Shown here piece by piece: positions 1-64,000 of a stretch of 64,000 nucleotides of DNA. The stretch's first letter is position 1, and each line of letters begins with the position of its first letter. The stretch comes from Pedosphaera sp. GTDB taxonomy: Bacteria > Verrucomicrobiota > Verrucomicrobiia > Limisphaerales > Pedosphaeraceae. Where the stretch lies: positions 1-64,000 of the forward strand of contig JAQGPA010000080.1 of NCBI GenBank assembly GCA_028293325.1. Reading direction: 5' to 3'. Position numbers and translations under genes: made by a program. A model generated the notes under the pieces. It did not search any database, was not told the origin of the DNA, and saw only the letters and a program-made list of their open reading frames with translations.

Positions 1-1
1 C

Positions 2-319
2 GGCATTGTCAACGCCCACCTCTGGGAATTTCCCAACTTCGAATTCCCCACGGCTCCGGGCGCCAGCGATCTCAATCACGCCGCCGAAACGCTCTTTGGG
101 CAAGCACCCCAATCCACCCGCCCGCTCTGCACCGTCAAGCACACCATCACCCGCTATCGCATAACGCTTACCGCTTTTCATACTGCTCTGCCCAACGCCG
201 CGGGTCGCGCCCAAGCCAAATCACGCTGGTGCACTCTGGCTGAAATGCAAAAACTCCCCTTTCCCAGCGCCCACCAAAAAATCCTAAAACACCTCGTGCA
301 AATAACCGTCCCAGCCTGA
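2..319 (+). CDS. mutY: A/G-specific adenine glycosylase MutY, C-terminal part (5' end outside window)
   Basis: The frame is open from the window edge and ends in TGA at 317-319, giving 105 residues. They match the NUDIX-like C-terminal domain of MutY, which recognises 8-oxoguanine opposite adenine: WEFPNFEFP near the start, then HTITRYRITL and a terminal LPFPSAHQKIL motif, in the order seen in that family. The catalytic helix-hairpin-helix domain and the iron-sulfur cysteines lie upstream of the window. No internal start codon makes sense, so this is the tail of a longer gene. It converges on the minus-strand repeat protein that ends at 371. The product would remove adenine misincorporated opposite oxidised guanine. 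Family assignment rests on motif recognition only. Confidence 0.85.
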   Translation, partial: GIVNAHLWEFPNFEFPTAPGASDLNHAAETLFGQAPQSTRPLCTVKHTITRYRITLTAFHTALPNAAGRAQAKSRWCTLAEMQKLPFPSAHQKILKHLVQITVPA

Positions 320-370
320 TCAATACATCTGTCCCGATTAGAAAACCCGCACTCGCCCGCTGGACCACGA

Positions 371-1045
371 TCAGAATGTGCCGACCGGCGTCGGCGGACT
401 TACAGGTGTCGGAGGGCTGACCTGAGTTGGAGCACTGACCGGCGTTGGCCGACTTACTGGGGTTGCGGTATTAAATGGATCCCCAGTATCAGGCAGAGTT
501 AAATCGCCACCCATGGGTGTGTCCCCGAGGTTCGGTGGCATGAAATTACCACTCATGGCCGGATTACCCGTATCGGGAGGCGTCAGATTTTCTCCAAAAG
601 GAAAAGGTGGTCCCGGTGAAATATTACCTATATTCGCCTCGGCGTTCACCCCGAGCACAGGGCCTCTCGTTGCTATTCCAAAGATGTTCACCGATTTAGC
701 GTCCCGTCTAAAACCTCCTCTCCCTGCCCGGGTGTCACCCACAAAACCACCCGTTGCCGCTCCGGTTCTAAACGAAGCTCCCGGCCCTGATCCACCTGTG
801 GCCGCTCCTGGATTGACTTCCGCGCCAGGCCCGAAACCGCCCGTTGCCGCACCTGGATCGACTTCCGCGCCAGGCCCGAAACCACCCGTTGCCGCCCCCG
901 GATTGGGTATATTCCCCGGCCCCGGACCGCCTGTCGCCGCTCCGGTGTGGGCCCCTGGTCCACGAACCCCGGCCACACCTCCACCATAAGCACTTCCCAC
1001 CGTCAACAGTGCCGTGGCACCGATAATGATTATGAATTGTTTCAT
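371..1045 (-). CDS. Secreted Gly/Pro-rich tandem-repeat protein (copy 1)
   Basis: 224 residues. The start at 1045 is chosen because MKQFIIIIGATALLTVGSAYG is a clear signal peptide and AGGAG lies just upstream; longer forms would put about 40 residues before it. The mature part has about five 15-residue units of type GAATGGFGPGAEVNP, then a middle segment, then units of type NLTPPDTGNPAMSG that are also the unit of the neighbouring paralogue, and a final stretch of TPVSPPTPVS. No catalytic domain is visible. Composition and export suggest a cell-envelope or matrix protein, but the function is unknown. It shares its signal-peptide start MKQFI with the gene at 1348-1932, so the two are paralogues. 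The opposite strand is also open because of the repeat, but lacks a signal peptide or ribosome site. Confidence 0.65.
   Translation of the reverse strand: MKQFIIIIGATALLTVGSAYGGGVAGVRGPGAHTGAATGGPGPGNIPNPGAATGGFGPGAEVDPGAATGGFGPGAEVNPGAATGGSGPGASFRTGAATGGFVGDTRAGRGGFRRDAKSVNIFGIATRGPVLGVNAEANIGNISPGPPFPFGENLTPPDTGNPAMSGNFMPPNLGDTPMGGDLTLPDTGDPFNTATPVSRPTPVSAPTQVSPPTPVSPPTPVGTF
738..955 (-). repeat. 45-bp tandem repeat coding for 15-residue Gly/Ala units
   Basis: Units recur every 45 bp; for example CTTCCGCGCCAGGCCCGAAA begins at 817 and again at 862 on the plus strand. Neighbouring units are nearly identical at DNA level, which points to recent expansion or homogenisation by slippage or recombination. 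They encode GAATGG-type units of the protein ending at 371. Outer limits are approximate. Confidence 0.75.
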
Positions 1046-1139
1046 AAGGCTCCTTTTTGTTTGGATTTCATAGAATATGAATCGGCACATTTTCCGCGTC
1101 GATTTCTCACCTTCAACCTCCATTTCCTTCTCTAAAGCT

Positions 1140-1314
1140 AAATCCATAATCCAAAACCGCAAATTCCCAACCCGCCTCCCGCCCCCTTAATCTTGCACCC
1201 ACGCTCAATCCGGTATTATCTTCCCTAACTGCAATCCAACTGGCCACACCCTCTCCAGCATAGGAATTGCTATGATGGACCCGACGCGAAGCCATTAAAA
1301 CCGCCACCCTCGCC
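1140..1314 (+). pseudogene. Duplicated upstream region and first codons of the SOD gene (relic)
   Basis: This stretch matches about 1950-2132, the region between the second repeat-protein gene and the start of the SOD gene. Shared blocks include CACGCTCAATCCGGTATT, TCCAACTGGCCAC, TAGGAATTGCTA and CGACGCGAAGCCATTAAAAC. The last block encodes the twin-arginine start of SOD ([11 protein letters not shown]). After CCACCCTCGCC the similarity stops at 1314 and no SOD body follows. The simplest reading is a segmental duplication of repeat gene plus promoter plus SOD start, with the rest of the SOD copy lost. It is not expected to make a product. Confidence 0.75.
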
Positions 1315-1347
1315 GGCAACCCTCCCGGCCTGATTCGAGTCGCTGCG

Positions 1348-1932
1348 TCATTGTGGATTATCCATTCCATCGTTTGGAGCGATTCCATTTATTCCCCCGC
1401 TGCCATTGAATTGATTTCCGCGTCTCTCTTGCAAACTATGTGCGCCGCCCCTGTGATTCAGCTGGCTCGCTCCATTTCCCCTGAATGGCGTTCCAAAAGT
1501 TCTGTTAGGCGCTGCTGGTGGATCAACGGGTGATTGCGGAATCATCGGCGGTCCACTGTTGGGAGGATCCCCGGTATCCGGCGGTGTGAAATCGCCGCTC
1601 GTGGATGGCGGGCCAACGCTCGGCGGCGTCAAATCTCCACTGGTGGCCGGCTCGCCATTATCCGGCGGCGTGAGATTGCCACCGGTGGGTGTATTCCCGA
1701 TATTAGGCACAGTCAGATTCCCGCTCGTGGGCGGCGTTCCACTGCTCGGTGGTGTTAAATTGCCGCTCGTGGGTGGATTGCCAGTCGCAGGCAGTGTAAG
1801 ATTGCCCCCGGTAGGTACTCCCGGTTGCATGTTCGGTTTCGTCCCAGTTCCTCTGCCGATCGCGGATCCACTATAAACGTGACTTGCCGCCAAAAGCACA
1901 ACAACTCCGACGACCATGATAAATTGTTTCAT
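1348..1932 (-). CDS. Secreted Pro-rich tandem-repeat protein (copy 2)
   Basis: 194 residues from the start at 1932, chosen for the signal peptide [21 protein letters not shown] and a GAGGAGGG ribosome site just upstream. The mature protein has about nine 14-residue units of type [14 protein letters not shown], then a Pro-rich link and a less repetitive tail with [14 protein letters not shown]. No enzyme domain is visible. It is the paralogue of the protein ending at 371: same start, same NLTPP units, and homologous DNA upstream. A structural, matrix or adhesive role is possible but unproven. It is transcribed away from the SOD gene at 2091, so the intervening 158 bp must hold both promoters. 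Confidence 0.65.
1547..1812 (-). repeat. 42-bp tandem repeat coding for 14-residue Pro/Gly units
   Basis: Consecutive 42-bp units can be laid out on the plus strand, each beginning AAATCGCC, AAATCTCC, AGATTGCC or AGATTCCC and each containing a CTSGTGG core. They encode the GNLTxPxxGxPPTS units of the protein at 1348-1932. The units are more diverged than those of copy 1. Outer limits are approximate. Confidence 0.7.
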
Positions 1933-2090
1933 TCTGCCCTCCTCTTCCAACCGTAAATCCAAAATCCAAAATCGCAAATTCTCAACTCGCCTCCCGACCA
2001 CTTAATCTTGCCACCCACGCTCAATCCGGTATTCTCTTCCCGAACTTAAATCCAACTGGCCACCCTCTCTCCAATATAGGAATTGCTAAT

Positions 2091-2825
2091 ATGATGACCC
2101 GACGCGAAGCCATTAAAACCGCCACCCTCGCCACTGTTGCTTTTGCCAACCTACTCCCAGCCTTGGCTGCCGACTCTGCCTCAACCCCCGTTGACGTTGC
2201 CACCGCCACCGCTCCGTTTTCTCTGCCACCCCTGCCTTATGCATTCGATGCCCTCGAACCCCACATCGATGCCCGCACGATGGAGATTCACCACGACAAG
2301 CATCATCAAGCCTACATCACCAATCTCAACAAAGCCCTCGCCGGCCACGCCGATCTCGAAAAGCAGACCCTCGTGGAACTCCTCACTAACCTGAAGGCCC
2401 TGCCCGACAACATCCGCACCGCCGTACAAAATCAGGGCGGCGGTCATTACAACCATTCCCTCTTCTGGCCCATGATGAAAAAGAACGGCGGCGGCGAACC
2501 CAAGGGTGAACTCGCCAGCGCCATCGATAAAAAATTTAAAAATTTTGCCGGCTTCAAAGATGAATTTACCAAAGCCGCCACTGGGCGCTTCGGCAGCGGT
2601 TGGGCCTGGCTCGTCCTGGATGCCAACAAAGACCTCAGCATCGAATCCACCGCCAATCAGGATTCCCCCATCATGGCCGGCAAATCCCCGCTCCTCGGCA
2701 TCGATGTCTGGGAGCACGCCTATTATCTCAAATATCAAAACCGCCGTCCCGATTACATCGCGGCTTTCTTCAACGTCATTGATTGGGACTTCGTCGCCGA
2801 CCGCCATCACAAATTTTCCGCCTGA
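2091..2825 (+). CDS. Superoxide dismutase, Mn/Fe family, Tat-exported
   Basis: 244 residues. Residues 1-27 form a twin-arginine signal ([17 protein letters not shown]), so the enzyme probably acts outside the cytoplasm. The rest is a full-length Mn/Fe [15 protein letters not shown] holds the first metal His, [11 protein letters not shown] the second, and [19 protein letters not shown] the Asp and last His ligands. GSGWAWLV and ANQDSPI, with the Gln placed as in Mn enzymes, favour manganese. It would convert superoxide to oxygen and peroxide. A weak AGGA lies 10 bases before the ATG at 2091; a second ATG follows directly. The gene lies 38 bp before another Tat-exported gene and the two may be cotranscribed. 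Part of its start is duplicated at 1270-1314. Confidence 0.93.
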
Positions 2826-2863
2826 CATCGCCGAATCATTAACCGCCACCTGCCATCAATCTT

Positions 2864-3748
2864 ATGAGTTCTCCCATGTCTCGCCGCCAAGCCGTCCGCC
2901 AGCTTGCCACCGGTGCGGTTCTCGCCACCGCCACTGCCGCCCTCCCGTCGCGCCTTGTCGCCGCCGACGCACCCGTCGCTACGCCGCTCAAAGGCCACAT
3001 CAATCACTCCGTCTGCCGCTGGTGCTACAGTAAAATTCCGCTCGACGACTTTTGCAAAGCCAGCAAGGAAATGGGCATCGCCTCCATTGACCTCATGACC
3101 GTGGATGATTTCCCGACGCTTAAAAAACACGACCTCATTTGCGCCATGGTCACCGGCACTCCCGGCGGCATTGCCGACGGCCTCAACCGCCTGGAGAACC
3201 ACGACAAAATCATCGAATTCTTCGAGCAGACCATTCCCAAAGTCGCTGACGCCGGTTACCCGAACATCATTTGCTTCTCCGGCAACCGCAAAGGCATGAG
3301 CGATGAAGTCGGCCTGCAAAATTGCGCCACCGGCCTCAAGCGTATCACCAGCCTCGCCGAGAAACACAACGTCACCCTCTGCATGGAACTCCTCAACAGC
3401 AAGCACAACCACAAGGATTACATGTGCGACCGCTCTGACTGGGGCGTCGAACTCTGCAAACAAGTCGGCTCCGATCGCTTCAAGCTTCTTTACGACATCT
3501 ACCACATGCAAATCATGGAGGGCGACGTCATCCAGACCATTCGCGACCATCATCAATATTTCGCCCACTACCACACCGGCGGCGTCCCTGGCCGTAATGA
3601 ACTCAACGAAACCCAGGAACTGAATTACCCCGCCATCATGCGCGCCATCGCCGACTCCGGCTTCAAAGGCTACGTCGCCCAGGAATTTCTTCCCAAAGCC
3701 GATCCCCTCACCTCCCTCAAACAAGCTATCCAAATCTGCGACGTCTAA
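2864..3748 (+). CDS. Tat-exported TIM-barrel sugar isomerase / hydroxypyruvate isomerase-like protein
   Basis: 294 residues. The N-terminus has a twin-arginine signal (MSRRQAVRQLATGAVLATAT). The remainder is a xylose-isomerase-like / AP-endonuclease-2 type TIM barrel that most resembles hydroxypyruvate isomerases: CMELLNSK and YVAQEFLP hold likely metal-binding Glu residues, LLYDIYHMQIMEGD the Asp/His pair, and HYHTGGVPGRNEL the His near the active site. The family isomerises small keto/aldo acids or sugars using a divalent metal. Export by Tat is common for such proteins in Verrucomicrobia and Planctomycetes, where the substrates are mostly unknown. It lies 38 bp after the SOD stop. ATGs at 2864 and 2876 are both possible starts; the twin-arginine context fits either. 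Confidence 0.8.
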   Translation: MSSPMSRRQAVRQLATGAVLATATAALPSRLVAADAPVATPLKGHINHSVCRWCYSKIPLDDFCKASKEMGIASIDLMTVDDFPTLKKHDLICAMVTGTPGGIADGLNRLENHDKIIEFFEQTIPKVADAGYPNIICFSGNRKGMSDEVGLQNCATGLKRITSLAEKHNVTLCMELLNSKHNHKDYMCDRSDWGVELCKQVGSDRFKLLYDIYHMQIMEGDVIQTIRDHHQYFAHYHTGGVPGRNELNETQELNYPAIMRAIADSGFKGYVAQEFLPKADPLTSLKQAIQICDV

Positions 3749-3962
3749 CCCGCGTCCCCGCATATACATTTCCACGCCAAGGACACTCATCGTCCAATGC
3801 GGCTTATTCTCCTCCTCACACTGCCGTTCCCTATGGTGCCCGTGCGGAAGCACCCATCATTGACTGTTTAGGGAAAAACCCCTTTACTAACGCGCAAATG
3901 GTTCCGCTGCTTATACTCACCCTGACCGGAACATCGCCGCACCGTTTCACCCATTTTTTGTA
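3749..3962. other. Intergenic gap with a GNRA-type mini-hairpin
   Basis: Non-coding. It contains GTGC-GGAA-GCAC at 3842-3853, one copy of the dispersed mini-hairpin described at 36250-37707. TTGACT near 3859 followed about 17 bases later by TTTACT could be a weak promoter for the next gene. Confidence 0.4.
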
Positions 3963-5069
3963 ATGAAGAAACTGCCCACGCCTCTCGACCTCAAAAAAGT
4001 CAAAGTCTATCCCCTGGCACAACGGCTTAGCGAAAGCGCCCTCGACGAAATCCTCATCGACCCCGATTCCGCTCCGCCTCGTTTGCCCGACGCCCTCCTT
4101 CAATCCGTCCGCGAATGCGCCCGCAACATCGCCAGCGCCCACAAACGCCGCGCCAGCGTCATGCTCCTCTACGGCGCGCACCTCATTAAAAACGGCGGCG
4201 CGCGCATCATCAACCGCATGCTCGAGTTTGGCTGGCTCACCCACCTCGGCACCAACGGCGCCGGTGCCATTCACGATTGGGAATTCTCCTTCCTCGGCCG
4301 CTCCACCGAAAGTGTCAAAGCCAACGTCGCTACCGGCACATTCGGCACTTGGAACGAAACCGGCCGTTTCACCCAGCTCGCCCTCCTCGCCGGCGCGTTG
4401 CGCGAAGAAGGCTATGGCGGCAGCCTTGGCCGCTTCATTATGGAGGACGGTGTTACCCTACCCACCCCCGATTTTTTGTCGGGCCTCGTGCGCTCGGAAC
4501 CAACCCATTACCTCACGCCTGCCCGCGCTGAACTCCTCCAGGCCATGCTTGTCCACCAACTGCGTGGCGACCGCATTGAAGTCCCGCATCCCTGGAAGGA
4601 ATCTTCAGTCCTCGCTAACGCGTTCCGCTTCGGCGTCCCCCTTACCGTCCACCCCGGCATTGGCTACGACATCATTGCCAACCATCCCATGTTCAACGGC
4701 GCCGTCATCGGCCGCGCTGCGGACATCGATTTTCGCCTTTTCGGCGCCGCCGTCGACAATCTCGACAACGGTGTTGTCCTCTCCGTCGGCTCTGCCATCA
4801 TGGCCCCGCAAGTCTTCGAGAAAAGCATCAGTTGTGTGAACAACATCCGCCTGCAAGCCAGCCGCGGCATCGTCCACGGCCACTCTATTTATGTCGTGGA
4901 CATCCAGGACGGCGGCAACTGGGACTGGACCAAAGGCGAACCCCCCAAGGAAAATCCCGCGTACTATCTCCGCTTCTGCAAAAGCTTCTCCCGCATGGGC
5001 GGCAGGATGAATTATCTCCAAAGCGACAACGTCACCTTCCTCCACCACCTCTACCATTTGCTGAAGTAG
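3963..5069 (+). CDS. Conserved protein of unknown function, possibly deoxyhypusine-synthase-like
   Basis: 368 residues, soluble, no signal peptide. Conserved-looking stretches are HLIKNGGARIINRML, THLGTNGAGAIHDWEF, GTFGTWNETGRF, HPGIGYDIIANHPMFNGAVI and LSVGSAIMAPQVFEKS. The TNGAGAIHD element recalls the nucleotide-binding loop of deoxyhypusine-synthase-like proteins, and the overall pattern fits a Rossmann-type fold with a bound dinucleotide, but I cannot assign a reaction. The LSVGSAIMAP segment looks like a second conserved loop. It starts 3 bases after a TTTTTT run without an obvious ribosome site. It stands alone: the neighbours are a sugar-isomerase-like gene and a small membrane protein. 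The reading frame is certain; the name is not. Confidence 0.6.
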   Translation: MKKLPTPLDLKKVKVYPLAQRLSESALDEILIDPDSAPPRLPDALLQSVRECARNIASAHKRRASVMLLYGAHLIKNGGARIINRMLEFGWLTHLGTNGAGAIHDWEFSFLGRSTESVKANVATGTFGTWNETGRFTQLALLAGALREEGYGGSLGRFIMEDGVTLPTPDFLSGLVRSEPTHYLTPARAELLQAMLVHQLRGDRIEVPHPWKESSVLANAFRFGVPLTVHPGIGYDIIANHPMFNGAVIGRAADIDFRLFGAAVDNLDNGVVLSVGSAIMAPQVFEKSISCVNNIRLQASRGIVHGHSIYVVDIQDGGNWDWTKGEPPKENPAYYLRFCKSFSRMGGRMNYLQSDNVTFLHHLYHLLK

Positions 5070-5103
5070 CCACGCCGCGTCCGGGTTCGGAGTTCAAGGA
5101 TTA

Positions 5104-5529
5104 ATGAATCGAAGCAAAAAGATCATTCAGATCGTCCTGTCAGCAGTTTTTCTGCTCTGCGTCTTTTTTGATGCGTGGGAATTTGCGCCTGCGCTCAAAA
5201 AGTTTTTTGATATTACTGAAGCCGTATGTTTTATCATCGTTATTGGAATTTTGATTCAATCTAAAATGTCCAAAAACAAGGATGAAAATTTGATTAAGAC
5301 GGAACCCTCTCTTTATGACCGCTATTGGAAATTTTATTCCTTTCTCCTTAGAGTCGTTGCACGTCTTTTTATTTTGTGGGGAATCATCATATTACCATTT
5401 GCAGTTCAGGAAATGATGGACAGAAGCAAACCGACGAACAGATCTGATGGGCTGGAAGGTATTGGCATGTGTTTGGGCGGCATTATTCTTGGCTTCCTGA
5501 TACTCAAAGTTGGGAAGATGAAGGATTAA
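5104..5529 (+). CDS. Small hypothetical membrane protein
   Basis: 141 residues with about four hydrophobic segments (roughly 6-29, 38-54, 79-103 and 118-137), separated by a Lys-rich loop SKMSKNKDENLIK. No family recognised. The DNA is visibly richer in A and T than its neighbours, with many TTT and AAA codons, which could mean recent acquisition or weak selection on codon choice. It begins 34 bp after the preceding stop, next to a GTTCGGAGTTCAAG sequence that resembles a dispersed repeat at 36400. Confidence 0.55.
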   Translation: MNRSKKIIQIVLSAVFLLCVFFDAWEFAPALKKFFDITEAVCFIIVIGILIQSKMSKNKDENLIKTEPSLYDRYWKFYSFLLRVVARLFILWGIIILPFAVQEMMDRSKPTNRSDGLEGIGMCLGGIILGFLILKVGKMKD

Positions 5530-5665
5530 TCACTCCCGAGTTTGTTTGTGGCAGTATGTATGCGCAAGCGCCCGACGGAAGGTATTCGCTCGCGGCCGGG
5601 CGCATACGTCACGCCAATTGCCACTTGAAACTGAATCCTAAAAAACTTCCCCCTGCTCGGAGATA

Positions 5666-6523
5666 TTATGAGTTCTCTCCCAACATCCTCACTTCCCGCT
5701 GTGGGAATGGAATCTCAATCTTCTGCGCGCGGAATCTTTCAATGATCGCCTGATACAACTCCGCCCCCGCCGGGCCAAAATCCGCCAATGCCGTCCACGG
5801 CTTCACCGCAAACACGATGGAAGAATCCGACAGCGAACTAATGCCCACACCCGGCGCTGGGCTCGTCAACACGCGCGGATTACTCTTCAAAATTTCCTGC
5901 AACACCGCAATGGCTTCCGTCGGGTTGGTGCCGTACGCCACCCCCACCGACAAATCCAATTGGCGAATCACGCCGTAGTTATGCAAAATCTCACCCACAA
6001 TCTTGCGATTCGGTATCACCACGCTCGAAAGATCCGTATGGGTCAACACCGTCGAAAATAATTCAATGTTCCTCACCTGCCCATGCACCCCGGCCAGCTC
6101 GATATATTCCCCCACGCGAAACGGTTTCGTAAAAATAATCGTTAATCCGGCCACTATATTGCTCAACACCCCCTGCATTGCCAAACCAATCCCCACACCC
6201 GCCACCCCAATGCCGGCCACCAGCGTTGTGATGGGAACCCCAAACCTGTCCAACGCCATCACCAGCGTGAACGCCATCACCATCAGCCTGGCCACACGCA
6301 CCAGCAGGTTTCGCACGGGCGGCTCCATGTGTTGCTTCTCCAGCCACCCTTGCAGCACCTTCCCCACCCAGCGCGCCACCAGCAGCCCAATGATTAGAAT
6401 AATGACCGCCCCGACCACCTGCATCCCGTAATCGGTGGAAAAATCAATCAGCTTTTGTTTCAAATGCTCCACGTTGGAGTTGACTGAATTAACCGCTGCA
6501 CTGACCGCGTTGGTGGAATCCAT
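5666..6523 (-). CDS. mscS: Small-conductance mechanosensitive channel MscS
   Basis: 285 residues, close to the usual size of simple MscS channels. Hydrophobic segments lie near 35-53 and 77-97, followed by the Gly/Ala-rich pore helix GIGVAGVGIGLAMQGVLSN near 105-125. The beta domain begins with FTKPFRVGEYIEL and VRNIELFSTVLTHTD, and VVIPNRKIVG is the family signature. The C-terminal alpha/beta vestibule is complete. The channel opens under membrane tension and releases solutes during osmotic down-shock. It is monocistronic, convergent with the small membrane gene at 5104. Confidence 0.95.
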   Translation of the reverse strand: MDSTNAVSAAVNSVNSNVEHLKQKLIDFSTDYGMQVVGAVIILIIGLLVARWVGKVLQGWLEKQHMEPPVRNLLVRVARLMVMAFTLVMALDRFGVPITTLVAGIGVAGVGIGLAMQGVLSNIVAGLTIIFTKPFRVGEYIELAGVHGQVRNIELFSTVLTHTDLSSVVIPNRKIVGEILHNYGVIRQLDLSVGVAYGTNPTEAIAVLQEILKSNPRVLTSPAPGVGISSLSDSSIVFAVKPWTALADFGPAGAELYQAIIERFRAQKIEIPFPQREVRMLGENS

Positions 6524-6869
6524 ATAAAATTATTTTAGCTTTTGCTGTCTCTGCTGTCTTCAAATACCTGACAAACCGGACACCGCACTTAACTAGAATA
6601 GCAACCCGCGGCCCTCAATCAATTCTGAATTACTGGCGCAAAAACCGCTGCCGGCTTCGGCGCTCCCAGCGTAACCCCGTCCAACTTGATGCATGAACTC
6701 TTCAGTATCGGCTTGATCTGCGTGACAACCGGAAAAATCAATCGAGGTTTCATTTCCGTTGAATAAGCGGTTTTCAATTATTTATAACAGCTCACCCCAA
6801 ACTCCAATTCAATTCAGCCGCACACACCGGAGTTGACGGAACTGTGTTTTTTGCGCAGGTTGCTGGCTG
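6524..6869. other. Intergenic gap with a possible gene relic
   Basis: 346 bp between the divergent mscS and 6870 genes. On the minus strand, 6753 to 6619 reads as a 44-residue frame with QIKPILKSSCIKLDG, which resembles the start of planctomycete-type cytochrome c domains (PIL..C..CHG) with the second Cys and the His lost. It may be a remnant or chance. Near 6540 a short TGCTGTCTC repeat occurs. No clear promoter was recognised. Confidence 0.25.
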
Positions 6870-7787
6870 ATGACAGCCAGGAAGTTTCTCAAATGGATAA
6901 TTCTCCTCGTGATTGCGGGCAACCTCGCGCTCATAGCCGTCATCTTTTTGGGCGGCAGCAAGCCAGCGCTCGTCGTGCCCTTGCCCAATCCCAACGGCTA
7001 CGCTGATTTCGTCAAAGCCGGTGGCTTGGTTGACATTAGAGCGAACGATTACACCAACCTCTCCCACGAGCAACTATCCGCCCAACTTGCCATCAACGCT
7101 CCCGCCCTCAGTGCCTTGCGCGCTGGTTTGACCCACCAAACCCGCGTACCCGTTGAATATACTACCAATTACGTGGATCAGCTGATGCCCAAGATCGGCC
7201 AATTTAAGCAACTTGCCATCGCTCTGGCCGCTGAAGGTCGCCTCGCTGAATTGGAAAACCGCAACAATGATGCCGCCCACACTTATCTTGAAATTATTCA
7301 ATTCGGTCATGAATGCGCCCGTGGCGGCCTTTTGTTGGATCACTTGGTCGGCATCGCCGATCAAAACATCGGTCTGGCGGCTTTTGAACACATCCGGACC
7401 AACCTGGATGCCGCTGAATGTCGCGAAACCGTCCATAAATTGACCGCGCTCGAAGAAAGCCGGGAGTCAGCTGCGGAAATCATGAAGTTGGAATCAGATT
7501 GGTCCCGTCAAATATCCTCATTGAATCAGCGGATTGCTGGGATGATCATGGCCCGCTCTTCAGATCCTCTAAAGCCGATGCGCCAAAGGTTTGAGACAAA
7601 GTATAATGGCACACGCCGTCAAGCACTCGTCCTTACAATCAATCTCGCCGCCCGCGCCTACACCTTGGAAAAGGGCTCCCCGCCAAAAACCATCAACGAC
7701 CTCGTCCCCGACTACCTCAAAGCCATCCCCAAGGACCCCACCACCGGCGCGAATATGACCCTCGGCGAAGTTTATTCCCCGCGGTAA
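6870..7787 (+). CDS. Membrane-anchored protein of unknown function
   Basis: 305 residues. One N-terminal membrane segment (about 8-28, [20 protein letters not shown]) anchors a mostly helical outer domain. The C-terminus [20 protein letters not shown] continues into [11 protein letters not shown]. This tail is shared with type II secretion pseudopilin-like and other PVC proteins that carry a short [19 protein letters not shown] segment. No catalytic motif is visible. The last 16 bases overlap the end of the convergent queD gene. The start at 6870 has GCAGG upstream; alternatives exist. Function unknown. Confidence 0.6.
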
Positions 7788-8134
7788 ACGCACTTCGCCG
7801 TGCAGGTCTCCGCCACGACCACTTCCACCAACTCCGGCAACTTCGGCTTCAGCCGACGCCAAATCCACGCTGCCACAATTTCACTCGTCGGATTCTCCAG
7901 CCCCGGAATTTCATTCAAATAATGGTGATCCAGCTTTTCCCACAGCGGCTTGAATGCCTCGGAAATCTTGGCGTAATCCATCAACCAGCCGAGCTTTGGA
8001 TCGCACTCCCCGGCCACGACAATCTCCGCCTTGAAACTGTGCCCGTGCAACCGCCGGCACTTATGCGCCTTCGGCAAATGCGGCAATAAATGCGCCGCCT
8101 CAAATTGAAACGTCTTCCGTAATTCCATTCTCAT
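7772..8134 (-). CDS. queD: 6-carboxy-tetrahydropterin synthase QueD
   Basis: 120 residues, the normal length. QueD makes 6-carboxy-5,6,7,8-tetrahydropterin from dihydroneopterin triphosphate, the second step to queuosine and other 7-deazapurines. Zinc ligands are seen as His in FEAAHLL and the pair in LHGHSF; the catalytic Cys lies in [19 protein letters not shown] and [11 protein letters not shown] are family blocks, and the late Glu is in [15 protein letters not shown] codons at 8134 and 8128 are both possible; neither has a strong ribosome site. Other queuosine genes are not in the window. It might be cotranscribed after luxC, but 189 bp with a repeat separate them. Confidence 0.93.
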
Positions 8135-8202
8135 AAAAATAAACTTAAAACCAAACCGCGCCGCCCCGCGCCAAAACCTAAAAGGCGACCACCGCTTCCT
8201 TC

Positions 8203-8241
8203 ACCCTCGCCCGTCGGACGGGAGAGGGCCGGGGTGAGGGT
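8203..8241. repeat. REP-like palindromic intergenic repeat
   Basis: CACCCTCGCCCGTCGGACGG followed by GAGAGGGCCGGGGTGAGGG. This is the CCCTCACCCCGGCCCTCTCCC type of palindromic repeat seen between genes in many unrelated bacteria. It sits between queD and luxC. A CGTCCTCGTCGTCGAT tract, one of five in the window, follows at 8257-8274. Confidence 0.65.
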
Positions 8242-8323
8242 CCCCAATTCTTTCAAATCGTCCTCGTCGTCGATCTCTTCCCAATCTTTCTTCCTCTACA
8301 CTATATCTGCCCGCCCAGCGCTC

Positions 8324-9685
8324 TCACTGCTCCCAATCCGTCCACGTCACCAAATCCCCCAAACTCGGACGCCCATCGTGCCGCCACGTCAACGGCGGAC
8401 TCTGCATCCGCCCCAACGGACACACCCGCGTCACTCCCCAGTGTCCCAATTGCGTGACTAATTCCGTGGATTTTTCCTCCGTCGCCGCCAACCCCACCGT
8501 GGAAACGCTTCCCCGAACGCTGTCGGCGCTTTGCAACGCCTCGGTCAAATTCCCAACCCCCTTCACATAAATAAACCGGTTCAGGCATGAAAGTTGAAAC
8601 ATCGGATCCGCCTCGTAAATGACCGTCCACGCCGTCGAGTTTTCGCTGCACCAATGCCGCGTCTCCGGCGAGTGCGCCGCCCGAATTTCATAAAACGCCC
8701 GCTTGGACGCAATTACCGCCGCCGATTCCGCCGGCAACTCTCCGCGCGGCTCCGCTTGCTCGCGCCGCCCCAATTCCCCCGCCAACTGTTCCGCAAAAAG
8801 CTCCGGCGATATCGCCCCGCCGTTCTCGACGTATATAACATGCGGCGAAAGGCATCCCACTTGATCCCACGCCACCACGTCCGCCGCCGCTGCGGCTACA
8901 ATCTTTTTGGGACTGAACCCCGACAACGCCTCCTGCGTGATATAAGCGAAACTCACACGATGCCCATAAGCCAGAAACCGCGTCCGTGCCGGAACTTGTC
9001 GCCGAATGGCCGCGAGCGTTTCATCGCTCCCGGTGGCCGTGACACAATCCGCCTCTTTGAAAAGCGCCGTCTCCAAATGCGCGCTGCCGCCGCGCCAACT
9101 CGCAACTTCCAAGCACGCGCCCAGCTTGGGATCTGCCGCATAAAGCGAATGCGCAAACAACCGCGGCAGGAACGTTGCCCCACTGGAACACTTCACGAAC
9201 TGCGCCGAGCGCGTCAGCACGCCCAGCACAATGCTCATAAAAGTGGGATTTGGAATCCGCCCCGCCGTGATGTGCACGAGGAATTCTGGTCCGCTGGCCA
9301 GCGCCGCTCGTTGCAACTTTTGCTCCGCCGTTGAAGCGACCGGGCTGTCCAATCGTTGAAGATGTCCAATGTCCTGCACCAACAACGCCTGAAGATTCTC
9401 TCCCGTCAATTCGCGAAAAAACCCATCCAGCCCCGCCGCCAGCGTTGCTGCTGAAAATCCCGTCTCCTTCGGTCCCTGCTCCAGCGCATACTTGCGAAAT
9501 GGATAATCCGCCTCCAGCCAATTCTCCGCCGTCCCGCTCAACAACCGGATCAGCGACGCCGTCGTGCGCTGCACCATGTAAGTTTCGCGATTGCGCTTGA
9601 GCGCCTGGCACGTCTCTTCGATCATCGTCCCGGTCAGGACAGCTTCGGGCGGCAAGTCCGCCAAAAAATAATTGGGCAGGTTCAT
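8324..9685 (-). CDS. luxC: Acyl-CoA/acyl-protein reductase, LuxC family
   Basis: 453 residues. LuxC-type enzymes reduce an activated fatty acyl group to the aldehyde with NADPH through a cysteine thioester. The catalytic Cys is seen in WDQVGCLSPHVIYVE. Other family blocks are HITAGRIPNPTFMSIVLG, VKCSSGATFLPRLFAHSL, RVSFAYITQEAL, and the C-terminal CPLGRMQSPPLTWRHDGRPS. It overlaps the upstream MFS gene by four bases (ATGA), and a LuxE homologue lies one gene further upstream, so the three form an operon. No luciferase genes are present, so light production is not suggested; a fatty aldehyde or alcohol for another purpose is more likely. Confidence 0.88.
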   Translation of the reverse strand: MNLPNYFLADLPPEAVLTGTMIEETCQALKRNRETYMVQRTTASLIRLLSGTAENWLEADYPFRKYALEQGPKETGFSAATLAAGLDGFFRELTGENLQALLVQDIGHLQRLDSPVASTAEQKLQRAALASGPEFLVHITAGRIPNPTFMSIVLGVLTRSAQFVKCSSGATFLPRLFAHSLYAADPKLGACLEVASWRGGSAHLETALFKEADCVTATGSDETLAAIRRQVPARTRFLAYGHRVSFAYITQEALSGFSPKKIVAAAAADVVAWDQVGCLSPHVIYVENGGAISPELFAEQLAGELGRREQAEPRGELPAESAAVIASKRAFYEIRAAHSPETRHWCSENSTAWTVIYEADPMFQLSCLNRFIYVKGVGNLTEALQSADSVRGSVSTVGLAATEEKSTELVTQLGHWGVTRVCPLGRMQSPPLTWRHDGRPSLGDLVTWTDWEQ

Positions 9686-10953
9686 GGGCTGATAGATTCT
9701 GGACTCGCTATCGTCGGTTTCAACACCTCAGTTGCCACATGTCCCTCCAAACCTTCCCGTTTGCGAATCGCATGCAGACACGGCAGCCCGGCCAGCGAGA
9801 GCAACACCAGCAACGCCAACCCGCCGTATATCGGATAGTAACTCTCCGGCGACGCTGCATTCAGCCCCATTTTTTTCACCACCACGCCCATCGCCCAATG
9901 CGCCAAATTGCCGAACAATCCGCCTGCAGTGATGAAAAGACCAAAGACCCTTCCCCGCACGGCATCCGGCACTGATTCCATGATCGCCGCCTCAATCACC
10001 GGATAGCTCGCCATGAAGAAAAACCCATACGCCATCAACACCGGGAACATCCAACCTTTCGGCACATGCGGAAAGAGAACGATCATCGCCACCGCGCCCA
10101 GCAACAGCATCACCGCCCAGCGAATTCGCCCGCCATCGCTCAGATGACCAAAGAGCGGATTGCTGACTGCGGAGGCCAGAAAAATTCCTGAAATCACGAG
10201 CCCGGTGGTTCTCGGATTGAATCCCCGCGCAGTCTGCAGAAACAGAGAGCCCAGGCTCCCCATGCCCGACCCGGCAAAGTCTCGGAGGCTGAATGCAACT
10301 GCGGCGGCGAGAAAGAAAAACCACAAACTTGCCGTCGGAAATAGCTTTTCCTTCGTCACCCGCTTCACGCCGGGCGCCGGACCGCGCTCCTCCTGTGCGA
10401 GCCAGTAAAACACACCCGCAAAGATGCAACCGAGCACTCCAAGTTCCACCACCGGCGCGCGCCAACTCCCGGACATCTCCGCGCGCCAACCTGTGTAGAT
10501 GGGACTGACAAAAAAGCCCACGCTTGCCCCAATCGCGGTAAGTCCCAGGGCCTTGCCGGTCTTGGCCGGATATAATCGCGCGACCAACGCCGTCGCCGCC
10601 GGATGATAAAAACTCCCGCCAAACCCCGCCAATGCCACGCTCAATAATGCGTATGGATAATTCGGAGCCCATCCCAGCCCAATAAAACCCAGGCCGTTAA
10701 TCGCCAGCCCCACCGCAAGTAATTTCTTTCGGCTGACCCGATCCGCCAGCACCCCCATCGGATAACTCGGCACAAAATATGCAATCCCCATTACTGTCAC
10801 CAGCAAGGTCGCCTGTTCAACTCCCGCCAGCTTGAGATCTTTTTGAATCAGCAGATACAGCGGAATCAGCGCCATCTGATACAGATGCGTAAAACCATGC
10901 AACACCCCGGAAAGCCAGAGCGTCCTTACCCTATGATTTTGCTCATCACTCAT
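9682..10953 (-). CDS. MFS transporter
   Basis: 423 residues with about 12 hydrophobic segments. The loop YFVPSYPMGVLADRVSRKKL between helices 2 and 3 is the standard MFS signature, and GFGGSFYHPAATALVARLYP a conserved helix-4/5 region; NPLFGHLSDGGR repeats the pattern in the second half. It lies between luxE (56 bp upstream) and luxC (four-base overlap), so its substrate is probably linked to the acyl-reduction pathway, as a donor, product or efflux target. The exact substrate cannot be read from sequence. Confidence 0.88.
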   Translation of the reverse strand: MSDEQNHRVRTLWLSGVLHGFTHLYQMALIPLYLLIQKDLKLAGVEQATLLVTVMGIAYFVPSYPMGVLADRVSRKKLLAVGLAINGLGFIGLGWAPNYPYALLSVALAGFGGSFYHPAATALVARLYPAKTGKALGLTAIGASVGFFVSPIYTGWRAEMSGSWRAPVVELGVLGCIFAGVFYWLAQEERGPAPGVKRVTKEKLFPTASLWFFFLAAAVAFSLRDFAGSGMGSLGSLFLQTARGFNPRTTGLVISGIFLASAVSNPLFGHLSDGGRIRWAVMLLLGAVAMIVLFPHVPKGWMFPVLMAYGFFFMASYPVIEAAIMESVPDAVRGRVFGLFITAGGLFGNLAHWAMGVVVKKMGLNAASPESYYPIYGGLALLVLLSLAGLPCLHAIRKREGLEGHVATEVLKPTIASPESISP

Positions 10954-11009
10954 CGCATCATCCTAAACATACCGACAAAACATACGATCTCGTTATCAAC
11001 ATCTATAAA

Positions 11010-12125
11010 TTAAACACTCATCAACGAACATCCGCGCGGCTCCGCCAACGTCGCCCGGCCAATCAACTCAAACCCACTGCCTCGGCGAATTCCCAAATCC
11101 TCCGTTTGAATCGCCATGACCGAACGAACATTCGCCAGATCAAAAACTCGAATCAATCCTGTTTCCCCTTCGCCAACTTCCCTCCCCGTTTCCGGTGACA
11201 CCACCTGCACCCTCGCCCAGGGCGGAAACTGAAATACTCTCCGCTGCACTCCGCGCTCCGCACTCAGCACTTCCCGATCGTAGGCTTGTGAACTCAGCTC
11301 ACTCATCCCGTATTCACAAACGATATTCTGCGCCGCCACGCCGAGCCACTGCGTGATCAACGAGTGCAGTTCCGCTTTGGGCAGACTCCGCGAACGTCCT
11401 TTGTAACCGCCCGTTTCCAATACCCGTGAACCTATTGGCAAATGCAATCGCTCTCCCACTTCCGCCAAATAATCCAGTAGATGCACAAAACTGAACGCCG
11501 TACCCAACAGCCTCACCGGACGCTTCACTGTTATCGCCTCGCGCAACAACTCCACCGTCCGCTCCAAATCCAAAGTCCACGATCCATCACCTTCAACCCG
11601 CCCCATAAAAAATGTATCCGCCGCCGCGAATTTCCGGCCAACCGCATCAAACATATGCGCCAGGGATGAATGTGGCGCCTGCTCGGCTGTCGGCGTGAGC
11701 ATAATAAACCTCAACCCCCGCGCACCCACATGCGTCTCAAACCACGGCAATAACGATGCTTCATAAATCGCGAGCGATTCCGCATTGTGAAAATGTCGGC
11801 TCGGACGCTCCCCCGTTGTCCCGCTCGAATGAAAAACACGCGTACGCTCCGCCTCTGGCAAACTGGTCACTTCAAATTCCTTAAACGCCGCCGTCGCCAC
11901 TGCTGGGATGCTCCGCCAATCCGCAACACTTTCCGCCGTCACCTTACGGGCCTGGCAAAAAGTTCTATAAGCCGGATTGCCCTCCCTCTGAAGCCCAAAA
12001 AGTTGCGTCGCGAGTTCCTGGAATTGCTCTTCAGCATTCGACGCAGTGAGTTCGCCGGAGGAATTCTGGCGAATAAAGTCGCGCAAACGCGCGGCGTATG
12101 TGGAAAATGTTAAACGTTCAGTCAT
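11010..12125 (-). CDS. luxE: Acyl-protein synthetase, LuxE family
   Basis: 371 residues from the ATG at 12125 (MTERLTFSTYAARLRDFI); an upstream extension to 12245 lacks family character. LuxE activates a fatty acid as acyl-AMP, holds it on a Cys and passes it to LuxC. The adenylate-forming loop is HSSGTTGERPSRHF, and LETGGYKGRSR, CEYGMSELSSQAYD and FDLANVRSVMAIQTEDLG are typical of the family. It is the first gene of the luxE-MFS-luxC operon and lies 183 bp after a JmjC-like gene on the same strand. With LuxC it forms a complete fatty-acid reductase pair, but the LuxD thioesterase is not present. Confidence 0.87.
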   Translation of the reverse strand: MTERLTFSTYAARLRDFIRQNSSGELTASNAEEQFQELATQLFGLQREGNPAYRTFCQARKVTAESVADWRSIPAVATAAFKEFEVTSLPEAERTRVFHSSGTTGERPSRHFHNAESLAIYEASLLPWFETHVGARGLRFIMLTPTAEQAPHSSLAHMFDAVGRKFAAADTFFMGRVEGDGSWTLDLERTVELLREAITVKRPVRLLGTAFSFVHLLDYLAEVGERLHLPIGSRVLETGGYKGRSRSLPKAELHSLITQWLGVAAQNIVCEYGMSELSSQAYDREVLSAERGVQRRVFQFPPWARVQVVSPETGREVGEGETGLIRVFDLANVRSVMAIQTEDLGIRRGSGFELIGRATLAEPRGCSLMSV

Positions 12126-12308
12126 GCGGTTTTGCCGGTTACATATTGGCTGGTTTTCCGCTACAGCCAACATCAGTGTCGAATGACTGGTAACTATTGT
12201 CGAGGGATAAAATGGCTGCCTGGCTGGCCAATGAAGCTTGGCCATGGGTCGCTAATCTCGGCCATCTGCTACCGAGAAGTTTGAAAATCAGCCCGCTGCC
12301 GCAACTCT

Positions 12309-13208
12309 CTAGCTGTACAAGCTCTCTTTCTTGAACATCCGGCGGGCCTTGGTCAGGCCGCCAATCACGCCCCGCTTCATCGCATCCCCCACCTTCGATT
12401 TTCCCGGAGGCGTCGGCTTTAATCCCATCTTGCGCATATAATAATTCGCGCGATACAGGTTCGCCTTGACGAAGTTGCGGTAATGAAAATTGATGCTCAG
12501 CGAAATGGAAACCCCGCCGCCGTTCTTCACCCAATGCGGACAACCCACCGGCACATGCACGCCCGTGCCCGGCTTCAACAAATATTCCGTTGACCGGTTT
12601 TGATGCTGCTCCTTGTACGTCGCCGCGTTGTTATCCACCGTCCAGAATCGTTCCAACTCCTCTTCGGTAATCACCGTGCGATCATTTTTATCAAAAACGT
12701 AAATATATTTGTCGCCGCGAATTTGCAGCAGGATGTTGCACTCCCGGTCAATATGATAAGGCGTGACGCGTCCGGGCGAATTCAAAAAGAATATCGCGTC
12801 CTTCGCCTTCACGAACCGCTTGAAATCCAAGCCGCTCAATTTCTCCACTTCCGCCATGCAGTCTTCCAAAATCTTCAAGTAGGCCGGATCCTTCTGGATG
12901 TGCCGGATGATGATCCATGCGTTCGCCTGTTCCAACCGATTGAAAGCCTCCTCCACTGACAAACTCCGCGCGGGCGTCTGGTCCCACCGCTGGTTGATCT
13001 TGATATCGCCCATGTCGAAATAGATGTCCTTATTGTTCTCCTTTCGGGCCTGCACCAACTCAAACAACTTCTCGAACTTAAACAATGGATGGTCCGCCAG
13101 TTGGTGCTTGACCATGAAGCTGGTGCGGTCAAATTCGCGGCGGAAGGCCTGCTCATCAACATCCAGCAACCGCCCCGAAGCCTTGGGTTTTTCCATTGTG
13201 GTTTCCAT
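12309..13208 (-). CDS. JmjC/cupin-like 2-oxoglutarate-Fe(II) oxygenase-type protein (copy A)
   Basis: 299 residues, no signal peptide. The core is a cupin-like jelly roll of the JmjC-like group: TPYHIDRECNILLQIRGDKY provides the His-x-Asp metal pair and GVHVPVGCPHWVKNGG the distal His. The family hydroxylates proteins or small molecules using 2-oxoglutarate and iron. It ends in a basic segment with MRKMGLKPTPPGKSK that is also seen in its divergent partner at 13511. The pair is probably an old duplication, now 302 bp apart head to head. Placed upstream of luxE on the same strand, it might act in the same pathway. ATG codons at 13208 and 13196 are possible starts. Confidence 0.75.
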   Translation of the reverse strand: METTMEKPKASGRLLDVDEQAFRREFDRTSFMVKHQLADHPLFKFEKLFELVQARKENNKDIYFDMGDIKINQRWDQTPARSLSVEEAFNRLEQANAWIIIRHIQKDPAYLKILEDCMAEVEKLSGLDFKRFVKAKDAIFFLNSPGRVTPYHIDRECNILLQIRGDKYIYVFDKNDRTVITEEELERFWTVDNNAATYKEQHQNRSTEYLLKPGTGVHVPVGCPHWVKNGGGVSISLSINFHYRNFVKANLYRANYYMRKMGLKPTPPGKSKVGDAMKRGVIGGLTKARRMFKKESLYS

Positions 13209-13510
13209 AATCAGTTTCGCCGTTCTGTTTTTACTGCCGTGTGATTCGTGCCGCTGGAACCTAAAATAGCGGAAATTTTCGCTGCTGCTTTATGCGGATT
13301 ATCGTTCTCTCGTATCGGCGTCATTTAAGCCATAAAAGGCCTGTTCTGCAAGTTTAAAGTGCTCCAAAACTTCTCCGTGTTAATACGTACCTCGCCTTCG
13401 GTAATCCCTCTGGCGCATTACCTTTTGACACTCAAACTTCACCAGCAAACTTGAACGCGCCCGCACAATAAACTCGACAAACCACGCCTTGAATCAGTAA
13501 TAGTTATGGC
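13209..13510. other. Divergent intergenic region of the two JmjC-like genes
   Basis: 302 bp. It must hold both promoters. TTGACACTC near 13425 resembles a -35 element but no matching -10 at good spacing was found, and no inverted operator stood out. CGTGTGATTCGTGCCGC near 13240 looks like a fragment of the text-like intergenic repeats seen elsewhere. Confidence 0.3.
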
Positions 13511-14422
13511 ATGAATGCGCTTACAAGCGACGCGCGAGGCTCTCATCTCGGTCTGGATTCCCAGGTGTTCCAACAATCCTTCGACCGCGAACCCTTTGGC
13601 ATTACGCATGACCTGCACACGTTGGACATGTTCCAATTTGATTCGCTCCGCGCGCTAGCCAATGTTTACAGCCGCAACCCGCAGGATTGTTACGTGGGCA
13701 CCAGCGCGGCCTCGGCCGGTTCCAAGTTTTACGCGCCCAATCACGTCGGCCTCGACCCTGCCGAAACCATGGACAAGCTGGACACCGGCGCTTACCGCAT
13801 CTTGCTGAAGCGCCTGGAACGGCACGACAAACGATTCCGCAAATTACTCGACGACCTCTTCCACCAAGTCATTGAACAGCGCGGCGGGCTTAAGGGTGAA
13901 CGTCTGGTGCGTTTGGAATCCTCGGTCTTTATCAGTTCCGCCGCTTCGACGACTCCCTTCCATTTCGACCCCGAAATCCAATTCTTTCACCAGATTTTTG
14001 GCGATAAGATTTATCACGTTTATTCACCGGCTACCGTCTCCGAGCCGGAACTCGAACGCTTTTATTTGCGCGGTGTCGTTGACATCGGCCAGGTTGACCT
14101 GAAGGGTCGCGACCCCAAACGCGAGAGCGTCTTCGCACTGTCTCCCGGCAAAGGTCTGCATCAACCCCAAAACGCCCCGCATTGGGTCGAGACCAAGGCC
14201 ACCCGCTCCATCTCCTTTTCATTCGTCTTTGAGACGGACGCCACCCGCTCCGTTGGCCGCGCCCGTTCCTTCAATCATTACATGCGCAAGTTCGGAATTA
14301 AACCGGCCCAACTCGGAACTCATCCCGATCTTGATGCCTTTAAATCCGGCACCATGCGCGTCGTCATTCCCGCCCGCCAGGTCCTGGGCAAAGCCGTGCG
14401 CAAGGCGCTCCGCAAACCCTGA
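13511..14422 (+). CDS. JmjC/cupin-like 2-oxoglutarate-Fe(II) oxygenase-type protein (copy B)
   Basis: 303 residues. Same fold and layout as the protein at 12309: TTPFHFDPEIQFFHQIFGDK gives the His-x-Asp pair and GKGLHQPQNAPHWVETK the last His, with an Arg-rich tail after NHYMRKFGIKPAQLG. The N-terminal half (residues 1-130) is diverged from copy A. An oxygenase acting on a protein or lipid-linked target is plausible from the family, but no substrate is known. It is transcribed alone and divergently from copy A and the lux-type operon. The metal residues are intact, so activity is expected. Confidence 0.75.
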   Translation: MNALTSDARGSHLGLDSQVFQQSFDREPFGITHDLHTLDMFQFDSLRALANVYSRNPQDCYVGTSAASAGSKFYAPNHVGLDPAETMDKLDTGAYRILLKRLERHDKRFRKLLDDLFHQVIEQRGGLKGERLVRLESSVFISSAASTTPFHFDPEIQFFHQIFGDKIYHVYSPATVSEPELERFYLRGVVDIGQVDLKGRDPKRESVFALSPGKGLHQPQNAPHWVETKATRSISFSFVFETDATRSVGRARSFNHYMRKFGIKPAQLGTHPDLDAFKSGTMRVVIPARQVLGKAVRKALRKP

Positions 14423-14513
14423 CCTTTTTTTCGGGTTCTAACTGCGTTGAGTAAAATGCCGGCGTGCCATCCGGGAACTATTGCCAAATCTTTCCGTCCA
14501 TAATTTCCTCAAC

Positions 14514-15323
14514 TCACCTGGCGGAGTGAACTTGCCGGCCACGGTTTTGACGCCGTTGGTAAGAACTTGCTCTGCGACTATTTCCCTCGCCATTGGGTTG
14601 TGTGCTTTCTGTTCGCGGTCGGGACGAACGCCCGCCGCGTGAACTGCGAGGCAAAGGCTCGGGCGCTTCCTCCTCTTCCTCCCATTCCACCGGCTGGCTG
14701 CCGAAATTCGGCATTGCGGCCAAAGTATCGTCAGATGGCAGTTCGTAAACACGCGCAATGGATCCATACTTGCTCGGCTGCATTCGTCCGATGCTTGCCA
14801 CCGAGTGCCGGACATCCTCCAGCCCGGTTGCCCACAACTCCTCCACCGTCGCGCGCGAGAAATCATAACCCTTGGAGTGCCCGGCATGCGAAAGACCGCG
14901 ATTAGTCAGGCGCGCGATCGTCATCTCCCCGATGTCGCGTGCGGGCGCGAGTTTCTGCACGTCCGGATCATCCTTGAACGACGCCGGCAGCTTGGCCAAC
15001 AACCGCTTCAGCGCACAGTGCATTTCCGCAAGTTTCCTGATCCGGTCGGTGTTGAAAGGTATCCTGCTCGCAAGGCGGATGTCCTTCTCCCGCCTGATTA
15101 CCTCATCGATATCCTGCGGCAGATCCCCATCCGCCCGGAAAATGTCGATTTGCAGAACCAGCGCCCGCTCCCGCGGCAGGTTCTCCAGCACATACCAAAG
15201 CGGCGAATTGGACACAATGCCACCATCCCAATAGTACTCGCCATTGATCACCACCGGGGGAAGACCGGGCGCGACCGCTGGCAGCGAGCATTTGCTATGG
15301 ATTTTTTCGCCTGATGCTGGCAC
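14514..15323 (-). pseudogene. Patatin-like phospholipase remnant, 5' truncated and probably frameshifted
   Basis: The frame starts in the middle of a patatin domain: the first family-like segment is LPAVAPGLPPVVINGEYYWD, followed by GGIVSNSPLWYVLE, LVLQIDIFRADGDLP and KGYDFSRATVEELWATG, as in long patatins with a DUF3734-type extension. The nucleophile motif GxSxG and the oxyanion loop, normally about 150-200 residues earlier, are missing; only 10 bp separate this frame from the divergent TPR gene. Near the 3' end the main frame turns into an RS-rich low-complexity tail, while a neighbouring frame reads NPMAREIVAEQVLTNGVKTV and continues naturally to 14438, so a frameshift near 14620-14680 is likely. 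Both defects indicate a dead gene; an internal-start product would lack the catalytic Ser. Confidence 0.7.
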
Positions 15324-15332
15324 AATATTCTC

Positions 15333-16730
15333 ATGTCAGAAAAGAGTCTCACCGAGCTCACGCGGGATTTGCGCGGCCTCTATAACCGGGGTAACGATGC
15401 CATTCAGCGGGAGAACTACGATTATGCCATCGAACTGTTCACCCAGCTTCTGACCCAGGATCCATGTTTTTACGAATGCCGCAAGGCTCTGCGGTTGGCG
15501 CAGCACCGGAAAGCCGGTACGGCCAGCCGCGGATTTTTTAAAAAAGTCTTCAGCGGCGCAAATTCCTCCCCGCTGGTGGCCAAAGGACAGATGGCTCTGC
15601 GCAACAGTCCCCTCGAGGCGCTCCAAATTGCCGAGCAAATCCTCATGAGTGACGCCAACAGCACCGGCGGTCACCGACTCCTCGCCGAGGCCGCGCTGGC
15701 AGCCGACATGCCCCGAACGGCGATCATGTCACTGGAGGTGGTGGTCCGAAATATGCCCAAGGACAAATCGGCGAACATGCAACTGGCCGAAGCCCTGGCC
15801 AAAGCCGGCGAGCAAACCAAAGCCGAGAAGATTTATGCCGAGTTGCAAAGGGAATACCCGAACGACAACGATATCTTCATGGCGTTGAAAAATGTCTCCG
15901 CCAGTAAGACGATGGACGAAGGCGGCTACGGGGCGCTCGAAGGCGGCCAGGGTTCTTATCGCGATATTTTGAAGAACAAGGCGGAGACAGTTTCACTCGA
16001 ACAGGAGAACCGCCAGGTCAAGACGGAAGACGTGGCCGAGCGGTTGATCCTCGAAAAGGAAGCACGGCTCAAAACGGAACCGACCAATCTAAAACTCCTG
16101 CGCGACCTCGGCGAGCTCTGCACGGAAAAAAACCAATTTGACCGCGCCCTCGGCTTTTATGAGAAAATCGTGGCCATCGATGGCGGCAACGATTCCTCGC
16201 TGCAACGCAAAATCGCCGAAACCAAAGTACGCAAGTTTGATTACACCGCGGCCCAACTCGATCCCGCCACGCCGGACTACGCGGAAAAGCTCGCCCAGAT
16301 TAAAGCCGACCGCATCGCCTACCAATTGGACGAATGCCGCCAGCGGGCCGAACGGTATCCCACCGATCTGCAAATCCGCTTTGAGTTCGGTGTCTTGCTG
16401 TTCGAGACGGGCAAACTCAGCGAAGCCATCCAGGAATTTCAAAAAGCGATCAACAACCCGCATCGCCGCATCCAGGCCATGAATTATCTGGCGCAATGCT
16501 TTGCCCGCCGCGGTATGAATGACCTCGCCGCCAAGCGCCTGCAGGATGCCCTCAAGGAAAAACTCGTCTTGGATGATGAGAAGAAGGACCTGATCTACAC
16601 GCTTGGTTCCGTCCTGGAAAAAATGGGCAAGCGCGAAGAAGCCATCGAACAATTCAAACTCCTCTACGAAGTGGACATCGGCTACAAGGACGTCGCCGCC
16701 AAAATCGACGCTTATTACGCGGGCAGTTAA
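15333..16730 (+). CDS. Tetratricopeptide-repeat protein
   Basis: 465 residues, no signal peptide or membrane segment. TPR-like helical pairs are visible at about 17-50 (RGNDAIQRENYDYAIELFTQ), 145-180 (AKAGEQTKAEKIYAELQREY), 250-290 (NQFDRALGFYEKIVAIDG), 335-370 (ETGKLSEAIQEFQKAINNP) and 410-445 (GKREEAIEQFKLLYEVDI). A charged, extended linker lies near 195-240. Such proteins are protein-interaction scaffolds; partners are unknown. Its promoter must lie inside the decayed patatin remnant. It converges on ispA, 15 bp away. Confidence 0.8.
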   Translation: MSEKSLTELTRDLRGLYNRGNDAIQRENYDYAIELFTQLLTQDPCFYECRKALRLAQHRKAGTASRGFFKKVFSGANSSPLVAKGQMALRNSPLEALQIAEQILMSDANSTGGHRLLAEAALAADMPRTAIMSLEVVVRNMPKDKSANMQLAEALAKAGEQTKAEKIYAELQREYPNDNDIFMALKNVSASKTMDEGGYGALEGGQGSYRDILKNKAETVSLEQENRQVKTEDVAERLILEKEARLKTEPTNLKLLRDLGELCTEKNQFDRALGFYEKIVAIDGGNDSSLQRKIAETKVRKFDYTAAQLDPATPDYAEKLAQIKADRIAYQLDECRQRAERYPTDLQIRFEFGVLLFETGKLSEAIQEFQKAINNPHRRIQAMNYLAQCFARRGMNDLAAKRLQDALKEKLVLDDEKKDLIYTLGSVLEKMGKREEAIEQFKLLYEVDIGYKDVAAKIDAYYAGS

Positions 16731-16745
16731 GGCGTCCGTTATTTC

Positions 16746-17675
16746 TTATTTATCCCGCTGTAGCAAATAGGTAGCGAGTGCTTCCAACGCCACTGCCTTG
16801 CCGCCAAAAATCTTCAACGCCGCAAATGCCCGCTCCGTCAACTGCGTGGCAATCCGGCGGGATTTCTCCAGCCCAATGATCGCGGGATAAGTCGCCTTTT
16901 GCGCTGCCGTGTCTTTGCCGGCTGTCTTGCCAAGCTGCTCGCTGGTCTGGGTGACATCGAGGATGTCATCGATGATCTGGAACGCCAGTCCCACATTATA
17001 ACCGAAATCGGTCAGTGCTTTGAGTTGAACCGCCGTGCAGTTGGCGCTCATGCCGCCGAGCCTCACGGCGCAGCAAAGTAGCGCCGAAGTTTTGCGTTCG
17101 TGAATATACTTGAGCTGGCTGACGGAGATCTTTTTCCCTTCCCCTTCCAAATCCGCGACCTGTCCGGCAATAAGCTGCAGCGATCCAGACGCTTTGGCCA
17201 ATTCGAGAATGATGTCCTGGTGCGAATAACGTGGCCACGACCGGCACTTCGCCGCGATCTCGAATGCCTGCGTCAGCAATGCATCACCCGCCAGCACCGC
17301 AATGCCTTCGCCAAAAACCTTGTGGTTCGTCAACTTTCCCCGGCGATAATCATCATTGTCCATCGCGGGCAGGTCATCGTGGATGAGCGAATAGGTATGA
17401 ATGCATTCCACAGCGCAGGCCAACGGCATCGCTTCCTGCTCTTTCCCCCCGCACGCCGCCGCCGCCGCCAAGCAAAGCGCCGGTCGCATCCGCTTCCCAC
17501 CGGCAAAAAGCGAATAATGCATCGCTTTATGAATTGTCGCGGGTTTGGTCGCGGAACTGGGCAAAAACCGGCCCAAAGCTGCGTTGACCGCCATGGATTG
17601 GTTCTTCACATAGCCTTGCAAATCAAAAGGCTGCGACTTGCTGCTTCGAGGATTTTTGGCTTTGGCTGCTGGCAC
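16746..17675 (-). CDS. ispA: Farnesyl/geranylgeranyl diphosphate synthase (polyprenyl synthetase)
   Basis: 309 residues if a GTG at 17675 is used; ATG at 17594 gives 282. The longer form is preferred because the family normally has an extra helix before NAALGRFLP, but neither start has a good ribosome site. Both Asp-rich motifs are present: HDDLPAMDNDDYRRGKLTNH (FARM) and FQIIDDILDVT (SARM), plus GGKRMRPALCLAAA and ERKTSALL. It condenses isopentenyl diphosphate with allylic primers to C15 or longer chains for quinone, carotenoid or undecaprenyl synthesis. It is divergent from rpoZ, with only about 96 bp between the starts. Confidence 0.9.
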   Translation of the reverse strand: MPAAKAKNPRSSKSQPFDLQGYVKNQSMAVNAALGRFLPSSATKPATIHKAMHYSLFAGGKRMRPALCLAAAAACGGKEQEAMPLACAVECIHTYSLIHDDLPAMDNDDYRRGKLTNHKVFGEGIAVLAGDALLTQAFEIAAKCRSWPRYSHQDIILELAKASGSLQLIAGQVADLEGEGKKISVSQLKYIHERKTSALLCCAVRLGGMSANCTAVQLKALTDFGYNVGLAFQIIDDILDVTQTSEQLGKTAGKDTAAQKATYPAIIGLEKSRRIATQLTERAFAALKIFGGKAVALEALATYLLQRDK

Positions 17676-17771
17676 GGGCGGTTTTTTAAGGAAACTTTGC
17701 TCCGGACGCAAGCGCCGATTGGCGTTTTCGCCAAGTATTTTTCTGTTGCTTCCCGGTGCCGAAGGACTATT

Positions 17772-18074
17772 GTGTCCGACTCGGTTCGTTATCCAGAATT
17801 GAGAAACACTTTGAACGCTGAACTTTGTAAAAAAGCATTGGAGAAGGTTGGCAACCCCAACGTTCTGATTAACATCGTCTCCCGCCGCGTACGGCAATTG
17901 AACTCCGGTGGCGGAGCTATCAGCCGCCCGTTGATCGTTGACGTCGCCAACCTCGGCGCCGCGGACATCGCATTGCTCGAAATTATCGACGAAAAAATCG
18001 GCTGGGAAATGCCGGAAATCGTGGAATCCGAGCGTCCTTCCGCCACCAGCAAGAAGCGCAAGAAACAACACTGA
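17772..18074 (+). CDS. rpoZ: DNA-directed RNA polymerase omega subunit
   Basis: 100 residues from a GTG at 17772, supported by AAGGA five bases upstream. The core NAELCKKALEKVGNPNVLIN, IVSRRVRQLNSGG, SRPLIVDVANLGAADIALLE and IIDEKIGWEMPE matches the omega subunit of Verrucomicrobia; the Lys-rich tail SKKRKKQH is common in this group. Omega helps assemble beta prime and binds ppGpp in some bacteria. There is no ATG start in this frame, so simple ATG-based calling would miss the gene. It lies just ahead of smpB. Confidence 0.85.
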   Translation: MSDSVRYPELRNTLNAELCKKALEKVGNPNVLINIVSRRVRQLNSGGGAISRPLIVDVANLGAADIALLEIIDEKIGWEMPEIVESERPSATSKKRKKQH

Positions 18075-18139
18075 CTCGCGCTTACATTCATTTCTAGCTT
18101 GGCGACCAGCCGGAAGTTATCTTCTGGCTGTCTTTGTTT

Positions 18140-18595
18140 ATGGCCGACATCCTGACCAACTCGAAAGCCCGCCACGATTACCATATCCTCGAAACTTTCG
18201 AGGCCGGTATTGTGCTCCACGGCACGGAGGTCAAGGCCCTGCGCGCCGGCAAAGGCCAGATCGCCGATGCCTTTGCCCGTGTGGAAAACGATGAAGTCTT
18301 CCTCCACAATGCCCACATTGATGAATATGCCCAGGGCAACCGCCAAAACCACCAGCCCAAGGCGTCCCGGAAACTTCTCCTCCACAAAACCGAGATCCGA
18401 AAACTCTTCGGCCTCGCCGCCGTCAAGGGCAATGCCCTTTTCCCTCTTTCCTTCTATTGGAAGAACGGTCGTGTAAAAGTCGCCTTGGCCGTCGGCAAAG
18501 GCAAAGTCGAGTTCGACAAGCGTGACGATTTGAGAAAACGGGAATCTGACCGGGAACTCAAACGCGCCACCATGCACCTGAAGAAGGGGAAATAA
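18140..18595 (+). CDS. smpB: SsrA-binding protein SmpB
   Basis: 151 residues from ATG 18140 (MADILTNSKARHDYHILETF). SmpB binds tmRNA and rescues stalled ribosomes. Family blocks seen: EAGIVLHGTEVKALRAGKG, VFLHNAHIDEYAQGN, ASRKLLLHKTEI, PLSFYWKNGRVKVALAVGKG and the basic tail KRDDLRKRESDRELKRA. A TTG two codons earlier is not needed. It follows rpoZ by 65 bp and ends at a bidirectional terminator shared with rpmB. The tmRNA gene itself is not in the window. Confidence 0.96.
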   Translation: MADILTNSKARHDYHILETFEAGIVLHGTEVKALRAGKGQIADAFARVENDEVFLHNAHIDEYAQGNRQNHQPKASRKLLLHKTEIRKLFGLAAVKGNALFPLSFYWKNGRVKVALAVGKGKVEFDKRDDLRKRESDRELKRATMHLKKGK

Positions 18596-18615
18596 TCTGC
18601 CTGTCGGAAAATAAA

Positions 18616-18646
18616 AAGGATGACGCCCTTTCGGAACGTCATCCTT
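18616..18646. terminator. Bidirectional hairpin terminator between smpB and rpmB
   Basis: Perfect 10-bp stem AAGGATGACG / CGTCATCCTT around an 11-base loop, preceded by A-rich and followed by T/A-rich sequence. It sits in the gap of two convergent genes and would serve both. Confidence 0.75.
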
Positions 18647-18682
18647 AAATCGTTTGCCTCAGACTCGCTGAAGCCGCCCCAA

Positions 18683-18946
18683 TCAGGCTTTTACTTCAGG
18701 CTTCTTCCAAGTCCGCTTCGGCGCTTTTACAACCAAACCCTTTTTGAGCGCGTTGGCCGTCACCCGGATATAACGAACTTCGCCGTTAATCAAGGCCTTG
18801 ACGCGCTGAAGGTTCGGCATGAACCGGCGCTTGGTGATCGCCGTGATGTGCGTGCCGATGCCGCCCTTTTTCTTGGCTTTACCGCTGCGCCAGATGTGGC
18901 TGCCTTTAATCGAACCCGTGCCTGTTATTTCACAAATCTTTGCCAT
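18683..18946 (-). CDS. rpmB: 50S ribosomal protein L28
   Basis: 87 residues. MAKICEITGTGSIKGSHIWR, RRFMPNLQRVKALINGEVRY and IRVTANALKKGLV are the L28 blocks. L28 binds 23S rRNA in the large subunit. The zinc-binding Cys pairs found in some L28 versions are absent. It is monocistronic on the minus strand; a short GGGA lies about 13 bases before the ATG. Confidence 0.96.
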   Translation of the reverse strand: MAKICEITGTGSIKGSHIWRSGKAKKKGGIGTHITAITKRRFMPNLQRVKALINGEVRYIRVTANALKKGLVVKAPKRTWKKPEVKA

Positions 18947-19319
18947 AAAATCATTTTCCCTTCAAAAGGAACGCAGAAGGTAGCAATCTAATTCACGGTT
19001 GCAAGTACTTTTTCCGTCCGGCAGGCCGTTTCCGCAGCTTTTTGCCAATCCTGAAGACCCCGTCAGTCTTCCCTTACGCCCCAAATGCGGCAAACCATAG
19101 GAACTTGCTCTTAATTGCAACCGAGTCTAAAACTTCAACAACTCATCCCGCCTGTCAACCCAATGCTCGGACCGACCGCAGGCTTGCATTTTAGGCTCAA
19201 ATTCTGAAAGATAACGCTGGTTGGCACGTCCGCCCACATTATATGGAACTCCCAGTCCTACATTTTTGCAAATGCCTCTGGCATAAAAACCTGCTGGCCT
19301 GCCTTCGACATTTCGCCGA
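18947..19319. other. Intergenic region upstream of rpmB and the polysaccharide operon
   Basis: 373 bp between divergent genes. TTGGCACG at 19230-19237 equals the -24 half of a sigma-54 promoter but the -12 half is missing. No hairpin or repeat family was recognised. Confidence 0.3.
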
Positions 19320-20600
19320 GTGAGGAATTCCCTTAATACACGGGTCCTGCACATCCCCCGTCGCTTTGTCGCCGAAGAATGGGGCGGCACCGAAACCGTT
19401 CTGCTGGAAATCTCCCGTGATCAGCAACGCACCGGCTGGCAACCCGAGATATTCACCTCGCTTGCCCTTTCCAAACAAAGGAACGAAACCTTCGCCGGCA
19501 TCCCCGTCCGACGCTTTCCGTACTGCTACCCCTACTTTGGCCTTTCCGCCGCTGCCAAGCTTGAACTCGACAAAAAAGGCGGCAACCTGATCTCTCCCTT
19601 CCTTTTTACCGCTCTCCTGCGCGCCAAAGATGTGCGGCTCTTCCACGTGCATACCATGGCCCGCATGGGTGGGCACGTCCGCACCGCCGCCCGCTTGCGC
19701 GGCAAACCGTATGTCCTCTCGCTCCACGGCGGCGTTTACAATGCACCACCCGCCGAACTCGCCACCATGCTCCGCCCAACTCAGGGCAAATTCGAGTGGG
19801 GCAAATTTCTCGGCGCCCTTCTCGGTGCGCGACGTATGTTGCCCGACGCCGATTACATCATCTGCGTCGGTCAGGCGGAACTCGATGAAACCAGCAAAAA
19901 AATTTCTCACGACCGTATCGCCTATCTCCCTAACGGAGTGGACCCCGTCAAATTTGCCCATGGCGATGGCGCAGCTTTCCGGCGTCAGCACGGCATTCCC
20001 GCCTCCGCCTTTCTCGTCCTGAATATCAGCCGCATCGACGTGCAGAAAAACCAGTTCACCTTATTGGAAGCCTTTGCTCGCCTGCATTCCCGCCATCCCG
20101 ACTCTTTCCTCGCCCTGATGGGACCGGAGACATCGGCTGATTACGCCGATAGATTGCGCAAATACATTCGCGACCATAATCTGGACACCGCCGTCAAACT
20201 TCTGCCGGGTGTTCGCACCGACAGCCCCAACTTGGTCAACGCCTACCATGCTTGCGATGTTTTTGCATTGCCTTCCCTGCACGAACCGTTTGGAATCGTG
20301 GTTCTGGAAGCTTGGAGCGCCCGGAAACCGGTCATAGCCAGTCAGGTAGGCGGATTGCGGACGTTTATTAAATCCGGCGAGACTGGATTGTTCTTTGACC
20401 CAACGGCGTCCGACGCCGTGGAAAAATTGGCGGGCCAGTTGGAAGCCCTTATGGCACAACCATTGCTGAGAGAACGACTTGGCGAGGCAGGCCTCAAAGA
20501 AGTTCACGCTGCTTACACCTGGTCGGTAATCGGCCAGAAATTGGAATTGATCTATCAGGCCGCCGAACGCCATGTGTTCGACCGCCGCGGAAAAAAATAA
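19320..20600 (+). CDS. GT4-family glycosyltransferase
   Basis: 426 residues from a GTG at 19320. GT-B fold: N-terminal acceptor half with FVAEEWGGTETVLLEI and YVLSLHGGVYN; the nucleotide-sugar half holds LNISRIDVQKNQFTLLEAFA, FALPSLHEPFGIVVLEAWSA with the E-x7-E motif, and ASQVGGLRTFI. It transfers a sugar from a nucleotide donor to a lipid-linked or other acceptor on the cytoplasmic side. First gene of an operon whose members overlap by a few bases (stop TAA overlaps ATG at 20600). Confidence 0.9.
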   Translation: MRNSLNTRVLHIPRRFVAEEWGGTETVLLEISRDQQRTGWQPEIFTSLALSKQRNETFAGIPVRRFPYCYPYFGLSAAAKLELDKKGGNLISPFLFTALLRAKDVRLFHVHTMARMGGHVRTAARLRGKPYVLSLHGGVYNAPPAELATMLRPTQGKFEWGKFLGALLGARRMLPDADYIICVGQAELDETSKKISHDRIAYLPNGVDPVKFAHGDGAAFRRQHGIPASAFLVLNISRIDVQKNQFTLLEAFARLHSRHPDSFLALMGPETSADYADRLRKYIRDHNLDTAVKLLPGVRTDSPNLVNAYHACDVFALPSLHEPFGIVVLEAWSARKPVIASQVGGLRTFIKSGETGLFFDPTASDAVEKLAGQLEALMAQPLLRERLGEAGLKEVHAAYTWSVIGQKLELIYQAAERHVFDRRGKK

Positions 20601-22195
20601 TGACTTCAGACGATTTAAGACGGAAAATTTGGCTCAACTCGATTTCCAACTACCTGCGCATGGCTTTGCGCATGGTGTTGGGATTGTTGACCATTCGGCT
20701 GCTCTTCCCCAAGGACGTCGGGCCGATACATGTCTCCGGCTTGACCTATGAGGAATTCGGTTTTTATTCCGTGCTCTGGAGCATCTTCGGGTATGGCATC
20801 CTGATGGATTTCGGGTTTGGTCTCGCTGCCCAGAAGAAAGTCGCGGAGCTCTCCGTCCATAAGGATTGGAAACAACTCAGCCAGGTATTAAGCACGATCT
20901 TCTTTTTTTACTTTATCAGCGCCGCCATCATTATCATCGGGGTGCTGTTAACCTCACATCAGCTTATCGGAACTATCCGCATTGAGCATCCGGAAAACCG
21001 CGAAGTATTTCGTCAAATTCTCGTCATGTTTCTCTGCTTTGTCGGCCTGTCGTTTCCCATCGGAATTTCCATTGAAATTCTTTATGGTCAGCAACGCATT
21101 GCCCTGGCCAACAATCTCGCCTCGGTCGGTGCCCTTGTTAATTTTGGCTTGATCGTCGCCGCGATGCATTATCATTGGGAACTAAAGACCATCTTTATCT
21201 TCTCTCTCACTTGCGCATTGGTTCCCAGCCTCATCGGCGGTTACATGGGTCTGCGCTCCATGCCGGAGGTCAAACTCCACCCCCGCTATTTTTCCATTAG
21301 CGTGTTGAAGGAGACCATGCGTTTCTCCGTCTACGCCTACGTCGGCATTGTTACCACGCTTATCATGTCTCAGACGGACCGCTTGATCATTGCCACCACG
21401 CTTGCGACCGCTGCCGTCACCATCTACCAGCTCGGCGCCAAGGTGGCCGATATCTTTTACTCCTTTACCTTGCAATTGCCGGAAACCATTTCCCCCGCCG
21501 CCGCCCATTTGCACGCCCAGGGTGATCGCACCGCCCTCCAGCGTTTATTGGTCGATGGCACCCGTTTTAATGTCATGGTCGCCACTCCGCTCTACCTGCT
21601 CTGCGCGCTATTCATGGAAGGCCTGATGAGCATCCTGAACAAGGGCCAGGCCATCAGCCCGGACACCTTCTGGGCCGGTCAGGCGCTCATGTTATGGGGT
21701 TACACCACCATCATCACCCATAGCATTTCCAAGAAAATTTTCATGATGTGCGGCCATGAAAAGAAACTGATTCAACTCTCCATCGTTGAAGCTTTATTGA
21801 ACCTCGTCCTCAGCCTGGGCCTCGTGCTTTATTTCCGGAACGTCGTCTGCGTCGCCGTCGGTTCGCTGATTCCCTCACTGATTATCGGCTGGTTTTATCT
21901 CTGGCCTTGGGCGGCGAAGGATGCCGGGGTAAATCGCCGGGGACTCGCCCGCAAGGTCTTGCTGCAAAATTGGGCCGCCGGGGTGCCGTTGCTCATCTTT
22001 GGTTTGATCTGCCGCTCGGTTCCCGCCCTGGACTTTCGCACCAACACTCTCGTGTTTGTCCTGGAAGGTGCGCTGGCTTGTGTGGTCGCCGCCATTAGCT
22101 TGTGGCGCTGGGGATTGAGTGACCAGGAACGGGAAAAGGTCGGCGGCATCATCGGGCGGCGATTGCAGCGCTTTGCCCGCAAAAAACTCGCATGA
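20600..22195 (+). CDS. Polysaccharide flippase, Wzx/RfbX-like
   Basis: 531 residues with about 12-14 membrane segments. The N-terminus KIWLNSISNYLRMALRMVLG and the strongly hydrophobic body with AYVGIVTTLIMSQTDRLIIA fit the MOP (oligosaccharidyl-lipid flippase) superfamily. It would move the lipid-linked repeat unit across the inner membrane. The start codon overlaps the stop of the preceding GT4 gene by one base, and the last four bases overlap the following GT2 gene, so coupled translation is likely. A polymerase (Wzy) was not recognised in the window. Confidence 0.87.
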   Translation: MTSDDLRRKIWLNSISNYLRMALRMVLGLLTIRLLFPKDVGPIHVSGLTYEEFGFYSVLWSIFGYGILMDFGFGLAAQKKVAELSVHKDWKQLSQVLSTIFFFYFISAAIIIIGVLLTSHQLIGTIRIEHPENREVFRQILVMFLCFVGLSFPIGISIEILYGQQRIALANNLASVGALVNFGLIVAAMHYHWELKTIFIFSLTCALVPSLIGGYMGLRSMPEVKLHPRYFSISVLKETMRFSVYAYVGIVTTLIMSQTDRLIIATTLATAAVTIYQLGAKVADIFYSFTLQLPETISPAAAHLHAQGDRTALQRLLVDGTRFNVMVATPLYLLCALFMEGLMSILNKGQAISPDTFWAGQALMLWGYTTIITHSISKKIFMMCGHEKKLIQLSIVEALLNLVLSLGLVLYFRNVVCVAVGSLIPSLIIGWFYLWPWAAKDAGVNRRGLARKVLLQNWAAGVPLLIFGLICRSVPALDFRTNTLVFVLEGALACVVAAISLWRWGLSDQEREKVGGIIGRRLQRFARKKLA

Positions 22196-23058
22196 CCGAG
22201 CCGCTGGTCACCATTATCATGCGCTCCTTCAACGAAGGCTGGGCGCTCCGTGACACCCTCCCGGCGGTCCAGTCCCAGAATTATAAAAATTGGGAACTCA
22301 TCGTGATCGACTCCGGCTCCACCGACGGTTCCGTGGACCTCATCCAAAAGGCCCAACCCAGCCATTTCATCCAGATTAAATCTCAGGACTACAATCCCAG
22401 CCGCGTCATGAATCACGGCATGCAACTCGCCCGCTCGGAATTTGGGATTTTTCTCAATGCCGATGCCACGCCGCAGAGTGACAACTGGCTCCGTCCGCTC
22501 GTCGAGGGATTACAGGATCCCAAAACGGCCGCCGTATTCGGCAAACAAATCCCACGCCCCAATTGTGAAGCGGTCTTTGCCTGTGATTACGAACGTTGCT
22601 TCGGGCCCAACCGCGAGTCGGTCAAGTGGGATCACTATTTCAGCATGGTGAGCAGTGGACTCCGCAAGGATATCTGGGCCAAACGCGGCTTCCTGGAAAA
22701 AATGCAATACTCCGAGGATGATGAATACACTCGCTGGTGTGTCGCCCAGGGATATCGTGTCGTCTATTGCCCGGAAACGGTTGTGATGCATTCACACAAT
22801 TATACGCCGCAGCAGGCCTACAAACGGAGTTTCGGCGAGGCGAAGGCGCTCGCCGCTGTTTGGACGGGAGCGCCGTCTGAATTTAGCTGGTTCCGAACCG
22901 TCATGCTGGGGTGGCTGGGCGACCTGCGCCGCGATTTCCGTTTCTGCGCCGGGCGCAATCGCCTTGGGGAATTTCCCCATGCCGCGCGAATTCGCTGGCA
23001 GCAGCGCCTCGCCAAGCTTGCCGGATTCCGGGCGGGCTGGGCATTCTATCGGCAATGA
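22192..23058 (+). CDS. GT2-family glycosyltransferase
   Basis: 288 residues. GT-A fold typical of GT2: VTIIMRSFNEGWALRDTL and LIVIDSGSTDGSVDLI bind the nucleotide sugar, GIFLNADATPQSDNWLRPL gives the DxD-like metal site, and SEDDEYTRWCVAQGYRVVY holds the catalytic base region (ED). The rhamnosyltransferase-like C-terminus is basic. It works with the GT4 and flippase before it. It overlaps both neighbours by four bases. Confidence 0.9.
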   Translation: MTEPLVTIIMRSFNEGWALRDTLPAVQSQNYKNWELIVIDSGSTDGSVDLIQKAQPSHFIQIKSQDYNPSRVMNHGMQLARSEFGIFLNADATPQSDNWLRPLVEGLQDPKTAAVFGKQIPRPNCEAVFACDYERCFGPNRESVKWDHYFSMVSSGLRKDIWAKRGFLEKMQYSEDDEYTRWCVAQGYRVVYCPETVVMHSHNYTPQQAYKRSFGEAKALAAVWTGAPSEFSWFRTVMLGWLGDLRRDFRFCAGRNRLGEFPHAARIRWQQRLAKLAGFRAGWAFYRQ

Positions 23059-24260
23059 TCCATCTCCTCCGCCACCCAACTGGTGCGGCGGAGAAAAATG
23101 ATTCTAACATTGTGAGCGCACGATTTACCGTGGATGGCAGCGATGCCCTCGAAAGCCATCTGGCGCAAACCTGCCAGCATGTCCTGGCGGCTGTGCAGTC
23201 GCTCATTCCCTCATCATCCCTGGAAGCCGTCGTGCTCGGCGGCGGCTATGGCCGCGGTCAGGGAGGCGTTTTCAAATCAGTATCCGGCGACCGCCCCTAC
23301 AACGATCTGGAATTCTACGTTTTCGCCCGCGGCAATGTGCTGCTCAATGAACGTCACCACCGCGGTCCATTGCATGAGTTGGGCGACCGCCTTTCGCCAG
23401 CTGCGGGCTTGCATGTCGAATTCAAAGTCTATTCCCGTGATAAATTGCGCCAGGCTCCGGTCTCGATGTTCACCTATGACCTCGCGGCCGGCCACCGCAT
23501 CATTTTGGGCGACGAAAATATTTTTCAGGGTTGCGAACACCATCTGCGCGCCGATCAAATACCGCTGCACGAAGCCACCCGCCTCTTATTCAATCGCTGC
23601 TCCGGCCTGTTGCTCGCCAAAGACTTTCTCCGCGCCGAATCTCTGACCGCGGATCAAACCGACTTTATTGTCCGCAATCTTGCGAAGGCCCAACTGGCTC
23701 TCGGCGATGCCCTGCTGACCGTACGCGGCCAATACCACTGGAGTTGCCGCGAGCGTCACGACCGCTTGAACCAGCTTGCCGATACGGCAGAATTACCCAT
23801 GCTCCGGGAGGTGCGCCGACATCATGCTGCCGGCGTTGAATTCAAATTACACCCCCGCTTCATCCCCTCCACTAAATCGGAACTCGAGTCGCGGCATGCG
23901 GAAATTACCGAACTCGGTCGCCAACTTTGGCTCTGGCTGGAAAGTCTTCGCTTCCATCGTTCGTTTACCTCCGCCCGCGATTACGCGCTCGCTTCGTTGT
24001 CCAAATGCCCGGAAACGTCAGCCCTGCGTAATGCCGCCCTCAACCTTAAAACTTTCGGACCAGCCGCCATTTTCGGAAGCCAGGCCTTCCGCTATCCACG
24101 CGAACGGCTGCTCAATGCCCTGAGCTTGCTGCTCTGGGATGAGCATGCGCTTCGTGACCCCGCCGCCCGTCATTGCCTGAAAAATAATTTGCGCGTTCCA
24201 CAACCCGCCTGGTCGGATCTGCTCCGGGCGTATCAGCACATCTGGCAAAGCTATGGTTGA
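23055..24260 (+). CDS. Nucleotidyltransferase-like protein in the polysaccharide operon
   Basis: 401 residues from the ATG at 23055, which overlaps the previous stop (ATGA). VVLGGGYGRGQGGV followed about 15 residues later by NDLEFYVF fits the minimal nucleotidyltransferase pattern hG[GS]...[DE]h[DE]h of the polymerase-beta superfamily. A further conserved acidic strand may be HVEFKVYS. The C-terminal half is helical (LTADQTDFIVRNLAKAQLAL, TELGRQLWLWLESLRFHRSF), like substrate-binding domains of such enzymes. Possible roles are activation of a sugar or lipid, or modification of an acceptor. No close named relative was recognised. Its place between a GT2 and a PPTase suggests a part in glycan assembly or regulation. 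Confidence 0.6.
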   Translation: MIHLLRHPTGAAEKNDSNIVSARFTVDGSDALESHLAQTCQHVLAAVQSLIPSSSLEAVVLGGGYGRGQGGVFKSVSGDRPYNDLEFYVFARGNVLLNERHHRGPLHELGDRLSPAAGLHVEFKVYSRDKLRQAPVSMFTYDLAAGHRIILGDENIFQGCEHHLRADQIPLHEATRLLFNRCSGLLLAKDFLRAESLTADQTDFIVRNLAKAQLALGDALLTVRGQYHWSCRERHDRLNQLADTAELPMLREVRRHHAAGVEFKLHPRFIPSTKSELESRHAEITELGRQLWLWLESLRFHRSFTSARDYALASLSKCPETSALRNAALNLKTFGPAAIFGSQAFRYPRERLLNALSLLLWDEHALRDPAARHCLKNNLRVPQPAWSDLLRAYQHIWQSYG

Positions 24261-24274
24261 AGCATCTTGAAACC

Positions 24275-25024
24275 ATGACTTCCGATCTAAAACTCCAGTG
24301 GCCTCAGCCGCCGAAGGACTGGACGCTCCACCCAGGTGAAGTCCACGTCTGGGCGACGCCTCTCGACCAACCCGCGCGGCTTTCGGCTTTCGCCGCAACG
24401 CTTTCTCCGGATGAACAGACCCGCGCCGCACGTTACCATTTCGACCGGGATCGAAACCGTTTCATCGTGGGCCGCGGCTGGTTGCGCACCCTCCTCGGTC
24501 AATATCTGCAACTCGCACCCTCAGCAATTCAGCTCGAGTACGGCAATCGCGGCAAACCCGCGCTTTGTCTGCCCTCCGGCCACACCCCATTCCATTTCAA
24601 CCTGGCTCATTCCGCTGGCCTGGCGCTTTTGGGAGTGACACGCCTCTGTGACTTGGGAGTAGACGTTGAGCAGATCCGCCCGCTCAAGGACGCCGAGAGC
24701 ATTGCCGGACGATTCTTCTCCCCTGCTGAAAGCGCCGGATTGAAAGCCACGCCGCTGTCTCAAAAATCCGAGGTTTTCTTCAATCTCTGGACACGCAAAG
24801 AGGCTTGGCTCAAAGCCACTGGCAAAGGTATCGCCGATTCCCTGGATCAGGTGGAGGTATCATTCTCTCCTGCTGAACCCGCCCAGCTGTTGCGTCTCTT
24901 TGGAGATTCCCATGCGGCTGCTCAATGGCGTTTGTTTGGACTTACCCCCGCTATTGGCTTTACCGGAACCCTCGCGCTCCCTGTGGCTGAAGCTCAAATC
25001 TGCCTCTGGTCCTGGCCGGAATAA
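24275..25024 (+). CDS. Sfp-type 4'-phosphopantetheinyl transferase
   Basis: 249 residues from ATG 24275; a TTG at 24257 overlapping the preceding stop is possible. The enzyme moves phosphopantetheine from CoA to a Ser of carrier proteins. Family motifs: NRGKPALCLP, FHFNLAHSAGLALLGV, LGVDVEQIRPL with the metal-binding Asp and Glu, and FFNLWTRKEAWLKATGKG with the catalytic Glu and Lys. It is the only PPTase in the window and the last gene of the 19-25 kb operon. A target could be the ACP encoded at 56638. A Sfp-type rather than AcpS-type enzyme usually serves secondary or special carrier proteins. Confidence 0.92.
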   Translation: MTSDLKLQWPQPPKDWTLHPGEVHVWATPLDQPARLSAFAATLSPDEQTRAARYHFDRDRNRFIVGRGWLRTLLGQYLQLAPSAIQLEYGNRGKPALCLPSGHTPFHFNLAHSAGLALLGVTRLCDLGVDVEQIRPLKDAESIAGRFFSPAESAGLKATPLSQKSEVFFNLWTRKEAWLKATGKGIADSLDQVEVSFSPAEPAQLLRLFGDSHAAAQWRLFGLTPAIGFTGTLALPVAEAQICLWSWPE

Positions 25025-25131
25025 CCTCAAAATGCGAAAAACTTTTTTGTTCCAACGAATTTCTTATGTGTCCGAGCCGACGCAACTATCTACTGTCCAA
25101 TAAGAAGAAATTAATTCTCAACCGCCGGTTT

Positions 25132-25145
25132 GGTCCAGAAATTGC
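25132..25145 (+). promoter_or_regulatory. Possible sigma-54 promoter of the 25213 gene
   Basis: TTGGTCCAGAAATTGCT: GG at 25132-25133 and GC at 25144-25145 are correctly spaced and TTGCT is canonical, but the -24 half has three mismatches to TGGCACG. Weak candidate only. Confidence 0.25.
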
Positions 25146-25212
25146 TCGATTTTAGTCCGATTTGAAATACTATCATTCGCGGTACATCAGAAACGGTGCC
25201 TTTTGGTCAAAT

Positions 25213-28200
25213 ATGCGTGGGGTAACCTCCATCTTTTTTTTCTCGCTATTGCTTTGTACAGGAACTTTCCTGGCCTCAGCTGCGGCTCCCTATGGTTTGG
25301 TAACCCGCTCGCCGATCAGCTCTTTTCTCAATTCTAATCTCCCGCCGGTTTCTTCCGACGGCTCGGGTGACTGGATGACCGTCCCGGCCTTCCCTAACCT
25401 GACGTTTGAAGACCCCACTTTCCTCACCGCTGTGCCCCGCACCAATCTGCTTTGCGTCCTCGGTCGTCAGGGCTTCATATGGATTTTCCAAAACGATCCC
25501 AACACCACCAACAAATCCATTTTTTTAAACCTGACCAACCAGAACCAGGGTTACGATGACTGTGGATTGCTCGGCATGGCCTTCCATCCGGAATTCGGTC
25601 TGCCCGGTTCGACTAATCGCGGTTACGTTTACGTTTATTATCAATACTCGCCCAATCCCATCAACCCTGGTCCCGATCAACGCCCCACTTGGACCATTCC
25701 CACCTACAACCGCCTCTCCCGCTTTACCGTGCCGGATGGTTCGCTGGTGGCCGACCCTAATTCAGAACTGGTTTTGATCAACCAGTTTGATCAGCACCTC
25801 TGGCACAACGGCGGTGGCATGTTTTTCGGCTCCGATGGTTTCCTCTATCTTTCCAATGGCGACGAGGGCGGTTCGGATGATTTTTACGGCAACACCCAAA
25901 GGCTTGATGGCGGTCTCTTTTCCGGCGTGCTGCGCATTGATGTCGATCAAAACCCTGCTCGCAGCCATCCCATCCGCCGTCAACCCCTCAGTGGCGCTCC
26001 GCCTCCTGCGGGTTGGCCTGGCACCTATTCGACCAATTACTACATCCCCAACGATAATCCCTTCGTCAACCCCGACGGCAGTGTTCTGGAGGAATTCTTT
26101 GCCATCGGTTTTCGCAGTCCACATCGCATGACTTTCGACTCCCAGTCCGGCCGCATTTGGCTCGGCGATGTGGGTGACAGCTCTCGCGAAGAAGTAGATA
26201 TCATTGTAAAGGGCGGAAATTACCAGTGGGGATATCAGGAGGGCATTAGCTATCCTGGGCCAAACGCAAAGCCCGACAACCTTATTGGCATCGATACATC
26301 TCCTATTTACGATTACGAACATTTCACTACCAACGGAACTCCCACCGGCAATAGCTGTATCATCGGAGGCTATGTTTACCGCGGCACCGAACATGCCGCC
26401 GATCTGGGTGACCAATACATATTTGGTGATAACTATTCCGGTCGCATTTGGGCGTTGACCTACAACAGCACCAACCCCCCGGTGGTAACTTATTTGTGCA
26501 ACATGCCGCCCGGCCTGCTTTATGATGGCGGTCTTTCCTCCTTCGGCATCGATCAAAACAACGAACTCTATATGTGCCGGATGGGTAGCGATGGCGGCAT
26601 CTGGAAATTGGCCCGCAGCGGCACACCCGTTGCCCCGCCGCCCACACTCCTATCCCAAATTGGTGCTTTCGCTAATGTCTCCACGCTCTCGCCAGCCAAT
26701 GGTCTCATCCCTTATAATGTTAATTCCCCTCTCTGGTCCGATGCCGCAGTCAAGAGTCGCTGGATTGCTCTCCCCACCAACACACAGATTGGCTTCGCGC
26801 CCACCGGCGAATGGGATTTCCCCATCGGCACGGTCTTCGTAAAACATTTTGAACTCGGCGTGGATGATACGGATCCCAGTGTGCGCCGGCGTTTGGAAAC
26901 CCGGGTGTTAGTCCACGGCACCAATGGAAATTACTATGGCTTGACCTATAAATGGCGCTCGGATAACTCGGATGCCGACCTCCTCACCAATGGCTTGTCG
27001 GAAGACATCGTGATCGCCACCGCCACCGGTTTCCGCACCCAAACCTGGTATTATCCCAGCCGTCAGGACTGCCTCGTTTGTCACAACCCTTCCGCCAACT
27101 ACGTCTTGGGTGTTAAAACCCGGCAATTGAACGGCAACGCCACCTATCCTGGTACTGGCATCACGGACAACCAACTGCGCACTTGGAATCACCTCGGGAT
27201 GTTCAATTCCAATTTGGACGAAACCACCATTCCAACTTTTGCCAGTCTCGTCCATGTGACGAATACTGCCGCGTCCCTGGATGAGCGCGTTCGCTCCTAT
27301 ATCGATTCCAATTGTTCCCAATGCCATCGGCCAAACGGCAGCGCTCAGGCCAACTTTGATGCCCGTTACGACACGCAGTTGGGCAATCAGCGCATCATTA
27401 ATGGCATTGTCGGCAACTCTCTCGGCATTCCCGGTGCTGCGGTCATTGTTCCTTCCAGCCCGTCCAAATCCATCATGCACCTCCGCATGAACACGGTTGG
27501 CGTTTATCAAATGCCGCCATTGGCTCGCAACACCATCGATACCGCTGCCGTGGCCACGCTCGAAAGCTGGATTAACAGTTTGGTGCCGCCGTCACTTACT
27601 CTGCAACCGTTGAGCCAGGCCCTCAACCCAGGTGACACCGCCAGCTTCAGTGCAGCCGCCATCGGCAACGCTCCCTTGAGTTACCAATGGCAGTTCAACG
27701 GCTCAAATATCATCGGAGCCACCAACAACAGCCTGACGGTGACAAACCTCCAATCCTCCAATGAGGGCAATTACACCATCGTGGTTTCTGGCGTGACCGG
27801 AACCGTGACCAGTTCCAACGCTGTTCTCACTGTCAATGGCCCGCCTTTGATTAACACCCAACCTCTAAGCCAATCCGTGACTCTGGGCGCAAATGTCACG
27901 TTTAGCGTGGTCTCCAGCGGCACCGAACCGCTGACATATCAATGGCAATTTAATTCCGCCAATATCCCCGGTGCCACCACCAGCACCTTCAACCTGCCCC
28001 AAGCGCAGTTGACCAACGCCGGCACCTACTCTGTAATCGTTTCAAATTTAATCAGCATTGCCCTCAGCTCTAATGCCACGCTTGTGGTCAATGAGCCTTC
28101 CTCCACGAACTGGTTTGATCAGGATGTTGGCTTCACTGGCTTCCCCGGGTCCGTCAGTTTTACGAACGGAACTTTCACCGTTCAGGCATCGGGCAACGAT

Positions 28201-30483
28201 ATTTGGGGTGATGCCGATGGATTCCATTTCGTTTACCAACCGCTGAATGGAGATGGTGCCATCGTGGCTCATGTACTTAACATTGAAGTAACAGATGGGT
28301 GGGCCAAGGCCGGCGTCATGATCCGGGAAACGCTCACCGATAATTCAACTCACGCCTTTATGGCCCTTTCCGCTGTGAATGGCACCAGTTTCCAACATCG
28401 CGCAACTACCGGAGCGAACAGCGACTCCACCGGCGGCCCCGGCGTCACCGCTCCCTACTGGGTCAAACTCGTGCGCACCGGTGATCTTTTCACCGGCTAC
28501 ATCTCCGCCGATGGCCTGAATTGGACGGTCGTGGACAGCATTACCATTCCGATGACCAACAATGTTTACATTGGACTGGCCCTTACCGCCCATGACAATT
28601 CCCAGCTAAACACCTCCACCGTGGACAGCCTCCAATTTGTGCAGTCGATTACGTCTCAACCGTTGGACCAGACGGTTTACCAGGGCAACAATGCCACCTT
28701 TAATGTCGTCGCGATTGGCGCACCCTTGGATTATCAATGGCAATTCAACGGCACCAATATTCCCGGCGCAAACCTCAGCAGCTATACGCGTAATAATGTG
28801 CAACCGGCGGATGCCGGATATTATTCCGTTACTGTCACCAACCTTGCAGCAATGTTGATCAGTTCCAATGCTCTATTAACAGTGAATCCGCTTCCTGCAA
28901 TTACCACGCAACCCCAAAATCAAACCGTGAACCAGGGCAATAGCGCGAACTTCAGTGCCGCCGCCATCGGTGCTCCACCATTGAGTTATTTGTGGCTGTT
29001 CAATGGCAATCCCATCTTGTACGCAACCAACAGCACATACACCCGCACCAATGTGCAATCCTCTGACGCCGGAACTTATTCGCTCATCGTGACGAACCCC
29101 GCCGGCGGTGTGACCAGTTCCAACGCCTTGTTGTCGGTTAACCTTCCACCTTCAATTACGACCCCACCGACAAATCAGTCGGTTGTCGCCGGCACGGATG
29201 TTGCCTTCACTGTCGTTGCCACCGGAACCGCTCCTTTGGTTTATCAGTGGCAGCTCAACGGCATCACTATTAGTGGCGCGACCAACGCCACGTTAAGTCG
29301 CACCAACGTCCACGTTGCCGATGCCGGCACTTACTCCGTCGTGATTACCAACATGGCCGGCACCAATGCCAGCGCGGCAACCTTGACGGTCAACACATCG
29401 CCAACCTTGTCTCCCATAGCTGATCAAATCATCAATGAAGGAGTTGCCCTGGTGATTACCAACATCGCCACTGATCCGGACATCCCGGCGAATACGCTTA
29501 CTTTCAGCCTGGGCACCAACGCGCCAACCGGAGCCACCATTAACCCGACCAATGGCCTCTTTAGCTGGACGCCAGCTGAAGCCCAAGCCCCAGGCACAAA
29601 CGTCATCACTGTGATCGTGACTGACAACGGCATCCCAAACCTAAGCGACTCCAAGTCCTTCACCGTCGTGGTTAATGAAGTGAACCGGCCCCCGTTGCTT
29701 TCACCGATTGCTAATTACACCATCAACGAACAAACTTCTCTCCTCATCACCAACCTCGCCACTGATCCGGACATCCCGGCGAACGCACTTACCTTCAGCC
29801 TCGATACCAATGCACCAGCCGGAGCCACCATTAATTCCACCAACGGCCTGTTTAGCTGGACTCCCACCGAAGCCCAAGGCCCCAGCACCAATCTCATCAC
29901 CATCATCGTGACCGACAACGGCACACCCAACCTCAGCGACTCCAAGAGCTTTAACGTGGTGGTCAATGAAGTGAACCAACCCCCGGTTTTGGCACCCATC
30001 GCTGACCAAATCATTCATGCGGGCAGCACTCTAGTGATCACCAATACTGCCACCGACCCCGATCTACCGGCCAATCTGCTAACTTATAGCTTGGACATCA
30101 ACGCACCTGCAGGAACCTCCATTAATCCCACGAATGGCGTCTTCGTCTGGACCGCGCCAGACAGCCAGGCAGGACTCACCAATTCCATAACCGTGCGCGT
30201 AACTGATAATGGTTTGCCCAACCTGAGCGATTCCAAGACCTTTAACATCAGCGTGGTTTCCAAGCCGGTCATACAGAGCACTATCGTTTCCGGCAATGCC
30301 GTGCAGTTTACCTGGAGTGCGCTCCCTGGCAAAACCTACCGCGTCCAATATAAGTCCAACCTGAACGCCCCGGTTTGGACTGATCTGCCGGGCGACCTCC
30401 TCTCTTCCGGCAATTTTGTCACCGCCACGGACACGATTGGCGTGGATACCCAACGCTTCTATCGGGTTGTCCTCGTCCCTTAG
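25213..30483 (+). CDS. Giant secreted PQQ-type sugar dehydrogenase with cytochrome c and Ig-like domains
   Basis: 1756 residues from ATG 25213, chosen because it starts a signal peptide (MRGVTSIFFFSLLLCTGTFL); an upstream TTG would add 17 residues. About 40-480: glucose/sorbosone-dehydrogenase beta-propeller (LLGMAFHPEFG, LWHNGGGMFFGSDGFLYLS, AIGFRSPHRMTFD, DVGDSSREEVDI, GNYQWGYQEG). About 490-790: domain with two heme sites, CLVCH near 619 and CSQCH near 701. Ig-like domains at about 795-960, a beta-sandwich like DUF1349 at about 960-1140 (ADGFHFVYQPL, GWAKAGVMIRETL), three more Ig-like at 1145-1395, three cadherin-like repeats at 1396-1690, and a terminal domain ending QRFYRVVLVP. It likely oxidises sugars outside the cell and passes electrons to its own hemes. 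Very long; read-through without frameshift. Confidence 0.85.
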   Translation: MRGVTSIFFFSLLLCTGTFLASAAAPYGLVTRSPISSFLNSNLPPVSSDGSGDWMTVPAFPNLTFEDPTFLTAVPRTNLLCVLGRQGFIWIFQNDPNTTNKSIFLNLTNQNQGYDDCGLLGMAFHPEFGLPGSTNRGYVYVYYQYSPNPINPGPDQRPTWTIPTYNRLSRFTVPDGSLVADPNSELVLINQFDQHLWHNGGGMFFGSDGFLYLSNGDEGGSDDFYGNTQRLDGGLFSGVLRIDVDQNPARSHPIRRQPLSGAPPPAGWPGTYSTNYYIPNDNPFVNPDGSVLEEFFAIGFRSPHRMTFDSQSGRIWLGDVGDSSREEVDIIVKGGNYQWGYQEGISYPGPNAKPDNLIGIDTSPIYDYEHFTTNGTPTGNSCIIGGYVYRGTEHAADLGDQYIFGDNYSGRIWALTYNSTNPPVVTYLCNMPPGLLYDGGLSSFGIDQNNELYMCRMGSDGGIWKLARSGTPVAPPPTLLSQIGAFANVSTLSPANGLIPYNVNSPLWSDAAVKSRWIALPTNTQIGFAPTGEWDFPIGTVFVKHFELGVDDTDPSVRRRLETRVLVHGTNGNYYGLTYKWRSDNSDADLLTNGLSEDIVIATATGFRTQTWYYPSRQDCLVCHNPSANYVLGVKTRQLNGNATYPGTGITDNQLRTWNHLGMFNSNLDETTIPTFASLVHVTNTAASLDERVRSYIDSNCSQCHRPNGSAQANFDARYDTQLGNQRIINGIVGNSLGIPGAAVIVPSSPSKSIMHLRMNTVGVYQMPPLARNTIDTAAVATLESWINSLVPPSLTLQPLSQALNPGDTASFSAAAIGNAPLSYQWQFNGSNIIGATNNSLTVTNLQSSNEGNYTIVVSGVTGTVTSSNAVLTVNGPPLINTQPLSQSVTLGANVTFSVVSSGTEPLTYQWQFNSANIPGATTSTFNLPQAQLTNAGTYSVIVSNLISIALSSNATLVVNEPSSTNWFDQDVGFTGFPGSVSFTNGTFTVQASGNDIWGDADGFHFVYQPLNGDGAIVAHVLNIEVTDGWAKAGVMIRETLTDNSTHAFMALSAVNGTSFQHRATTGANSDSTGGPGVTAPYWVKLVRTGDLFTGYISADGLNWTVVDSITIPMTNNVYIGLALTAHDNSQLNTSTVDSLQFVQSITSQPLDQTVYQGNNATFNVVAIGAPLDYQWQFNGTNIPGANLSSYTRNNVQPADAGYYSVTVTNLAAMLISSNALLTVNPLPAITTQPQNQTVNQGNSANFSAAAIGAPPLSYLWLFNGNPILYATNSTYTRTNVQSSDAGTYSLIVTNPAGGVTSSNALLSVNLPPSITTPPTNQSVVAGTDVAFTVVATGTAPLVYQWQLNGITISGATNATLSRTNVHVADAGTYSVVITNMAGTNASAATLTVNTSPTLSPIADQIINEGVALVITNIATDPDIPANTLTFSLGTNAPTGATINPTNGLFSWTPAEAQAPGTNVITVIVTDNGIPNLSDSKSFTVVVNEVNRPPLLSPIANYTINEQTSLLITNLATDPDIPANALTFSLDTNAPAGATINSTNGLFSWTPTEAQGPSTNLITIIVTDNGTPNLSDSKSFNVVVNEVNQPPVLAPIADQIIHAGSTLVITNTATDPDLPANLLTYSLDINAPAGTSINPTNGVFVWTAPDSQAGLTNSITVRVTDNGLPNLSDSKTFNISVVSKPVIQSTIVSGNAVQFTWSALPGKTYRVQYKSNLNAPVWTDLPGDLLSSGNFVTATDTIGVDTQRFYRVVLVP
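29401..30265 (+). repeat. Three tandem cadherin-like repeat units within the 25213 gene
   Basis: Units of about 290 bp begin near 29401, 29692 and 29980. Units 1 and 2 share long near-identical DNA such as CACTGATCCGGACATCCCGG, so the duplication is fairly recent; unit 3 is more diverged. Each unit encodes SPIADQI-type start, ATDPDIPANTLTFSL, and VTDNGIPNLSDSKSF. Confidence 0.75.
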
Positions 30484-30496
30484 CCGCGTTCCTTTA

Positions 30497-30508
30497 CACT
30501 TGCAAGTG
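30497..30508. promoter_or_regulatory. Palindrome CACTTGCAAGTG upstream of a glycosyltransferase
   Basis: Perfect 12-base palindrome 32 bp before the ATG at 30541. A close relative, ACACTTGTAAGTTCAAG, lies directly upstream of fkbH at 58744-58760. It could be an operator shared by glycan genes; it could also be chance. Confidence 0.3.
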
Positions 30509-30540
30509 CAACCAAAATCCCTCACATAATTGGCCTTTTA

Positions 30541-31479
30541 ATGCACGATAATTTTACTGTAGTAACCAATTGCAACCAGGATTATTTCTGGGGTGCTTAC
30601 TTGCTGGCGGCGTCGTTGCGCTTTGAAAACATCCAGGCGCCGGTACATGTGCTGGCCATGGGTATCGACGCACAGAGCCGGCAACTCCTGGAACAATTCT
30701 CCGGTGTGCGCGTCTTCGACCCCGATAAGTCCAACCCGCGCAACCCCACCAATCTCAAACCGCAGGCGCTCCTGACTGCGGACACCGAATATATCGGCTG
30801 GTTTGATTCGGATTGTGTCGTCATCGGCGACATCACCAAATATTGGATCCCGGCCAACGACTCCTTCCAGTCGCGCTTCCGTAGCGGCGAGGACACAGCG
30901 ATCGTTTACCGCACCAAGTTTGCGCCCGGGGAAAAAGCCTTTGGCATCCCCAAAGGCGTGCTGGATGTTTGGCGCAAGGACGTCGGTGAAAACGAAGCCA
31001 ACACCATTAGTGCCACCTGCACTGCGGACAACTTTGTCTTTCATCGTCGCCATTTGAACTTTATCAAGCGCTGGGACGAGCAGTTGAAACGAGTAATCCC
31101 CGCGGAAGATCAGGGCGTGGTGAACCATTCCAGTTTTGCCTACCGCCAAACCGATGAAGAAGTGATGAATTCGGTCATCGCGTTTTCCCGCTCTGCTCCG
31201 CCCATTGACGGCCAATACCTCCTCGATAAAGATCCCAAGTCCTTTGTTCTTCATTGCGGCATGCTCCCCAAACCTTGGCAGGGTTGGCAGTACCGGTTTC
31301 TGCCCTATTACGACCATATCGTCGGCATTGTCGAGTGGGCGCAAAAAAAAGGTTACCAAACGCCTCCCCTGCCGCGCTCGCTCCAAAGACGTTATAAGCT
31401 CGCTTCCCGTCTTGCCGCCATGGCCGGCAGCAGCTATTCCTACAGCAAGGGCGTCGCCCGGCATCTCTTGAAAGTCTGA
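30541..31479 (+). CDS. Putative glycosyltransferase, GT-A fold
   Basis: 312 residues, no signal peptide. FTVVTNCNQDYFWGAYLLAA at the start is the GT8-like nucleotide-binding beginning, YIGWFDSDCVVIGDI carries a DxD metal motif, and DQGVVNHSSFAYR and FVLHCGMLPKPWQGW resemble the late acceptor/His motif of such enzymes. The extreme C-terminus is basic and may bind the membrane. It lies 39 bp before the wecG-STAS gene and probably shares its transcript. The exact sugar cannot be predicted. Confidence 0.7.
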   Translation: MHDNFTVVTNCNQDYFWGAYLLAASLRFENIQAPVHVLAMGIDAQSRQLLEQFSGVRVFDPDKSNPRNPTNLKPQALLTADTEYIGWFDSDCVVIGDITKYWIPANDSFQSRFRSGEDTAIVYRTKFAPGEKAFGIPKGVLDVWRKDVGENEANTISATCTADNFVFHRRHLNFIKRWDEQLKRVIPAEDQGVVNHSSFAYRQTDEEVMNSVIAFSRSAPPIDGQYLLDKDPKSFVLHCGMLPKPWQGWQYRFLPYYDHIVGIVEWAQKKGYQTPPLPRSLQRRYKLASRLAAMAGSSYSYSKGVARHLLKV

Positions 31480-31518
31480 TTGCGGGATTTTGGGATTAGT
31501 CCCATAGTAAGTGGCCGA

Positions 31519-33009
31519 ATGAATTCTCCCGCTGAAACCAAAACTCATTTGTTGTATGCGGCGAACCCTCCCATCGCCATTCTGGGAGTTCCCTTCGATA
31601 ATGTAACCACCTCCGAAGCCGTCGCCTTGGTGGAGCAAATGGTCGCTTCCCGGCGCCCGCACTACATGGTCACGGCCAATGTCGATTTCCTCGTCCAGGC
31701 GCAGGAGGACGTTGAATTGCGCCGCATTTTGTTCGACGCGCATTTGGTCCTCTGTGACGGCACCCCGTTGGTCTGGGCCTCGCGTCTGCTGGGCAATCCC
31801 CTGCCCGAGCGCGTCGCCGGCGCTGACCTCGTCCCGTTGCTCGTTCGTATTGCTGCGGCCAGAAATTATCGCTTGTTCTTCCTCGGCGGCACGCCGGAGT
31901 CCACTTCCCAGGCCATCGCCCGGATCAAAGCCGAACATCCAAATTTGTCCACTGACGGTTATTCTCCTCCTTTCAACAAGCTGCTTGAAATGGACCACGA
32001 AGAAATCAAGCGGCGCATCGCCGAGGCCAAGCCCGATTTTCTGTTCGTCTCCTTCGGTTGTCCCAAGCAGGAAAAGTGGATCAACATGCATTATCAATCC
32101 CTCGGCGTGCCCGTCTCGGCCGGGGTCGGTGCCACCATTGATTTCCTCGCGGGACAAGTCAAACGCGCCCCCACTTGGATGCACCGGACTGGCGCTGAAT
32201 GGCTTTTCCGTTTGGCCCAGGAACCGCGTCGCTTGCTCCGCCGTTATATCAAAGACCTCTGGGTATTCGGCTGGACCATACTGGCGCAATGGTGGCAATT
32301 GCAATTTCGCCGCAACCGCTCCACCGCCACCCGTGCCGTCAGCACTCCCGTGCAGGCAGCGGATACCTGGCAATGGATCAAACTCCCCGAACGCCTGGAC
32401 ATGACCGCCGTCCGGGACGACGTCCTGCTCCTCGACCAGGTCCTGGCCGATGGACGCCACTGTCTGCTTGAAATGGCCAACGTCCAATTCATCGATAGCA
32501 CCGGCATCGGTTTGCTGATACGCCTGCAAAAAAAAATCCGCGTCACCGAACGGCAATTGATATTGCTCGCTCCCAGTCCCGTCGTGCTGCGTGCCTTGGC
32601 CCTCATGCATCTTCAGGATTTCTTCGCCTCCGCTGGCGACCTTGCCGCGGCGCAACAATTAATCGCCGCCCGCGCCGTGGAGCAAAATGTCTCGCTCCGC
32701 ACCAGCTCCACCCAAGCTGCGGCATCCTTGGCCTGGCAGGGCGAAATCATCGCTGCCAATGCCGAAGAAGTTTGGCGGCTTACCGAAGCGCAACTCGCCT
32801 CCGCAACTGTTGCCGCTTCCGGACGAATGGTGATTGACCTTTCCCAGGTGCGGTTTATGGACAGCACCGGCCTGGGCATCATGGTTCGCGCCCGCAAGCT
32901 CGCACAGCGCCAGGGCATAAAATTGGCTTTCACCGGCGTCCAACCCGCCGTCCAAAATGTGCTGCGCCTGGCCCGGCTTGAAGCGTTTCTCCTGGGAGAA
33001 CAGGCATGA
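31519..33009 (+). CDS. WecG/TagA-family glycosyltransferase fused to two STAS domains
   Basis: 496 residues from ATG 31519; an upstream TTG at 31480 is possible. Residues about 15-255 are a GT26 enzyme: HYMVTANVDFLVQAQ, LCDGTPLVWASRLLG with the catalytic Asp, AGADLVPLLV, YRLFFLGGTPEST, FVSFGCPKQEKWI and VGATIDFLAGQVKRAP. GT26 enzymes add a ManNAc-type sugar to a lipid-linked precursor. After a basic amphipathic stretch, two STAS-type domains follow, with VQFIDSTGIGLLIRLQKK near 322 and VRFMDSTGLGIMVRARK near 444. Both keep the D-S-T-G site that is phosphorylated in anti-anti-sigma factors. The fusion suggests control of the enzyme by a phospho-switch or by partner binding. The stop overlaps the next ATG. 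Confidence 0.88.
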   Translation: MNSPAETKTHLLYAANPPIAILGVPFDNVTTSEAVALVEQMVASRRPHYMVTANVDFLVQAQEDVELRRILFDAHLVLCDGTPLVWASRLLGNPLPERVAGADLVPLLVRIAAARNYRLFFLGGTPESTSQAIARIKAEHPNLSTDGYSPPFNKLLEMDHEEIKRRIAEAKPDFLFVSFGCPKQEKWINMHYQSLGVPVSAGVGATIDFLAGQVKRAPTWMHRTGAEWLFRLAQEPRRLLRRYIKDLWVFGWTILAQWWQLQFRRNRSTATRAVSTPVQAADTWQWIKLPERLDMTAVRDDVLLLDQVLADGRHCLLEMANVQFIDSTGIGLLIRLQKKIRVTERQLILLAPSPVVLRALALMHLQDFFASAGDLAAAQQLIAARAVEQNVSLRTSSTQAAASLAWQGEIIAANAEEVWRLTEAQLASATVAASGRMVIDLSQVRFMDSTGLGIMVRARKLAQRQGIKLAFTGVQPAVQNVLRLARLEAFLLGEQA

Positions 33010-34145
33010 AGATTGGTCTTTCCAGTTCCGTCATTCAACGCGGCAAGACGGGCATTGCACAGTACTTTTTCGCCCTGCTGCGCGCCTTCCGGCCCTATAC
33101 CGACCGGCATCAGTTCAAAATATTTGTCCTCGAGGAAGACGTTCCGCTCTTCGACTTTGTCTGCCGTCAAATGGAAATCATCCCGGTGCCGGAACGGTTT
33201 CGCCCCCCCGTAAAAAACATTCTCTGGCATCAAACCACCCTGCCCCGGCTGGCGCGCCAGCATCAACTGGACGTGCTCCACGTCCCGAGTTATCGCCGTC
33301 TGCTTTGGCCTCATCCCTGCGCACTCGTCGCCACCATTCATGATCTCGCCCCCTTTCACGTCGCCAACAAATACGATTGGTCGCGGATGCTTTACGGCCG
33401 CGTCATTGTGCGTCGGCTCGCCCACCGGCAGGATCAGGTCATTGCCATCAGCAAAAATACCGCGCACGACATTAAGACTTTCTTTGGTCTGCCGGACAAC
33501 CGCATCACGGTCATCCACAATGGCCTCGAACACGACCGTTTCTTCCCCGGCTCTCGCGATACCGCCCGCGCCCAGGTTGTGGAACGCCATGGCTTGCGTC
33601 AGCCTTTCTTTCTCTACATCGCCCGCTTGGAGCATCCTGCCAAAAACCATGTGCGCTTGATCTCCGCGTTCAACGAATATAAAAAATCCACTCAATCGCC
33701 CTGGCAACTCGTGCTCGGCGGCAGCGACTGGAACGGCGCGGAATTCATTCACGCCGCCATCAAGCAATCCCCGTACGCCGCGGACATTCGTTCCCTCGGC
33801 TTTGTGGCGAACACAGACTTGCCCGCTCTCTATCAGGCTGCCGATGTCTTTGTTTACCCTTCCCTTTACGAAGGCTTTGGTATGCCGCCCATCGAAGCCA
33901 TGGCTTGCGGTTGTCCCGTCATCTGCTCCACCCGCGGCTCGCTCGGTGAAGTCGTCGGCAACGCCGCCGCCATAGTGGAACCCGAAGACATCAATTCCAT
34001 TACGCAACAGCTCCTGGCCGTGGCCGGTGATGCCGCGCTGCGGGAACGCCTGCGCGCTGCCGGGCTCATCCAGGCGATGAATTTCAGTTGGGAAAAAACC
34101 GCAGCCGAAACTCTCAAGCTCTACCATCGAGCCGCAACCGCCTAA
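33006..34145 (+). CDS. GT4-family glycosyltransferase (mannosyltransferase-like)
   Basis: 379 residues, GT-B fold. MKIGLSSSVIQRGKTGIAQY starts the first Rossmann half; ATIHDLAPFHV, AISKNTAHDIKTFFGL and VIHNGLEHDRFFPG are typical of mannosyl/glucosyl GT4 enzymes. The second half has YIARLEHPAKNHVRLISAF, FVYPSLYEGFGMPPIEAMAC with E-x7-E, and CSTRGSLGEVVGNAA. It overlaps the wecG-STAS stop by four bases, so the two are translated together. It would add a further sugar after GT26. Confidence 0.92.
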   Translation: MKIGLSSSVIQRGKTGIAQYFFALLRAFRPYTDRHQFKIFVLEEDVPLFDFVCRQMEIIPVPERFRPPVKNILWHQTTLPRLARQHQLDVLHVPSYRRLLWPHPCALVATIHDLAPFHVANKYDWSRMLYGRVIVRRLAHRQDQVIAISKNTAHDIKTFFGLPDNRITVIHNGLEHDRFFPGSRDTARAQVVERHGLRQPFFLYIARLEHPAKNHVRLISAFNEYKKSTQSPWQLVLGGSDWNGAEFIHAAIKQSPYAADIRSLGFVANTDLPALYQAADVFVYPSLYEGFGMPPIEAMACGCPVICSTRGSLGEVVGNAAAIVEPEDINSITQQLLAVAGDAALRERLRAAGLIQAMNFSWEKTAAETLKLYHRAATA

Positions 34146-34157
34146 ACCCTTCTTAAA

Positions 34158-34174
34158 TTGGCACGAATGTCGCT
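34158..34174 (+). promoter_or_regulatory. Sigma-54 type promoter candidate
   Basis: TTGGCACGAATGTCGCT matches the consensus TTGGCACG-N4-TTGCT at all but one base, with GG (34160) and GC (34172) 12 bases apart. It lies 114 bp before the start of the thioredoxin-like gene at 34288. No sigma-54 activator gene is in the window. Confidence 0.5.
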
Positions 34175-34287
34175 CTACTGTCAGTCGCCAATACGACTGG
34201 CCGATGGTTTCGTTGCGTAAAACAACAGTCCCGCTCGCCAGTGTCTTGTATTTGGACAATGCCATTATGGAAAGCCCGTCCAACATT

Positions 34288-35034
34288 ATGAAACGATTGA
34301 TACTCTCTTTCGCCTTCACCTGCGCCACCCTCTCGGTGATGGGCGCCGAACTGGAATGGCTCACGGATTTGCCGGCAGCAAAAGCCAAGGCGCAACGCGA
34401 AAATAAATTCGTTCTCCTGGACTTCACCGGTTCTGATTGGTGCGGCTGGTGCATGAAATTAAAGAAAGAGGTCTTCGACCAGCCCGAGTTCGCCGCCTTT
34501 GCCAATGCCAATCTTATCATGGTGGAAGTGGATTTCCCCCGCCACACATCTCTGGCACCGGCGCAACAACAAGCCAACGAACGGCTGGCCCGGACCTATA
34601 ATATTGAGGGTTATCCTACCATCATTTTATTAAAACCAAACGGCCAGTTTGCAGGACAGACTGGTTACCTCGCGGGTGGCCCCAAAGCTTACGCCGCCAA
34701 CTTGGAGAAAATTACCGGCTTGAAACACATGGACCTTGCTGCGGCTGCCAAACCCGCCGAACCGGACCAACCCGAGGCCCCGCGCAAGCCCGTCGTGTTT
34801 GTTCCCGTCGCCCCCGCCGTCCCCAACCACTACGATGCCCTCGCGCTCAAAGGTATTTCCGGCCCCAAAGACCGACGCCTCGCCATCATCAACAACGAAA
34901 CCTTCATGGTCGGCGACACCGCCAAGGTCAGAGTCCAGGACACGCGCATCGAAGTCGTTTGCCAGGGCATTCGTGAAGACTCGGTTTTGATCACCGCCGA
35001 TGGAAAACAGATGGAATTGAAACTGAAGCATTAA
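34288..35034 (+). CDS. Secreted thioredoxin-like protein with a GspC/PilP-like C-terminal domain
   Basis: 248 residues from ATG 34288, which begins the signal peptide MKRLILSFAFTCATLSVMGA; earlier ATGs at 34204 and 34267 give forms without a proper signal. Residues about 20-150 are a thioredoxin fold with redox motif DWCGWCMKLKKEVF, cis-Pro in EGYPTIILLKPNG. After a Pro-rich linker, residues 185-248 read LKGISGPKDRRLAIINNETF, DTRIEVVCQGIREDSVLI and DGKQMELKL, the pattern of small domains in pilus or type II secretion assembly proteins. A role in disulfide handling for envelope machinery is plausible. It lies 24 bp from the convergent pilT. Confidence 0.75.
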   Translation: MKRLILSFAFTCATLSVMGAELEWLTDLPAAKAKAQRENKFVLLDFTGSDWCGWCMKLKKEVFDQPEFAAFANANLIMVEVDFPRHTSLAPAQQQANERLARTYNIEGYPTIILLKPNGQFAGQTGYLAGGPKAYAANLEKITGLKHMDLAAAAKPAEPDQPEAPRKPVVFVPVAPAVPNHYDALALKGISGPKDRRLAIINNETFMVGDTAKVRVQDTRIEVVCQGIREDSVLITADGKQMELKLKH

Positions 35035-35058
35035 TCCCCTCCTCCTGTTCACGCCCAC

Positions 35059-36249
35059 TCACGGCTTCGCTTTCAATTTTGAAATAATCGCGTCGAGCCC
35101 GCCCTCCTCCGGCTCAATCTCCACCAACCCGTCCCGCGACTTCCCCGCACCCGGCGACGCGGCCACACTCGCCGCCCTCTCCATGGGCGCTGGCGCCATC
35201 CTCACCTGTTCCGTTTCCGGCAACTCACCCGGCGTTTCCGCCTCCTCTCTTCCGCCCCCCGCATGCCAGTTCTTTTTCGCATTCAACCACGTCCGATACC
35301 GCTGAAACGTCCACATCCCCTGCTCCGCCCCTGTTTCCATCACGGACATAATCTTGAAAAATTCCCCTCTTCGAATGAAATTTTTAATCGCGTGTGACGG
35401 TAACAACACCTCGCACTCCGGCACCTGCATCTTCAAATCCTCCCGAAACATCAACCGTTGCGAAATCACCGCCAGCAGGCAATCCGCCAATTGCGCGCAC
35501 ATGTTGTTCTGAATTTCTGACGGAAATGCCGACACCACCCGCTGCAATGCCTCCGTCGCCGTCGCCGAATGCGTCGTTGCCAGCACCAGGTGCCCCGTTT
35601 CCGCCGCGTTCAACGTCAGCCGCATCGTCTCCGGGTCCCGCATTTCACCCACCATCAACACATCCGGATCCTCCCGCATCGCATCGATCAACGCCTGCTC
35701 GAACGACGGCGTGTCCCGCCCCACTTCCCGCTGCCGGATATACGCATGATGCGGCTTGAACAGATATTCAATCGGACTCTCGATCGTCACGATATGCCGC
35801 GTCTCCACCAGATTAATTTCCTGGATCAACGCCGCCATCGTTGACGACTTCCCGCACCCCGTCGGCCCCGTCAACAAAATCAACCCGTTCGCATGCGTGA
35901 TGAGCTTCTTGAAGTCGGGATGCAAATTCAACTTCTCCACCGTCGCCTGAAACGACGCCAGCAACCGCACCGCCATCCCCACCCCGCGCGACGTCTGCAT
36001 AATATTGATGCGACAACGCACGCCCTGGATATTCTTCGACAAATCGTACGAGCGTCGTTCCAAAAATCGCGGCCAATCCTCCGCCCCGATTATCTCCTGC
36101 GCCGCATCCAGCAACAGCTTGCCCGGAATCGGCGCGCCCATCGTGCGCAACGTCCCCCGAATCCGCACCGCCGCCGGCAACCCCGGCTCCAGATGCAAAT
36201 CACTCGCCCCATTCCCTTTGGCCGTTGCAATCAGCGATGCAAAATCCAT
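35059..36249 (-). CDS. pilT: Type IV pilus retraction ATPase PilT
   Basis: 396 residues. ASDLHLEPGLPAAVRI is the PilT/VirB11 N-terminal region; Walker A LTGPTGCGKSSTMAAL, Asp box DIVT-like HIVTIESPIEYLF, Walker B DPDVLMVGEMRDPETMRL, and the His box ETGHLVLATTHSATATEAL are all present. The C-terminus is longer than in E. coli-type PilT and acidic (about 330-396, with many Glu and Pro). PilT depolymerises type IV pili for twitching motility. No other pilus gene is adjacent except possibly the thioredoxin/GspC-like protein. Confidence 0.94.
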   Translation of the reverse strand: MDFASLIATAKGNGASDLHLEPGLPAAVRIRGTLRTMGAPIPGKLLLDAAQEIIGAEDWPRFLERRSYDLSKNIQGVRCRINIMQTSRGVGMAVRLLASFQATVEKLNLHPDFKKLITHANGLILLTGPTGCGKSSTMAALIQEINLVETRHIVTIESPIEYLFKPHHAYIRQREVGRDTPSFEQALIDAMREDPDVLMVGEMRDPETMRLTLNAAETGHLVLATTHSATATEALQRVVSAFPSEIQNNMCAQLADCLLAVISQRLMFREDLKMQVPECEVLLPSHAIKNFIRRGEFFKIMSVMETGAEQGMWTFQRYRTWLNAKKNWHAGGGREEAETPGELPETEQVRMAPAPMERAASVAASPGAGKSRDGLVEIEPEEGGLDAIISKLKAKP

Positions 36250-37707
36250 TCGTCCCTTCTATATACCCGCCACGCCAAAATTGTTACGAAAAAGTTTTCG
36301 CGCTGTTCCTCAAGGTCGCGCCCGTAATTGGCTCAATTGCGACCGCAACACCGGATCAAAGTCCGCGCGGAGCCCGTGCAGAAGCACCTGCCCGCCAGCC
36401 CCTGGTTTGGAGTTCAAGCTTTAGCTTGTCGGCGTCCTTTCCCCAAAACCACCTTGACCAACCTCACTTGTCCAATAAAAAACAACTTGGTTTTACCTTA
36501 ACTGGGTTAGTTGCCACTTGGTTTTACCTTAACCAGCCTTGTTGTTTATAATGCCCCGGGCGGCAGCACCTCGGTTGCAGCGCCGACTGACAGTCGGCTG
36601 TATCGCGGGCTGGCAGCCCGCATCGCGTATGCCTGAGAAAACGCCCTGACCCGCTGCCCACCACCCCGAAGGGCGTGGCCGAACCATGTCCAAAATCGTC
36701 CCATAAAAAAATTTAGGTTCAAATTACCTCAAATTACCTTGTCCAGCCTCAAGGCCACTTTGACTAACCTTGACCAGCCTCAATCCCCTTTTTTGCATTT
36801 TGGCAGTCCGCTTGGACCCGAGCCCCGGAGGGCCGACACCACCATTTGGCAAACTCCTCATATATGTATAATCCCTTTCCCCATGGTGACCCGTCCGGAA
36901 GGACACAAAAAATTGATTCTTAAATTGCCTTAATTTACCTTGTCCATCCTTAAAACCACCTTGACTAACCTTGTCCAACCTTAAAACCCGGCCGCCAACC
37001 GGACGGATCCTTAAGATACCTCGTTTAACCTTGTCGTTCATAATGTCCGTCCGGTCCCCGTTCGTCCTCGTCCTCGTCGTCGATCCCCCATGGGCCGTGC
37101 GCAAGCGCCTCCGCGACTCCCATTGCCAGTGCGGAAGCACCTCCGCGGTAAAAATCCCAATTTCGCACTTCGAACTTTTGTATCGTTCATCATGGCGATT
37201 CAACCACATCCCCGCATCGGCGGCTGTCGCTCGTGTCGCTCGTGTCGCTCCGCTTTTTGAAAACAAAACCACGCTCATCCCCTTTATTCATGGACCATTT
37301 ACACCTTCTCACCGACATATTTCTGAAAAAAGGCTCATGCGAAAACATCTCTCTTCTCCATTCTATAAGCCCCGTAATTTCTACCCATCCTATTGACTTC
37401 AATCCCGAACCTTGATGAAAACTTCCTGTTTTTATCTGGTCTGCACCTCCGCGCGTTGAAAATTACTTTTCCTTTTTGAGTCTTATGCATTTCTTCGCAG
37501 CCATTCCCTTCTGTCCGTGCCTTCGTGTGCTCTGTGAACTTCGTGGTGAAAAACCTCCCTCAGTGTCCCCAATCAAAAATCGCAAATCAAAAATCAAAAA
37601 TTCCCCGGCAGGTCGGGTAAATACCCCATTGGAAAAACCCATCGCTCTTCTACGCTAAAGCAGGTTGATCCCGTTGAACCATCGGATTGCCCTGCACTTT
37701 TCCTAAT
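36250..37707. repeat. 1.46-kb gene-free repeat mosaic
   Basis: No convincing gene. It holds: CTTGGTTTTACCTTAAC twice (36486, 36517); two related blocks of about 70 bp rich in CCTTGACTAACCTTGTCC-type 10-bp words (36718-36787 and 36919-36990); twin hairpins (36582-36621); GNRA-type mini-hairpins at 36376, 36893, 37097 and 37129; a CTCGTC tract (37061-37083); three TGTCGCTCG units (37225-37251); TTCGTGTGCTCTGTGAACTT words (37518-37550); and AAAATC words (37565-37600). Several of these recur in other gaps of the window. The upstream promoter of pilT and that of the lipoprotein at 37708 must lie at its ends. Confidence 0.7.
36582..36621. repeat. Twin imperfect palindromes
   Basis: GCCGACTGACAGTCGGC (36582-36598) and GCGGGCTGGCAGCCCGC (36605-36621) are adjacent hairpins with different stems but similar centres (CTGACAG, CTGGCAG). 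This stem-varying, centre-conserving layout is typical of a REP-like dispersed repeat. Confidence 0.7.
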
Positions 37708-38094
37708 ATGAAAACGATGTTCGTTCTCTTCGCCGCCGTGTTGTTGCTCGTGGCTGGCTGCTCCACCCCCACCTCCGTCTCCAGTCTCCGTGGCCACGGC
37801 ACTCGCCAGGTCTTTAATGCCGGCTACGACCGCACTTGGAGTGCCGCCGTTGCCGCCGCCCAAACCGGCGACCTCACCATTCTCAACGCCGATAAAGCCA
37901 CCGGCTACATTTCCACCCGACGCAACCTTCGCCCCGAGACCTTCGGCGAAAATGTCGCCATCTGGGTCCGCCCGCTTGACCCCGTGCACACCGAAGTCGA
38001 AGTCGTCAGCCGCCAGGCCGGCCCGCCCATCCTCGTCATGCGCAACTGGGAACAACGCATCCTCGCCAGCATCGCCGCCAACCTGACCACCTGA
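37708..38094 (+). CDS. Small lipoprotein of unknown function
   Basis: 128 residues from ATG 37708 (MKTMFVLFAAVLLLVAGC), a lipoprotein signal with lipobox LVAGC. The mature part has TRQVFNAGYDRTWSAAVAAA, which resembles the start of many small bacterial envelope lipoproteins with the VFxAxYDxVWxAA motif, and DKATGYISTRRNL. Likely anchored in the outer membrane or periplasm. Function unknown. It stands alone between two repeat-rich gaps. Confidence 0.7.
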   Translation: MKTMFVLFAAVLLLVAGCSTPTSVSSLRGHGTRQVFNAGYDRTWSAAVAAAQTGDLTILNADKATGYISTRRNLRPETFGENVAIWVRPLDPVHTEVEVVSRQAGPPILVMRNWEQRILASIAANLTT

Positions 38095-38375
38095 CCGGTC
38101 TTGTAACATTTCACCTATCCCCACTAGCGTGGTCGATTTCGGCGTCTCTCCGAAACCCTCTTCTCCCAATCTGCCCATCGTCCTCGTCGTCGATTTCTCC
38201 TTCTTTGCCGCCCAGTGACCCGTCCGGAAGGACCCGCGCGCCAGCACCTCCACTTCTGGCCTGAGTCATAATTCTCCCGTGGTGTTCAACCGCCACGCAC
38301 CCCATAAAATAGCCCGCCGCTTTCGTTCCAACACAAACCAAAAGAGTGCTGGTTGTCTTTGGAAGGGGGTGGAGT
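38095..38375. other. Intergenic gap with dispersed repeats
   Basis: 281 bp. Contains hairpin TTTCGGCGTCTCTCCGAAA (38137-38155), a CATCGTCCTCGTCGTCGAT tract (38176-38194) and mini-hairpin GTCC-GGAA-GGAC (38222-38233) within a 19-base sequence that also occurs at 36886. A GGGGG run near 38367 is the ribosome site of the next gene. Confidence 0.55.
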
Positions 38376-40157
38376 ATGTTGGCTTCCGGGTCACCAGGAG
38401 ATTTCAACTTGAGAAATGAGGCAACAACCGGTTTCTGGCGTGCGTGCTTTCCTTGCTTTTGTCTCTGCACCTTGCTTCTGGGTGCCACAGTCGCCGGGGC
38501 GCAAACGAATCGGGCAGAAGACGGCCCGCGGGTGATTCTCAGCGAGTCTGAGCGCGCGTGGGTGCAAAAACATCCGGTGGTTTATTGTGCAGTGGATCCG
38601 CAGTGGCCCCCCTTTTCCTGTTACGATAAGCAGGGGCGGATAGTCGGTATCAATGTGGAGATGGTCCGCCTCCTCGCCAAACGGACGGGGCTCAACATCC
38701 AACTGGTAAGGACGCCGAATTGGTCGGAAACATTGCGTAAGGCAGGCACGGGCGAAATAGATTTTGTGGGCGGAATCGCTCACACTGAGAAACGGAAACG
38801 GATACACGGCCTGCAATTCACCGAGGTGTTCTGCAACTTTCCCACGGCAATCGTGACCCGCAACGATATGCCCTTTCTCACGTCGCTGAATGAACTCAAG
38901 TCGAAGCGGATCGCCGTGCCGCGCGATTATGCGACCACCGAGGAGCTCCAGAAACGCTATCCCGACGCGCACTTCGTGATCACCACTAACGAGGAACAAA
39001 GCATGTTAATGGTGGCTGACAACCAGGCGGACGCCACCGTGCTCAACCTCGCCAGCGCCAACTACGTGGTGCGCACCCGCGGGCTGACCAACTTGAAAAT
39101 CTCCGGGTTCAGTGACTTGGTTTTTTTTCTGATCCTGGCCGTGCGGAAGGACGCGCCGGAATTACATTCCATCCTTGAGAAGGGTCTGGCCACCATGGAA
39201 CCGCGGGAAAAGGAAACCATATACGCCGGTTACATTGTTCCCGAAACGCTGAACGCGATTAACTGGCGGGTCTGGCGTCGGCGGACGATTTTCTTGGCCT
39301 TCGCCGGTGTGGCGGCATTGACGGTGGTGCTGTTTTGGAATCGGAGCCTGGCGAGGGAAATTCGCCAGCGGAAGACCGCCGAAACTGCCCTGCTCCAGGC
39401 CCGGGACAAATTGGAGGCTCGTGCCTGGGAAATGCAGGAGCTCAACGAAAAACTGATCTGCGCCAACAAGGACTTGGAATCTTTTTCCGCTTCGGTGTCG
39501 CATGATCTGAAATCACCGCTCCGTCGCTTGCGAAGTTTTGCGGACCTGTTGGATGAGGACGCAGGCAGCCGCCTCGACGCGGAGCCGCGGCAATACCTGG
39601 ATGCAATCCACTACGAGGTCCGGCGGATGACGGAATTGACCGAAGCTCTGCTGGCACTCGCACGGATTGGTCGCGCAGAATTACATTTCGCGCCCGTCAA
39701 TCTGGAGGAATTGACGCGGGAGATTATTGGAAACATGCAAGTTGAAACGCAAGGGCGGGAAATCCTCTGGCAAGTCCATCCTCTGCCGGAAATTCAGGGC
39801 GACCGGGGCTTGCTCAAGCAAGTGCTCGCAAACCTGATTGACAACGCGGTCAAATTCACCCGCGAACATACCCCGGCGCGAATCGAAATCGGTGTTCTCC
39901 CAGAAAGCGCGGCGAGCGAAGAAGTCGTGTTTTACGTAAAGGACAATGGCGCGGGTTTTGAAATGGAATACGCCGGCAAGTTGTTCGAAACGTTCCAACG
40001 GTTGCACCACCAAGAGGAATATGAAGGGTCGGGCGTTGGCTTGGCGAACGTGAAACGCATCATTCAAAAACATGGCGGGCGCGTCTGGGCCGAAGGCCAC
40101 GTGAACCAGGGCGCAACATTTTATTTTTCACTGCCCAAGAAGAAGCGATACGGCTAA
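38376..40157 (+). CDS. Sensor histidine kinase with periplasmic solute-binding domain
   Basis: 593 residues from ATG 38376, preceded by AAGGGGG; a GTG 30 bases earlier is possible. A signal or membrane segment lies near 25-42. About 60-290 is a bacterial solute-binding protein family 3 domain (VVYCAVDPQWPPFSCYDKQG, GRIVGINVEMVRLLAKRTGL, LKSKRIAVPRDYATTEELQ). TM helix near 298-320, then a coiled coil, and the kinase: SVSHDLKSPLRRLR with the phospho-acceptor His near 376, NLIDNAVKF, DNGAGFEM and GSGVGLANVKRI. It senses a small molecule outside and autophosphorylates. No receiver domain or adjacent response regulator is present, so its partner is elsewhere. Confidence 0.9.
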   Translation: MLASGSPGDFNLRNEATTGFWRACFPCFCLCTLLLGATVAGAQTNRAEDGPRVILSESERAWVQKHPVVYCAVDPQWPPFSCYDKQGRIVGINVEMVRLLAKRTGLNIQLVRTPNWSETLRKAGTGEIDFVGGIAHTEKRKRIHGLQFTEVFCNFPTAIVTRNDMPFLTSLNELKSKRIAVPRDYATTEELQKRYPDAHFVITTNEEQSMLMVADNQADATVLNLASANYVVRTRGLTNLKISGFSDLVFFLILAVRKDAPELHSILEKGLATMEPREKETIYAGYIVPETLNAINWRVWRRRTIFLAFAGVAALTVVLFWNRSLAREIRQRKTAETALLQARDKLEARAWEMQELNEKLICANKDLESFSASVSHDLKSPLRRLRSFADLLDEDAGSRLDAEPRQYLDAIHYEVRRMTELTEALLALARIGRAELHFAPVNLEELTREIIGNMQVETQGREILWQVHPLPEIQGDRGLLKQVLANLIDNAVKFTREHTPARIEIGVLPESAASEEVVFYVKDNGAGFEMEYAGKLFETFQRLHHQEEYEGSGVGLANVKRIIQKHGGRVWAEGHVNQGATFYFSLPKKKRYG

Positions 40158-40517
40158 CGGCAGGAATTCCCCTTCGTCCTCGTCGTCGTCCTCGACTTCC
40201 TTTCTCGCCGCTTCTCCTTCCCCCATTGGCCGTGCGCAAGCACCCGCTCCCCCAACTTAGGGCCGCCCCCCTGCGCCGGGCAGCACCCACGCCCCGTCCA
40301 CTCCGCCCATCATCAGGCAGGCCTTAAAGGCCGCAATAATACTTGCCCTGTTAATACCGCCAACGCGCACCCATTCTTCATCTGCGTTCATCTGGTCCCA
40401 TCTGCGGTAAAATTCCCATTCCTCACCATGGCCGTGCGCAAGCACCTCACTTGACTTCACCCAAAATCGGATTAGTGGTTCTAAAACCATCATCGTTGAA
40501 TTTGGCGGATTATCCCC
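40158..40517. other. Intergenic gap with two composite repeat elements
   Basis: 360 bp. Contains CGTCCTCGTCGTCGTCCTCG (40175-40194), mini-hairpins GTGC-GCAA-GCAC at 40232-40243 and 40434-40445, and CATCTGCGGTAAAATTCCC, a text-like repeat also seen in similar form near 37140. No gene seen. Confidence 0.55.
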
Positions 40518-41795
40518 ATGAACGGAGAACTCGCAATCGGAGTATTCGGAATCTTTGATGTCGAAAACTACGGCGACCTCCTCTACCCGATTCTTTTCGA
40601 AAGGCTGTTGGAAAAACGGAATGCCACGGCAAAAATTCACCAGTTCTCTGTTATGGGCAGCGAGTCTTTGCGGAATTCCGATTTCAACTCGCGCCCCGTT
40701 CGACGACTCTTTTCCTCCCGCCGGGAATCCCTGCACACTCTGATTATTGGCGGCGGCGACTTGCTCCACACTGATTGGCATCGCGTTGCCTCGCACTATC
40801 ACTCCACCGGCATTTCTCAAAAGCGGCAGCCTCTCCTGTCCGCTTTGCAATGGCGGTTCAAGCAGTGCTTGAACCGCCAACTCAATGACACCGACAAATT
40901 CAGGCATCAGTACATGAACTATCCCGCCGCCGGCCCGTTCATCATCGATCCCGACTGCTGTTCCCATTTAAAATCCAATGCCTACTGTTCCTGCGGCGTT
41001 CCCTTCCCTTTTGAAACCGACGTTGGCCGTCATGTTGGCGCTGCCCTGAACAAATCTGCTTTCATCTATGTCCGGGATCGCCAGTCACAACGCGCGTTGC
41101 TCCAGGCCGGTGTCACGCGTGCCATCCACGTCGCCCCTGATCTCGCCGTTGCGCTCAGTGACTTTTTCGATCCTGCCCTGGAGCGTAAAAAAGGCCGACG
41201 CATCCTGTGGCGGAACGATGTCGCCCTTGAACATCCCATCCTCTGCGTCCAGAGCAATCCCCAACCGCCGGATGGCACGGCAGAACTCACCCGCCAACTC
41301 CTGGCTTGTAAGGAAAGGACTGGCTGCGAAATTGTTCTTCTGCCGCTGGGCCGCTGCCACGGCGACGACGAATATCTTCAAGCCATCGCCCACGCTGCCG
41401 ATGGCGAATTCAAATATCTCCACCTCGAATCAATATTTGACCTCATCTCGGTCCTGGCCGCCTGCGACATTTTTATCGGCACCAGTTTGCACGGCAACAT
41501 CACCGCGTTTTCCTTTGGCATCCCCTTCTTGTTCGGTCCCATCCCCGTCAGAAAATCCGAAGGCTTTCTCGACATCGTCAACCTTCCTCCGGAACTGAAA
41601 TTAAATTCCTGGTCCGAGCTCAACCAAAAATTGACCCTGCTCACCACCCTCGATGAAACTTATTTCATCACCCGCGCCGCCACCGCCAAACAACGCGTCA
41701 ACCAACTCTTCGACCTCCTGGTCCAAACCGTCACCAACACCCCGCAACTGGCCCAAGAGCAACTAACAAAACACAATTGCGCCCTGACCGGATGA
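40518..41795 (+). CDS. Polysaccharide pyruvyl transferase family protein
   Basis: 425 residues, no signal peptide. AIGVFGIFDVENYGDLLYPI at the start and LHTLIIGGGDLLHTDW are the PS_pyruv_trans signatures; the second half has FIYVRDRQSQRALLQAG, VAPDLAVALS, ILCVQSNPQPPDG and ACDIFIGTSLHGNITAFSFG. The family ketalises terminal sugars with pyruvate from PEP, giving acidic exopolysaccharide. It is monocistronic but belongs logically with the glycosyltransferases at 19-34 kb and the export genes at 45-50 kb. Confidence 0.85.
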   Translation: MNGELAIGVFGIFDVENYGDLLYPILFERLLEKRNATAKIHQFSVMGSESLRNSDFNSRPVRRLFSSRRESLHTLIIGGGDLLHTDWHRVASHYHSTGISQKRQPLLSALQWRFKQCLNRQLNDTDKFRHQYMNYPAAGPFIIDPDCCSHLKSNAYCSCGVPFPFETDVGRHVGAALNKSAFIYVRDRQSQRALLQAGVTRAIHVAPDLAVALSDFFDPALERKKGRRILWRNDVALEHPILCVQSNPQPPDGTAELTRQLLACKERTGCEIVLLPLGRCHGDDEYLQAIAHAADGEFKYLHLESIFDLISVLAACDIFIGTSLHGNITAFSFGIPFLFGPIPVRKSEGFLDIVNLPPELKLNSWSELNQKLTLLTTLDETYFITRAATAKQRVNQLFDLLVQTVTNTPQLAQEQLTKHNCALTG

Positions 41796-41817
41796 TTTGC
41801 CAACTATTCGTCTCCCT

Positions 41818-41837
41818 CGCCCCGCCAAAGCGGGGCG
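41818..41837. terminator. GC-rich hairpin after the pyruvyltransferase gene
   Basis: CGCCCCGC-CAAA-GCGGGGCG is a perfect 8-bp stem with a 4-base loop, followed by AAAAGG rather than a T run. It sits 22 bp after the stop, so a terminator or 3'-end stabiliser is likely. GGAGCGCGGAATT follows at 41842 and recurs at 52303. Confidence 0.5.
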
Positions 41838-42087
41838 AAAAGGAGCGCGGAATTTATTACGCTTCACCTCAATCACGACTGGCGAGCAGAAACCCGCAAG
41901 CCCTGCTTTACCACCCGGCACATCCCACTCCCTTTACGACCCAAATAATCCACTCATCAGCCCCCCGTTTTAAAGTTGAACCCCGCCCCCAATTCTGAAA
42001 AAATGGGCCCGCTCCTTTATGCCATGGACCACGCCGCAACCAAAAACGTCAATCGGAACACTCATTACAAGTTAAACCGTGTTACGC

Positions 42088-42585
42088 ATGAGCTACGCCT
42101 CATCAACTGACAAACGATTCCTTGCGACCCTCGATGAATGGTTACGGAGCCAACACGAGATTCTGGTCCTTATCCGTTACTCCCATGCAGCCGGCGCCAA
42201 AGCGTTCGAGTTCTTTTCCTCGTTCGAGACTTTGACAGAGAGGCTGCGCAGTTTGCCGCCACGCACTTGTATCATCGCTTTCAGGCAGCCGCAGCTGCCA
42301 TTCCGAGGTGTCGTTGACGACAATTTCATTGTTACTTGTCTGAGCGGTGTTCCAGATGGTTCAGAGTATCTTATAATGGAGATAGTTCGTCGTATGGCTG
42401 GCAAAGCTTCATGGTTTCACCACGTAGCCGGAGAGTCTCACGCAGAGTTGCGAGCGGATTTAGAAGACTCGCGAGGCCTTGCTGTCGCAGTTGGGCTTTA
42501 TCCACCTTGGCTTGAGGACACCAACGACGTTATCTCTGCCGTCGTGCCAGACGAACACGGAGTAGTGACAACAGGCATTTACTGA
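42088..42585 (+). CDS. Hypothetical protein
   Basis: 165 residues from ATG 42088; GTG 42079 is possible. Soluble, no signal. It starts SSTDKRFLATLDEWLRSQHE and includes CIIAFRQPQLPFRGVVDDNF and SEYLIMEIVRRMAGKA. No family recognised. Codon usage is less C-ending than in the neighbours, which might mean transfer or weak expression. Confidence 0.5.
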   Translation: MSYASSTDKRFLATLDEWLRSQHEILVLIRYSHAAGAKAFEFFSSFETLTERLRSLPPRTCIIAFRQPQLPFRGVVDDNFIVTCLSGVPDGSEYLIMEIVRRMAGKASWFHHVAGESHAELRADLEDSRGLAVAVGLYPPWLEDTNDVISAVVPDEHGVVTTGIY

Positions 42586-42635
42586 TGACCATGTGATACA
42601 TTCCAATTGCCGATGCACTCCTCGCCGCCCAACCC

Positions 42636-43061
42636 ATGACCTTCGAAACCGTCATCAAAAACTTCACCACCCGCGGCCTCCGCATTGAAGACATCACGCG
42701 CTACCTCGACGCCGGCAATGACATCCACCATCGCGATACCAAAATGGGCTGGACCCTCCTTCATTTCGCCGCCGAAGACTGCAATCCTGACGCCATTCGG
42801 TTGTTAATCACGCGCGGAGCCGATCCCAATATCAAAGAGAACACCGGCAGGACCCCTTTGCACTTCGCCGTGGACAGCGATTTGGATACCTCAATCCAGG
42901 CTGGCCGCCGCGCCACCGATATGCCCACCACGCGAGCCCTCATTGAGCTCGGCGCCGACGAATCCGCCCGAACCACCGACAACGCCACCCCCCGAGACAT
43001 CGCCGTCAATTACGGCGCGGCAACTTTATACGATTCACTTTTCCGCCACCCCGCCGCCTAG
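42636..43061 (+). CDS. Ankyrin-repeat protein
   Basis: 141 residues. Two to three ankyrin repeats: MGWTLLHFAAEDCNPDAIRL-type unit near 37-66 followed by LITRGADPNIKENTGRTPLH, and TRALIELGADESARTTDNAT near 100-120. Such repeats bind other proteins. No signal peptide. A lone small gene between an unknown and a Tat-exported cupin; partner unknown. Confidence 0.8.
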   Translation: MTFETVIKNFTTRGLRIEDITRYLDAGNDIHHRDTKMGWTLLHFAAEDCNPDAIRLLITRGADPNIKENTGRTPLHFAVDSDLDTSIQAGRRATDMPTTRALIELGADESARTTDNATPRDIAVNYGAATLYDSLFRHPAA

Positions 43062-43145
43062 CCCCTCGCCCCAGCCAACGCCTGGTGGCCAACAAACCGG
43101 GATATATGTCTCGCTTTGCTCCTTAAAACAGAAAGACTATCTCCC

Positions 43146-43811
43146 ATGAAGCGCCTCGTCCATTTCGCTGACTCACCCGAATCCAGTTTGCCTTCCGAAT
43201 CTCTAAACCGCCGCTCTTTGATGAAGTGGCTTGCCGCTGCGGCTGCCTCCGCAAGTTTTGGTGGTTCCATCGGGGCCGCGGAACCGCCGTCGCCCGCCCA
43301 ACAACTTCCGATCCCGACCGCAAAACCGCCCCGCCAGGCCGTCTATATTGCTCCCAATGCACGGCGTCACGGCAAGTTCGCTCAAATCGCCTTCAAAATG
43401 AACAGCGAAGACACTGACGGCCTTCTTGGCAGCACCGAGTTGGTTTTGGAGCCTGGCACCATCGGCGCAGTCCCCCATCTCCATCGCGGTTTGGATGAAA
43501 TCTGCCGGGTACTGGAGGGGTCGATTCATATCATGGTGGACAATCAAGTCACGGTCGTTCCCGCCGGCGGCTGGCATTTGCGCCCGCGCGGTCTCATCCA
43601 TGCATTCTGGAACTGCGGCCCCGCTCAGGCACGGTGCGTGGAATTGTATATCCCCGGCGGCCATGAACGTTTCATGAATGATCTCGCCGATTTATTTGAG
43701 AATGGTCCGCCGGCGCCGGGTGCCGTCCGCGCCTTGGCCAACCGTCACGATATTGAATTTCATTTTGAATTACTCGACGACCTGATGAAGCGTTATAATG
43801 TGAGACTTTGA
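43146..43811 (+). CDS. Tat-exported cupin protein
   Basis: 221 residues from ATG 43146. Near 22-48 is a twin-arginine signal (LNRRSLMKWLAAAAASAS). The body is a single cupin: GAVPHLHRGLDEICRVLEGS gives the first metal motif (HxH...E), and PRGLIHAFWNCGPAQARC the last His. Cupins of this form are metal enzymes or binding proteins. The substrate is unknown. Monocistronic. Confidence 0.82.
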   Translation: MKRLVHFADSPESSLPSESLNRRSLMKWLAAAAASASFGGSIGAAEPPSPAQQLPIPTAKPPRQAVYIAPNARRHGKFAQIAFKMNSEDTDGLLGSTELVLEPGTIGAVPHLHRGLDEICRVLEGSIHIMVDNQVTVVPAGGWHLRPRGLIHAFWNCGPAQARCVELYIPGGHERFMNDLADLFENGPPAPGAVRALANRHDIEFHFELLDDLMKRYNVRL

Positions 43812-43911
43812 GCGTCCGCCCACACGGGATGGCGCACTCTCCTTCAACATTAAATTCTTTTCCCCGTCCCGTGAGTGATTAATATTTCATTCATGCTTCC
43901 GGGCAAACTCC

Positions 43912-44673
43912 ATGCAGCTTAATTTCCAAACCTACGGCACCGGCTTCCCCGTGCTCATCCTCCATGGCCTCTTCGGCTCGCTGGATAATTGGCAAACCGT
44001 CAGCCGCAGCCTCGGCGAATTTTTCCAGGTCTTCGCCATCGACCTCCGCAACCACGGCCGCTCCCCCCACAGCGACCAACTCAACTACGCCCTCATGGCC
44101 GAAGACATCGCCGAATTCATGCAAACCCACGGCCTTCCCCAGGCGCATGTCATGGGCCATTCCATGGGTGGCAAAGTCGCCATGCTTTTCGCTCTCCAGC
44201 ATCCGGAACGCGTGGCCAAACTCATCGTCGTGGACATCGCTCCCAAAGCGTATGCCCCTTCGCACCTCTCCATCCTCGCTGCCATGCGTAGCCTCGATCT
44301 CTCTTCCTTCCAAAATCGAAACGAAATCGACGCCGCCCTCGCCTCCGCCATCCCGGAATCCGCCGTCCGCCAATTCCTCCTCAAGAACGTCGCCCGGACC
44401 GATACTGGCGCCTTCAAGTGGAAGTTGAACCTCCCCGTCATTGACCAACACTATCCGGAATTAATCCGACCCATAGCCGCCCCTCATCCCTTCCCGGGTC
44501 CGACTCTTTTTATCAGCGGAGGCCAATCGGATTACATTCTAAAGAGTGACGAAGAACCAATTAAGACCCTCTTTCCTCATGCTCAATTCTCCATTATCCC
44601 TCATTCCGGCCACTGGGTTCATGCTGAGGCTCCGCAGGAGTTCCTCAAAGTCACCTCGGATTTCCTACGTTAA
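43912..44673 (+). CDS. Alpha/beta hydrolase, YbfF-like esterase
   Basis: 253 residues, the usual size. PVLILHGLFGSLDNWQTVSR provides the oxyanion loop, DLRNHGRSPHSD the conserved turn, VMGHSMGGKVAMLFAL the nucleophile Ser, and IIPHSGHWVHAEAPQEFL the catalytic His; the Asp is probably in FISGGQSDYIL. YbfF-type enzymes hydrolyse short acyl esters and acyl-CoA. Cytoplasmic, monocistronic. Confidence 0.92.
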   Translation: MQLNFQTYGTGFPVLILHGLFGSLDNWQTVSRSLGEFFQVFAIDLRNHGRSPHSDQLNYALMAEDIAEFMQTHGLPQAHVMGHSMGGKVAMLFALQHPERVAKLIVVDIAPKAYAPSHLSILAAMRSLDLSSFQNRNEIDAALASAIPESAVRQFLLKNVARTDTGAFKWKLNLPVIDQHYPELIRPIAAPHPFPGPTLFISGGQSDYILKSDEEPIKTLFPHAQFSIIPHSGHWVHAEAPQEFLKVTSDFLR

Positions 44674-44806
44674 CGATAATTTTTTGGCCGTTTTGCCCAG
44701 TTTATCACCATTTATTATCAAAACCTCGTTATCGCTCCTTTCTGGCATAATCTCACCTCCTCTTACTGAGTCTGGCGGCTAACCTGCTCCCTTCTCGCGC
44801 TGGAAC

Positions 44807-44823
44807 ATGTGCCTCGGGCACAT
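44807..44823. promoter_or_regulatory. Inverted repeat upstream of the export operon
   Basis: ATGTGCC-TCG-GGCACAT, perfect 7-base arms, 53 bp before the ATG at 44877. It may be an operator for the exopolysaccharide export genes. AAGG just before the ATG is the likely ribosome site. Confidence 0.35.
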
Positions 44824-44876
44824 CGGATGGCTAGAATATGCGTGCAATACAGCTTGGCGGTAACTAAGGTAAATTC

Positions 44877-45710
44877 ATGGATTTGCTTCCATATTGGAAC
44901 TTGCGCGAGCGCCCTTTTGAGACCACTTGGGATACGCGTTTCTTTTTCCAAAGCCGTGACCATGATGAGGCCTTGGATCGCCTCACTTTTTTGGTCGAGG
45001 AGCAAACCATGCTTTTTGGAATGCTCACTGGCGAAATCGGCTGCGGCAAGACCCTCACCCGGTCGGTCTTCACCGAGCGACTCGAGTCGCGCAAATTCCG
45101 CGTCGTCACCCAGGAAAACTCCGCGTTCACCTTTAACGATCTCCTCGCTGGCGTTTTACAGAGCTTGGACGGTAATCCCGAGGACGCCGGCAACACCAAA
45201 TACGCCCGTTACGAGCGCTTGCGCCGCTGCATGGAGCGGGTTCACGCCGAACATCGCCATCTGGTCCTGATTTTTGATGAAGCCCAGGAAATGTCGCCGC
45301 AAACCCTGAACGAACTCAAGCTCCTCACCAATCTGAACGGTGCCGGCAAAAACTTCCTGACCATCATTCTCGTCGGCCAGCCGGAATTGCGCGCGCTCGT
45401 CTCCGGATTGCCGGCCATCAATCAGCGCATCAGCCTTCGCTTCCATCTTAACTCCTTGAGCATGGAAGATGCCGCGAATTATCTCCGCCATCGCCTCAAA
45501 GTCGCCGGTCACGTCACCGGTGAACTTTTTCCCGGCGACGCCGTCGAGCGCGCCTTTCAGGCCTCACTCGGAACGCCCCGTGAATTGAACCGTATCGCCA
45601 AACTTTCCCTCGAATACGCCTGGCTCAAAGGTTTCCCGCAGGTAACCTTCGAAGCTGTGGACGCCATCGTGCGCGACCTCCAGCGCCATCAGAATTTGCC
45701 GCAATCATGA
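44877..45710 (+). CDS. ExeA-like AAA ATPase of an exopolysaccharide locus
   Basis: 277 residues. MDLLPYWNLRERPFETTWDT is the typical ExeA/XrtA-associated ATPase start; Walker A GEIGCGKTLT near 52-61, Walker B LVLIFDEAQEMSPQTLNELK near 127-146, and ILVGQPELRALVSG sensor region. In exosortase-linked (EPS) clusters such an ATPase precedes the chain-length and export genes, as here, where its stop overlaps the next ATG. It probably drives or regulates export complex assembly. No exosortase gene is in the window. Confidence 0.88.
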   Translation: MDLLPYWNLRERPFETTWDTRFFFQSRDHDEALDRLTFLVEEQTMLFGMLTGEIGCGKTLTRSVFTERLESRKFRVVTQENSAFTFNDLLAGVLQSLDGNPEDAGNTKYARYERLRRCMERVHAEHRHLVLIFDEAQEMSPQTLNELKLLTNLNGAGKNFLTIILVGQPELRALVSGLPAINQRISLRFHLNSLSMEDAANYLRHRLKVAGHVTGELFPGDAVERAFQASLGTPRELNRIAKLSLEYAWLKGFPQVTFEAVDAIVRDLQRHQNLPQS

Positions 45711-47911
45711 GTGACGAAGCCGAATTAAGCATCAGCGAACTCCGTCGGAAACGCGCCCAAGCCGGCGGCGGCACACAAGCCAGCCCCCCTTCGCCGACGC
45801 CGGAAACAACTTCCGATGCCACCTTCATTGAAACCACGCCCCGGCCGGCCACCACTATTCAGTATTCCGCGCCCGCCCAACCGCCGCCGCCGGTTGATGA
45901 TGAGGAAAAATTGGATCTTCCGTTCGATCCCTGGCGTCTGCCGGGAGCCTTGCTCAAGCGTTGGTACTGGCTGGTGCTCGCTGCGTGCGTATTCGCATTG
46001 CTCGGCGGTATCGCCGGCTTCTGGCGCGCCAAATACTTCATCCATGTCAACATGACCTTGCGCGACCTCAGCACCGGCTTCGTCGCCAACCAGCAGGAAG
46101 GTGATGCCTACAAACCACCCGAGTTGAGCAGCCAATCACGCGTCAATTTCCTGACCTCTTCCGAATTGTTGACTTACGTCAGCACCAACGCGGTCCCGCC
46201 CGTCACCGAGCGGGGCATCCTCGCCAACCTGAACGTCACTCAGGAAAAAAATTCCGAGAATATCACCATCACCATTGCCGGAAAAAATCCGCCAGCCCTC
46301 GTCGCGCTCGCCAATACCTTCACCAGTGCCGCCGTAAAACAAAGTCGCGAGGCCCAAAGGGAAAATCCCAATCACGTTTATACCAACTTTACCGCGAAAA
46401 TCTCGGAAAACGAACGTCTGCAAGCCGAGTTGAACGAAAAACTGGCTAATTTCCGCACCAATAGCTCCGGCATCAGCGACCCCGTCGCCGCCATTCAACG
46501 CTACGATAAGGAGCGGACCGACATGCAGATCAAACTGGATCTGGCCAGGGGTGAACGCGATCTCCTGGATCAAAAAAGTAAATTAGTTCTCCAGGAACCC
46601 ATCCAAAAGAGCTTGCAGGAGGCAGAAGCTCGTCTCGCCGCCTTGCTCGTCAATGACCGCGAAGATCATCCTGACGTCAAGCGCGCGCACGCTGAAATTG
46701 CCAACCTGAACCAACAATTGGCCAACTTGGAAACCAACAGCCTGGCCGTCTCTTCCAACGCCCTGCTCTCTTCCCGGTCCGCCCAGTCAGAACTTAGGAA
46801 AAAGACCCTCGACCTCGAGATCCAGCAACTTCAGGATCAGGCTGACCTTCTCCAGAAAAAACTCGATGTGCTCTACGAACACGTCGATCCTTACAGCCGC
46901 GTCAAAAGCGAACTGGACTACCTGGAAAAATTCCACAAAACCCTGACCAGCCGCAAATTTGAAGCCCAACAGTACCGCGATAATGCCGAGGGCTATTACA
47001 TTCCCCCGGCCGCCCCCGCCATACTCAAGGATGTGGACACCCGCACCCGCTACGTTAAAGCCGCCACCTTCGGCTTCGCCGGCGGATTCCTCGGCTTCGC
47101 TGGTGCATTGGCGCTCGTCCTTCTCACCGAGATTATCGATCCGCGCTTGAAGACCGCCGCCGATGTGCGCCGCGTCACCCAACTCCCCGTCCTCGCCACC
47201 CTCGGCAATCTGGATAAACTCGACGACCACGCGCGCAAAGCCTGGGCGTTCCGCACCTGGACCATTCTCTCCGGCACTCTCACCGCATCCGCCAACCGCG
47301 GCACCGTCTGCGGCTTCATCTCCTGCATGCATGGCGAGGGCCGCACCAAATGGGTCAGCCTCTTGGTGGAAGCCGCCAGGGAACGCGGATTCGAAGTCAC
47401 CAAACTGGACTTCGGCCATGTCTCCGAAGGTCAGGCGGATCGCCCAACCACAGATTCAAACACCAAAGACGACGCCTCCCAATCTTCCACCGACCCGGAA
47501 ACCAAAACCGCCCCAGCTACAGACGCATCGGACGAAGCCGCCAGCCAGCGATCGTCCGCTCTGTCGGTTCACGAGAAAAATCAAAAACTCGCACAGGCCA
47601 AAGTCGCCTCCGTCATCCATATCCAATTGCCCGGTCTCGTCTGGAATCTCGAACGCCGCATCCAATTCCAAACTGAGCTCGATAACTGGCGCGCCATTTC
47701 CAGTGCCGTCATCCTCATCGATCTGCCCCCCGCATCCGTGCCGGAAGCCATCCTCTTGGCGGAAAATCTTCCCCAGGTCATCTGGCTCGTGGATAGCGGC
47801 AAACCCCACGCCCGCGAAACCCGGCTCCATTTGGAAACCTTGCGTCATGCTCGTTGCAAACTAGTCGGCGCCGTGTTAAACCATGAACCCGAACCTCTGA
47901 TCAAATTATGA
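45707..47911 (+). CDS. Wzc-like chain-length protein with a degenerate tyrosine-kinase domain
   Basis: 734 residues. After a Pro-rich N-terminus, TM1 lies near 86-106 (WYWLVLAACVFALLGGIAGF) and TM2 near 455-475. Between them is the periplasmic Wzz domain with coiled coils (about 220-420). The cytoplasmic part aligns with BY-kinases, AFRTWTILSGTL and CGFISCMHGEGRTKWVSLLV near 530-555, but the Walker A Lys is Arg-Thr-Lys shifted (GEGRTK instead of GEGKS/T) and Walker A' is VTKLDFG. A Walker-B-like AVILIDLPPAS remains near 667. An Asp/Ser/Thr-rich insert lies in between, and the Tyr cluster at the C-terminus is absent. It likely controls chain length without kinase activity. Confidence 0.85.
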   Translation: MSDEAELSISELRRKRAQAGGGTQASPPSPTPETTSDATFIETTPRPATTIQYSAPAQPPPPVDDEEKLDLPFDPWRLPGALLKRWYWLVLAACVFALLGGIAGFWRAKYFIHVNMTLRDLSTGFVANQQEGDAYKPPELSSQSRVNFLTSSELLTYVSTNAVPPVTERGILANLNVTQEKNSENITITIAGKNPPALVALANTFTSAAVKQSREAQRENPNHVYTNFTAKISENERLQAELNEKLANFRTNSSGISDPVAAIQRYDKERTDMQIKLDLARGERDLLDQKSKLVLQEPIQKSLQEAEARLAALLVNDREDHPDVKRAHAEIANLNQQLANLETNSLAVSSNALLSSRSAQSELRKKTLDLEIQQLQDQADLLQKKLDVLYEHVDPYSRVKSELDYLEKFHKTLTSRKFEAQQYRDNAEGYYIPPAAPAILKDVDTRTRYVKAATFGFAGGFLGFAGALALVLLTEIIDPRLKTAADVRRVTQLPVLATLGNLDKLDDHARKAWAFRTWTILSGTLTASANRGTVCGFISCMHGEGRTKWVSLLVEAARERGFEVTKLDFGHVSEGQADRPTTDSNTKDDASQSSTDPETKTAPATDASDEAASQRSSALSVHEKNQKLAQAKVASVIHIQLPGLVWNLERRIQFQTELDNWRAISSAVILIDLPPASVPEAILLAENLPQVIWLVDSGKPHARETRLHLETLRHARCKLVGAVLNHEPEPLIKL

Positions 47912-48963
47912 AAAAACGCTCCCTGCTCTGGCTGGCGCCATTCTTTCTCCTCCTTGGGCTCGCCTGCCAAACCGCTCCGGCCGCCGACTCACCCGCTCCG
48001 CCCGCGGCTTCTCCCGCCACCGGGAGCGACACCAATCTCTCCCTCTCCGCCACGGCCTCCGGCAAACGCGCTGCCTGGCAGCAACACCTCACCCTCGGTC
48101 CGGGCGATACTCTGAACCTGGCTCTCTACGTCAATGACACCCTCCAACAAGCCCGCGAAAACGTCAGCATCGGCCCGGATGGCCGCCTCTCTTATCTCCA
48201 GGCGCAGGACATCATGGCCGCCGGCCTGACGGTGGACGAATTGCGCGCAAAAATGGATGAAAGCCTCGGCAAATTTTACAATACCCCTCACACGATTATC
48301 AGCCCCGTCGCCATTCGCAGTAAAAAATATTTCGTCCTCGGCTCCGTTGTGAACAAAGGCGTCTTTACCTTTGACCGTCCGCTGACCGTGATCGAAGCCA
48401 TCGCCCGCGCCGGCGGCCTCGAAACCGGCGTCTTCGAACGTAACACTGTCGAACTCGCCGACCTCTCCCGCAGCTTTCTGGTTCGTCAGGGCCAGCGCGT
48501 TCCCCTCGATTTCGAAAAACTTTTCCAACAAGGCGATCTCTCCCAGAACATCGCGTTGGAACCAGATGACTATCTCTACTTCGCTTCCGCCAGCGCCAAT
48601 GAAGTTTATGTCGTCGGCGAAGTGCTCGGGCCTGGCATCACCCCATACACGCCCACCTCCACCGCGGTCGGCGCCATTGCCTCGCGCGGCGGCTTTGCTC
48701 CCAAAGCTTATAAACGCAAGGTGCTCGTCATTCGCGGCTCTCTGACCCATCCCGAAACTTTTGTGGTGGATACCGCGGATGTTCTCGCCGGCAAATCCAT
48801 CGACTTCCGCCTCAAACCCCGCGATATCGTATTCGTCTCCACCCGGCCATGGGCCAGGGCGGAAGACTTGTTGGATACCAGCACCCGCGCCTTTATCGAG
48901 GCTCTCATCGTGACTTATACCGGTTCCAAAGTCGGTCCGTTCATCAGCCCCGTCATTCACTAA
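47908..48963 (+). CDS. Polysaccharide export protein, Wza/SLBB family (copy 1)
   Basis: 351 residues with N-terminal export signal MKKRSLLWLAPFFLLLGLAC, possibly a lipoprotein. LGPGDTLNLALYVNDTL begins the poly-export domain, KKYFVLGSVVNKGVFTFDRP and NEVYVVGEVLGPGITPYTPT are two SLBB-type repeats, and LKPRDIVFVSTRPW ends the second. The protein would form the outer-membrane or periplasmic export channel. It overlaps the Wzc-like gene by four bases and is one base from copy 2. Confidence 0.9.
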   Translation: MKKRSLLWLAPFFLLLGLACQTAPAADSPAPPAASPATGSDTNLSLSATASGKRAAWQQHLTLGPGDTLNLALYVNDTLQQARENVSIGPDGRLSYLQAQDIMAAGLTVDELRAKMDESLGKFYNTPHTIISPVAIRSKKYFVLGSVVNKGVFTFDRPLTVIEAIARAGGLETGVFERNTVELADLSRSFLVRQGQRVPLDFEKLFQQGDLSQNIALEPDDYLYFASASANEVYVVGEVLGPGITPYTPTSTAVGAIASRGGFAPKAYKRKVLVIRGSLTHPETFVVDTADVLAGKSIDFRLKPRDIVFVSTRPWARAEDLLDTSTRAFIEALIVTYTGSKVGPFISPVIH

Positions 48964-48964
48964 T

Positions 48965-50017
48965 ATGAAAAAACTTGTCGCTTTATCTTGCTTGGGCTTG
49001 GCGCTGGTCCTCCTGGCGGGTTGCCAGACCGCACCCAAACCAACCTCTGCTGAATTTCCCGCGCGCACCAAGACTGTCGTCTTCACCAACACCCTCAGCT
49101 CCGAATTGCTCCAACCCTCCTCGGACTTGTTCGTGCTCGGCCCCGGCGACCAACTTGATATCGAAATCCGCGGTAACGCCACTTCCCGCTCCACCGCCAC
49201 CGTGGGTATCGACGGAAAAATCTATTACTCACTCCTGCCCGGCCTCGATGTCTGGGGCCTGAACCTGACTCAAGCCAAAGCGCGCCTGGAAGAGGAACTC
49301 ACCAAATATTTCAGCCAGCCCGAAGTCGGCATCTCCCTGAAGACCGTCGGCAGTAAATATGTCTGGCTCCTCGGCCGCCTTACCAGACCCGGAATTTACC
49401 CGATGGCCGGCTCCATGACCCTGCTCGAAGGCCTCGCGATCGCGGGCGGCACCGCCCGCTCCGCGTCCACCTTCACCACCCAGGACATGGGCGACCTCCG
49501 GCACAGCTTCGTCATGCGTCAGGGCAAACTCCTGCCCGTAAATTTTATTCGCCTCTTGCAGGAGGGCGACATGTCCCAAAATATTTATTTGAAGGCGGAC
49601 GACTTTGTTTACATCCCCTCCTCACTTTCCCAGGAAGTTTACGTGCTGGGCGCCGTCGCCGCTCCGCGCGCGGTCGCTTATGTCGATCAAATGACTGCGG
49701 TTTCTGCGGTCGCCGGTGCCGGCGGCCCCATTCTTAATGCCTATGTCTCCCATGTAGCCATCGTCCGCGGCTCCCTCAGCCAGCCCCAGCTCATTCAAGT
49801 CGATTATCAAGACATCATCACTGGCCGCGCTCCGGATGTGGCTCTGGAACCCGGCGACATTGTTTATGTCCCGCTCACTCCCTATCACATTCTCAGTGAT
49901 TACGCCGATCTCGTCGTCAATACCTTCGCGCGCTCCTGGAGTGCCAACATGGGCATTCGCGCCGTTTCCGGCACCACCACTGTCGGCGTCAGCGTGCCGG
50001 TCGGCATCGGCAGATAA
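48965..50017 (+). CDS. Polysaccharide export protein, Wza/SLBB family (copy 2)
   Basis: 350 residues; lipoprotein signal MKKLVALSCLGLALVLLAGC with a good lipobox. Same domain order as copy 1: LGPGDQLDIEIRGNATS, KYVWLLGRLTRPGIYPMAGS, QEVYVLGAVAAPRAVAYVDQ and LEPGDIVYVPLTPYH. The two share many aligned blocks (GDMSQNIYL / GDLSQNIAL, RQGKLLPVNF / RQGQRVPLDF), so they arose by tandem duplication. They may form a hetero-oligomeric pore. Last gene of the operon, ending at the 50061 terminator. Confidence 0.9.
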   Translation: MKKLVALSCLGLALVLLAGCQTAPKPTSAEFPARTKTVVFTNTLSSELLQPSSDLFVLGPGDQLDIEIRGNATSRSTATVGIDGKIYYSLLPGLDVWGLNLTQAKARLEEELTKYFSQPEVGISLKTVGSKYVWLLGRLTRPGIYPMAGSMTLLEGLAIAGGTARSASTFTTQDMGDLRHSFVMRQGKLLPVNFIRLLQEGDMSQNIYLKADDFVYIPSSLSQEVYVLGAVAAPRAVAYVDQMTAVSAVAGAGGPILNAYVSHVAIVRGSLSQPQLIQVDYQDIITGRAPDVALEPGDIVYVPLTPYHILSDYADLVVNTFARSWSANMGIRAVSGTTTVGVSVPVGIGR

Positions 50018-50060
50018 TCGCGCGCCAGAACGGCACACTGGCAAAACTCGTTTTTCACAC

Positions 50061-50086
50061 CGGGCTTCCTTTCACCAGGAAGCCCG
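50061..50086 (+). terminator. Hairpin terminator of the export operon
   Basis: CGGGCTTCCT-TTCACC-AGGAAGCCCG, a perfect 10-bp stem with a 6-base loop, preceded by TTTTT and followed by CTTTCATTT. It lies 43 bp after the copy 2 stop. Confidence 0.8.
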
Positions 50087-50265
50087 CTTTCATTTGGCAC
50101 CCCAGATTTTCCCCAACCCTAATCCTGCGACCGCCAAAAAAAGTAATTGCGTCGACTCCATTTATTTTTTTATTTTATTTTGCGCCTGATGACTTGACTA
50201 ACTTAAATAAGCCGACCATATTCCACGGCTACCTTACTGATTGATCGAGCGAAGCAAGCAAGACT

Positions 50266-52065
<1,800 letters not shown>

Positions 52066-52071
52066 CGTGGT

Positions 52072-52090
52072 GTCAGGCGTCTCGCCTGAC
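52072..52090. repeat. Hairpin with CGTCTCG centre after rpoD
   Basis: GTCAGGCGTCTCGCCTGAC, seven bases after the rpoD stop, preceded by AGCGTGGT. A second hairpin with the same AGCGTGGT lead and CGTCTC centre but a different stem lies at 38137-38155, and GGCGTCTCGCC follows at 52101. Likely a REP-type repeat acting as 3' end. Confidence 0.6.
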
Positions 52091-52491
52091 GTTGAGGGGT
52101 GGCGTCTCGCCCCCCCGGGTCCCAGCCAATGAGAGAGAGCCGAAGTGAGGGCCGATGCCCTTTCTCCCCATCGTCCTCGTTGTCGTCCTCGTCCTCGTCG
52201 TCGATCCAAATGACGCCCTACGGTCCCAGCTAAACTATTCGGCCGTGCAAAAACCACACCGAACTCCAACCGGTGAACACACCTTCCGCCTCCCTTGTAA
52301 GTGGAGCGCGGAATTATGGTTTTTTGAATTATTCAAATGGGGTAGGAAACGACGTGAGGAGGTTCTAACATTTCCCACCCGAGAACTCCGAATTTAAAAA
52401 GTCCCGGACAAAAGCGTTTCGCAACCCCGTGCAGCCGAAAGCACCCGCAGCAATACAAGAACGACCGGCCCGTAAAAGCCAGGCCAAATGA
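52091..52491. other. Intergenic gap with CTCGTC tract and other repeat fragments
   Basis: Contains CATCGTCCTCGTTGTCGTCC continuing to CGTCGTCGAT (52169-52205), a degenerate mini-hairpin CCGTGCAAAAACCAC (52243-52257) and GGAGCGCGGAATT (52303-52315), which recurs at 41842. No gene seen. Confidence 0.5.
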
Positions 52492-52743
52492 ATGCCAATT
52501 ATTGAACACATCTTTCGTCCCCCTCTCCCCGCCCAAGCGGACGCCAAATGTCTAATCCGCCTCGAATTCACCCGCAACGCCTCCCTCACCCACTTCAAAT
52601 CCACTGGCGCGACGACCACCTTCCTCCGCATCGAAGGCCAAGCCAACGACCAAATTAACTTGGACAACAACGAACTCAGCAGCACAAAAACCCTCTTCGA
52701 TCTCGGCCCCGGAGTGCTGCCCGCCGCCGTTACCTTCCACTGA
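52492..52743 (+). CDS. Small hypothetical protein
   Basis: 83 residues. Not recognised. Codons in this frame end mostly in C (ATC, CTC, TTC, AAC, GCC), like the clear genes of the window, which is the main support; the opposite strand is also open but looks worse. It starts MPIIEHIFRPPLPAQADAKC and includes LRIEGQANDQINLDNNELSS. No signal peptide. It may be a fragment of a larger lost gene. Confidence 0.4.
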   Translation: MPIIEHIFRPPLPAQADAKCLIRLEFTRNASLTHFKSTGATTTFLRIEGQANDQINLDNNELSSTKTLFDLGPGVLPAAVTFH

Positions 52744-52853
52744 CCGGAACTGAATCGGATGGGACGCCTATCCATGGCCAGGTCGAAAGGCTGGGGTGAA
52801 CACTCCAATTAACAGTCGCGCGAAAATAGTGATTATTATGGAAGGAGGATTAT

Positions 52854-53453
52854 ATGAAACAAAAATCATTTTTCACATGTTTGTCATTATTACTGCTCGC
52901 GGCGGCACTGTCTGTCGCGGCTCAGACTCAGACGCAAATGACCCAATCGCCGGGCAAACTTGTCGTTTCTGGAACCACCAGCACGGAAGCCACGGTTCAG
53001 GATATTGATTATGCCAATCGCATTGTCACCCTGCAGGGCCCACAAGGAAACACCGTCCGGGTCAAGGTCGGGGAGGACGCGCCAAACTTTAACCAGTTGA
53101 AAAAAGGCGACCGCGTCAAGGCGGACTACTATCAGTCAACGGCATTATCCCTCCGGAAACCCGGAGAAGCGGCTCCCCCCAGCGGGGAAAAAACCGAGGT
53201 TCTGGTCCAGCCGGCACAGGGTCAGGGACAGGGACCAAAGCGAGTGATGGTTAATACACGGCAAGTCACGGCCAAAGTTCAGGATGTTGATTACAAAAAT
53301 CGCATCGTTACGCTGAAAGGACCCGAGGGAAATATCGTCGAATTGAAAGTGGGTGACAACGTGCAAAATCTTGAGAGGATCAAACGCGGAGACCAGGTCG
53401 CGGCCACCTTCACCGACGCCTTGGCGATTTCCGTCTCGCGAGAACAAAGCTAA
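52854..53453 (+). CDS. Secreted protein with two internal repeats
   Basis: 199 residues. Strong ribosome site AAGGAGG six bases before the ATG; signal peptide MKQKSFFTCLSLLLLAAALS ending near AAQ. Two copies of one domain: ATVQDIDYANRIVTLQGPQG at about 43 and AKVQDVDYKNRIVTLKGPEG at about 135, each followed by a VKVGE/LKVGD strand and KKGDRV / KRGDQV. The fold is probably a small beta barrel. The linker is Gln/Gly-rich (QPAQGQGQGP). Function unknown; the strong ribosome site implies high expression. Confidence 0.75.
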   Translation: MKQKSFFTCLSLLLLAAALSVAAQTQTQMTQSPGKLVVSGTTSTEATVQDIDYANRIVTLQGPQGNTVRVKVGEDAPNFNQLKKGDRVKADYYQSTALSLRKPGEAAPPSGEKTEVLVQPAQGQGQGPKRVMVNTRQVTAKVQDVDYKNRIVTLKGPEGNIVELKVGDNVQNLERIKRGDQVAATFTDALAISVSREQS

Positions 53454-53564
53454 AAAGTGCCCGAAAGACAACTTCGCCGGCGGATTCGATTTCCATAACG
53501 ATGAAGCCGGCGAAATATGGCTTGCACATTGAATTGACCTGTCCTCCTTACTCATTGAACTGAT

Positions 53565-53640
53565 TGGTGGGCCTGCCCGGACTCGAACCGAGAACCAAAG
53601 CATTATGAGTGCTCTGCTCTAACCATTGAGCTACAGGCCC
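53565..53640 (-). tRNA. tRNA with CAU anticodon, probably tRNA-Ile2
   Basis: 76 nt on the minus strand with encoded CCA. Acceptor GGGCCTG / CAGGCCC, D arm AGCTCAATGGTTAGAGC, anticodon stem GAGCA / TGCTT with loop CTCATAA, five-base variable loop, T arm CTCGG-TTCGAGT-CCGGG. The D loop length and overall look match lysidine-type tRNA-Ile(CAU) better than elongator tRNA-Met, but the two are hard to separate by eye. Confidence 0.9.
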
Positions 53641-53862
53641 GCCAAACAAGGGTTGCAGAAGCGACAACAAATTTCAATAGCAGAACCACACTAACGGATT
53701 CTTCAATTTGGGGTTGGTTACAGGTTCTAATTCTTTTGGGACCGCCACTTTTAGATCGTGACGGTTTGAATATTATCGGGAATTCATCGCTTAGAGTAGC
53801 CCCAAACACCCCCTTCTGCTATCAACCGTGCATTTATAAGCACAAGCCGCCTCACCATCCAT
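53641..53862. other. Upstream region of the tRNA
   Basis: 222 bp without a gene. It must contain the promoter of the minus-strand tRNA; no clear -35/-10 pair was identified. It also forms the 3' side of the SGNH-type gene. Confidence 0.3.
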
Positions 53863-54813
53863 TCACTTGCCCTTGGATTTTTCAACTGTTGCCTCCCCGC
53901 TCCGCTCCCGCAGCACCTCGCGGATTTTATCGCCCATCTTTCGGGAAAATTCCATGGCCGCTTCATGCCGCAAATGCAAAGTGTCCAGAAAGAATTCGTC
54001 AGGAAAATGCATTTGGCTCCAATCGATGAGCACGACATTCGGAAGGGCCTTTAGCTTTTCGTCAAATAATTTCAGCTGCTCCCCGTTTTGAAAATGCGCA
54101 AAATACGAGGGATGATAAGGTGAATAAACCAGGAAAAAAAGACGCTCTGGATGTTCGGTGATGTGCCCAATCAACCTGCGGTTTTGATCTTCATTTGGAA
54201 AATAGCCGCTGGTGATCTGCAAACGTTTGCTCACATAGTCGTCCAATCTGGCCTGGCTAAACGGCAACTGATGAAGCTCAGATTTATATCCCTTCGTGAT
54301 ATTATGGGTAAGCTGCATGCGCTCGCTCATGTAGTCCTTCAAATACCAGTCGTAATACCCAAAATAGCGGATGCCCGGCAGATAGTACCTCCATTCCATG
54401 GCATGGAACCGCTTTAATAATTGACGTATCCTGGCGTCGAACATCAACGGGACACACCTGCTCTGATCACCAAGGTCTGCCGCCAGATCGTTATGCTGTA
54501 GTTCGATGATGATGGGGGTGGTCTTGGACTTGGCGAGCTCAATTTGCAGCAGCACGTCGGTCACTTCATAAGAAATACCATCAAAGCCGTAATTGAATGC
54601 GTTAAGGCCCATGGCGTCCGGGCTGTAATTGCCATGCGCCTTCGACGAGCCGAAAATGGGAATCTCATCCCCGTGCTCATGGTAGAGATGATTGATGCGA
54701 CCGATGTCGGAAGTGGGTGTTCGAAAAATGATTCCGTAGGTGAATGCCAAATCCGCTAAAATGCAAATGGCCGCGAACGCCATCAGAGCCAAAATCCATC
54801 CCTTCCATTTCAT
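53863..54813 (-). CDS. SGNH/AlgX-like membrane-anchored protein
   Basis: 316 residues with one N-terminal membrane segment (about 6-28). IPIFGSSKAHGNYSPDAM resembles the block I nucleophile region of SGNH-type proteins that work with MBOAT acyltransferases (AlgX, AlgJ, DltD-like), and DTLHLRHEAAMEFSRKM near the C-terminus fits the Asp-x-x-His dyad. Such proteins transfer acyl groups to polysaccharide in the periplasm. It directly follows the MBOAT gene (4-bp gap), as expected for such a pair. Last gene of the five-gene operon. Confidence 0.72.
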   Translation of the reverse strand: MKWKGWILALMAFAAICILADLAFTYGIIFRTPTSDIGRINHLYHEHGDEIPIFGSSKAHGNYSPDAMGLNAFNYGFDGISYEVTDVLLQIELAKSKTTPIIIELQHNDLAADLGDQSRCVPLMFDARIRQLLKRFHAMEWRYYLPGIRYFGYYDWYLKDYMSERMQLTHNITKGYKSELHQLPFSQARLDDYVSKRLQITSGYFPNEDQNRRLIGHITEHPERLFFLVYSPYHPSYFAHFQNGEQLKLFDEKLKALPNVVLIDWSQMHFPDEFFLDTLHLRHEAAMEFSRKMGDKIREVLRERSGEATVEKSKGK

Positions 54814-54817
54814 AGCA

Positions 54818-56221
54818 TCAGAATTTTGCGTAAATAAAGTGCGCCGACCCCAGGCGCCCGAGGAAAATAATCAACAACCCGCACAGGAACACGAACCACG
54901 GAGTTGAACGGCTGGTCGCCCTGCGATGGAAGTAGGCAACACCAACCCAGGAGCCAATAGCCACGCAATCCAGGGCAAAAAAGAACGGTCGGGCCGCAAA
55001 AAGTTGAGCCAAGCCGCCCGAGAAATTCAGATGGATCAAACGGCCATAGATCCAGAGTGCTTGGGGGACGTTCGCCGCCCGGAATAGCACTTGGGACAGG
55101 GCGAAAAACCCCAGGGTATAAAACCGGCCACTCCACCGCACCACATTCTCCGGCAATCGTTTTAGTCGTTTGGTTCGCCACGACTTGGTGAGAATCTCAG
55201 CGGATAAGGCCAGCCCTTGCGCGATTCCAAACAGGAGGAAAGTCCAGGTGAGGCCATGCCAGATGCCGCAAACGGCAAAAGTAATGATTATCGCCAGAAC
55301 TACTCCCGATTTTCCCAGAATGCGGATCCGGATTAATAAGGGCAGGTACAGGTAATCCCGCAGCCAAAATGACAATGTCATGTGCCAGCGCCGCCAGAAC
55401 TCAGTCACCGAAGTGCTCAGAAATGGCCGGTCAAAATTCGGGGCCAGACGAATCCCAAAAAACAGCGCGCTGCCGATCGCTATGTCCACATAACCGGAAA
55501 AATCAGCATAGATTTGCAACGCATTCAAACAACAGCCGATCAAAGCCGCCAGGGTGCCGGTGCCGAACTGATCTTTAAACACATCGGTGACATACTCATT
55601 GATGCGGTTGGCGACCACGTATTTTTTAAAGAATCCAAATGCAATCAGCCGCACCCCCTCCAACCGGTCCTCTACCACAGGTAAATCGCCGCCCACCAAT
55701 TGCGGTAATAGTGGTCCGGCCCGCGGAATGGGCCCCGACGAAATCTGGGGAAAGAACAAGCCAAACAACACAAAATTCGTAAAACCATGATCGATCCTCC
55801 ATGTCTGCCGATAGGCATCCGTCACACAAGCCAGCATCTGAAACGTGAAATAGGAAATGCCTAGTGGCACCGCAAATCCAGCCTCGGCAGCCGGCGCGTG
55901 CCCGTTCCATCGCAGCATTCCCTGCGTGATCACGTCCGCCGCATACTTGAAAAAAATCAGCACCGCAAGATTCACCAGAACCGTCCCGGTGAAAACCCAC
56001 GTTCGACGCCGCTGATCCAGGTTCTGGCTCAGACTCAAGGCCGCCCAGTAATTAAGGCCGCACAATCCCAGCAACAAAATCAGATAACTCACGCTGGAAA
56101 CTGCGTAGAAAATCAGGCTGGCGCACAACAACGCCACTACCCGCCCCCGCCCCGGCATCATGGCTTGAACCACCGCGATAACTCCCAGGAAGAGCAGAAA
56201 CAGAGCTGTATCGATTCTCAT
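54818..56221 (-). CDS. MBOAT-family O-acyltransferase (AlgI-like)
   Basis: 467 residues with about ten membrane segments. Family marks: VPLGISYFTFQMLACVTDAY, FFPQISSGPIPRAGPLLPQL, QIYADFSGYVDIAIGSALFF, TEFWRRWHMTLSFWLRDYLY and the catalytic His in FAVCGIWHGLTWTFLL. AlgI-type MBOATs move acyl groups across the membrane for attachment to exopolysaccharide. It lies 12 bp after the VOC gene and just before the SGNH partner. Confidence 0.94.
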   Translation of the reverse strand: MRIDTALFLLFLGVIAVVQAMMPGRGRVVALLCASLIFYAVSSVSYLILLLGLCGLNYWAALSLSQNLDQRRRTWVFTGTVLVNLAVLIFFKYAADVITQGMLRWNGHAPAAEAGFAVPLGISYFTFQMLACVTDAYRQTWRIDHGFTNFVLFGLFFPQISSGPIPRAGPLLPQLVGGDLPVVEDRLEGVRLIAFGFFKKYVVANRINEYVTDVFKDQFGTGTLAALIGCCLNALQIYADFSGYVDIAIGSALFFGIRLAPNFDRPFLSTSVTEFWRRWHMTLSFWLRDYLYLPLLIRIRILGKSGVVLAIIITFAVCGIWHGLTWTFLLFGIAQGLALSAEILTKSWRTKRLKRLPENVVRWSGRFYTLGFFALSQVLFRAANVPQALWIYGRLIHLNFSGGLAQLFAARPFFFALDCVAIGSWVGVAYFHRRATSRSTPWFVFLCGLLIIFLGRLGSAHFIYAKF

Positions 56222-56233
56222 TGCTGTGTCGGG

Positions 56234-56632
56234 TCAGGCCGCCTCAATCAATTCAATCATTTGTTGTTGGGCGGTGATGAGGAACACACAATATCGTCCG
56301 CCAAAGGCTTCTGATTGAAACCGGGTCAGTTCATGCGCGCCGGCTGTCACCAGAGCCTGGACACTCTTGTCCAAGTCCGCGCACATATATCCCACATGAT
56401 AATAACTCGTTCCTCTGCGCAGCATTCTCAGAAGAAAAGCATTATCCGGTTCCGGTTCCACGAACTCGATGAATGTGCCGTTTCCGGCAGGCAGAAAACA
56501 TACCCGCACTTTTTGGCTGCTTACCGCCACGGGTGCGGAAGCGCCGGTGGCCAGCGGCGTCCCCGCGTAGGTTTCCAACGCCGCCGCCATGTCTTCAACC
56601 AGGCAGCCTATATGGTGAAGCGTCAACTCCAT
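56234..56632 (-). CDS. VOC (glyoxalase-like) family protein
   Basis: 132 residues, a two-module VOC domain. LHHIGCLVEDMAAALETY starts module 1 with a metal His, TFIEFVEPEPDNAFL holds a metal Glu, SYYHVGYMCADLDKSVQALV starts module 2, and QQQMIELIEAA the final Glu. The closest recognised pattern is methylmalonyl-CoA epimerase-like. VOC proteins next to fkbH are known in some glyceryl-ACP pathways, though their exact role is unclear. Five bp after the ACP gene. Confidence 0.8.
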   Translation of the reverse strand: MELTLHHIGCLVEDMAAALETYAGTPLATGASAPVAVSSQKVRVCFLPAGNGTFIEFVEPEPDNAFLLRMLRRGTSYYHVGYMCADLDKSVQALVTAGAHELTRFQSEAFGGRYCVFLITAQQQMIELIEAA

Positions 56633-56637
56633 GCCGT

Positions 56638-56877
56638 TTATACCTGCTTGCTTCGAATCAACGCCGCAAATTCTCCCACGTTCTGCAGGCGCTGAATCTC
56701 CCCGGCCGTGAACTTGACCCGGAACTTTTTCTCAACCGCTACCACGATCAGCACATGGGTTATTGAATCCCATCCTTCCACCTCCTTGGCCGTCGTCCCT
56801 TCCGTAAGCGTAAGCGAATCGTTGTCCAGCGCTTCCCTGAAAACCGTTGTCAGGCCGTTCCATAGATTATCACTCAT
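56638..56877 (-). CDS. Acyl carrier protein
   Basis: 79 residues. EVEGWDSITHVLIVVAVEKK contains the phosphopantetheine Ser in the GWDSITH context typical of stand-alone carrier proteins beside fkbH, not of fatty-acid AcpP (DSLD). It carries a thioester-bound acyl or glyceryl group. It lies between fkbH (103 bp upstream) and the VOC gene. The Sfp-type transferase at 24275 may activate it. Confidence 0.92.
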   Translation of the reverse strand: MSDNLWNGLTTVFREALDNDSLTLTEGTTAKEVEGWDSITHVLIVVAVEKKFRVKFTAGEIQRLQNVGEFAALIRSKQV

Positions 56878-56980
56878 AAGTTATAAAATAATTATTTCCA
56901 GGCACCTTGGGCCGGCTTCGCCAATCCGTCGCGCATTTCCATAGTCTGCATTAACTTCCACTACTTGCCTACAACGATAG

Positions 56981-58741
56981 TCACGCGCTGGCCTCTTCCT
57001 CCACTTTTTCCCACACAATGTTTATCGGCCAGCCAGTGTAACTCGCGGCCTCCAACACCCACCGGTTGGCTGCCTCCGGCGCAAAGCCCAGCTTTGAATA
57101 ATGGTCCTTTACCATCCCGTTTTTTGTCGTCGGCAGATATTCGCCCGTCACGCGTTTGATCCCGTGTTCCCTGGCCCTTTCCACAATCGTGTTCAGCACA
57201 AACTGCTCCACCCCTCGCCCCAGCACCCGGCAACTCATCAACCAGGTATCCACAAAGAACGTTTCACCCAGAATTTCCAAAATAACCACCGAAATCAACC
57301 CGTTGTCCCCAAACCGGTCTTTCAATTCAAAGGCCAGCGTCACATGCGCCGCCGAGTTTGCCAGCGTCTCGACCTGCTTTTCTGTGTAACGCACCGTCCG
57401 CAGGTTGAACTGATTTGACCGTTGCGTAAGCTGGGCCACGCGGGGAAAGTTGAATGGCAGAAATGGCTGCACCAGCGCCCGCATCTCCAGACTTCGCAAG
57501 AAATCGTTCAGATCAACGAATTTCTCCCGTTCCGCATGGCGTTTGGCCTCGACCTGATACTCATTCGTGCGCCGCGCGTCCTTGGCCGTGTAACTCGCGG
57601 TCTCGAACGGATTTAATCCAATTAGATAGGAGACATACTCCGAAGGATCCTCCGGCAATTCTGGCACCGTCATGGTTGGAAAACTCTCCCGCACCAGGTG
57701 CCGCTCGGCCGGATTATCATCCAGAAACATCATCGCTCCATAATCAATGTCGATGATGCTTTTAATCTCCCGGATGTTCGTCGCTTTGTCCTGCCAGTTG
57801 GCCTTGAATACCGCGATGTCCTCCAGTTGCAGCACCATGTCCGGATGCCTCATGAATGGTTCGCGAGCATTCGCCTCGTCGTTCTTGCTGCACACCGCCA
57901 GCACGATACCCCGATCCCGCAACTGCTTGAGCCACGATTGAAATGCCGTGAATGCCGGCCCGAGGCCAAGCTCCCCGATCTGAATTCGATCCAGCCCGTC
58001 ATCCGCCACTACCCCGCCCCATAACGTATTATCCAAATCCAGAATCACGCATTTGAGGAAGGAACCTTTGCGCGCCGTCAGCATCTTGACCACCTCACGC
58101 GCCACCAAGGGAAGAATCCCCGGCGTCAGTGCGAATTTGGCTGTGAAATAAAGCTTGGGATCAAACAGCGCATTGCGGCCCTGTGCGGACTGCAACGCCG
58201 CCAGATCAAACACATGGCAATCACTCGCCTCTTCGGCCAACCGCGCCAGCTCCAAATTGCACAACCGGATTTGGTTTTGGAATGACCACGCCACCTTATT
58301 GCCATAATTTCCAAATACTCCGTCTCCGGGATCGGCCAGATTGAAAAACAGCGTCTGATATCCCTGGGTCGATAACGTCTGATGCAGGCCACGCACTCGC
58401 GACGCAAATTCGCTGGCCAGCGCGCCGCGCTCCTTCACGGAATAGGTCCCAAACTTCACCCCCATTTTTTCCGCAGCCAGATAAATAATTACCGTCTCTG
58501 GACGAAACATGTGCAAGGTCGATGCCGGGTCAAACACGGCCATCTCGATCTGATCAAATTCCCCTTCAAAAAGCTCCAGCTTAAAACCCAAATGCCGTGC
58601 GTAACCCCTCAATGAACCCGCGAGCAACTGGGAAGCTGTGTCCGCCAAAACAGCCGCCCGCATTACCGGCGCCGCTCCCGGACATGGCTGCCTGGCCAAT
58701 TTCAACAGAGCCGTTAGTTCCAAGGGGTTAATCACAAACAT
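56981..58741 (-). CDS. fkbH: FkbH-like HAD-superfamily glyceryl/acyl transferase
   Basis: 586 residues. N-terminal SGNH-like part with AVLADTASQLLAGSLRGYAR, then the HAD-IIIC phosphatase-like domain: CVILDLDNTLWGGVVADDGL near 230-250, VLAVCSKNDEANAREPF, and MMFLDDNPAERHLVRESFP; the C-terminal part is GNAT-like (TQRSNQFNLRTVRYTEKQV, LISVVILEILGETFFVDTWL). FkbH enzymes dephosphorylate 1,3-bisphosphoglycerate and load the glyceryl group on a carrier protein. First gene of the operon; the palindrome-like ACACTTGTAAGTTCAAG lies just before its ATG. Confidence 0.92.
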   Translation of the reverse strand: MFVINPLELTALLKLARQPCPGAAPVMRAAVLADTASQLLAGSLRGYARHLGFKLELFEGEFDQIEMAVFDPASTLHMFRPETVIIYLAAEKMGVKFGTYSVKERGALASEFASRVRGLHQTLSTQGYQTLFFNLADPGDGVFGNYGNKVAWSFQNQIRLCNLELARLAEEASDCHVFDLAALQSAQGRNALFDPKLYFTAKFALTPGILPLVAREVVKMLTARKGSFLKCVILDLDNTLWGGVVADDGLDRIQIGELGLGPAFTAFQSWLKQLRDRGIVLAVCSKNDEANAREPFMRHPDMVLQLEDIAVFKANWQDKATNIREIKSIIDIDYGAMMFLDDNPAERHLVRESFPTMTVPELPEDPSEYVSYLIGLNPFETASYTAKDARRTNEYQVEAKRHAEREKFVDLNDFLRSLEMRALVQPFLPFNFPRVAQLTQRSNQFNLRTVRYTEKQVETLANSAAHVTLAFELKDRFGDNGLISVVILEILGETFFVDTWLMSCRVLGRGVEQFVLNTIVERAREHGIKRVTGEYLPTTKNGMVKDHYSKLGFAPEAANRWVLEAASYTGWPINIVWEKVEEEASA

Positions 58742-59098
58742 CTACACTTGTAAGTTCAAGTAATCGAAAACAGCGGTTCTTGACAAGCTCTTTTTACCCA
58801 ACAAACTGCCCTCCGTGGCCTCCCGGCTTGAACCGGGGCAACCTAAGGCGTATCGGGCCTCAAACCACCCCGAAAGCATTAGGGCTCCTCACAGGTCAAA
58901 TCCCGCTGAAGCCCACCATTTGGCTCGTGTCGCAGCTTCACATATGAAGCTGCAAAATCTATGTCTCCGTTTGGCCTCCAGTGACCGTTTTAAGGTTGAA
59001 CTGCCGCCCTCTCTTTCGTACGTTCACAATCCGTGTGTGGCATCCGTGCCTGCGGCGATGCAACGCTCCAACGATGAACAATACAGCGCAGGCTTTTC
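58742..59098. other. Intergenic region with hairpins between divergent operons
   Basis: 357 bp. Contains GCAGCTTCA-CATA-TGAAGCTGC (58936-58957), a perfect 9-bp hairpin, and CCCGG-CTTGAA-CCGGG (58823-58838). It could hold a small structured RNA or only regulatory elements; no known RNA family was recognised. CCGTTTTAAGGTTGAAC near 58985 matches a sequence near 41965, so part is a dispersed repeat. Confidence 0.4.
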
Positions 59099-60319
59099 AT
59101 GAATGCTCCCAAAACATCGCTCGATGATTTGAGAATCGAGCGCAATGATGCGCCCGCCCGCCGCTCCAACCGCTGGCTTTGGCCGCTGTTGCTGTTCGCA
59201 TTGATCGTGGCAATTTCGGCGGTTCTTTGGTTTACGCATTCTCAGGCGATTGAAGTCACCACCGCCCCCGTGCGCGCCATCACCAGTGGCGACGCCGAAC
59301 GCATCGTGCTGAATGCCTCGGGCTACGTCACCGCCCGGCGCAAGGCAACGATCTCTGCGAAGATTACCGGCAAAGTTGCCGAGGTGCTCATTGAGGAGGG
59401 TATGCGCGTTAAGGCGGGGCAAGTACTGGCACGACTGGACAACTCCAATCTCAAAACCAGCCTCGATGTGGCGGAAAGCCAGCTTGACTCGGCGCGTCTA
59501 AACCTCGATGAAACGCGCGCCCTGTTAAAGCAGGCGGACAATGAATTCCGCCGTGCCACCCAACTCGCCAATCAAAACATCGCGTCCCAATCTGATCTAG
59601 ATAAGGCAGAGTCCGACGCCGTGTCCATCAAGGCAAGACTGGCGCGGCAGGAACAGGATGTGACGGTCGCCGAGCGCCAGGTAGCCATGTGGAAACAGCA
59701 GCTGGACGATGCCATTATTTGCGCACCCTTTGACGGCGTGGTCACCTCCAAGGACGTCCAGCCTGGCGAAATGATTTCGCCCGTATCCGCCGGCGGTGGC
59801 TTTACGCGCACCGGAGTTTGCACGATTGTCGATATGGAATCGCTGGAGATCGAGATCGACGTCAACGAAAGTTACATCAATCGTGTGGCGGCGGATCAGC
59901 CGGTGGAAGCCACACTCGACGCGTATACCACCTGGAAAATTCCCTGCAAAGTAATCGCCATCATCCCCACCGCCGACCGGCAAAAATCCACCGTAAAGGT
60001 CCGCGTTGGTTTCGACAAGCTTGACCCCCGCATCCTTCCGGAAATGGGAGTGAAGGTGGCTTTCCGTGAGACCGGCGGTTCCACCCCAACCGCCGCGCGG
60101 ACCATGCTGACTCCCAAAACTGCCATTCAGCAACAAGGCGGCAGGGACGTGGTCTTGGTGGTACAAAATGGCGTCGTCGAGCGACGCGCCGTGACCGTCA
60201 GCGGCTCCGATGGGGACGACGTGCTCATCAGCGCCGGAGTGGCGGACGGGGAAAGAGTTGTCGTGCTGGGGCCGAAAGACTTGACCGATGGCGCGAAGGT
60301 GAAGGAGAAAAAGCCGTGA
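59099..60319 (+). CDS. Periplasmic adaptor (membrane fusion protein), MacA/HlyD-like
   Basis: 406 residues. One TM helix near 22-42 (RWLWPLLLFALIVAISAVLW). Lipoyl/barrel-sandwich halves at ATISAKITGKVAEVLIEEGM and AIICAPFDGVVTSKDVQPGE, separated by a coiled-coil hairpin (about 125-205); beta-barrel ATLDAYTTWKIPCKVIAIIP and a membrane-proximal C-terminus with GVADGERVVVLGPKDLTDGA. It connects an inner-membrane ABC transporter to an outer-membrane channel. Next come its ATPase and two permeases. No TolC-type gene is in the window. Confidence 0.92.
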   Translation: MNAPKTSLDDLRIERNDAPARRSNRWLWPLLLFALIVAISAVLWFTHSQAIEVTTAPVRAITSGDAERIVLNASGYVTARRKATISAKITGKVAEVLIEEGMRVKAGQVLARLDNSNLKTSLDVAESQLDSARLNLDETRALLKQADNEFRRATQLANQNIASQSDLDKAESDAVSIKARLARQEQDVTVAERQVAMWKQQLDDAIICAPFDGVVTSKDVQPGEMISPVSAGGGFTRTGVCTIVDMESLEIEIDVNESYINRVAADQPVEATLDAYTTWKIPCKVIAIIPTADRQKSTVKVRVGFDKLDPRILPEMGVKVAFRETGGSTPTAARTMLTPKTAIQQQGGRDVVLVVQNGVVERRAVTVSGSDGDDVLISAGVADGERVVVLGPKDLTDGAKVKEKKP

Positions 60320-60471
60320 AATCTTTTCACATATGCCTTATTCCTGTCATGGTCGGGTGAAAATTTTGAGCCCTGATGTCCAGAAACGCCATCCCTGTTC
60401 GTCGTATTGATGGTACAGCACGTTCAGAGCGGCTGGTTTTGGACTGGGCGAAAAACGAATAACTACAAGCA

Positions 60472-61179
60472 ATGAGTGAACCAACAAAAAACAATGGCCC
60501 GCTGGTCAGCGTGGACGGCGTGGAGAAGGTCTTCCGCCGCGGGTCGGAGGACATTCACGTCCTGCGCGACTTGAACCTGAATGTTCCCACCGGCGAATTT
60601 CTTGCGTTGATGGGGCCGTCCGGTTCCGGCAAGAGCACGCTGCTGAACCTGATTGGCGGCTTGGACCGGCCGACGCGAGGCTCGGTCAGTATCGGCGGCG
60701 AGCGTCTGGACGGACTCTCCGATCGCCTGCTCGCAGCCTGGCGCGCCCGGCATATTGGATTCGTTTTCCAACTTTACAATCTTATGCCGACATTGAACGC
60801 GGAGCGTAATGTCGAATTGCCGCTCCTGCTCACGCACCTGTCCAAGTCGGAGCGCCGGAAACATGTGGCGGCCGCTTTGGACGTCGTGGGTCTTTCACAT
60901 CGCGCAAAACATTTTCCACGCACGCTCTCCGGCGGTGAGCAACAGCGCGTGGGCATCGCCCGTGGAATTGTGACCGATCCCACGCTGCTACTCTGCGACG
61001 AACCGACCGGGGATTTGGACCGCAAGGCCGGTGACGGAATTCTTGACCTGCTCCAGGCACTCAACCGCGAGCACGGCAAAACGGTGATCATGGTTACGCA
61101 CGACCCCCATGCATCGGCTCGCGCCTCCCGCACGGTGTACCTCGACAAGGGCCAGCTCAGCGCCGAACCCGTCGCATGA
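60472..61179 (+). CDS. ABC transporter ATP-binding protein, MacB/LolD type
   Basis: 235 residues. Walker A LMGPSGSGKSTLLNLIGG, Q loop FVFQLYNLMPTLNAERN, signature LSGGEQQRVGIARGI, Walker B LLLCDEPTGDLDR, and H loop TVIMVTHDPHASA are complete. This is the type 7 (MacB/LolD/FtsE-like) ATPase that drives mechanotransmission in the periplasm. It overlaps the first permease by four bases. The 152-bp gap to the adaptor gene has no recognised terminator. Confidence 0.95.
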   Translation: MSEPTKNNGPLVSVDGVEKVFRRGSEDIHVLRDLNLNVPTGEFLALMGPSGSGKSTLLNLIGGLDRPTRGSVSIGGERLDGLSDRLLAAWRARHIGFVFQLYNLMPTLNAERNVELPLLLTHLSKSERRKHVAAALDVVGLSHRAKHFPRTLSGGEQQRVGIARGIVTDPTLLLCDEPTGDLDRKAGDGILDLLQALNREHGKTVIMVTHDPHASARASRTVYLDKGQLSAEPVA

Positions 61180-62330
61180 AATTCCTCCCGCTGATCTGGT
61201 GTAACCTGAAACGGAAGAAACTCCGGACGTTCCTTACACTGCTCTCCATCCTCGTGGCGTTCCTTTTGTTTGGGCTTTTGTGCTCCATCAAGGAAGCGAT
61301 GACCGGGGGCATCAGCATGGCGGGGGCGGACCGCTTGGTCGTTCAACACAAGGTGTCGCTCATCCTATTGTTGCCGGAAAGCTACAAGGCGCGCATGGAG
61401 CATATCCCCGGGGTGGATTTGGCCACGCATCAGACCTGGTTTGGCGGGATCTACCAGGATCCGAAGAATTTCTTTATGCAAAACCCGGTGGTACCGGATG
61501 AATTTCTCAACATCCACCCTGAATTCATCCTGCCCGCGGACCAATTGAAGGCTTGGAACGAGACCCGCACGGGCGCCATCGTCGGCCGCAAAACCGCCAA
61601 CAAATTTCATTGGAAAATTGGCGACAAAGTCCCCATCAAAACGCCCCTTTGGAGCAAAAAAGACGGCGGCGGCACCTGGGAATTTGATATCGTCGGCATC
61701 TTCGACGGCAAAGACAAAAATACCGATTCGACCTCCTTTTATTTCCGCTATGACTATTTTGACGAGGCGCATCGCGGCGACCGTGGCCAGGTCGGTTGGT
61801 ACACTGTCCGGGTAAAAGACCCGAAAGCCTCCGCGGAGGTGGCCAAATTGATCGACAAGGAATTTGAAAACTCCATGGCCGAAGTCAAGGCGGAGCCCGA
61901 GGCGGCCATGGCGCAATCGTGGGCGAATCAAATGGGCGACATCGGTTTAATCACCACCTCAATTCTCGGGGCTGTGTTTTTTACCATCCTACTGGTGACA
62001 GGCAACACCATGTCCCAGGCGGTGCGCGAGCGAACGGGCGAGTTGGGGGTTCTCAAGGCCATCGGTTTTACCAACACCCAGATCGTCGCGCTCGTGCTCG
62101 CGGAGTCCTGCGTGCTGGCGCTGATGGGCGGAGTTTTGGGACTTGGCCTCGCGTGGCTGATCACTTCAAATGGCGATCCGACGGGTGGCATGCTGCCGTT
62201 GTTTTACCTGCCGTCGCGGGATTTGATTGTCGGTTTTGCCTTGAGTGTGGCTTTGGGATTGGCCACCGGATTTTTTCCCGCGCTGCAGGCCATGCGCCTG
62301 CAAGTTGCGGTGGCATTAAGGAAAATGTAA
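61176..62330 (+). CDS. ABC transporter permease, FtsX/MacB type (first)
   Basis: 384 residues. TM1 near 17-37 (LRTFLTLLSILVAFLLFGLL), a large periplasmic domain (about 45-255), then three C-terminal TM helices, with SQAVRERTGELGVLKAIGFT as the conserved coupling region and FFPALQAMRLQVAVALRKM at the end. It pairs with the permease at 62332. A typical MacB has the ATPase fused; here it is separate. Confidence 0.92.
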   Translation: MKFLPLIWCNLKRKKLRTFLTLLSILVAFLLFGLLCSIKEAMTGGISMAGADRLVVQHKVSLILLLPESYKARMEHIPGVDLATHQTWFGGIYQDPKNFFMQNPVVPDEFLNIHPEFILPADQLKAWNETRTGAIVGRKTANKFHWKIGDKVPIKTPLWSKKDGGGTWEFDIVGIFDGKDKNTDSTSFYFRYDYFDEAHRGDRGQVGWYTVRVKDPKASAEVAKLIDKEFENSMAEVKAEPEAAMAQSWANQMGDIGLITTSILGAVFFTILLVTGNTMSQAVRERTGELGVLKAIGFTNTQIVALVLAESCVLALMGGVLGLGLAWLITSNGDPTGGMLPLFYLPSRDLIVGFALSVALGLATGFFPALQAMRLQVAVALRKM

Positions 62331-62331
62331 T

Positions 62332-63531
62332 ATGGCTGGCCCTATCAATTGGCTTTTGCAGGTCGTGTCCGTCACCAAGTTTGGCTTGTTGAGCATTCCG
62401 CAACGGCGTGGTTCCGCGCTGGCCTCGATCATCGGCATCGCCGGCGTCGTTGCCGTGCTCGTCAGCGTGTTGTCCATGGCCACCGGTTTTCGCAAGACGA
62501 TGTCTGGCTCCATCCCGCCCGATGCCGTAATCGTATTGCGCAGCGGCGCAACTAGCGAAATGGTCAGCGGGCTGACACGCTCGGACACGCGTTTGATCTC
62601 CGAGGCGCCGGGCTTGGTGCATGGATCGGACGGACCGCTGGCATCGGCGGAATTATTTGTCATCATCGACCTGCCCAAACGCTCGACCGGCACCGATGTA
62701 AATGTGCCGATGCGCGGCGTGGAGCACGCGGCCTTTCAGGTCCGCGACAAACTGAAAATCGTGGAAGGCCGTGCGTTTGAATGGGGCAAAAACGAGGTCA
62801 TCATCGGCACCGCCGCCGTCAGCCAGTTCGCCGGTATGCAGGTCGGCGGCAAAATAAAAGTGGGCCGCGAACAATGGCCGATCGTGGGAATCTTTTCCGC
62901 CAACGGTGCAGCGGCGGAAACGGAGGTATGGACCGATGCCACCATGTTGCAGGGCGCTTTTAATCGCGGCGACTCCTTTCAAGCGGTTTATGGAAAGCTG
63001 GCCACACCCGGCGCCTTCAGCCAATTCAAGGACGCTCTCACCACCAATCCGCAACTCGATGTAAAGGTCGAGCGGCAGGCTGAATTTAACGACGCCCAAT
63101 CGGCGATGATGACAACGATGATTAATACCCTCGGTGTGTTGGTCGCGGGGTTGATGGCTGTGGGCGCTGTTTTCGGTGCGCTGAACACCATGTACAACGC
63201 TGTGTCCGCCCGCACACGTGAGATCGCCACGCTGCGCGCCTTGGGCTTTGGACGCGGGTCGGTGGTGTTTTCCGTGATGCTGGAATCGCTGGCGCTGGCG
63301 TTGATCGGCGGCCTGCTCGGCGCGGCGCTTGCTTATCTGTTCTTTAACGGCCATCGCACCTCGGCCATGAATTTCCAAAGTTTTAGCCAGGTATCGTTCG
63401 CGTTTGATGTGACGCCTGCGTTGTTGGTGAAAGGAATTGTGTGGGCGGCAATCATCGGGCTGATCGGCGGAATCTTTCCCGCCGTGCGTGCCGCGCGCCT
63501 GCCCATCGCATCGGCCTTGCGGGAACTTTGA
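62332..63531 (+). CDS. ABC transporter permease, FtsX/MacB type (second)
   Basis: 399 residues, same plan as the first permease: TM1 near 30-55 (ALASIIGIAGVVAVLVSVLS), periplasmic domain to about 260, and three TM helices with YNAVSARTREIATLRALGFG and IFPAVRAARLPIASALREL. Only one base separates it from the first. The two periplasmic domains differ clearly in sequence, so a heterodimeric transporter is expected. Substrate unknown. Confidence 0.92.
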   Translation: MAGPINWLLQVVSVTKFGLLSIPQRRGSALASIIGIAGVVAVLVSVLSMATGFRKTMSGSIPPDAVIVLRSGATSEMVSGLTRSDTRLISEAPGLVHGSDGPLASAELFVIIDLPKRSTGTDVNVPMRGVEHAAFQVRDKLKIVEGRAFEWGKNEVIIGTAAVSQFAGMQVGGKIKVGREQWPIVGIFSANGAAAETEVWTDATMLQGAFNRGDSFQAVYGKLATPGAFSQFKDALTTNPQLDVKVERQAEFNDAQSAMMTTMINTLGVLVAGLMAVGAVFGALNTMYNAVSARTREIATLRALGFGRGSVVFSVMLESLALALIGGLLGAALAYLFFNGHRTSAMNFQSFSQVSFAFDVTPALLVKGIVWAAIIGLIGGIFPAVRAARLPIASALREL

Positions 63532-63662
63532 TAAATTGTTGGCCGCTTGAATGTGATTGCCTCAACGGGGGATGAAATGCTAAGGATTGTGCCGAACACC
63601 TGAGTTTTTTTGATTCAAACAACCGTCCCGTGATTTGGGGCAATTCAGTTTCGGAGATCACT

Positions 63663-64000
63663 ATGAATAAATTCATCCTTTCCCTCCTGCTCCCGCTCAC
63701 CCTCGTCCTGCCGGCGCGCGCCGAATGGCCCGCCCGCGTCTTTGCCCCCTATATGTATCTCGGCGCGGGCGACGACTTCAAACTTACCGCCTGCGACGAC
63801 GCCTGCGGCCTCAAATATTATACCCTCGCCTTCATCATCGCCCGTCAGGATGGCACCGGCAAAGATGCCACCTACCATAAGGAACCCGCCTGGGACGGCC
63901 GCTTCCCCATGGACCAGAACCTTTACCAAGACCAAATCCAGGCCATTCGCAAACGTGGTGGCGACGTGATTGTCTCCTTCGGCGGCGAAGCCGGCAAGGA
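63663..64000 (+). CDS. GH18 chitinase-like protein, N-terminal part (runs past window end)
   Basis: 112 full codons in the window. MNKFILSLLLPLTLVLPARA is a signal peptide with AxA cleavage. VFAPYMYLGAG starts the TIM barrel, LKYYTLAFIIARQDG is strand 2, and KRGGDVIVSFGGEAGK matches the GH18 strand-3 region (SxGG). The catalytic DxxDxDxE motif would lie beyond the window. Secreted chitinase or related carbohydrate-binding protein. It is 131 bp after the ABC permease and probably separate. Confidence 0.82.
   Translation, partial: MNKFILSLLLPLTLVLPARAEWPARVFAPYMYLGAGDDFKLTACDDACGLKYYTLAFIIARQDGTGKDATYHKEPAWDGRFPMDQNLYQDQIQAIRKRGGDVIVSFGGEAGK

Follow-up and report, generated by a model that had tools for sequence, protein, structure and literature searches.

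A GT26 (WecG/TagA) glycosyltransferase fused to two STAS domains in Verrucomicrobiota: a candidate target of partner-switch control in polysaccharide assembly

RsbW-type kinases bind and phosphorylate STAS proteins, and PP2C phosphatases reverse the modification. GT26 glycosyltransferases work on already primed lipid-linked sugars. In Vibrio fischeri, the STAS protein SypA promotes polysaccharide-dependent biofilm formation, is controlled by SypE through Ser56 and acts below the level of transcription on an unknown target (PMC4517449, PMC10120452). HmpU/V/W of Nostoc punctiforme form a partner switch acting on motility and polysaccharide, likewise with an unknown STAS target (PMC8256260). How a free STAS protein such as SypA or HmpV controls polysaccharide output is an open question (PMC4517449, PMC10120452, PMC8256260). 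A STAS domain is also found at the N terminus of the Anabaena glycosyltransferase all4160, which is required for the heterocyst envelope polysaccharide as reported in PMC8256260 citing Wang et al. 2007. Among GT26 enzymes, TagA carries a C-terminal appendage, which completes the active site and contacts the membrane only when the enzyme is monomeric (PMC6493773).

Here we describe a protein in which a GT26 glycosyltransferase continues into two STAS domains. It is encoded in the window, the whole 64-kb stretch of DNA that was analyzed, which lies on contig C216 of a genome of 5.5 Mb in 218 contigs. GT26 enzymes known to us stop after the appendage, unlike this fusion.

Architecture and predicted fold of the fusion protein

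The fusion gene and its parts have the following positions.

31519..33009, plus strand: GT26-STAS-STAS fusion gene, 496 aa, single open frame with ATG start
31561..32304, plus strand: GT26 domain including the C-terminal helical appendage (residues 15-262; PF03808 at 31738-32247; TagA match)
32344..32676, plus strand: STAS domain 1 (STAS1; residues ~276-386; PF01740 at 32431-32625, with secondary structure from the model)
32497..32499, plus strand: codon of Ser327, DSTG site of STAS1 (Ser in 76/84 distinct fusions)
32695..33006, plus strand: STAS domain 2 (STAS2; residues ~393-496; PF01740 at 32728-32988, and model)
32863..32865, plus strand: codon of Ser449, DSTG site of STAS2 (Ser in 58/66 distinct fusions with STAS2)

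The ATG (31519) lies 39 bases downstream of the stop of the previous gene; translation from an in-frame TTG at 31480 seems less probable. Pfam assigned residues 74-243 to PF03808 (Glyco_tran_WecG, E=1.8e-61, above cut-off). The profile search that an earlier note on this DNA had proposed also returned STAS similarity in the C-terminal part (PF01740, E=7e-28, split over two stretches), and NCBIfam concurred with TIGR00696 and TIGR00377. In PDB sequence searches, the first half matched TagA (7mpk, 3e-39; also 5wb4) and the STAS parts matched TM1442 and SpoIIAA. Structure prediction, likewise suggested at that stage, gave a confident AlphaFold2 model from an input of 40 related sequences (pLDDT 90.4, pTM 0.90). 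The top Foldseek match of this model was TagA (TM 0.93 over the solved part), while its STAS parts matched RsbV/SpoIIAA at TM 0.7-0.8 and also RsbS; MlaB and SLC26 proteins were retrieved as well.

The translation contains two intact DSTG sites in its C-terminal part, FIDSTGIG in STAS1 and FMDSTGLG in STAS2, as first read from the letters. In the model, S327 and S449 are each placed in the first turn of a STAS helix, as in SpoIIAA. A PF03808 domain and a TagA fold are thus combined with two STAS folds, each bearing a DSxG serine at the helix start. The protein is a GT26 family member carrying true STAS domains, and Pfam, NCBIfam, the PDB search and AlphaFold2/Foldseek all agree with the earlier assignment.

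Conservation, ancestry and genomic surroundings

A fusion or a recognizable piece of one was present in 18 of 58 relatives, and a contig scan of genomes recovered 80 loci, with Verrucomicrobiota showing mostly GT-STAS-STAS, several GT-STAS and some forms without STAS. The named relatives were Verrucomicrobiota, chiefly of subdivision 3 or Pedosphaera-like; distant fusions came from Chthonomonas-like, Desulfobacteraceae and Luteimonas records, some of which bear metagenome-assembled genome (MAG) names that may be unreliable. The count over genomes that the earlier note had called for places the architecture across Verrucomicrobiota and a few other phyla. Chance or an assembly artefact was rejected as its source, since dozens of independent assemblies contain the fusion. 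In a tree of the glycosyltransferase part, nearly all fusions fell into one clade, away from the unfused GT26 copies that these genomes also hold; the second GT26 gene of our genome (contig C11), which is without STAS, stood on a separate branch. With moderate clade support (0.80), a single origin can be regarded as likely, short of proof.

Architectures varied around this theme. STAS2 or both STAS domains were absent in several lineages (L093, L098, L095 and L116), and L111 and L122 carry GT4-GT26 fusions without STAS. A single 735-aa protein at L115:232-2436 comprises GT26, a degenerate STAS domain and GT4. The cultured Rubritalea marina DSM 17716, whose L102 locus includes a GT26-STAS gene, also joins STAS to a pathway protein of the hexapeptide (LbH) type (L102:5498-7030, minus strand), a second enzyme-STAS fusion, and a 381-aa protein adjoining the fusion at L213:7520-8662 ends in a C-terminal STAS domain.

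Residue conservation was assessed in 84 distinct fusions (<90% identity), 66 of them with STAS2. The earlier note had raised loss of the DSTG serine in relatives as a point against its reading; the serine was kept in ~90% of these fusions at STAS1 and ~88% at STAS2, and the preceding aspartate in 87% and 95%, respectively. A structural need at this end of the STAS helix may also explain why the DS pair is retained. Serine was largely lost in Armatimonadota, where the fusion itself is kept, and in L115. In a distant clade (most of L206-L219) the STAS1 site is often altered, and the fusion occurs without the HATPase_c_2-GAF-SpoIIE kinase described below. Glycosyltransferase positions T52, N54, D56, D80, R98, K183, R231, R238 and R242 were invariant across the 84 fusions, and the active-site columns as a whole, appendage arginines among them, were invariant or nearly so. 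Of these, T52, D80, R231, R238 and R242 correspond in a phmmer alignment to TagA Thr37, Asp65 and Arg214/221/224, and the roles of the active-site and C-terminal appendage arginine residues have been described for TagA (PMC6493773).

The fusion lies in a polysaccharide cluster; genes of the cluster and of the wider window are as follows.

19320..20600, plus strand: GT4 glycosyltransferase of the same polysaccharide cluster (Pfam)
20600..22195, plus strand: polysaccharide flippase (Polysacc_synt_3/MatE; Pfam)
22192..23058, plus strand: GT2 glycosyltransferase (Pfam)
22911..24260, plus strand: protein conserved in the cluster, no Pfam match; a homologue lies close to the fusion in 20 loci
30541..31479, plus strand: 312-aa protein directly upstream of the fusion, possible glycosyltransferase by eye (DxD-like motif)
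33006..34145, plus strand: GT4 glycosyltransferase (Pfam), with a 4-base overlap with the fusion stop; follows the fusion in many relatives (synteny)
44877..45710, plus strand: AAA_22 ATPase; in L085 a gene of like size and start follows fusion-GT4, and L084 has an AAA_22 gene of the same kind
47908..50017, plus strand: two SLBB/Poly_export outer-membrane export proteins (47908-48963 and 48965-50017; Pfam)

The series of GT4, flippase, GT2, conserved 449-aa protein, fusion and GT4 resembles the fusion half of L089. The true start of the 22911..24260 gene is probably near 23055, and relatives of its product carry a nucleotidyltransferase-like GGYGRGE motif. Within the same cluster, 24257-25024 encodes a HetI-like phosphopantetheinyl transferase, also found in L060 and L095, and 25162-30483 encodes a 1,773-aa protein with glucose/sorbosone dehydrogenase, SO2930-type diheme cytochrome and Ig domains. 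The fusion had been placed in an operon with two other glycosyltransferases. The downstream one is a clear GT4, and the 312-aa upstream candidate was dropped as a second glycosyltransferase after profile searches gave no support: Pfam returned nothing, and PDB sequence searches produced no meaningful hit at a threshold as loose as E=1.

A kinase-phosphatase cassette and its association with the fusion

A genome search for RsbW-type kinases, as the earlier note had recommended, located a HATPase_c_2-GAF-SpoIIE gene on contig C46. There, a STAS-only gene (DSCG), the gene for the 601-aa HATPase_c_2-GAF-SpoIIE protein and a receiver gene stand in a row. Before them come genes for a GT4, a uridine-kinase-like protein, a priming enzyme of the Bac_transf type and a hexapeptide protein, and after them one for a PF01663 protein. 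Kinase and phosphatase motifs appear intact by eye, and the 601-aa protein is, judged from its domains, an RsbW-type kinase joined to a PP2C phosphatase. The gene order of this cassette is repeated in many relatives. Within the 64-kb window no kinase was found; the nearest cassette is that on C46, and as it lies on another contig, the link to the fusion is drawn from relatives. Other HATPase_c_2 proteins are present elsewhere in the genome. The same genome also holds a second Bac_transf/hexapeptide/STAS cassette (L171, G000:C167, 13230-13793), in whose STAS protein Cys replaces the phospho-Ser (MDCSGLG); ~6 kb off, HATPase_c_2 and SpoIIE are encoded by separate small open reading frames.

In L085, one strand carries STAS, kinase-phosphatase, receiver, fusion, GT4 and more polysaccharide genes in succession, and L092, L089 and L102 each have cassette and fusion together in one cluster. 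Four fusion-linked cassettes were thus observed, against 0.16 expected under random placement. STAS-only companion genes also occur near the fusion in L100, L125, L127 and L215, directly upstream of it in L127. In the annotated cassette and fusion clusters we noticed no gene for a sigma factor. The earlier note had further considered recruitment to a stressosome-like complex; this found no support, as no RsbR/RsbS/RsbT-type genes appeared among the annotated neighbors of the fusion and the linked cassette is of the SypE/RsbW type.

Association was also evident across genomes. Among the 58 relatives, which represent the order, a full-length kinase-phosphatase was present in 15/18 fusion genomes versus 5/40 others (Fisher p=3e-7), and with one genome per family in 9/11 versus 4/39 (p=1.3e-5), tests that remove shared ancestry only in part. 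It was likewise found in 32 of the 42 decided genomes of the named fusion set, which was picked by closeness to the window protein. Over all fusions, the ratio of intact to altered STAS1 DS was 44:1 with the kinase and 12:15 without it (p=2e-7), an association that again contains some shared ancestry and drops to p=0.015 once the distant clade is left out. STAS-domain number showed no significant link to kinase presence (p=0.28). An even draw over the phylum gave the kinase (E<=1e-45) in 0/14 fusion genomes and 2/100 others; these 14 belong mostly to the distant clade with the altered STAS1 site, and the fusion-kinase association is therefore confined to nearer lineages. Genomes such as those of L070, L080 and G002, whose assemblies are incomplete, keep the fusion DS and lack the full kinase. 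L111 and L116 have the kinase although their GT26 is without STAS, which indicates that it has other partners. An RsbW-type kinase with PP2C is thus encoded in the genome (C46), and linkage and co-occurrence associate it with the STAS fusion.

Candidate mechanism and comparison with known systems

Control by a Ser/Thr kinase, as put forward in the earlier note, is the best-supported reading of these sequence data, which combine a conserved serine, a conserved cassette, linkage in some relatives and co-occurrence. That a polysaccharide assembly enzyme is under partner-switch control seems to us somewhat probable. Since STAS belongs to the glycosyltransferase polypeptide and we noticed no sigma factor in the annotated clusters, the simplest interpretation is a SypA/SypE-like switch whose target would be the glycosyltransferase itself. 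The fuller proposition is that this enzyme is the missing target, is switched by phosphorylation of serines in its own STAS domains without a sigma factor, and represents the usual control of one type of Verrucomicrobiota exopolysaccharide; we put its chances at about even.

In such a system, the GT26 part would, from its family, work at the inner membrane and attach a second sugar to the one already linked to undecaprenyl. The idea that polysaccharide initiation is controlled needs amending accordingly in its step: the enzyme acts on an already primed lipid-linked sugar, and the priming enzyme would be the Bac_transf protein of the cassette. The two STAS domains would offer docking and phosphorylation sites for the HATPase_c_2 half of the HATPase_c_2-GAF-SpoIIE protein, and the phosphate would be removed by its SpoIIE half or by another PP2C. 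The STAS-only cassette protein would compete for the HATPase_c_2 kinase, with signals entering through the GAF domain and the small receiver protein. The fused STAS domains would stand where a sigma factor (RsbVW) or a free effector (SypAE) would, so that switching would alter the activity, location or oligomeric state of the enzyme, the direction of control being presumed. The STAS domains come right after the appendage needed for a complete active site, which makes the monomer-dimer/membrane switch of TagA a possible lever; by analogy, a dimeric kinase seated on the STAS domains could plausibly draw the enzyme into an inactive state.

The STAS pair might instead be an unphosphorylated scaffold joining the glycosyltransferase to other STAS proteins, to the GT4 or to a membrane assembly, much as STAS is a structural part of the MlaB and SLC26 proteins retrieved by the fold search. 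The GT26-degenerate STAS-GT4 protein of L115, the STAS-hexapeptide protein of L102 and the Armatimonadota, with the fusion retained and the serine largely lost, would suit this role. It accounts poorly for a serine retained in ~90% of distinct fusions and for a kinase cassette both linked to and co-occurring with the fusion, and we consider it rather unlikely. Less likely still, and in our view improbable, is that the fused domains are anti-anti-sigma factors and the enzyme a sensor of precursor supply that binds an RsbW-type anti-sigma kinase and frees a sigma factor for transcription. Serine and fold are of the RsbV/SpoIIAA type and further HATPase_c_2 proteins exist in the genome, but the annotated clusters showed no sigma factor gene, and the cassette holds polysaccharide enzymes instead. 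A decayed or neutral fusion whose STAS domains have no regulatory role, as the STAS losses in L093, L098, L095 and L116 might suggest, is highly improbable given that most fusions, in several classes and beyond the phylum, keep both domains, both serines and the fold.

In the literature searched, we found no description of the WecG-STAS architecture or of its association with a kinase. As all4160, with the opposite domain order, is already on record, a STAS-glycosyltransferase is not wholly new in kind. The fusion is real and conserved, and the mechanism of partner-switch control proposed for it is well motivated by sequence evidence. A natural fusion of STAS with a glycosyltransferase for lipid-linked sugars, kept together with a kinase-phosphatase, suggests that the enzyme is the target and opens the question of how STAS proteins control polysaccharide output to tests with purified proteins. 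If true, the reach of partner switching would widen from transcription to an assembly enzyme under direct control, and would do so widely within Verrucomicrobiota.

The known systems each share part of this arrangement. TagA/TarA and WecG have the same fold, active-site residues and C-terminal appendage (PMC6493773). All4160 is likewise a STAS-glycosyltransferase protein in polysaccharide synthesis, but its STAS domain is at the N end and the account in PMC8256260 describes no kinase link. HmpU/V/W combine a partner switch with polysaccharide output, whereas no enzyme fusion is described for them (PMC8256260). RsbV/RsbW and SpoIIAA/SpoIIAB share the STAS fold with DSxG, the HATPase_c_2 kinase and the PP2C phosphatase; their output is a sigma factor, of which none was seen in the annotated clusters here. 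The resemblance to SypA/SypE comprises the STAS serine switch, an RsbW-type kinase and a PP2C at the ends of one protein, and polysaccharide as output; no sigma factor is a known target there (PMC4517449, PMC10120452). SypE, however, is a kinase-REC-phosphatase, whereas the cassette protein here has GAF in the middle and a separate receiver protein, and SypA is a free STAS protein, whereas here two STAS domains are fused to the glycosyltransferase.
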